24,468 nucleotides of DNA. Origin: Sarcodiotheca gaudichaudii (lineage: Eukaryota; Rhodophyta; Florideophyceae; Gigartinales; Solieriaceae). Within the stretch, counting starts at the first letter, position 1. Each line of letters begins with the position of its first letter. Both the position numbers and the translations under genes were made by a program. This document shows positions 1 through 24,468 of this stretch, piece after piece. Below the pieces are notes generated by a model that saw only the letters and a program-made list of their open reading frames with translations, did no database searches and had not been told where the DNA came from. Location of the stretch: positions 1 through 24,468 of the forward strand of contig JAUKVZ010000024.1 in the NCBI GenBank assembly GCA_032355985.1, in the 5' to 3' direction.

Positions 1-57
1 GGCGAGGTAACTCATGGCTACGCGTTGTCTACAAACTCGTAACCATGGGGAACTTTC

Positions 58-654
58 ATGTCACGGCGAAGGAAACGGGGCTATCGCTTGCCGCCGGAGG
101 TGCTGACACGGGCCGAGGCGCTCGCGCTCATCGAAGCCTGCGGCAACCGCACGTGGACGCAGATCCGGAACAAGGCGCTGATCGTCATCCTCTATAGAGC
201 AGGCCTGCGCCTCGGCGAAGCCCTCGCGCTGGCGCCGAAGGACATCGATTTCGAGTCGTGTGCGATCCGTGTGCTGCATGGCAAGGGCGGGACGAATCGG
301 ACGGTCGGCATTGACCGGGCTGCGCTCACGTACGTGCGGACATGGCTCGACCTGCGAGATGAGATGGGATTCGAACGATCGGGGCCGGTGTTCTGCACGC
401 GATCCGGTGCGGCGCTCGCACAGGCGTACGTGCGGCGTATTCTGCCGCGGCTTGGCCGCAAGGCGGGGATCGAGAAGCGAGTTCACGCGCATGGGCTGAG
501 ACATACGCACGCGGCGGAGCTACGGGCGGAATGCGTGGATGTAGCGCTGATCCGGCGGCAGTTGGGGCATCGGTCGTTACTGACGACGATTGGGTATTTG
601 GATCATTTGGTGGCAGAAGGAGTTACGGCGCTCATCCGAAGTCGCAAGTGGTAG
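58..654 (+). CDS. Tyrosine recombinase/integrase, catalytic domain only
   Basis: Site-specific DNA recombinase of the XerC/D-phage integrase superfamily. The 198-residue product carries the complete catalytic set: Arg51 in GLRLGEAL, Lys76 in HGKGG, His145 and Arg148 in HGLRH, His171 in LGH, and the nucleophile Tyr180 in GYLDH. The protein begins at LPPEVLT, where the catalytic domain normally starts, so the usual N-terminal SAM-like core-binding domain (about 80-100 residues) is missing. Family members are usually 300-400 residues. The ATG at 58 follows a GGGGAA stretch that could serve as ribosome binding site. No upstream reading frame supplies the missing domain within the 57 bases available, so an N-terminal part could lie outside the window in another frame. 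It sits at the left edge of the cargo region, which fits an integrase marking an element boundary. Family assignment is firm; activity is uncertain. Confidence 0.9.
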   Translation: MSRRRKRGYRLPPEVLTRAEALALIEACGNRTWTQIRNKALIVILYRAGLRLGEALALAPKDIDFESCAIRVLHGKGGTNRTVGIDRAALTYVRTWLDLRDEMGFERSGPVFCTRSGAALAQAYVRRILPRLGRKAGIEKRVHAHGLRHTHAAELRAECVDVALIRRQLGHRSLLTTIGYLDHLVAEGVTALIRSRKW

Positions 655-682
655 CTGCTATCGACGACGAAGCTAGCAGCTA
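652..682. repeat. Perfect 9-bp inverted repeat overlapping the integrase stop
   Basis: TAGCTGCTA at 652-660 is exactly complementary to TAGCAGCTA at 674-682, with a 13-nt spacer. The left arm contains the integrase stop codon. There is no T-run after it, so it is a poor intrinsic terminator. It could be a recombinase binding site, an mRNA 3' hairpin or chance. Confidence 0.5.
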
Positions 683-686
683 CAAA

Positions 687-701
687 TCCCCTACTAGGGG
701 A
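687..701. promoter_or_regulatory. 15-nt dyad, possible operator or recombination site
   Basis: TCCCCTA-C-TAGGGGA is a perfect 7-bp dyad around a single central C. It lies 33 bases after the integrase stop and 130 bases before the next gene, in the only gap between them. The compact symmetry is more like a protein-binding dyad than a terminator, since no U-tract follows. Function is inferred from position only. Confidence 0.4.
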
Positions 702-830
702 GATATTCATCGAGTACTCTCCCTAGCGAGAAGCACCTGCAAGCGGCGACCCAGCGACACCGCCGCTGCGGTCGTTGGCCCTCTCAGATCGAGATGCAGC
801 GCTGCACGCTTCGCCAGTGGAGGAATCGAC

Positions 831-2504
831 ATGAGGTTTGGAGAACTGACGACTCTTGCACACGAAGGGCTCATTCTCGAGCCTAGTCGACTTGAACCGT
901 TCGGAATATTCAATGACTCGCAATGTTGGTGTAGGTGGCTCCCGGACAGGCGATCGAAGGAGCCCGACCCGCCAACACCACCACATCTTGTCTTGTCGGC
1001 ATATCACCCAGATTCCTGGCCAAAGCTATATCGCGTTGAGTTGCGGCTGAACACGGAACCAGGTTCTCTCGCTAGTGCTGCAAGAGCGCTAGCCGATCAA
1101 GGTTTTACAGTACTCACGAACGATTGCACCCCATCCGGACACAGTCACTTAACGTGGACTGTGGTTGGAGAGTTCCATAAACAGGACGATGTAGACGGCC
1201 TTGCAACAGCAGCAGATGAAGCGCTTCTCGCGGGCGGAGGGTTCGAAGATTGCGATCGCCATTTCGAGAATGAGAGACTTCGAGAATTCGCCAATGAGCG
1301 TTTTGCACCCCTGATGTTGTGGCGTTCACGCAAGCTGCGCCAGTCAATCATTGAGTCAAACGCCCGCGATAACTTTCTGCACAACTCATTTCTCAAGCCC
1401 GAGCGGCACTTCGGCGGCATCCTCTATTCGGAATCAAAGCTGAGGCCGCCCAGTGGATTTGAAGACTTGATACCGACAAAGGAACTCCAGAAAGTCGGAC
1501 GCAAGCAACAAGTACGCGGCGTGTCGTGCAGGTGGCTCGGCGGACTTGCGTTTTACTGGCTGTACGGACGCGGAAGCGCGTTCCCACTCACATACGAGAA
1601 GCGGGCCTCCCTTCTTCGCGCACGTGAATCCTCCCGCGGCGCATTGATGGATGAAATCGATAGATGGGTCACCATTCCAATCCGCACGCTTGCTCTCTTC
1701 GATACTGACGAACAGTACTTCCGAGTGCTCCTTTCGCCAGCTGATCAAGCGCAAAAGAAGGTCTGGATTGACCTCCAGTACTCCGCGACATTTGAACCTG
1801 GCACAAGCACCAGCGGCGCCCTCGAAGAACTGCTCAAGAAACTCCAAGATCACCGCATCGCGATAAAGCACATCTCCAACCGCATCCTGGCGCGCGACGG
1901 CGCGAGCGAGAGCATACGCGGCAGGTTTGTCGGCAAGACTATGGCAGGATCGCCTGAAAGTCCGCAAATCGATCTGCAGACAATTCAAACTCGAACGAAT
2001 GCGAAGGTAAGTGTTGGCCGATTTGCAATCGGGAAGGTCAGCGCGAATACGATGTTCGTATCAACTCGTCTCGCCTGGTCGCGCCTTGGGGAACTAACGC
2101 CGCCATTGAAGGATTGTGCCGCACGTGCGGGCATGCGTGTCGTAATGGCAGATCAGCCTCCAAGCAGCAGCACCGGAATCACGACTGACGTCATCCAACA
2201 AATCCGACGCAGTGACGCCTTGCTTCAGCTCATTCCGCAAGTGGAGAAACTCGGAAAGGAGAAGTTGCAGTGGATGCTGTTCGAACTCGGAATGGCCGTA
2301 GCGTCCAACATTCCATTTGCCATCTGTGTCGATTCTCGCAATCCGCTCGGCTCATCCTTGCCGACATGGTTTGAGAAACTAAAAGTAGGCTCCGATTGGT
2401 ATCTTCATCAATTCAACTCGTGCGGTTCCGCACAGTCAATAGTCGCGGAGTTCTCGAAAGCAGTTGACTTCTTAGCGGCTCAGGTACGACGATCGCCGGA
2501 CTAG
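831..2504 (+). CDS. Tandem-ACT protein with C-terminal TIR-like domain, candidate defence effector
   Basis: A 557-residue protein of no family I can name. An open frame extends back to 531 but overlaps the integrase; the ATG at 831 has a strong GGAGGA ribosome binding site at 819-824, so I start there. Residues about 66-116 (VELRLNTEPGSLASAARAL) look like an ACT domain, a fold that binds amino acids or other small ligands. Residues about 311-365 look like a second ACT-like unit. Residues about 410-520 read as a TIR or nucleoside-deoxyribosyltransferase-like fold: strand MFVSTRL, a SDALLQLIP strand, and WMLFELGMA with Trp481 and Glu485 spaced as W-x3-E, the arrangement that holds the catalytic glutamate in TIR NAD-hydrolases. 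I infer a ligand-sensing NAD- or nucleotide-hydrolysing effector, cytosolic. It leads a block with a HEPN gene and a STAND NTPase. GC content is clearly lower than in the flanking modules. The fold calls are by eye. Confidence 0.55.
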   Translation: MRFGELTTLAHEGLILEPSRLEPFGIFNDSQCWCRWLPDRRSKEPDPPTPPHLVLSAYHPDSWPKLYRVELRLNTEPGSLASAARALADQGFTVLTNDCTPSGHSHLTWTVVGEFHKQDDVDGLATAADEALLAGGGFEDCDRHFENERLREFANERFAPLMLWRSRKLRQSIIESNARDNFLHNSFLKPERHFGGILYSESKLRPPSGFEDLIPTKELQKVGRKQQVRGVSCRWLGGLAFYWLYGRGSAFPLTYEKRASLLRARESSRGALMDEIDRWVTIPIRTLALFDTDEQYFRVLLSPADQAQKKVWIDLQYSATFEPGTSTSGALEELLKKLQDHRIAIKHISNRILARDGASESIRGRFVGKTMAGSPESPQIDLQTIQTRTNAKVSVGRFAIGKVSANTMFVSTRLAWSRLGELTPPLKDCAARAGMRVVMADQPPSSSTGITTDVIQQIRRSDALLQLIPQVEKLGKEKLQWMLFELGMAVASNIPFAICVDSRNPLGSSLPTWFEKLKVGSDWYLHQFNSCGSAQSIVAEFSKAVDFLAAQVRRSPD

Positions 2505-2545
2505 GAGTTCTGGCTGATCAGATCGGACGTAGGGGAACCTCTGAT

Positions 2546-2561
2546 CTGAAGTGGACTTCAG
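2546..2561. promoter_or_regulatory. 16-nt dyad between the TIR-like and HEPN genes
   Basis: CTGAAGT-GG-ACTTCAG is a perfect 7-bp dyad with a 2-nt centre, placed 42 bases after the upstream stop and 30 bases before the HEPN start. The short spacer suggests a repressor-type operator rather than a terminator. No T-run follows. Confidence 0.4.
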
Positions 2562-2590
2562 TCTAGGCGATACCCAATAGGAGGCGCTTC

Positions 2591-3040
2591 ATGGAATACG
2601 GCGAAAAGTTCCAACTGAAACTCGTTGAAAGAACTCACGAGATCCTTGAGCAGTACGGCGGCGAAAACGACGCCACGATTCTCCTGAACTGCTTGCTCGG
2701 CTTGCTCGCGATTCCGAATGCCAATCTCCGGAATCGGATTCCGCAAGATGGTGTCGATCGCTTTTCAGCATGGGGCCTCGAAGGGGATTGCGTCAAGGCC
2801 TGGGGAATGCGCAAGAAGAAGGCCGCAGACGAGGATATCCGCGAGGTCGTCCGAAGCCTGCGAAATGCCGTGACACACTTCCATGTCAAGCCGCTCGAAG
2901 ACCGGTCGCTCGTCACAGGGTTCTGTTTCTGGGATGACAGTGGATTTAGAGCGAAGTTGACATTGACACAGATCGAGGACTTGGCCAGGGCAATGACAAC
3001 TCATCTGAACCCAGATCTTGAGCAACAAAGATCCCCATGA
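2591..3040 (+). CDS. HEPN-family RNase candidate
   Basis: A 149-residue, mostly helical protein. The sequence RNAVTH gives Arg91 and His96 in the R-x4-H arrangement that forms the active site of HEPN ribonucleases. The upstream helix (ATILLNCLLGLLAIP, about residues 28-42) and the layout resemble the small HEPN families found beside defence and toxin genes, such as the pEK499 p136-type HEPN group; that subfamily label is from memory. A strong AGGAGG site at 2579-2584 sets the ATG at 2591. No MNT nucleotidyltransferase or other usual antitoxin partner is next to it; its neighbours are the ACT-TIR-like gene (86-base gap) and the STAND nuclease (144-base gap). It probably cleaves RNA as a dimer when released from control, but which neighbour controls it cannot be read from the sequence. 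Confidence 0.65.
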   Translation: MEYGEKFQLKLVERTHEILEQYGGENDATILLNCLLGLLAIPNANLRNRIPQDGVDRFSAWGLEGDCVKAWGMRKKKAADEDIREVVRSLRNAVTHFHVKPLEDRSLVTGFCFWDDSGFRAKLTLTQIEDLARAMTTHLNPDLEQQRSP

Positions 3041-3052
3041 GATCATCAGAGG

Positions 3053-3070
3053 GGGACGGAGTCTCGTCCC
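3053..3070 (+). other. Small hairpin upstream of the STAND nuclease gene
   Basis: GGGACG at 3053-3058 pairs with CGTCCC at 3065-3070 across a 6-nt loop. It lies just after the HEPN stop and has no T-run behind it. It could damp read-through or protect the HEPN mRNA end; evidence is weak. Confidence 0.25.
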
Positions 3071-3184
3071 TAGCAATTAAGGACTCGCGGCAACCGTTTT
3101 TCGCCGCTCTGTCGACCGCCGCTCCGGAAAGGCACGGGACGCCAACCGCGAGAATCGACTGCGGATCGCCAAGTAGAGAAGCAC

Positions 3185-6100
3185 ATGGATCCAAACGACT
3201 CCAATCAACGTAGGGCCCATGCTTCAAGGCGACTCGGCGACGACTATCAAGATATCGTCGGTCTCGAGGCGCTACTCAAGCTCCTTGTTAATCCGACTAA
3301 CACGTCAGCGGTTCGCTTCGAAGCCGACCAGGCGGGCGCTCTGGATGATGTTGTCATTCAGCACGTCGCTCACACTGAGTTCATCCAAGTCAAGTATGCC
3401 GTCGACCGTAATCAGGAATGGTCGGTTGAAGATCTGACAATGCCAACCCGTCCGGGCGGAAAATCGCTGCTTCGTAAGTGGGCAGCAGGCTGGCGCTCAT
3501 TGGTTGAACAGTACTCCGCTCTTGAAGCGCGAGTAGAAACCAATCGGATACCAGGGGAAGACCTGAACCAGTATCTCGTATCCGATGGCACCGAACTGAA
3601 TGTCAGGGAACTTGATGACACGCACCCGCTGATCGCCTCTACCGGATTGCCAGCAAGTGACGCTCGGACATTCTTGCAATCGTTGAACTTCTCGTTCGGT
3701 AATCCGATGCTCGAAGCTCGACTTGAACGCATTCGATCCGATTTCGCCAACCTCGGTGTTACCGATAGGGGTTGGGCTTCATTGCTCGAATCAATGAGAC
3801 GATGGGCACGATATATCGAAGGTGATGGCTGGCTTCGAGTTGGAGATGTCAGGATTGCGGCCAAACTCTGGGATCCAATGGAAAAGCCGATCTCCCAAGA
3901 CTTCGGGAGCGACCCCAGAGTTCATGTACTCGTGCAGTCAAAGATCGACACATTACTTTCGCTCGTATTGGAGTCGAAGGGCCAGTTCACTACGGTGACA
4001 GGGCCCCCAGGTTCAGGCAAGAGTTCTCTCCTCTCGGCACTTGTGAATACCGCAAAGAACCAGCAACAGCGCTTTCACGCTGTCATCCGTCACCATTGCT
4101 ACCTAAGCCAAGACGATCTTGAGCATGAACGGCGGCTTCAATCCAATACAGCCGCGACAGACCTCTGCAGGCAATTGTATCAGACGTTCGCCAGCGAACT
4201 GCGCCAACATCCTGATGTTTCAAAACTCAATCTTGAGAATCCGGGAGTCGCCGATCTTCGAGACTGGATCGCGATCTGCTCCGAGATCGCGTTTGATCAA
4301 GGGAAACTGTTGCTGGTCGTCCTCGACGGACTTGATCACGTTTATGATGAGCGCGGCAAGGAGGAACTTCATGTGCTTCTGCGTCAGTTACCGATTCCGG
4401 CGCCTGACGGGCTGCATTGTGTACTTGGTTCGCAGAACCGCCCTAATCTCCTGCCATCTCGGCTTTCCACGGTAGTTTCCCACCGATACAAACACCAAGG
4501 ATTCGATGAGAATGAGGTCCGCGCTTACGCCAGCGGATACCTGTCCCATTCACCGACCTCCGATGTCGTCTCGGCATTGTGCTCCGTCTCCGAAGGAAAT
4601 CCGTTGTATCTTCGTTACCTTTTGGCGGAGGCCGAGAGTTACGACGCAATCGACTCCGACTGGGTAATTGCGCGGCCCGTATACGGTGGCAACATAGATT
4701 CCTACTACGCTGCTCTCTGGACTGAGTTGAATGCTGTCTCAAGAGTCTTAGTGATCGCGCTAAGTGAGGTGGACTTCGCTTTTCCCACTGCGGATGTGCC
4801 TAGCCTCATGGGCGCCATGAATCATTCTGCTGCTGAGATCGACAGCGCGATGAGGGCGACCCAGCATCTTGTTCTTCAATCCAAGGGCGGCATTCGGATT
4901 TATCACAGCAGCTTTAGGTTCTTCCTGAGGGAGCTGGACAAAACGAAACCGATCAGAACGGCTGCTCTACAAGCAATTCGGAACTGGCTGTCCGAATGCG
5001 GCAACGACGGCCTTAGATGGAGCTATGAGTGGTCATACGATCTGCGTCTAGGGAATGCAACACCCTTGCTTAGCGGCATGACGCGAGAGTGGGTCAAGCG
5101 GTCGATTCGCGAGCTACGTCCAATTCCCCGTCTTCTTGAGCTAATGAAGCTGGCATGCAATGAAGCACTAATGAGGGACAATCTGGCGCTAGCATACGTC
5201 ACGGGCAGTCTCATTTGGACAGTGCAGACTGCCGCAGACCTTGAGAGAGATGATGGGGCGCTCGCGGATCTCAGACGATGCGCCTTGCGCCTGCGAGGAT
5301 TTAAGCCCGTTGCACGTGTCGCGATGGCCGAGGGATACTCATGGGATGCCCCATCACTTTGTGAGATCTCTCGCGCTGCTGCGCTCCAAGGCGATATTGA
5401 TCTTTCATCCGATATCTTCAGGCACCTTCAGAAGCGCCTCTCGCGCGACAAGTACATTGATGAGCAAGATGTAGCACAGGTTTACCGCGCGGGCGCCTGC
5501 GCTGGAATTGAGCAAGACCGAATTATCAGACACCATGTTGCTAACTCCGAACGAGGCTCGGAGACAATCAACATCGCATGGGCAGCGTATGTTCATGAGT
5601 TGGCATTGCTTCGCGATTTCTTCGGATTGTCAACTCTGACTGTGGAAGACAGGCTGTCAGATGCGGAGCGAGCTTCGGCAGCAGACAAATTGGCCGAATT
5701 TTACGATCAGGCTAGGTCTTCAGATTTCGCACTGAAGTCACTTCGCCGTGCAGCGATGACGTCGTCATCAAACTATCTTGCGTTTTGCCTAGCAGCGCAC
5801 GAAGTTGGTTACGAATTCGGCCATCCGACTTCGCCATTTCATCATGATCTGGATTCGCCTCCCTTATTGCATGGAGACAGAGGAACATGGCGATCTCGGT
5901 ATGCTCTCACGTTTTGGCGCACATTGCGACTAGTAGTGAGTAACAACCGTGAGGACTTACAGACTTATCGAGAGGACCTTGCCAACGACGGACGGCAGCG
6001 CTCAAAGGCGATGCGGACACTAACAAACATTGCAGAGGAATCGGGAGCCCTTTTCGGCGATGGAAACTTCAGCATCGACGCGCTGTGTGACCACATAGAT

Positions 6101-9055
6101 TCACTTTCGTGGCCAGTCTCTTGGAAGCACGATGAGCGCGAGTTCCGCGAACTCCTCGATCACGAGTGGCTCGGTCTGGTCAGCCAAGCGATGGTGCTCG
6201 CGACCAAGAGTGGCAATCAAGTCACACTGTCACTCGACGACATTCGTCGGCTGTGGAGTACGCGCGGCGGATACCCACCTGTGTTCTCTCTGCTTGTGTC
6301 AGCATCGACTTACGATTGGATGGATGGCGAGGCAGTTTCAGAAACCGTCAAGTGGATCAAGAGTAAAATCCTTAGTTGGCCTGTTTCCTTTCAAGAGCGG
6401 GCAGACGCGCTCGCTGCGCTATCTGTAGTCGCCGCGCATGCCGGACTGATTGATGAAGCGAATTTGCTCACGGAGCTCGTGTCGTCAAACATGCTTGGGT
6501 ATGGCTATCACAAGGACTCGACCCTTCATTCAACACTCGATCTGATTTGCACGCTCGCCGAGTACGATCTCGGCGATCCTATTGAAACGTTGGAGCGAAT
6601 CGCTCCATGCGTTGCGGCTGTTCAAGACTGCACGGACGGAGATGAGACGCGGCACCTGCCATTGGAGTTGTTCGAAGTACTAACTCGAGTAGCGCCGGAC
6701 AGAGCGCCGGACTATCTGATTTGGATGCACGATGCTGAGGATTGGTACAACCTAGGGCGATGTCTTGAGCACTTCTTCGAAACCTCGGACATGGACAATC
6801 CGCTTCATCGTGCGCTGGGACGAACGGCAGGCAACTCGGCCGAGATCCAGACGTTTGCATCCGCGTGGCGCCGCTGGATAAACTCGGAGTGCTCAGACGA
6901 GCAAAGGCCATCTGAACTAGCCGCGCTGGAACGCTGGGAATCGATAACCAGTTGTGGAGTTGATGCCTCGGCGGCACCTTCGCACGGCGAGCTCGAAGGT
7001 CATTCGCATGCGGAGTCATCGACGAGATCAGAGACCTTTGAGGACCTAGTTTCCACTCTCGAAACCGTGGGCTTTTCTCGCGAACTCCGGGTGCGAGCCG
7101 ACTGGCCACTCCTAATCCGTCGTTGGTTTCCCACCTCGCTGAGCACCTCTAGAGCGAACGAACTGAAGAGGCTCGTAGAGCTGTGGCTGGAAAACGGAGA
7201 CCAATTCTCTTGCGAGATCACAGATAGCTTGTGGGAGGTATGTCTCAATAATGGTATGAGAGACTCGGCGTTCCGATTACTCTGCATGGCGCAGGCGCAA
7301 GGCCACGGCTGGTTCAGCTTCTGGGGATCGCCTGACGATTCACTCAATCGCCAGGAAGCCGTGCTCGGACATTTTTCTGAGCGCGCGGAGGAGTTTGTTC
7401 GAAGGTCAATTGAAGCTGCTGGCATTGAATCCGGAATCGGCCACCCAGACGTTGTGACGAAGTTTCTGGCCCGAGCAGATCGGGGCGACGTTGCAGCGGA
7501 TATCGTTGAGCGCTGGGTAGACCATGTCATTCGAATGTTTCCTGAATATCCGCTGCAAGATCAGCAGTGGGCGAATTCGGATGACCCAATTCATGGTGCA
7601 CTTGATCTCCTCGTTTCTCGGGTTTCGCATCCCAGCGCTGCAATTCGGGTGTCCGCTGCTCAAGAGCTCTCGAGGTTACCGAATCCTTCGCGCGCGGCCG
7701 ATTGCATGATTCGGAGAATCGAGGCCTGCCGCGACGATGGCGAATGCCTCGGCGAATGGCTAGCACTGCTTCTCTTACTGCGCGAAGCTCCTGAGGCCGT
7801 CAGTTCAGAAAAGATCAAGAGCGCTTGTGAGAACAAGGGCGAATTGAGTCTCATTTTGCGTCGTGAAGCACTACGCCTGAAGGGTGACGATGCAGAATCA
7901 GAACTGCGGCCCATTCATTCATTGCCCGGAGTCGTGCGCCCTGATTGGTTTGAGGAGATACTGCAAAGAGGCCCCCTCGGATACAGACTCAAGAGACTTT
8001 CGGATTCTCTTTCCAGTCTTGTTAGTGATGGCATCTATGCCCACGTCAAACTCCGTGGACTAACGAGGCGCCGAATTCACGATCTCATTAAGGCCGACAA
8101 CCTCTATTCGAGTCTCGATGATTCGTACACTCCTCATGACAATCGCTTATATGACATGTTGATTTCCGGTCTGTCAGCCACCGCTGCGAATGCTGGCGAC
8201 GAGATGAACGATGCCTCAGCCGAGAGAGTGAAGAGAATGGTCAGAGGTATTATTCCATTCGATCTTTCTTTCGCTCGTACTACCATCCATGCGCCTCCAA
8301 CATGGATTCCAGACAGAGTTCGCTCGGGCGGGCATACATCCGGAATCCAATCGTTCTCGCTTATTGACTGGAGTCGGGTCACTAAGGACGATCAATGCGA
8401 ATCTCGTCCGCTTGCGCTCGACGCTCAGGTGCGGCATCAAGGCGCTTCGGAGCATACGCGAGTCCTACCATTCCTCTATGAGTGGACCGGAGTCGAGCAA
8501 CCCGCACCGGAGCATGTTTACATGTACTTGGAAGGAACGTGGCTATCTCGAAAAGGTGATGATCTAGAAGCACTCCTCGACTTGCCCGGTGAGACCTTTG
8601 GCGAAGCTCCGTATTTTCCAGCAACGTGTGGAGGCTTATCGATCTTCGCGATTACTGGCGAACAGCGTTGTCTCGCACGCCGGTGGCATGCCCTTCATGG
8701 ATTCGTCGGTCCTATTCGGCTCTTACCCGATACACCATTCTCTGGAATTCTTAGCATGGAACAGTTGAATGGCGACCTAGTGTTCCTTGAGGCCCCATCA
8801 GCTGACCCGATTGCGATTGGTCGATTCTGGCAACTCGAGCGGCACGGCCCGATTCACAGGGAACTGGGATTGTCGGGCGGATTCACACTTGATGTCTCGC
8901 AGGAATGGCTAGCAAGTAGACTAGAGCGCATTGGACTGCGGCTAGCTTGGGTACAGAAAACAACGCTATCCTACTACGACAAGTATGGCAGACCGAAGGT
9001 GCGCCAAGACGAGGTCTTCTCGTTCCATAGCCTCTCCAAAGTTCTCATCCCTTGA
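3185..9055 (+). CDS. Avs-like giant STAND NTPase with N-terminal Cap4/DUF4297-like nuclease
   Basis: A 1956-residue protein in three parts. Residues about 15-200 resemble a Cap4/DUF4297-type PD-(D/E)XK DNA nuclease: Glu46, Asp54-Asp55 in ALDDVVI, and Gln68-x-Lys70 in EFIQVKY. A NACHT/STAND-type NTPase follows, with Walker A GPPGSGKSS at 273-281 (Lys279) and Walker B LLLVVLDGLDH ending at His385 (Asp381). From about 600 to 1550 the chain is helical and repeat-like, as in TPR or ARM sensor arrays, and about 1580-1956 is a strand-rich end I do not recognise. The size and order match AVAST (Avs) proteins, in which the C-terminal sensor binds a phage protein such as terminase or portal, driving tetramerisation and unleashing the nuclease. 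The type within Avs cannot be fixed by eye, and another NACHT nuclease family is possible. The start has a GAGAAG site just upstream. No interruptions were seen across 5.9 kb. Confidence 0.75.
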   Translation: MDPNDSNQRRAHASRRLGDDYQDIVGLEALLKLLVNPTNTSAVRFEADQAGALDDVVIQHVAHTEFIQVKYAVDRNQEWSVEDLTMPTRPGGKSLLRKWAAGWRSLVEQYSALEARVETNRIPGEDLNQYLVSDGTELNVRELDDTHPLIASTGLPASDARTFLQSLNFSFGNPMLEARLERIRSDFANLGVTDRGWASLLESMRRWARYIEGDGWLRVGDVRIAAKLWDPMEKPISQDFGSDPRVHVLVQSKIDTLLSLVLESKGQFTTVTGPPGSGKSSLLSALVNTAKNQQQRFHAVIRHHCYLSQDDLEHERRLQSNTAATDLCRQLYQTFASELRQHPDVSKLNLENPGVADLRDWIAICSEIAFDQGKLLLVVLDGLDHVYDERGKEELHVLLRQLPIPAPDGLHCVLGSQNRPNLLPSRLSTVVSHRYKHQGFDENEVRAYASGYLSHSPTSDVVSALCSVSEGNPLYLRYLLAEAESYDAIDSDWVIARPVYGGNIDSYYAALWTELNAVSRVLVIALSEVDFAFPTADVPSLMGAMNHSAAEIDSAMRATQHLVLQSKGGIRIYHSSFRFFLRELDKTKPIRTAALQAIRNWLSECGNDGLRWSYEWSYDLRLGNATPLLSGMTREWVKRSIRELRPIPRLLELMKLACNEALMRDNLALAYVTGSLIWTVQTAADLERDDGALADLRRCALRLRGFKPVARVAMAEGYSWDAPSLCEISRAAALQGDIDLSSDIFRHLQKRLSRDKYIDEQDVAQVYRAGACAGIEQDRIIRHHVANSERGSETINIAWAAYVHELALLRDFFGLSTLTVEDRLSDAERASAADKLAEFYDQARSSDFALKSLRRAAMTSSSNYLAFCLAAHEVGYEFGHPTSPFHHDLDSPPLLHGDRGTWRSRYALTFWRTLRLVVSNNREDLQTYREDLANDGRQRSKAMRTLTNIAEESGALFGDGNFSIDALCDHIDSLSWPVSWKHDEREFRELLDHEWLGLVSQAMVLATKSGNQVTLSLDDIRRLWSTRGGYPPVFSLLVSASTYDWMDGEAVSETVKWIKSKILSWPVSFQERADALAALSVVAAHAGLIDEANLLTELVSSNMLGYGYHKDSTLHSTLDLICTLAEYDLGDPIETLERIAPCVAAVQDCTDGDETRHLPLELFEVLTRVAPDRAPDYLIWMHDAEDWYNLGRCLEHFFETSDMDNPLHRALGRTAGNSAEIQTFASAWRRWINSECSDEQRPSELAALERWESITSCGVDASAAPSHGELEGHSHAESSTRSETFEDLVSTLETVGFSRELRVRADWPLLIRRWFPTSLSTSRANELKRLVELWLENGDQFSCEITDSLWEVCLNNGMRDSAFRLLCMAQAQGHGWFSFWGSPDDSLNRQEAVLGHFSERAEEFVRRSIEAAGIESGIGHPDVVTKFLARADRGDVAADIVERWVDHVIRMFPEYPLQDQQWANSDDPIHGALDLLVSRVSHPSAAIRVSAAQELSRLPNPSRAADCMIRRIEACRDDGECLGEWLALLLLLREAPEAVSSEKIKSACENKGELSLILRREALRLKGDDAESELRPIHSLPGVVRPDWFEEILQRGPLGYRLKRLSDSLSSLVSDGIYAHVKLRGLTRRRIHDLIKADNLYSSLDDSYTPHDNRLYDMLISGLSATAANAGDEMNDASAERVKRMVRGIIPFDLSFARTTIHAPPTWIPDRVRSGGHTSGIQSFSLIDWSRVTKDDQCESRPLALDAQVRHQGASEHTRVLPFLYEWTGVEQPAPEHVYMYLEGTWLSRKGDDLEALLDLPGETFGEAPYFPATCGGLSIFAITGEQRCLARRWHALHGFVGPIRLLPDTPFSGILSMEQLNGDLVFLEAPSADPIAIGRFWQLERHGPIHRELGLSGGFTLDVSQEWLASRLERIGLRLAWVQKTTLSYYDKYGRPKVRQDEVFSFHSLSKVLIP

Positions 9056-9193
9056 CTCGCCGCGAAAGCCCGAACCCAACGGCGTTCTCAGGTCTGCGGA
9101 TACCAAGTGCGAGCAGAAGCACAGTAGCACTGTTCTCTCTTGCGGAGATCAATGCTCGTTAATCGGATGACAACCTATCGATGAGATTGCGGA

Positions 9194-10147
9194 ATGGGAA
9201 TGCCACGAAGAGTCGATCTAGATCGCTGGGCGCCCTCATTGACGCAGTTGGACAAGTGGCTCCGAGCCGAGCACCCGACGGCGTCGCGCCTGTGGCTCAA
9301 TCGCCTTCTTTCGAATGACCAAACGAGAGTCGAAGCAGCTGTCGCCGAAGCAGTTGTGTGGGATCATCTTCTCAGTCGTACTTGCTCGGTCGACCTGATC
9401 GAGGATCACAAGACCCCCGGCGTCGACTTCGAGTTCTCGTCAAACGGACAGCGTTTTCGAGTGGAAGTGACAAATCTCTCGTCGGCGGCCGTCTCGCGGG
9501 CCAGCGGATTGGCCGACGCGCCACCTTCCGGCGGTGCGCGGAACTACGCCCTCCTGACAAAAAGGATTCGAGCGAAGGTTCGCAGCAAGCTCCGCCAGGC
9601 GAGATACTCAGCCGAATATCCAACACTGATAGCGGTCACAACTCTTCACGAGCAAGCGAGCCGAGCCTGCGTCAATCGAACAGCGGTAGAGTTCGCGATG
9701 GGCTCGACGCCGGCGATCACCTACGACTACGACCCGGAATCGGGCGAAGCGATTGGCGAGGCGTATCAATCGACGGATCTCCGGGAGTCCGTGTTCCTCT
9801 CACCGAATCCGATCCTCGGCGCCGATGGCAGGCCGATCATCAAAGCGAAATTCGAGCCCATCTCTGGGTTCCTGCTCGGTGGGTTCGGGCTGGACCCAAG
9901 CGCTGTCCGAGTGTTCGGCGCTCTGAATCCTGCTGCCAAACGCCCGTTCGACCCTCTGCTCTTGACCGATGTGCCATTTTGCGAGCTGTCGCCGTGGCCG
10001 GTCACAGATTCGATCCAGTTTCAATGGACAATCACCGCCGCGGACGAAGCGGAATCAAGCCGACGAGCGTCAGAGCGAAGGCTACGGAAAGCCGGTCTAG
10101 GCCATATGGTCGATGCGATCCGAGAGGATTTGAAGAACTCCCAGTAA
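9194..10147 (+). CDS. PD-(D/E)XK-like protein of unknown role
   Basis: A 317-residue protein without a family I can name. Residues 47-95 have the look of a restriction-endonuclease-like core: a helix with Glu52, then Asp78 in GVDFEF, then Glu91 in FRVEVTNL. The usual lysine is replaced by Thr93, as in some divergent members, so it may be an altered or inactive nuclease. The C-terminal 30 residues are charged and helical. Two starts are possible, ATG 9194 and ATG 9200; the second is preceded by GGAATGGG, which could act as ribosome binding site. It lies 138 bases after the giant STAND gene in the same direction, with GC content between that block and the next cassette. It ends before a strong terminator, so it may be the last gene of the defence transcript. 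A longer frame on top of it (9358-10611) looks like a shadow. Confidence 0.5.
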   Translation: MGMPRRVDLDRWAPSLTQLDKWLRAEHPTASRLWLNRLLSNDQTRVEAAVAEAVVWDHLLSRTCSVDLIEDHKTPGVDFEFSSNGQRFRVEVTNLSSAAVSRASGLADAPPSGGARNYALLTKRIRAKVRSKLRQARYSAEYPTLIAVTTLHEQASRACVNRTAVEFAMGSTPAITYDYDPESGEAIGEAYQSTDLRESVFLSPNPILGADGRPIIKAKFEPISGFLLGGFGLDPSAVRVFGALNPAAKRPFDPLLLTDVPFCELSPWPVTDSIQFQWTITAADEAESSRRASERRLRKAGLGHMVDAIREDLKNSQ

Positions 10148-10315
10148 CCCCGAGTCGAAGCGTCGGCGCCCGTCAATCAACATGGGCGAGCCCGCCGCCG
10201 GAGCAGACTGACACCAGAAGCGGATCGAGCCATAGCCTGTTCACACCTGCCCAGAGGAACTGCCAAGGCCGATTCTCCACCCAAAGCTCCAGCTTGGTTC
10301 CCCTCGGGGAGCTTC

Positions 10316-10350
10316 AAGCGCCACCGCGAACTGCGGTGGCGCTTTGTTTA
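10316..10350 (+). terminator. Strong Rho-independent terminator
   Basis: AAGCGCCACCGC at 10316-10327 and GCGGTGGCGCTT at 10333-10344 form a perfect 12-bp stem with a GAACT loop, followed by TGTTTA. A weaker pairing of AAGCTCC with GGAGCTT lies just upstream. It separates the defence block from the serine-recombinase cassette. Confidence 0.85.
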
Positions 10351-10725
10351 ATAGGCTGGCGCGGAATCAGGCCGCCGCCTCGTTGCCCGCAAACCCGCGT
10401 CCCACCGGAGGTTCCGGCCAGAGCCGAATCCCCCCGCGCTCTCGCGCTCGAAGCGTCGAGATCGACGGTCGAACCGGACCACGGGTTTCTCGATCGCGGC
10501 GCCGACCTGAACTCTCAAACTCTCAGACTCTCTGGTTCACTCACGCCGCAGTGTTCGCACAGCGTTCTGCTCGCTGCCTGTTGTCGATTCGAACCGCGAC
10601 GGCGTAGGTGATCGGTAGCGGGCGCCTGACGCGGGCGGCCCAGACGATCCATTGAGATCGCCAGACGACAGGCCGGGCGCGAAGCGCAGGTCGGCGTGGG
10701 CACACTCCCATCAAGGTCAGTGCTC
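10351..10725. other. Gap without a convincing gene
   Basis: High-GC sequence after the terminator. It contains short direct repeats of ACTCTCA (about 10512-10530) and a TTCGAA tRNA-like motif near 10588 that does not fold into a T-arm. Open frames here (for example 10344-10607) have arginine- and proline-rich shadow-like translations and no ribosome binding site. The promoter of the downstream cassette probably lies here, but I cannot place it. Confidence 0.4.
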
Positions 10726-10968
10726 ATGTCACGAACGCGCAATTACGCGGATCCCGACGAACTCACATCCGACCAACGTCTCGCCGAGGTCGCCGCGATT
10801 CTCGCGCAGGGTTGCCGCCGCGTGGCCGACAACGGGCAGATTCCCTCTGAATCAAGCGAGAACTCTCCAGTTGGTTCGCCAGCATGCCTTGATCGTGCGC
10901 AGGAAGAAGCCCTCATGGACGAACCGGTTAACGAACCCGGAGAACGGAGAGTCGGCCAATGTCCATGA
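10726..10968 (+). CDS. Small conserved protein of serine-recombinase cassettes
   Basis: An 80-residue acidic protein. Residues about 7-30 (ADPDELTSDQRLAEVAAILA) form one predicted amphipathic helix; the rest is probably disordered. Short proteins with a similar DELT-x-DQRLAEVAAILA segment are familiar to me beside DUF2924 and large serine recombinases, although no function is known. The frame extends back to 10696, but the ATG at 10726 begins the conserved MSRTR part and is preferred; its ribosome binding site is weak. The stop overlaps the ATG of the DUF2924 gene as ATGA, so the two are translationally coupled. Confidence 0.65.
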   Translation: MSRTRNYADPDELTSDQRLAEVAAILAQGCRRVADNGQIPSESSENSPVGSPACLDRAQEEALMDEPVNEPGERRVGQCP

Positions 10969-11471
10969 ACTTCAACGCGATGCTTATAGCCCTCAAGCGA
11001 ATGACCGTGCATGAGCTGCAGGATCGCTACATCGAGGTCTTCGGTGAACGCACGCGTTCCAACCACAAGCGGTACCTGATCAAGCGCATCGCCTGGCGTC
11101 TGCAGGCGCAGCACGAGGGAGACCTCTCCGCACGAGCCAAGCGGCGCGCAAAGGAGCTGGCGAACGACGCTGACCTTCGAAGCCATCCACCCAAGGCGAA
11201 GGCGTCGAGTATTCCACTTGAGGGTGATCTCGTAGTGCGGGCCAAGTTCGACGTTCCCATCGATGAACGGCTGCCGATGCCCGGGACGATCCTCTCCCGT
11301 GAATACAAGGGCCGAGTCATTCTCGTCCACGTGCTGCGACGCGGATTCGAATACGAGGGTGAGGTGTACCGCTCGCTCTCTGCGGTCACCAAGGCCGCGA
11401 CCGGCAGCCACTGGAACGGCTACCACTTCTTCGGCTTGAAGTCGCCGACCAAGAACGGGGGCAACTCATGA
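10965..11471 (+). CDS. DUF2924 protein, partner of the serine recombinase
   Basis: A protein of about 168 residues of the DUF2924 family. Recognisable parts are the N-terminal MTVHELQDRYIEVFGE helix, the NHKRYLIKRIAWRLQ segment, and the C-terminal GRVILVHVLRRGFEYEGE and SLSAVTKAATGSHWNGYHFF blocks. The C-terminal part resembles small DNA-binding modules (a SAP-like or homing-accessory fold has been suggested for similar proteins), so a DNA-binding accessory role is an inference. Two starts are possible, ATG 10959 and ATG 10965; the second overlaps the preceding stop as ATGA, the pattern repeated at every junction in this cassette, so I use it. Its own stop overlaps the recombinase ATG in the same way. 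DUF2924 genes next to large serine recombinases are common, which supports the assignment. Confidence 0.85.
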   Translation: MNFNAMLIALKRMTVHELQDRYIEVFGERTRSNHKRYLIKRIAWRLQAQHEGDLSARAKRRAKELANDADLRSHPPKAKASSIPLEGDLVVRAKFDVPIDERLPMPGTILSREYKGRVILVHVLRRGFEYEGEVYRSLSAVTKAATGSHWNGYHFFGLKSPTKNGGNS

Positions 11472-13024
11472 GCCGACAGAATGGAGCGCCCACGGCGCCC
11501 GAGATCCGATGCGCGATCTACACGCGCAAGAGCACCGAAGAGGGCCTCGACCAGGACTTCAACTCACTCGACGCCCAGCGCGAGAGCGCCGAGGCGTATA
11601 TCGCCAGCCAGAAGAATGAAGGCTGGGCCTGCCTTCCTGAGCGCTATGACGATGGCGGCTATACGGGCGGCAACATCGATCGACCCGCGCTGAAGCGCTT
11701 GCTGACCGACATCGAAGCCGGGCGGGTCGATTGCATCGTGGTCTATAAGGTAGATCGTCTAAGCCGGTCGCTGATGGACTTTGCGCAGATGATGACGATC
11801 TTCGAACAACACAGCGTCTCGTTCGTCTCTGTCACGCAACAGTTCAACACCACGCATTCGATGGGAAGGCTAACACTCAACATCCTGCTCTCGTTCGCCC
11901 AGTTTGAACGAGAGCTCATCAGTGAGCGGACGCGCGACAAGATCGCCGCGTCTCGGCGCAAGGGGAAGTGGGCCGGAGGCAGGCCGATCCTCGGCTACGA
12001 TGTCGATCACAGCAGCCCGCGACTGGTCGTCAATGAGAAGGAGGCCAAGCGCGTCCGGGCGATCTTCGCCCTCTACCTCGAGAAACAGTCTCTGCTAAAG
12101 ACCGCCGCCGAACTTGAGCGGCGCGGCTGGCAGACCAAGCTGTGGACCAGTCGCAGCGGTCTTGTCCATGGCGGCGTCCCATTCAATAAGACGCGCGTTC
12201 ACGGCCTCCTCGCCAACGTGGCCTACCTCGGCAAGGTCCGCCATCACGACAACGTATACGAGGGCGAGCACGATTCAATCGTCGATGCGGCGGTGTTCGA
12301 AGAGGTCCAGCAGACGCTTCGAGCGAATGGACGCACGGGCGGCGCGCACATCCGCAACAAGCACGGCGCACTGCTCAAGGGCCTGCTCTATTGCGGGCCC
12401 TGCGGCGCCGCGATGGGCCACACCTACACGAAGAAGAATGGATCGACGCTCTACCGCTACTACGTCTGCGGTGCCGCGCAGAAGCGCGGCTTTCACTCAT
12501 GCCCGTCCCGGTCACTCCCGGCGCTTGAGATCGAGCGGTTCGTTGTCGATCGCATCCGAGGTATCGGACAAGATCCATCGTTGCTGGCGGCGACGCTCGA
12601 GCAGGCCATGGAGCAGGAAGAGTCTCAGATCGGCGCCCTGGCGCAGGAACGCCGTGCGGCGACCCGAGAGTTGAAGCGGCTCAATCGCGAGATCCGATCC
12701 GCCGCCCTTGACGCAGACGCCGATCCGCATGCCGCAGCGCGGCTGGCCGATCTGCAGGACCGGCTTCGTGATGAGGAAATGCGTCACGCGGAGAACCATC
12801 AACAGATAGAGGCTGCGCAGTCCCGGCTTATCACCCGCGAGGATCTCGAGGCCGCGATGGCAGTGTTCGATCCGATGTGGGATGCGCTCAGCCCGCGTGA
12901 GCAGGCGCGAGTCCTCCAACTGCTGATACGACGCGTCGAGTACGACGGTGAGAAAGGAAGCGTTTCGATCACCTTCCGGCCGGATGGGATCAAGGCGCTG
13001 ACGAACGGAGGAGTCTCAGCATGA
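11468..13024 (+). CDS. Large serine recombinase
   Basis: A 518-residue DNA integrase or excisionase of the large serine recombinase family. The N-terminal resolvase domain (about residues 13-155) has the nucleophile Ser22 in YTRKST, the SLDAQRE and VDRLSRS motifs, and the long FERELISERTRDKI helix that leads into the Recombinase domain (about 170-280). A zinc ribbon follows with Cys309, Cys312, Cys334 and Cys345. Residues about 370-460 form a coiled coil of the kind that controls direction of recombination. Length and domain order are normal and no damage was seen. Such enzymes join short attP and attB sites without host factors. It is coupled by ATGA overlaps to the genes on both sides. Whether it moves the block to its left, the QueC-like operon to its right, or only itself cannot be told without the att sites. 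Confidence 0.95.
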   Translation: MSRQNGAPTAPEIRCAIYTRKSTEEGLDQDFNSLDAQRESAEAYIASQKNEGWACLPERYDDGGYTGGNIDRPALKRLLTDIEAGRVDCIVVYKVDRLSRSLMDFAQMMTIFEQHSVSFVSVTQQFNTTHSMGRLTLNILLSFAQFERELISERTRDKIAASRRKGKWAGGRPILGYDVDHSSPRLVVNEKEAKRVRAIFALYLEKQSLLKTAAELERRGWQTKLWTSRSGLVHGGVPFNKTRVHGLLANVAYLGKVRHHDNVYEGEHDSIVDAAVFEEVQQTLRANGRTGGAHIRNKHGALLKGLLYCGPCGAAMGHTYTKKNGSTLYRYYVCGAAQKRGFHSCPSRSLPALEIERFVVDRIRGIGQDPSLLAATLEQAMEQEESQIGALAQERRAATRELKRLNREIRSAALDADADPHAAARLADLQDRLRDEEMRHAENHQQIEAAQSRLITREDLEAAMAVFDPMWDALSPREQARVLQLLIRRVEYDGEKGSVSITFRPDGIKALTNGGVSA

Positions 13025-13440
13025 CCGACGGATTGACGATCGAGTTCTCTGTCCACAGGCACAAGGGCGCCCGGTGCGAATTGCGAGATGGTGATGCGCC
13101 AGCCGAGCCGGCGGCGCCAAAGCCACCACCGGGCAACGTACCGCGCGTCTCGCGGCTGATGGCGCTCGCGATCCGGTTCGAGCAGCTGATCCGCGATGGT
13201 GAAATCGCGGACTACGCCGACGTCGCACGACTGGGCCATGTCACAAGAGCCCGCGTGACACAGATCATGAACCTGCTCAATCTGGCGCCTGACATCCAGG
13301 AGGAGATCCTGTTCCTCCCTCGCACGGTGACGGGGCGCGACGCGATTACCGAGCGCGAGCTGCGACCAATCGCGTGCGAACTGGACTGGAACAAGCAGAG
13401 AAAGACGTGGCGACTTTTGAAGGTTGAGGCTAGGTCCTGA
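13021..13440 (+). CDS. Small HTH protein ending the recombinase cassette
   Basis: A 139-residue protein with a disordered proline- and alanine-rich segment (about 26-40) and a helix-turn-helix at about 64-88 (DYADVARLGHVTRARVTQI), similar to the ParB/KorB-type HTH. The C-terminal part, ITERELRPIACELDWNKQ, is shared with the decayed copy downstream. GGAGGAG at 13007-13013 gives a strong ribosome binding site, and the ATG overlaps the recombinase stop. Proteins of this type commonly end DUF2924-recombinase cassettes. I infer a DNA-binding accessory or directionality factor, or a regulator of the cassette; the sequence does not separate these. Confidence 0.75.
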   Translation: MTDGLTIEFSVHRHKGARCELRDGDAPAEPAAPKPPPGNVPRVSRLMALAIRFEQLIRDGEIADYADVARLGHVTRARVTQIMNLLNLAPDIQEEILFLPRTVTGRDAITERELRPIACELDWNKQRKTWRLLKVEARS

Positions 13441-13599
13441 GTAGACGCTGTCGCGTCAGATCGGGAACGATCCGCGTGTAACTGATAGCGCAGAGGCAAT
13501 TCGGTCTGACAAGTACGTATGACCCCCCCTTGCCAGGTGACCTAGAGGTCCTCGATGTAAGTCACATTCGAAACCAGTTCACCCCAGACACTGCTCGGT

Positions 13600-13815
13600 G
13601 GCGACGAGTTGTCGCGGCGATCGCAGGGCTCGGCCACGTCACCCGGGCCCGCGTGAGCTGAATCGTCAACCTCCTTAACCTCGCTCCTGACATCTAGGAG
13701 GCGATTTTGTTCCTCGCTCCGGTGGCCGGGGAGGGGGACGTGGTGTCGGAGAGGAAATATCGGAGGATCGCCAATGAACCGGATTGGGAGTGCAGCGAGA
13801 GATCTGGCGGGTTGT
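13600..13815 (+). pseudogene. Decayed second copy of the recombinase-cassette HTH gene
   Basis: Translation resembles the preceding HTH gene over its last 60-70 codons: GLGHVTRARV, NLLNLAPDI and AILFL are recognisable, and the downstream part (SERKYRRIANEPDW) matches the position of TERELRPIACELDW in the intact gene. The reading frame is interrupted, so it is no longer a gene. The C-terminal part differs enough from the intact copy that it is more likely a relic of a related, older cassette than a recent duplication. No recognisable recombinase or DUF2924 remnant precedes it: the flanks 13441-13599 and 13816-13996 hold nothing I can identify. Confidence 0.75.
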
Positions 13816-13996
13816 CTGCAGCTGACACAGAACTGTGTGAATGAGCGATCCATGCTTCTCCGTTCATGTGCCCTCCCAACAGCACCTCATTGTCGACATG
13901 CCACAAGCTACGGCAGCCGCTAGCCTTGCACCTGACGGCTCAGCGATCACGGCGTCGTAGCCTTGACTAGTAGCCGTCTTCCGATGGACTGGCGAC

Positions 13997-14770
13997 ATGG
14001 GGCACACCCTTCTCGGCCAACTCAAGCGGACTCGGCAATACATGCAGGTTGTCGCTCTGCTTGCCGGTGGCGCCGAGGCGCACCAAATCGCCCAGGCGGT
14101 GATCCAACTCGCCGAAAAGCACTTCAATCTTGCAGCAAACGACGAGGTGCTGGTCGAGACGATTCACACGTTGATGCAACTTCCCATCGCAGCACGTTCA
14201 ACTGACTTCGTGGCGGCCCTTCAGGAGCAAGGGATTGAGGTGCCGCACGCCCCTACAGCCAATGAGCTCATCGTTGCAGTTGTCGAGTCCATTGACTGCA
14301 AAGTCGCTAGCGCAACCAGACGAACAGATCTCGGTGAGATTGCTCAGACAGTGGCCGCGGAGGCGTTGAGTGGCCACCTCAAGGATCGGCTCGGGCTGCT
14401 CTACGACGGGGCTCGCCCGGAAGATGTGCAAAGCGCTCTAGCGATGACGCATTCTCCGAAGAACTTCGGTGAGTTCGCTCGTCGATTTACCGCGGGCGTT
14501 ACGAACCAGGTCTTGGACTACTTCCTTGGGCCTGTGATGTCGAGCGTGACGGGTGGGGACGAAAGGTTTCCCACGCTCGCTGCAGCCAGTGCCTATCGGG
14601 AAGCTCTCAAGACCCACACTTATGAGGCCGCAAAGATCGTGGAAAAATTCTCGGGGGACTGGTATTCGCAGGTGCAACAACCTGGCAAAGGGCTGACCCG
14701 TGACGAGGTCGGCAAGTATGCCTTCGGCGCCTTTCAGAAGTTGAGTTCAGAGTTGAAGGCAGGTCTTTGA
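13997..14770 (+). CDS. Helical partner protein of the QueC-like enzyme
   Basis: A 257-residue, almost entirely helical soluble protein. I do not recognise a named domain. Conserved-looking segments are LKRTRQYMQVVALLAGGA at the N-terminus, RTDLGEIAQTVAAEAL near residue 110 and NFGEFARRFTAGVTNQVLDYFL near 155. I associate the middle segments with unnamed proteins encoded beside QueC-like genes, from memory and without a search. The start at 13997 keeps the N-terminal block; ATG 14042 would remove it. The stop overlaps the next start as TGATG, so the two proteins are probably made together and may form a complex. GC content is lower than in the replication module, which suggests separate acquisition. 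Function is unknown; a scaffold, substrate carrier or sensor for the enzyme is a guess. Confidence 0.7.
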   Translation: MGHTLLGQLKRTRQYMQVVALLAGGAEAHQIAQAVIQLAEKHFNLAANDEVLVETIHTLMQLPIAARSTDFVAALQEQGIEVPHAPTANELIVAVVESIDCKVASATRRTDLGEIAQTVAAEALSGHLKDRLGLLYDGARPEDVQSALAMTHSPKNFGEFARRFTAGVTNQVLDYFLGPVMSSVTGGDERFPTLAAASAYREALKTHTYEAAKIVEKFSGDWYSQVQQPGKGLTRDEVGKYAFGAFQKLSSELKAGL

Positions 14771-16821
14771 TGCCGAATGAGCGACACATCATCTGTGGAG
14801 GTCTATCGGTGTCCGCCGTTCGTGAGATGGAAGCCCTCCATCTGTCCACGCATGGACCCGACGCCAACGCACGCCTGAGAGTGACCGACCTGACGAAGAG
14901 CCTTGTTGCCAACATTCCAGATACGTTCCTCGACCTGATTGAGTTGGCGACTTATGTATATGTTGCCGACCAGGCAGTGTCGCGCGGCAGAAACAAACTC
15001 GACAACATGCAGCCCAAGTGGCGCCGCCGGCTCGTGTTCGATGTGCCGGTGCGCTGTTTCGAACTATGGAGATCTGACCTGGTAGTCGAGGAGCTGAGGC
15101 GGACGCTTGGGTTTCTATCTGACGATGAGTACGAGTTCCGATTCCACCCATACCCAGACCCCCCTGCGCGCGATCAGTATTTTCCGTTCATTGAAGTACC
15201 GCAGTCGATGGCACCTGAGCACGTTGTGCTGTTCTCCGGCGGATTGGACTCTCTGGCGGGCGCTATCCAGGAAGTTGTACACGGCGATGGTCCGGTCTGC
15301 CTCCTAACGCATGAGCCAACGCCAAAGTTTCGGCCGCGCCAGCAACTACTCCGGAATCACTTGGATGACCGAGCTTCTGGCCCTGCTCCGCTGCATGTCA
15401 CAATCAGAGTCAATAAGACAAAGGAACTCAATCGTGAATACACGCAGCGGACTCGGTCATTTCTTTATGCGAGCCTTGCTGCGGCGGTAGCCCGAATGGC
15501 CGGGTTGCGGAGAATTCGCTTCTATGAGAATGGAGTTGTGAGCATCAACCTCCCGCTCGCAGCAGACGTCGTCGGCGGCCGTGCGACGAGGACGACGCAT
15601 CCATACGTTCTCAATGGATTCGGCCGCCTGTTCTCGCTACTTGCAGACCTAGACACTGGGTCGGAGTTCAGAGTCGAGAACGGATTCCTCGACAAGACAA
15701 AGGCTGATGTCGTTCGGATGATCCTCGATGCGAATTGTGCCTCGATGATCGAGACGTCGACGAGCTGCACACATACTTGGACCTGGACCCGCGAGCACAC
15801 CCACTGCGGAGTCTGCTCCCAGTGCATCGACAGGCGATTTGCGATATTGGCTGCAGGTGCTCGGGAGCACGATCCTGCAGCCAGATACAAGGCCAATCTC
15901 TTCCTGTCACCGCGACCGAAAGATGAAGACCGCCGGATGGTCGCGTGCTATGTCGAGATGGCAAGGTTGGTTGGCCAGATGACGCTGGTTGATTTCAAAG
16001 AATCGTTCGGTGGCATCTTTCGGGTGGCAGGGCAGTTGCCGGGTACTGTCGATGACAACGTCTCACAGATCTTCAATCTTTACAAGCGTCACGGCAGCGA
16101 GGTCGCGGGTGTTGTCGCCGACGCGCTCGCCGAGCACAAAGACCTCATCCTCAATCGAACGCTACCGGCCAATAGCCTGCTCCAACTGGTCCATGATCTG
16201 AGCATCCCGGTGGAAGGGATGGTCCGCGATTCGACATCAACGGAAACTAGCGACGAGATTAACGACGCCCGATTCGTCTTCCGGAGAGCGGAGCAGACGT
16301 GGAAGTACCGCTTCGAGAGACGAGGCCCCGAGACCAAGACTCTTCTCCCAAGCAGGGGCGCGTCATACCTACACGTCCTTCTTTCTAATCCAGAGAAGGA
16401 ATACTCCGTTGCGAGCCTCGTGCTCGAGGTGGCGAAGGCGCCGCAGGAATACCAGTTCGAGGGTGGAGACGAAGTGCTCGACGACACAGCTCGGAAGGCG
16501 ATCTGGTCGGAGTACCAGGAATACGAACAGCGCATTGAGGACGCCAGCCGGAATCAGCACGAGGGCGAGGCTGAACTGCTTCGAGGAGAACAGGAGAGGT
16601 TACTTGCTGCAATGAAGGAGGCTGGGTTCCGGAATAGGCCAAAGAAGCTCGGCGACGACCGCGAACGTCATCGAAAGTCGTTTAGCATGGCGATCACAAG
16701 GGTCCTCAAACAGATCAACGAGTTCGATGAGCCCTTCGCGAACCACCTCCGCAGTTGTCTCCGGCGTGGTCGAACACCGTGCTACAGGCCACCCGATGAG
16801 GTGGTTTGGGTGACCACCTAG
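14770..16821 (+). CDS. QueC-like PP-loop enzyme with C-terminal regulator-type domain
   Basis: A 683-residue protein. The middle is related to QueC (7-cyano-7-deazaguanine synthase, ATP-dependent): PP-loop SGGLDS at 156-161 and a zinc site from Cys333, Cys346, Cys349 and Cys352 (the last three as C-x2-C-x2-C). QueC itself is about 220-240 residues, so this is three times normal length. Residues 1-140 form an extra N-terminal domain. Residues about 505-683 look like the end domain seen in many actinobacterial ATPase and cyclase-type regulators: GASYLHVLL, then DDTARKAIWSEYQ, a charged coiled coil, then RKSFSMAITRVL and a CYRPPDEVVW ending. No queD, queE or queF is nearby, so queuosine synthesis is unlikely; QueC-like proteins also occur in Qat, type IV CBASS and related defence systems. 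TTG at 14767 is in frame, but ATG 14770, overlapping the upstream stop, is the better start. Confidence 0.8.
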   Translation: MPNERHIICGGLSVSAVREMEALHLSTHGPDANARLRVTDLTKSLVANIPDTFLDLIELATYVYVADQAVSRGRNKLDNMQPKWRRRLVFDVPVRCFELWRSDLVVEELRRTLGFLSDDEYEFRFHPYPDPPARDQYFPFIEVPQSMAPEHVVLFSGGLDSLAGAIQEVVHGDGPVCLLTHEPTPKFRPRQQLLRNHLDDRASGPAPLHVTIRVNKTKELNREYTQRTRSFLYASLAAAVARMAGLRRIRFYENGVVSINLPLAADVVGGRATRTTHPYVLNGFGRLFSLLADLDTGSEFRVENGFLDKTKADVVRMILDANCASMIETSTSCTHTWTWTREHTHCGVCSQCIDRRFAILAAGAREHDPAARYKANLFLSPRPKDEDRRMVACYVEMARLVGQMTLVDFKESFGGIFRVAGQLPGTVDDNVSQIFNLYKRHGSEVAGVVADALAEHKDLILNRTLPANSLLQLVHDLSIPVEGMVRDSTSTETSDEINDARFVFRRAEQTWKYRFERRGPETKTLLPSRGASYLHVLLSNPEKEYSVASLVLEVAKAPQEYQFEGGDEVLDDTARKAIWSEYQEYEQRIEDASRNQHEGEAELLRGEQERLLAAMKEAGFRNRPKKLGDDRERHRKSFSMAITRVLKQINEFDEPFANHLRSCLRRGRTPCYRPPDEVVWVTT

Positions 16822-16822
16822 C

Positions 16823-16852
16823 GCGCCACATATTAAGTGGCGCTTGCGCCAC
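16823..16852 (+). other. Overlapping hairpins after the QueC-like gene
   Basis: GCGCCAC (16823-16829), GTGGCGC (16837-16843) and GCGCCAC (16846-16852) allow two exclusive 7-bp hairpins that share the middle arm, with loops of 7 and 2 nt. They begin two bases after the stop. No T-run follows, so termination would be weak; a role in mRNA end protection or as a protein-binding repeat is possible. Confidence 0.5.
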
Positions 16853-17197
16853 GTGAGTTGTGACCCCTTCATTTGTGGAGAGGCTGCTCGGCGCACCTCC
16901 TCAAAACCCAGTCCAGTCCAGTCCAGAAGAGCCGCGCCGGGCCTCGCTTCTGGACTAAGTGCCCATCATGGGCAAGGACGAGGTCCGTATGCACATCTTC
17001 ACCTAGCAATCGACCCCGGCAAGCTCACATGATCGTCGACGTAGAGCCGTGGGCCACAAGCAGGTTCTTCCGGGCCTGCTGACGCGTCGTCGCCACGACG
17101 ACCCGCACCCGAACGTACGACACATCAGAAACCAGCAATCAAAGCGGCCACACGCATCGGCGCTGTGGCTGCGCACTGAACGAAAGACCACAACATC
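16853..17197. other. Gap with a short pentamer repeat, no gene seen
   Basis: Contains a three-copy GTCCA tandem repeat at 16911-16925. Frames crossing this stretch (for example 16844-17032 and 17003-17191) lack ribosome binding sites and convincing protein composition. It separates the AT-richer QueC-like operon from the high-GC replication module, so it may hold a junction as well as the promoter of the module. Confidence 0.4.
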
Positions 17198-17533
17198 ATG
17201 GAACCCATGTCCAATCTGTCTGATCTCTCACCTCGTCGTGCCAAGTTGATCCGCGAGTGCCAGAGGCTTGGCTTTGCCCGGATCTTCGATCTTCGTATCC
17301 GCGATGGCGAACCAGTGTTCGACCCTTCACCGCGGATCGTCCGCGAGGTCAAGTTCGGCGGCGACAACGGCCCGCGCCCTGAGGCGGACGTCGGCGATTT
17401 CGCCCTGAAGCGGCAGGTGCAGGATCTGCTCTGCCAGCTCGATCACATCGGTGACGGCGTAATCGAGGACTTGGTCGTCAAGCACGGACTGCCTTTCTCG
17501 ATGCAGGTGGCCGAGCCCAGCTCCGTCGCCTGA
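17198..17533 (+). CDS. Small protein of unknown function, first gene of the replication module
   Basis: An 111-residue protein (108 if started at ATG 17207). Blocks SPRRAKLIRECQRLGFARIFDLRIRDGEPVFD (about 11-42) and IVREVKFGGDNGPRPE, then GDGVIEDLVVKHGLPF near the C-terminus, look like those of an unnamed family I associate with Planctomycetota islands. The helix, then strands, then a 20-residue helix would fit a small nucleic-acid-binding protein, but no motif shows it. Neither start has a good ribosome binding site. It precedes the sigma-like gene by 166 bases. Confidence 0.6.
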   Translation: MEPMSNLSDLSPRRAKLIRECQRLGFARIFDLRIRDGEPVFDPSPRIVREVKFGGDNGPRPEADVGDFALKRQVQDLLCQLDHIGDGVIEDLVVKHGLPFSMQVAEPSSVA

Positions 17534-17699
17534 TCGGCTCCCGAGTTCAACGAATAGATCAATCAACCGCATGACCAGCGGCCGCAAAGCGGAGCTGTCG
17601 TGGGTGCCGAGAACAAGGCATTGCACGAGAGCTCCTTTTCGCCTCGCCCATGTCCTCCGGCGCTCACCTGCTCCTCGCTGGCCGCGAGGAGATCCAACC

Positions 17700-18323
17700 G
17701 TGGGCCCCAATGATCCAACTCGTATCAATAAATACACCAGCACCCTGATCGCTGTGAAGGCCAGTCAACTCGTCGGTTGCTACGGCTTCACTCGCAGCGA
17801 TCGCCTCGACCTTGAGCAGGAACTCGTGCTCGCTGTTCTTGAGGCCGAAGACGCCTGGGATGCGACCCGAGCCAGCCGTAACACTTTTAACAACCGGATC
17901 GTGAACCGGAAGATCGCCACGATCATCCGCAGCCGCACCCGCCAGTGTCGTGACCATCGGCGCGAAGACATGTCACTTGATGAGTTCATCGTCGACGACG
18001 ACGGGACTCCGACCAGTCAAGCGAGCGCCTTCGCAGACGACTCAGATCGTCGCCGTGCCGACGCGCCGCCCAGCGAGAATCGTGTTGATCTTCCCGTCGA
18101 CGTCAGATCGGCGATCGGTGCGCTGACACCAGAACAGCAGCGCCTCTGCTCCCTGCTGAGCAAGGGATCCGCAGCTGACGCCGCGCGCATCATCGGCGTC
18201 TCAAGGCCCACGGTCTTCAAACAGATTCGAGCGATCCGCGAACGGTTCGCCAGCCGAGGCCTTAACGAATATCTGCACAGGGGCGCTTACGACTCACACC
18301 GCAACGGCGTATGTGATCAATAG
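17700..18323 (+). CDS. Sigma-70-like regulator
   Basis: A 207-residue protein with the two-domain plan of a small sigma factor. Residues about 33-90 resemble region 2 (DLEQELVLAVLEAEDAWD, then NTFNNRIVNRKIATIIRSR), and 139-182 resemble region 4 with a helix-turn-helix (LTPEQQRLCSLLSKGSAADAARIIGVSRPTVFKQIRAI). The linker of about 50 residues is acidic and probably disordered. The frame stays open back to 17571, but GTG 17700 follows GAGGAGA at 17686-17692 with 7-base spacing, and the extra upstream translation is arginine- and proline-rich, so I start at GTG. It may direct RNA polymerase to promoters of this module, or act as a late-type activator as sigma-like proteins do in some phages. A DNA-binding regulator without sigma activity is the alternative. 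Confidence 0.7.
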   Translation: MGPNDPTRINKYTSTLIAVKASQLVGCYGFTRSDRLDLEQELVLAVLEAEDAWDATRASRNTFNNRIVNRKIATIIRSRTRQCRDHRREDMSLDEFIVDDDGTPTSQASAFADDSDRRRADAPPSENRVDLPVDVRSAIGALTPEQQRLCSLLSKGSAADAARIIGVSRPTVFKQIRAIRERFASRGLNEYLHRGAYDSHRNGVCDQ

Positions 18324-18365
18324 ACCAGTCACCACCCGAATCGCGCACGCGCGAGGAGCACTTCG

Positions 18366-18674
18366 ATGCGACCGGACATCTATCGGTACATCTTCAGCGA
18401 GACCGTGCCGGTCGAAGAGGCCGAGGCGACGCTGCATCTGGCGATCCTTGCAGCCGAGAGCCTCTTCGGTGAATCGCGCGTGCGCATGGACGCGGCCTAC
18501 ACCATCGAAGAGGGGGCGCGCGTGTGCGCCATCGACGCTTCGAACGAGGTCGGGCGGAGCATCTGCCGCATATTCACCGGCTACCTGATCCGAGAGTTCG
18601 GCCAGGATCACTTCAAGGTCCGCTCGGTGAACGCGCCCAAACCCCTCGATGACGCACGGGCTGGCGCGGCGTGA
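18366..18674 (+). CDS. Small protein of unknown function
   Basis: A 102-residue protein beginning MRPDIYRYIFSETVPVEEAEATLHLAILAAESLFGE. A strong GAGGAG at 18353-18358, 7 bases before the ATG, supports the start. The pattern of VPVEEAEATLHLAILAAE (helix), SRVRMDAAYTIEEGARVCAIDA (strands) and GRSICRIFTGYLIREFG (helix) recalls an unnamed family I associate with similar islands. No catalytic motif is visible. Its place between the sigma-like gene and the annealing ATPase suggests a role in replication or its control. Confidence 0.65.
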   Translation: MRPDIYRYIFSETVPVEEAEATLHLAILAAESLFGESRVRMDAAYTIEEGARVCAIDASNEVGRSICRIFTGYLIREFGQDHFKVRSVNAPKPLDDARAGAA

Positions 18675-18735
18675 CAACGACATGGCCCTTTCTGAAAGCC
18701 CTGACGCACCATCGCACGCGCGGAGACGCACGCAT

Positions 18736-19518
18736 ATGACACTGCTCAGCCAGATCCAGAGCGGCAGGCAGCCGCGGCCGCGCCGGGTGATGCTCTACGG
18801 CACGCACGGCATCGGCAAGTCCACCTTCGGATCGATGGCCGACACGCCGGTCTTCATTCAGACGGAGGATGGGCTCGGCGAGATCGACTGCGACAAGCTC
18901 CCGATCGCCACGCGATACAGCGATGTGCTGGCTGCGCTCTCAGAACTCTATAGCCAGGATCATGAGTACAAGACCGCAGTCGTCGATTCACTGGACTGGC
19001 TCGAACGCCTGATCTTCGCCGAGGTCTGCGCCAGACGGAGTCTCGAATCGATCGAGGACATCGGCTACGGCAAGGGCTACACATTCGCGTTGACGCATTG
19101 GCGAGAGATCCTCGAGGGGCTCGACGCGCTGCGCAATGAACGCGGCATGCAGATCATTCTCATCGCGCACGCTCGGATCGAGAAGTTCGAGAACCCCGAG
19201 ACCGAGTCCTACGACCGCTACGTGCCGCAGCTCAACCGACACGCGTCTGCCTTGGTGCAGGAATGGTGTGACGAGGTGCTCTTTGCCACCTATCGCGTGC
19301 ACACCAAGCAAATGGACGAGGGCTTCAACCGCAAGCGCGCCCAGGGCATCGGAACCGGCGAGCGGATCATCCGCACCACTGAGCGCCCCGCGGCCATGGC
19401 GAAGAACCGCCTCAACCTTCCTGACGAGATGCCTCTCGACTACCGCGTCTATGCGGCGTTCCTAAGCGGCGAACACCAGGTCGATACGAACAACATCCCA
19501 TCTGACCAAGGAGCCTGA
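18736..19518 (+). CDS. Sak4-like AAA_24 ATPase
   Basis: A 260-residue RecA-fold ATPase of the AAA_24 family, which includes the Sak4 single-strand annealing proteins of phages. Walker A is GTHGIGKST at 22-30 with Lys28, TEDG follows the first strand after it, and YKTAVVDSLDW gives Walker B. The IILIAHARIEKFENPE strand is the sensor region. Single-strand annealing would support recombination and replication by pairing with the SSB-like DUF669 protein encoded 2 bases after its stop. I choose ATG 18736 because a GGAG lies about 10 bases upstream and the conserved part starts there; ATG 18682 and 18649 overlap the upstream gene more. No damage seen. Confidence 0.8.
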   Translation: MTLLSQIQSGRQPRPRRVMLYGTHGIGKSTFGSMADTPVFIQTEDGLGEIDCDKLPIATRYSDVLAALSELYSQDHEYKTAVVDSLDWLERLIFAEVCARRSLESIEDIGYGKGYTFALTHWREILEGLDALRNERGMQIILIAHARIEKFENPETESYDRYVPQLNRHASALVQEWCDEVLFATYRVHTKQMDEGFNRKRAQGIGTGERIIRTTERPAAMAKNRLNLPDEMPLDYRVYAAFLSGEHQVDTNNIPSDQGA

Positions 19519-19520
19519 AC

Positions 19521-19976
19521 ATGGCCAATCTCAATGGATTCAACGCGCATGAAGTCGAGCCAAACGTCGGCTTCGAGCCCATCCCCGCTGGCAAGCACCT
19601 GTGCGTCATCACCAACACCGAAATGAAGCCGACCAAGAATGGCGCCGGCGAATACCTCGAGATCGAGATGGACGTGATCGATGGGCCGCAGAAGGGCCGC
19701 AAGGTGTGGGATCGACTCACGCTCAAGCATCCCAACGAACTGACTGTGCGCATCGCGCGCAGCACGCTGTCATCGATCTGCAGAGCGGTCGGCGTGATGG
19801 CGCCCAAAGACAGCGTCGAGTTGCACAACCTGCCTCTGATCGTGAGTGTCGGCTGCAAGAGCCGTGAGGACACGGGCGAGCAGACCAATGTCGTCAAGGG
19901 CTATGCGGCGCGCGAGACGGAGTCGCCGCAGCACACGGCGACGGCAACCGGAAGCACGCCGCCGTGGAAGCGCTGA
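19521..19976 (+). CDS. DUF669 protein, probable single-strand DNA-binding partner
   Basis: A 151-residue DUF669-type protein. Recognisable parts are PAGKHLCVITNTEMKPTKNG near residue 22, GEYLEIEMDVIDGPQKGRKVWDRLTL at about 42-67 and a C-terminal disordered tail ending PPWKR. DUF669 proteins occur in phage and plasmid replication modules beside Sak4-like ATPases and helicases, and an SSB-like role is commonly inferred. AAGGAG at 19508-19513 gives an excellent ribosome binding site inside the end of the preceding gene, so the two are coupled. Confidence 0.8.
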   Translation: MANLNGFNAHEVEPNVGFEPIPAGKHLCVITNTEMKPTKNGAGEYLEIEMDVIDGPQKGRKVWDRLTLKHPNELTVRIARSTLSSICRAVGVMAPKDSVELHNLPLIVSVGCKSREDTGEQTNVVKGYAARETESPQHTATATGSTPPWKR

Positions 19977-20009
19977 CCTGAGCGCTTGCGCCATGGAGCA
20001 TCAAGCGTG

Positions 20010-21698
20010 ATGGAACTCCGTCCCTATCAACGCGACGCGGTGGGCGCAGTCTGGCGGCACATCGCCGCCAGCGACACCAACCCTGCGGTCGTCCTCCCAA
20101 CAGGCTCCGGCAAGACGCACGTGATCGCCGAACTCTGCCGCGACGCGGTGGAGCGCTGGGACGGCCGCGTCATCGTGCTTGCGCACGTCAAGGAACTGCT
20201 GGAGCAGGCGGCGGGCAACCTCCGGGCCGTTGCGCCTGAGTTGCCCATCGGCGTCTACTCGGCGGGGCTTGGCAGGCGCGACCTGGGTTACGCCGTCACG
20301 ATCGCAGGCATCCAGTCTGTCTATCAGCGGGCGCACGATCTGGGGCCACTCGACGTGGTGATCGTTGATGAGGCGCATCTGATTCCGACTGAGGGCGAGG
20401 GCATGTATCGCCGCTTCCTCGCTGACGCTCGAGATCTGTGCGAACACCAGCGCGTCATCGGCCTGACGGCAACGCCCTACCGCTTGAAGACGGGCATGAT
20501 CTGCGCGCCGGAGAATATCCTCAACACAGTCTGCCTCGAAGTCGGCGTGAAGGAGCTGATCACACAGGGGTATCTCTGCCCGCTGCGAAGCCGCGCTGGC
20601 AGGGCGGAGGTCGACACCAGCGCGCTGAATGTGCGGGGCGGCGAGTTCGTCAGCGGTGAGGTCGAGGATCTCATGGACGAAGATGGGCTCGTCGAGAAGG
20701 CGTGCGCCGAAATCGTCATGGCGACGACTGACCGGCAATCTGTCCTGCTCTTCTGCTCGGGCGTCCGCCACGGTGAACATGTGGCGCGCGCGCTGCGCGA
20801 GCGGCACGGCGTCGAGTGCGGGTTCATCTCCGGGGAGACACTCGCTAAGGAACGCGACGGACTCATCGGGCGCTTCAAGTCCGGCGACCTGAAATACCTC
20901 GCCAACGTCAACGTGCTGACAACCGGATTCGACGCGCCGAATGTGGACTGCGTGGCGATGCTTCGGCCGACGCTCTCGCCCGGTCTCTACTACCAGATGG
21001 TCGGGCGGGGATTCCGTCTATGTGAGGGCAAGCGCGACTGCCTCGTGCTCGACTTCGGCGGCAACGTGCTCAGGCATGGGCCGGTCGACGCGATCCAGTT
21101 GGCTAACCCAAACAGAGCTCAAGGGATCGCGCCGGCCAAGCAGTGCCCTGAGTGTGATGCGCTGATCCATGCCGCCTACGCCATCTGTCCTGAGTGCGGG
21201 CACGCGTTCCCGTCAAGAGAGATCAGGCACAATGCGGCCGCGTCGGACGAAGCGATCGTCTCGGGCCAGGAGGGCCCAACACGGCGCATTGAGCCGGTCA
21301 GCGAGGTCTCGTATCACGTCCATTCCAAGCGCAGCGACCCGCTGGCCAAGCCGACGATGCGAGTCGATTACCGCATCGGATTCAACGACTGGGTGCGCGA
21401 GTGGGTCTGCATCGAGCATCCACCCGGTGGCTATGCGCGCAAGAAGGCTGAGCAATGGTGGCGGAAGCGCTCGGACGACCTCATTCCAGACAGCGTTGAA
21501 GAGGCCGTCGAGTGGGCCCGCGCCGGCGCCGTCGCACAGACTCTGACTGTCACCATCGAGAAGAAGCCGGGTGATCGATGGGAGCGGATCGTCGGCTATG
21601 AGCTGGACGAGAAACCGCCACGACTCGAGAGCGATGAAGGGGCGCCGGAGTATGTAGGCATCAGCGAGGATTCAGATGAGTGGGACACTCCATTCTGA
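20010..21698 (+). CDS. DEAH-box superfamily 2 helicase with zinc ribbon
   Basis: A 562-residue SF2 helicase. Motif I is LPTGSGKTHV with Lys35, motif II is DEAH at 120-123, motif III is GLTATPYR, and motif VI is YQMVGRGFRL. The order LRPYQRDAV at the start and FDAPNVDCVAMLRPTLSPG before motif VI are typical of the RecQ/UvsW-like and phage replication helicases. A zinc ribbon follows the second RecA domain with Cys379, Cys382, Cys393 and Cys396. The C-terminal 150 residues are less conserved and may bind DNA. The frame opens at TTG 19986; GGAG at 19995-19998 favours GTG 20007 or ATG 20010. It could unwind replication forks or origin DNA. Its stop overlaps the next start as TGATG. Confidence 0.88.
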   Translation: MELRPYQRDAVGAVWRHIAASDTNPAVVLPTGSGKTHVIAELCRDAVERWDGRVIVLAHVKELLEQAAGNLRAVAPELPIGVYSAGLGRRDLGYAVTIAGIQSVYQRAHDLGPLDVVIVDEAHLIPTEGEGMYRRFLADARDLCEHQRVIGLTATPYRLKTGMICAPENILNTVCLEVGVKELITQGYLCPLRSRAGRAEVDTSALNVRGGEFVSGEVEDLMDEDGLVEKACAEIVMATTDRQSVLLFCSGVRHGEHVARALRERHGVECGFISGETLAKERDGLIGRFKSGDLKYLANVNVLTTGFDAPNVDCVAMLRPTLSPGLYYQMVGRGFRLCEGKRDCLVLDFGGNVLRHGPVDAIQLANPNRAQGIAPAKQCPECDALIHAAYAICPECGHAFPSREIRHNAAASDEAIVSGQEGPTRRIEPVSEVSYHVHSKRSDPLAKPTMRVDYRIGFNDWVREWVCIEHPPGGYARKKAEQWWRKRSDDLIPDSVEEAVEWARAGAVAQTLTVTIEKKPGDRWERIVGYELDEKPPRLESDEGAPEYVGISEDSDEWDTPF

Positions 21699-23581
21699 TG
21701 GCCGACGCACCACCGAAGTTGCTCAGCGAGGCGCTGCGCCTCGCCGGGCTTGGCTATCGCGTCTTCCCGCTTGAGCCCAGGACGAAGACACCGCGCGCAG
21801 GCTCCCGCGGCGTCCATGACGCGACGGCTGATCCTGACGTGATCCGCAGTTGGTGGCGCGACACCTCCGACGCGAACATCGGCCTTGCCTGTGGCGATGG
21901 GCTGCTTGCGCTCGACGTGGATCCCGGCGCTATTGAATCATTCGGCGCCGAGGAGGTGGCAAGCCTGGAGCTTGACTGGGCTGGCAAGCCTCGATCACGC
22001 ACACCGCGTGGTGGGTTCCATCTGCTCATGCGAGAGCCCGAAGGCGTCGTGCTTCGCAATAGCGCTGGCAAGATCGGCCAGGGCCTCGACATTAAATGCG
22101 CAGGCGGATACATCGTCGCGCCGCCATCGCGTGTCGTCGATTCCGCAAAGGCCATCGATGGCGAGTACGAGTGGATCGAGCGGCTTGCCTGTGCGCCGGA
22201 AGATCTGCCTCAGGCGCCATCATGGCTGGCTCCGGCGCTTGCAGAGGCAGCCACGCAGAGCAACATCCTGGGAACCGATGGCGCTCCTGAGTTGATTCCC
22301 GAAGGCCGCCGCAACGACGCGCTCGCCTCGATCGCTGGGCGCCTCCGGCGAATCGGGCTGGATGATCGGGCCATCGCCGCAGCGCTTGGCGCCGTCAACA
22401 GCGCTCGCTGCAGGCCGCCACTTGATGAGCGCGAGGTCGAGCGCATCGCATCGTCAATCGCTCGATATGAGCCGCACGTCGATCTGGTTGCCGAGGCGGC
22501 GTCAGGCGTCGATCTGAGCGAGTTCATGCTGGCGGCGCCGGCGAAGCCAGATGATCCGCTCGAACCTGCGCCTGTGCCCGTCGGTCGATTGGTCAGCGCT
22601 TATCCCGCGCTGCGCCCGCCCGTCATCCACGGCCTGCTGCGCGAAGGCGAAACGATGAATGTCATCGCAGCGCCCAAGACGGGCAAGAGCTGGCTGACTC
22701 TTGATCTGGCGATCGCTGTCGCCACCGGACGGCAATGGCTGGGGATGTATCCCACCGAGGCTGGCGAAGTTCTCATCATCGACAACGAACTTCATCGCGA
22801 GACAAGCGCTCATCGATTGCCGAAAGTGGCCAACGCGCGCAGCGTCACCCTGCGCGAGATCAACGAGCGAATCTTCATCGACAATCTTCGCGGGCGCCTT
22901 CGAAGCATCCTCGACCTGGCCCCTTACTTCGAAGCGCTTGAGCCGGGACGCTTCAAAGTAATCGTGCTCGACGCGTTCTACCGCTTCATGCCCATCGGCG
23001 GCGACGAGAATGACAACGGCATGATGGCGAATATCTACAACGCCGTCGATCGGTTCGCCGACAGGCTGGGCAGCTGCTTCGTCCTCATCCACCATTCAAC
23101 CAAGGGCAGCCAATCAGGCAAGAGCGTGACTGATGTTGGAGCCGGCGCCGGCGCCCAGAGCCGTGCGACGGACACGCATCTCGTGCTCAGGCCTCACGAG
23201 GAAGACGGGGTCGTCGTCCTCGACGCCGCTGTGCGCTCGTGGCCGCCACTAGACCCGACGTGCCTGAGGTGGGACTTCCCCGTATGGACCGTCGATGCGG
23301 GGCTCGACCCGGCTGCTCTTCAAAGCGAGAAGTCAAAGAAGCGCGCAGCGCCAGGCGCCGACTGGAGCGCCGAGATGTTCGCGCAGGCATTCGTCACGCT
23401 GGAGCCAGCGCCTCGCGGATCGATCCTCGCAGCTGCCTGCAACACCGGTATGAGCAAGTGGCGGGCAACATGCCTGCTGCGAGAGGCGGAGGCGGCTGGC
23501 CTGCTCACACGCCAGAGTGAGGGCCGGAACCGGCCATCGATGTACGCGATCAGTCCATCCAGGATCGACGACCCAGCCTGA
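21698..23581 (+). CDS. PrimPol-helicase replication protein
   Basis: A 627-residue fused replication protein. Residues about 7-180 form the bifunctional DNA primase/polymerase (PrimPol) domain with Asp73 and Asp75 in LALDVDPG and His108 in GGFHLL. A PriCT-1-like helical segment (about 202-261) follows. Residues about 300-540 are a RecA-like ATPase of the RepA/AAA_25 type with Walker A AAPKTGKSW (Lys330) and Walker B VIVLDA (Asp425). The last 70 residues look like a winged helix (FAQAFVTLEPAPRGSILAAA). The plan primase, helicase and DNA-binding end is that of self-sufficient replication initiators of plasmids and phage satellites. I start at ATG 21698, which overlaps the helicase stop; an in-frame GTG at 21680 lies inside that gene. 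The repeat-rich region just downstream is the natural candidate for its target. Confidence 0.88.
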   Translation: MADAPPKLLSEALRLAGLGYRVFPLEPRTKTPRAGSRGVHDATADPDVIRSWWRDTSDANIGLACGDGLLALDVDPGAIESFGAEEVASLELDWAGKPRSRTPRGGFHLLMREPEGVVLRNSAGKIGQGLDIKCAGGYIVAPPSRVVDSAKAIDGEYEWIERLACAPEDLPQAPSWLAPALAEAATQSNILGTDGAPELIPEGRRNDALASIAGRLRRIGLDDRAIAAALGAVNSARCRPPLDEREVERIASSIARYEPHVDLVAEAASGVDLSEFMLAAPAKPDDPLEPAPVPVGRLVSAYPALRPPVIHGLLREGETMNVIAAPKTGKSWLTLDLAIAVATGRQWLGMYPTEAGEVLIIDNELHRETSAHRLPKVANARSVTLREINERIFIDNLRGRLRSILDLAPYFEALEPGRFKVIVLDAFYRFMPIGGDENDNGMMANIYNAVDRFADRLGSCFVLIHHSTKGSQSGKSVTDVGAGAGAQSRATDTHLVLRPHEEDGVVVLDAAVRSWPPLDPTCLRWDFPVWTVDAGLDPAALQSEKSKKRAAPGADWSAEMFAQAFVTLEPAPRGSILAAACNTGMSKWRATCLLREAEAAGLLTRQSEGRNRPSMYAISPSRIDDPA

Positions 23582-23586
23582 ATCCT

Positions 23587-23797
23587 CTGTGTGAGGGAGG
23601 CGCGATACCTGTTAACCACTGCGCGCACATCCTGTGTGAGAGGCGCGATTTACAGACCAACCACAGACAGCCCGCTCGGTGTGGTGTGTGTGAGAGGTGT
23701 CCCCTAAAGGGGACACACCTCTCACACGACCCCACACACCGGCGAGCGGGCTCCAAGCTGGGAGAGGGTTTGAGATTTAAGGCCACCTCTCACACAG
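23587..23797. repeat. Five copies of a CTGTGTGAGAGG repeat, candidate iterons
   Basis: Three copies on the plus strand at 23587-23606, 23632-23649 and 23687-23697, and two on the minus strand at 23718-23727 and 23786-23797. The first two share a longer core close to CTGTGTGAGAGGCGCGAT; the first has two extra bases. The first plus-strand copy starts 6 bases after the PrimPol-helicase stop. Direct repeats next to an initiator gene are typical of iterons, but spacing (about 45 and 54 bases) is not a clean multiple of the helical turn. Nothing resembling a gene overlaps. Confidence 0.65.
23671..23750 (+). repeat. 80-nt imperfect hairpin
   Basis: CCCGCTCG at 23671-23678 pairs with CGAGCGGG at 23743-23750. 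The inner arms, 23687-23704 and 23709-23727, pair around a TAAA loop with one CA bulge, and GTGTGG-rich segments between add further pairing. Two of the five GTGTGAGAGG copies form its inner arms. It could be an origin hairpin, a bidirectional terminator or a binding platform; the absence of T-runs argues against a simple terminator. Confidence 0.7.
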
Positions 23798-23992
23798 CCG
23801 GGCGGGCTGGGTTTGCCGCGGCCGAATGATGGCCAGGTCAGACAGATCCGGTTCTTGGGGGGGCGGCCGACGTTGGCCCACGTCGCGCCCCGGCGAATCG
23901 GGCGGCCAGCGGCGTCACTTCTGGCGCAGGGCGCGGCACGGCCCCCACTGCCCCGCCGTCGGGCGCGCCAGCGCACGAGCCGGGACACTGAG
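23798..23992. other. GC-rich gap without a supported gene
   Basis: Very GC-rich stretch with a run of seven G and arginine-rich shadow frames on both strands (for example 23826-24035 plus and 23722-24084 minus). No ribosome binding site or conserved composition supports a gene. It completes the space between the repeats and the minus-strand terminator. Confidence 0.35.
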
Positions 23993-24024
23993 CTCAAAGA
24001 GAAAGCCCCGACCAAGGTCGGGGC
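23993..24024 (-). terminator. Rho-independent terminator of the minus-strand gene
   Basis: GCCCCGACC at 24005-24013 and GGTCGGGGC at 24016-24024 form a perfect 9-bp stem with a 2-nt spacer. Read on the minus strand it is followed by TTTCTCTTT, a normal U-tract. It lies 26 bases past the stop of the minus-strand gene. Confidence 0.9.
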
Positions 24025-24049
24025 GAAGGGGATGACAACCGTGTTGGCG

Positions 24050-24457
24050 TCAGGCGCTGCCGGGCGCTCCCTCGCGCAAGGCATGCCATTCGATCATGGC
24101 GTCGGCGTGGACGCAGCCGCTCGCCGCCTGATGCTTGCGGCCATGCACCGCCGTCACGCAGCCACGCTCCTTCAGGAAGGCGAAGGCGACCGCCGCCTGC
24201 GTCCACGGGACATCCGCGGCCTTGCGAACGTCCTCGAGGACGAACGATGCGCTGTTCATCTCGTCGATGCTCGCAGCGACCGACTCGTAGGTGTCCTGAT
24301 CGCATCGATGCTCGTACGGCTGGCCTCGGAGCGGCACGACCCGGCGAATCAGCGTGCGCTCCTCGATGGCGAACGACTCCTGCCGTTCATCTGCCGGTGG
24401 CTCGCTGCACGCCGCGACGGCATGCTCAAGCGCATCCCACTCGTCGGTTGTGCGCAT
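24050..24457 (-). CDS. Conserved protein of unknown function, possible winged helix
   Basis: A 135-residue protein encoded opposite to the rest of the window. The segment PLRGQPYEHRCDQDTYESVAASIDEMN (about 42-68) and the following FVLEDVRKAADVPWTQAAVAFAFLKERGCV look like a small winged-helix-type DNA-binding unit, and the end VHADAMIEWHALRE is also family-like. I recall similar proteins without a name from Planctomycetota genomes, but did not check. AGGA lies 5 bases before the ATG at the window edge. Its own terminator follows. It converges on the replication module and may belong to it or to the next unit outside the window. Confidence 0.65.
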   Translation of the reverse strand: MRTTDEWDALEHAVAACSEPPADERQESFAIEERTLIRRVVPLRGQPYEHRCDQDTYESVAASIDEMNSASFVLEDVRKAADVPWTQAAVAFAFLKERGCVTAVHGRKHQAASGCVHADAMIEWHALREGAPGSA

Positions 24458-24468
24458 CTCGTCCTCGC

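Follow-up and report, generated by a model that had tools for sequence, protein, structure and literature searches.

The window, meaning here the whole stretch of DNA that was analysed (24,468 nucleotides), is an entire contig of phage-like bacterial DNA. It carries two adjacent genes on the forward strand, on which all features of the pair given below also lie. ORF1 (13997-14770, 257 aa) begins with Met-Gly-His, encodes a QatB-like helical partner and ends with a TGA stop codon at 14768-14770. ORF2 (14770-16821) encodes a QatC-like enzyme with a C-terminal module, as assigned from curated models, alignment and structure comparison. The listed start of ORF2 was TTG at 14767; from there the frame comprises 684 aa, and residues are numbered from this codon. 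Because most ORF2 relatives open with M-x-N-E-R, ATG at 14770 is the likelier start. This ATG overlaps the ORF1 stop codon by one base in the sequence TGATG (14768-14772), and in 152 of 155 distinct loci the QatC frame was already open upstream of the QatB stop. Such an overlap would couple the translation of ORF1 and ORF2.

The only Pfam match of ORF2 was QueC (PF06508, 25.6 bits against a cut-off of 22), and PADLOC assigned the protein to QatC (3.5e-53). The NCBIfam QatC model NF041925 yielded 196 bits, under its equivalog cut-off of 280, and the QueC equivalog TIGR00364 scored 20.4 bits, short of its cut-off of 150.3. A sequence search of the PDB returned two solved QatC sequences (3.9e-31 and 5.5e-27). 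Among 7992 candidates scored, 2136 were relatives of ORF2 at E ≤ 0.001; together with the recurrence of the pair, this number marks a real gene pair, far beyond chance.

The QueC-type PP-loop and zinc site named in the original prediction were both present in ORF2. The PP-loop SGGLDS (S157-G-G-L-D-S162, residues 157-162, 15235-15252) and the zinc site formed by C334, C347, C350 and C353 (15766-15825) were invariant in A2, a 39-row alignment of ORF2 relatives. Both sites, whose loss had been named as evidence against such an enzyme, were kept across the family: among 388 distinct cores, S157 was found in 387 and S162 in all 388, and the zinc-site pattern, which was required in the survey described below, was lacking in the 10 of 480 sequences that were dropped. 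The core is preceded by the QatC N-terminal extension (residues 4-148, 14776-15210), to which QatC 9y02_B aligned from residue 2, and is followed by the C-terminal helical extension (about residues 378-480, 15898-16206; structural alignment up to residue 477), which in QatC is the QatB-binding side. ORF2 has the complete QatC architecture, in which the QueC core is extended at both ends, and the QatC active site. The claim that the arrangement fits no known layout was not borne out, as the pair is a QatB-QatC core and the N-terminal extension is standard for QatC.

In QueC and in Cap9, 7-deazaguanine is read by a Tyr/Asp pair, whereas QatC has Thr/Thr in its place, and the latter pair is essential for QatC function (PMC13279940). 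ORF2 follows QatC in this respect, with T274-R-T276 (15586-15594) aligned to T278/T280 of the P. aeruginosa protein. Among the 388 cores, residue 274 was Thr in 253 and Ser in 133, and residue 276 was Thr in 384 and Ser in 4. Canonical QueC differs from ORF2 in this substrate motif, in being much shorter and in its que operon setting; a canonical QueC is encoded separately in the host. The host genome holds relatives of QueC, QueD and TGT, and one of QueE that scores below the cut-off of its model, so that the donor would probably be at hand. The QatC reaction resisted reconstitution (PMC13279940), and therefore a donor other than carboxy-deazaguanine is conceivable. Judged by analogy, the group joined to Gly2 of the partner would possibly be 7-deazaguanine and more likely whatever canonical QatC uses.

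No queuosine gene was found among the 14 window ORFs scanned (7 with Pfam and/or 10 with PHROGs; 58-654, 10959-11471 and 18366-18674, for example, lay outside the scan), in agreement with the predicted stand-alone QueC-type unit. In single-sequence searches of 247 loci, no relatives of host QueC, QueD, QueE or TGT were observed near the homologues except at the host's own que loci, which argues against the homologues sitting in queuosine or PreQ0 operons. A gene for deazapurine modification of phage DNA or tRNA, of the PreQ0 anti-restriction type, would suit the QueC fold and the phage context. It is mostly refuted by the missing QueD, QueE and TGT relatives, by an active site of QatC rather than QueC type and by a near-constant helical partner, and we give this reading almost no weight.

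For ORF1, no match was obtained with Pfam, nor in profile-profile comparison with seven canonical QatB proteins and then with 147 QatB-like sequences. Foldseek alone did not place QatB among the top 50 for the ORF1 model; the match of the predicted structure to QatB emerged only in a second look with VIA-align. The protein starts with MGHTLLG, and helices were modelled at residues 2-10 (low confidence) and from residue 13. The codons for Met1-Gly2-His3 (13997-14005) represent a putative modified N-terminus, judging from the conservation of Gly2. In each of the 151 distinct loci whose start could be read this residue was present; MGH occurred in 147 and MGT, MGQ, MGN and MGG in one each. The profile behind this count was built from sequences pre-chosen for MG[HTNQ], and the protein was taken to begin at the start codon closest to the first profile column. 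With the A1 profile, which was not pre-chosen, the count was 146 of 154, plus locus L031 (MGQ), and the remaining seven had no N-terminus or no start there. In phylum-wide samples the partner started with MGH in 11 of 11 loci, of which 7 were new (L255, L257, L263 and L265 repeated earlier loci). In contrast, the neighbouring QatC-like protein had Gly as its second residue in 0 of 152 cases, with starts placed roughly.

All seven canonical QatB proteins start with MGTS. Structures of QatB-QatC complexes are available (PDB 9y01, 9y02, 9zee, 9vlk/9vll), the QatB substitution G2D abolishes defence, and Cap9 attaches 7-deazaguanine to Gly2 of its CBASS partner (PMC13279940). Because ORF1 matches QatB in structure and Gly2 occurs in every readable relative, ORF1 is the likely modified target of ORF2, as had been proposed for the helical protein. 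The near-constant Met-Gly-His in partners too distant in sequence to be compared with QatB lends independent support, from evolution, to modification of the N-terminal glycine.

The constancy of the pair was determined from loci that contained ORF2 relatives: 160 were drawn from genomes and viral contigs, taking the best 80 from each source, and a further 77 came from viral contigs, many of them the same contigs as before. An ORF1-type gene was present in 157 of 164 distinct loci, the window's own included, and the two genes were co-stranded in all 155 loci counted. Among the seven partnerless loci, L006 and L035 had kilobases of upstream sequence and no ORF1-type gene, and the others mostly started at a contig edge. 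On a Rhodobacteraceae plasmid (L169), a start-truncated QatC-like gene adjoins IS3 transposase genes, and the partner gene was not found. At locus L026 (4196-7753), a natural single-frame QatB-QatC fusion of 930 aa was observed from an MGTT start, which could serve directly as a single-chain construct in structural studies.

In two phylum-wide samples, seed genomes included, ORF2 relatives at E ≤ 1e-60 were detected in at least 8 of 392 and at least 3 of 398 genomes, and the partner was present in all 11 loci of these samples. The two genes form a nearly constant overlapping pair; the absence of any such association elsewhere, which had been named as an argument against the pair, was contradicted by this neighbourhood survey. 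No conserved third gene was found among the neighbour clusters, which looked like phage and recombinase genes. A greedy gene caller placed a same-strand gene within 60 bases downstream in 13 of 148 loci; because it chooses wrong frames when DNA is GC-rich, we relied solely on the profile counts made later.

Beyond the QatC part, ORF2 carries an added C-terminal module (residues 501-684, 16267-16818), probably an OmpR/PhoB-type winged helix with a helical hairpin insert at about residues 572-618 (16480-16620). Curated families gave only coiled-coil noise for this module. The original prediction had associated the domain with actinobacteria, and it was indeed found in three actinobacterial records, from Nonomuraea, Embleya and Streptomyces; in the Streptomyces record it ends a protein with weak TPR matches.

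A tail survey was performed on 480 sequences. Half of them (240) came from loci; the other 240 were proteins, of which 120 were the closest to the window and 120 the closest to a protein of a Leptospira plasmid. Of the distinct relatives, 386 of 391 ran on past QatC, where distinct means differing in the last 200 core residues and near-copies remain. The extra module joins at one point, where Bradyrhizobium QatC has TatD (QatD). The tails comprised the probable winged helix of the window, other HTH-like domains, DpnII/MboI nuclease and EAD7, with numbers that are not frequencies, given how the sequences were chosen. In the DpnII/MboI tails of sister branches, PDx...ExK occurred in order in 107 of 111, and an EAD7 end was carried by the QatC-like protein P0255. 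A TIR/DUF4062 assignment for the tail of P0242 fell below the Pfam cut-off (0.0029) and was left uncounted. The tail of P0249 reached no Pfam cut-off and presumably resembles a PD-(D/E)XK nuclease. The modularity of the C-terminal tail on the QatBC core is the new element.

Upstream of the pair lies a serine recombinase gene (11468-13024, +; phrog_95, 5.1e-122), whose relatives occur at 89 of the 161 distinct loci. Downstream, phage replication genes for Sak4-like, SSB, helicase and primase proteins were assigned with PHROGs (18649-23581, +), and helicase relatives were found in 47 of the 161 loci. Because recombinase and replication-gene relatives recur at its loci, the pair is often carried by phage-like elements. 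Between ORF1 and a small recombinase-associated gene (13021-13440), a degenerate duplicate of the 3' portion of the latter was noted at 13614-13805 (64 residues, 55% identity, internal stops). This scar suggests that recombinase cassettes have been exchanged beside the pair.

Other genes of the window were also inspected. A STAND-type NTPase of 1956 aa is encoded at 3185-9055; its residues 9-123 match (3.1e-20) the N-terminal region of effector models for SAVED/PDDEXK endonucleases, and residues 355-588 match Avs1b, so that by sequence it is probably an Avs-like defence protein. A HEPN pEK499_p136 family protein (PF18736, 1.2e-22) lies at 2591-3040. The product of 531-2504, also upstream of the recombinase, gave two weak matches that stayed under the cut-off, one to ACT and one, at its C-terminus, of nucleoside deoxyribosyltransferase type. 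These upstream genes are not companions of the pair elsewhere, as relatives of the STAND, HEPN and 531-2504 products were found in 0 of 161 loci. The 317-aa protein encoded at 9194-10147 belongs to no family and had relatives beside the pair in 1 of 161 loci; its stretch DFEFSSNGQRFRVEVTNLS resembles what we take to be a PD-(D/E)XK core.

The setting also bears on a different reading, namely that the pair is the phage's own regulator, a modification-dependent repressor or superinfection-immunity switch that acts through its DNA-binding tail and is situated between serine integrase and replication genes in temperate phages, and not a system of general defence. Among the 44 genome loci that had 5 kb of sequence on each side, recombinase relatives occurred in 19, relatives of replication or early genes in 19 and either in 28 (raw counts), and 86 of the 161 distinct loci came from viral contigs, which had been scanned deliberately. 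HTH-like tails are frequent, and a palindrome, TGACACAG-AA-CTGTGTGA (13823-13840, one mismatch), lies about 160-175 bases before ORF1 as a candidate operator. A second palindrome was located upstream of the pair at 13639-13656. However, the palindrome at 13823-13840 was not shared by any of the 11 relatives compared, 16 of the 44 genome loci were without these phage genes (counting relatives of the window's genes only), and the DpnII/MboI nuclease and EAD7 tails of sister branches are defence effector domains. A regulatory role is thus unlikely.

The pair shares with qatABCD the full-length QatC fold with both extensions, the PP-loop, the Thr/Thr pair and the zinc site, as well as a QatB-fold helical partner with an N-terminal Met-Gly, encoded directly upstream and overlapping. 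Canonical QatB carries MGTS on 30-90 disordered residues, whereas the window partner has Met-Gly-His on a short lead-in and is not recognisable by sequence; the enzyme has the extra C-terminal module and is separated from canonical QatC by a branch with full support. Neither qatA (KAP NTPase) nor qatD (TatD nuclease) was found among the 14 window ORFs scanned. In phmmer searches of the loci with one QatA, only L058 was retrieved besides three control loci, and with one QatD only the three control loci. The window pair is set apart from qatABCD because qatA, qatD, the MGTS start with a long tail and the curated score all fail.

Cap9 of type IV CBASS (PDB 9nto) is short, keeps Tyr/Asp and modifies a CD-NTase (PMC11996544, PMC13279940), in contrast to ORF2 with its Thr/Thr; no CD-NTase or TGT-like Cap10 was found in the scanned window ORFs. 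A QatC-QatD fusion from Bradyrhizobium (L253, 3321-5450) likewise has its module attached after the QatC C-terminal extension, but there the module is TatD (residues 468-705), and the locus has retained a P-loop NTPase gene as well as one annotated qatB. QatC forms one cluster, and only about a third of its genes are adjoined by qatA or qatD (PMC13329287); stand-alone pairs may account for part of the remainder. The part of that paper available to us contains no mention of C-terminal QatC fusions, and the main text of PMC13279940 mentions no winged, helix-turn-helix, fusion/fused, endonuclease or standalone forms. Among the open-access papers retrieved besides these two and the CBASS preprint PMC11996544, none described such pairs in its title or abstract; QatC is named six times in the available text of PMC13141931.

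Taken by analogy, the pair is rather probably a stand-alone version of the Qat anti-phage core that is carried on mobile elements, with a predicted role in defence. In canonical Qat, QatBC alone is enough against some phages, among them lambda-vir (PMC13279940). By homology to qatABCD and type IV CBASS, removal of Met1 would let the free Gly2 amine of ORF1 enter the ORF2 active site, where ORF2 would activate a carboxylate with ATP and join it to Gly2, and the modified 1:1 ORF1-ORF2 complex would be the armed state. The tail survey suggests that the C-terminal module would act as an output or targeting arm: in the window, the probable winged helix would place the complex on DNA, and the arm of the sister branches would be a DpnII/MboI nuclease or else an effector-associated domain. 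The added module would then substitute for a separate qatD nuclease.

The pair could also be a protein-modification enzyme with its substrate, transferring some group that is not deazaguanine and serving housekeeping or phage takeover, with no part in defence. Such a role would accord with Thr/Thr (or Ser/Thr) in place of Tyr/Asp and with the lack of que genes found with the pair, but it is made quite improbable by the sporadic distribution (at least 8 of 392 and at least 3 of 398 genomes), the effector-type tails and the homology to a tested defence core.

Starting from the preferred reading as a defence core, we tentatively consider that the stand-alone QatBC pairs make up a modular class of immune systems: modification of the helical protein at its N-terminal glycine would control an effector that is fused to the modifying enzyme, the effector slot would be exchangeable, and temperate phages would spread the winged-helix forms. 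Equally tentative as a whole is the list of slot contents, which would be DNA-acting (winged helix, other HTH, DpnII/MboI nuclease, TatD) or an adaptor (EAD7). The step from QatB modification to phage restriction has been stated to be open (PMC13279940). As the same core is fused here to recognisable output domains such as a nuclease, the family offers an assay absent from canonical Qat, and the tailed pairs make the step from tag to defence testable. If the modular class holds, qatD would be one choice for the slot, and the fused domains would give a direct read-out of the effect of the modification.
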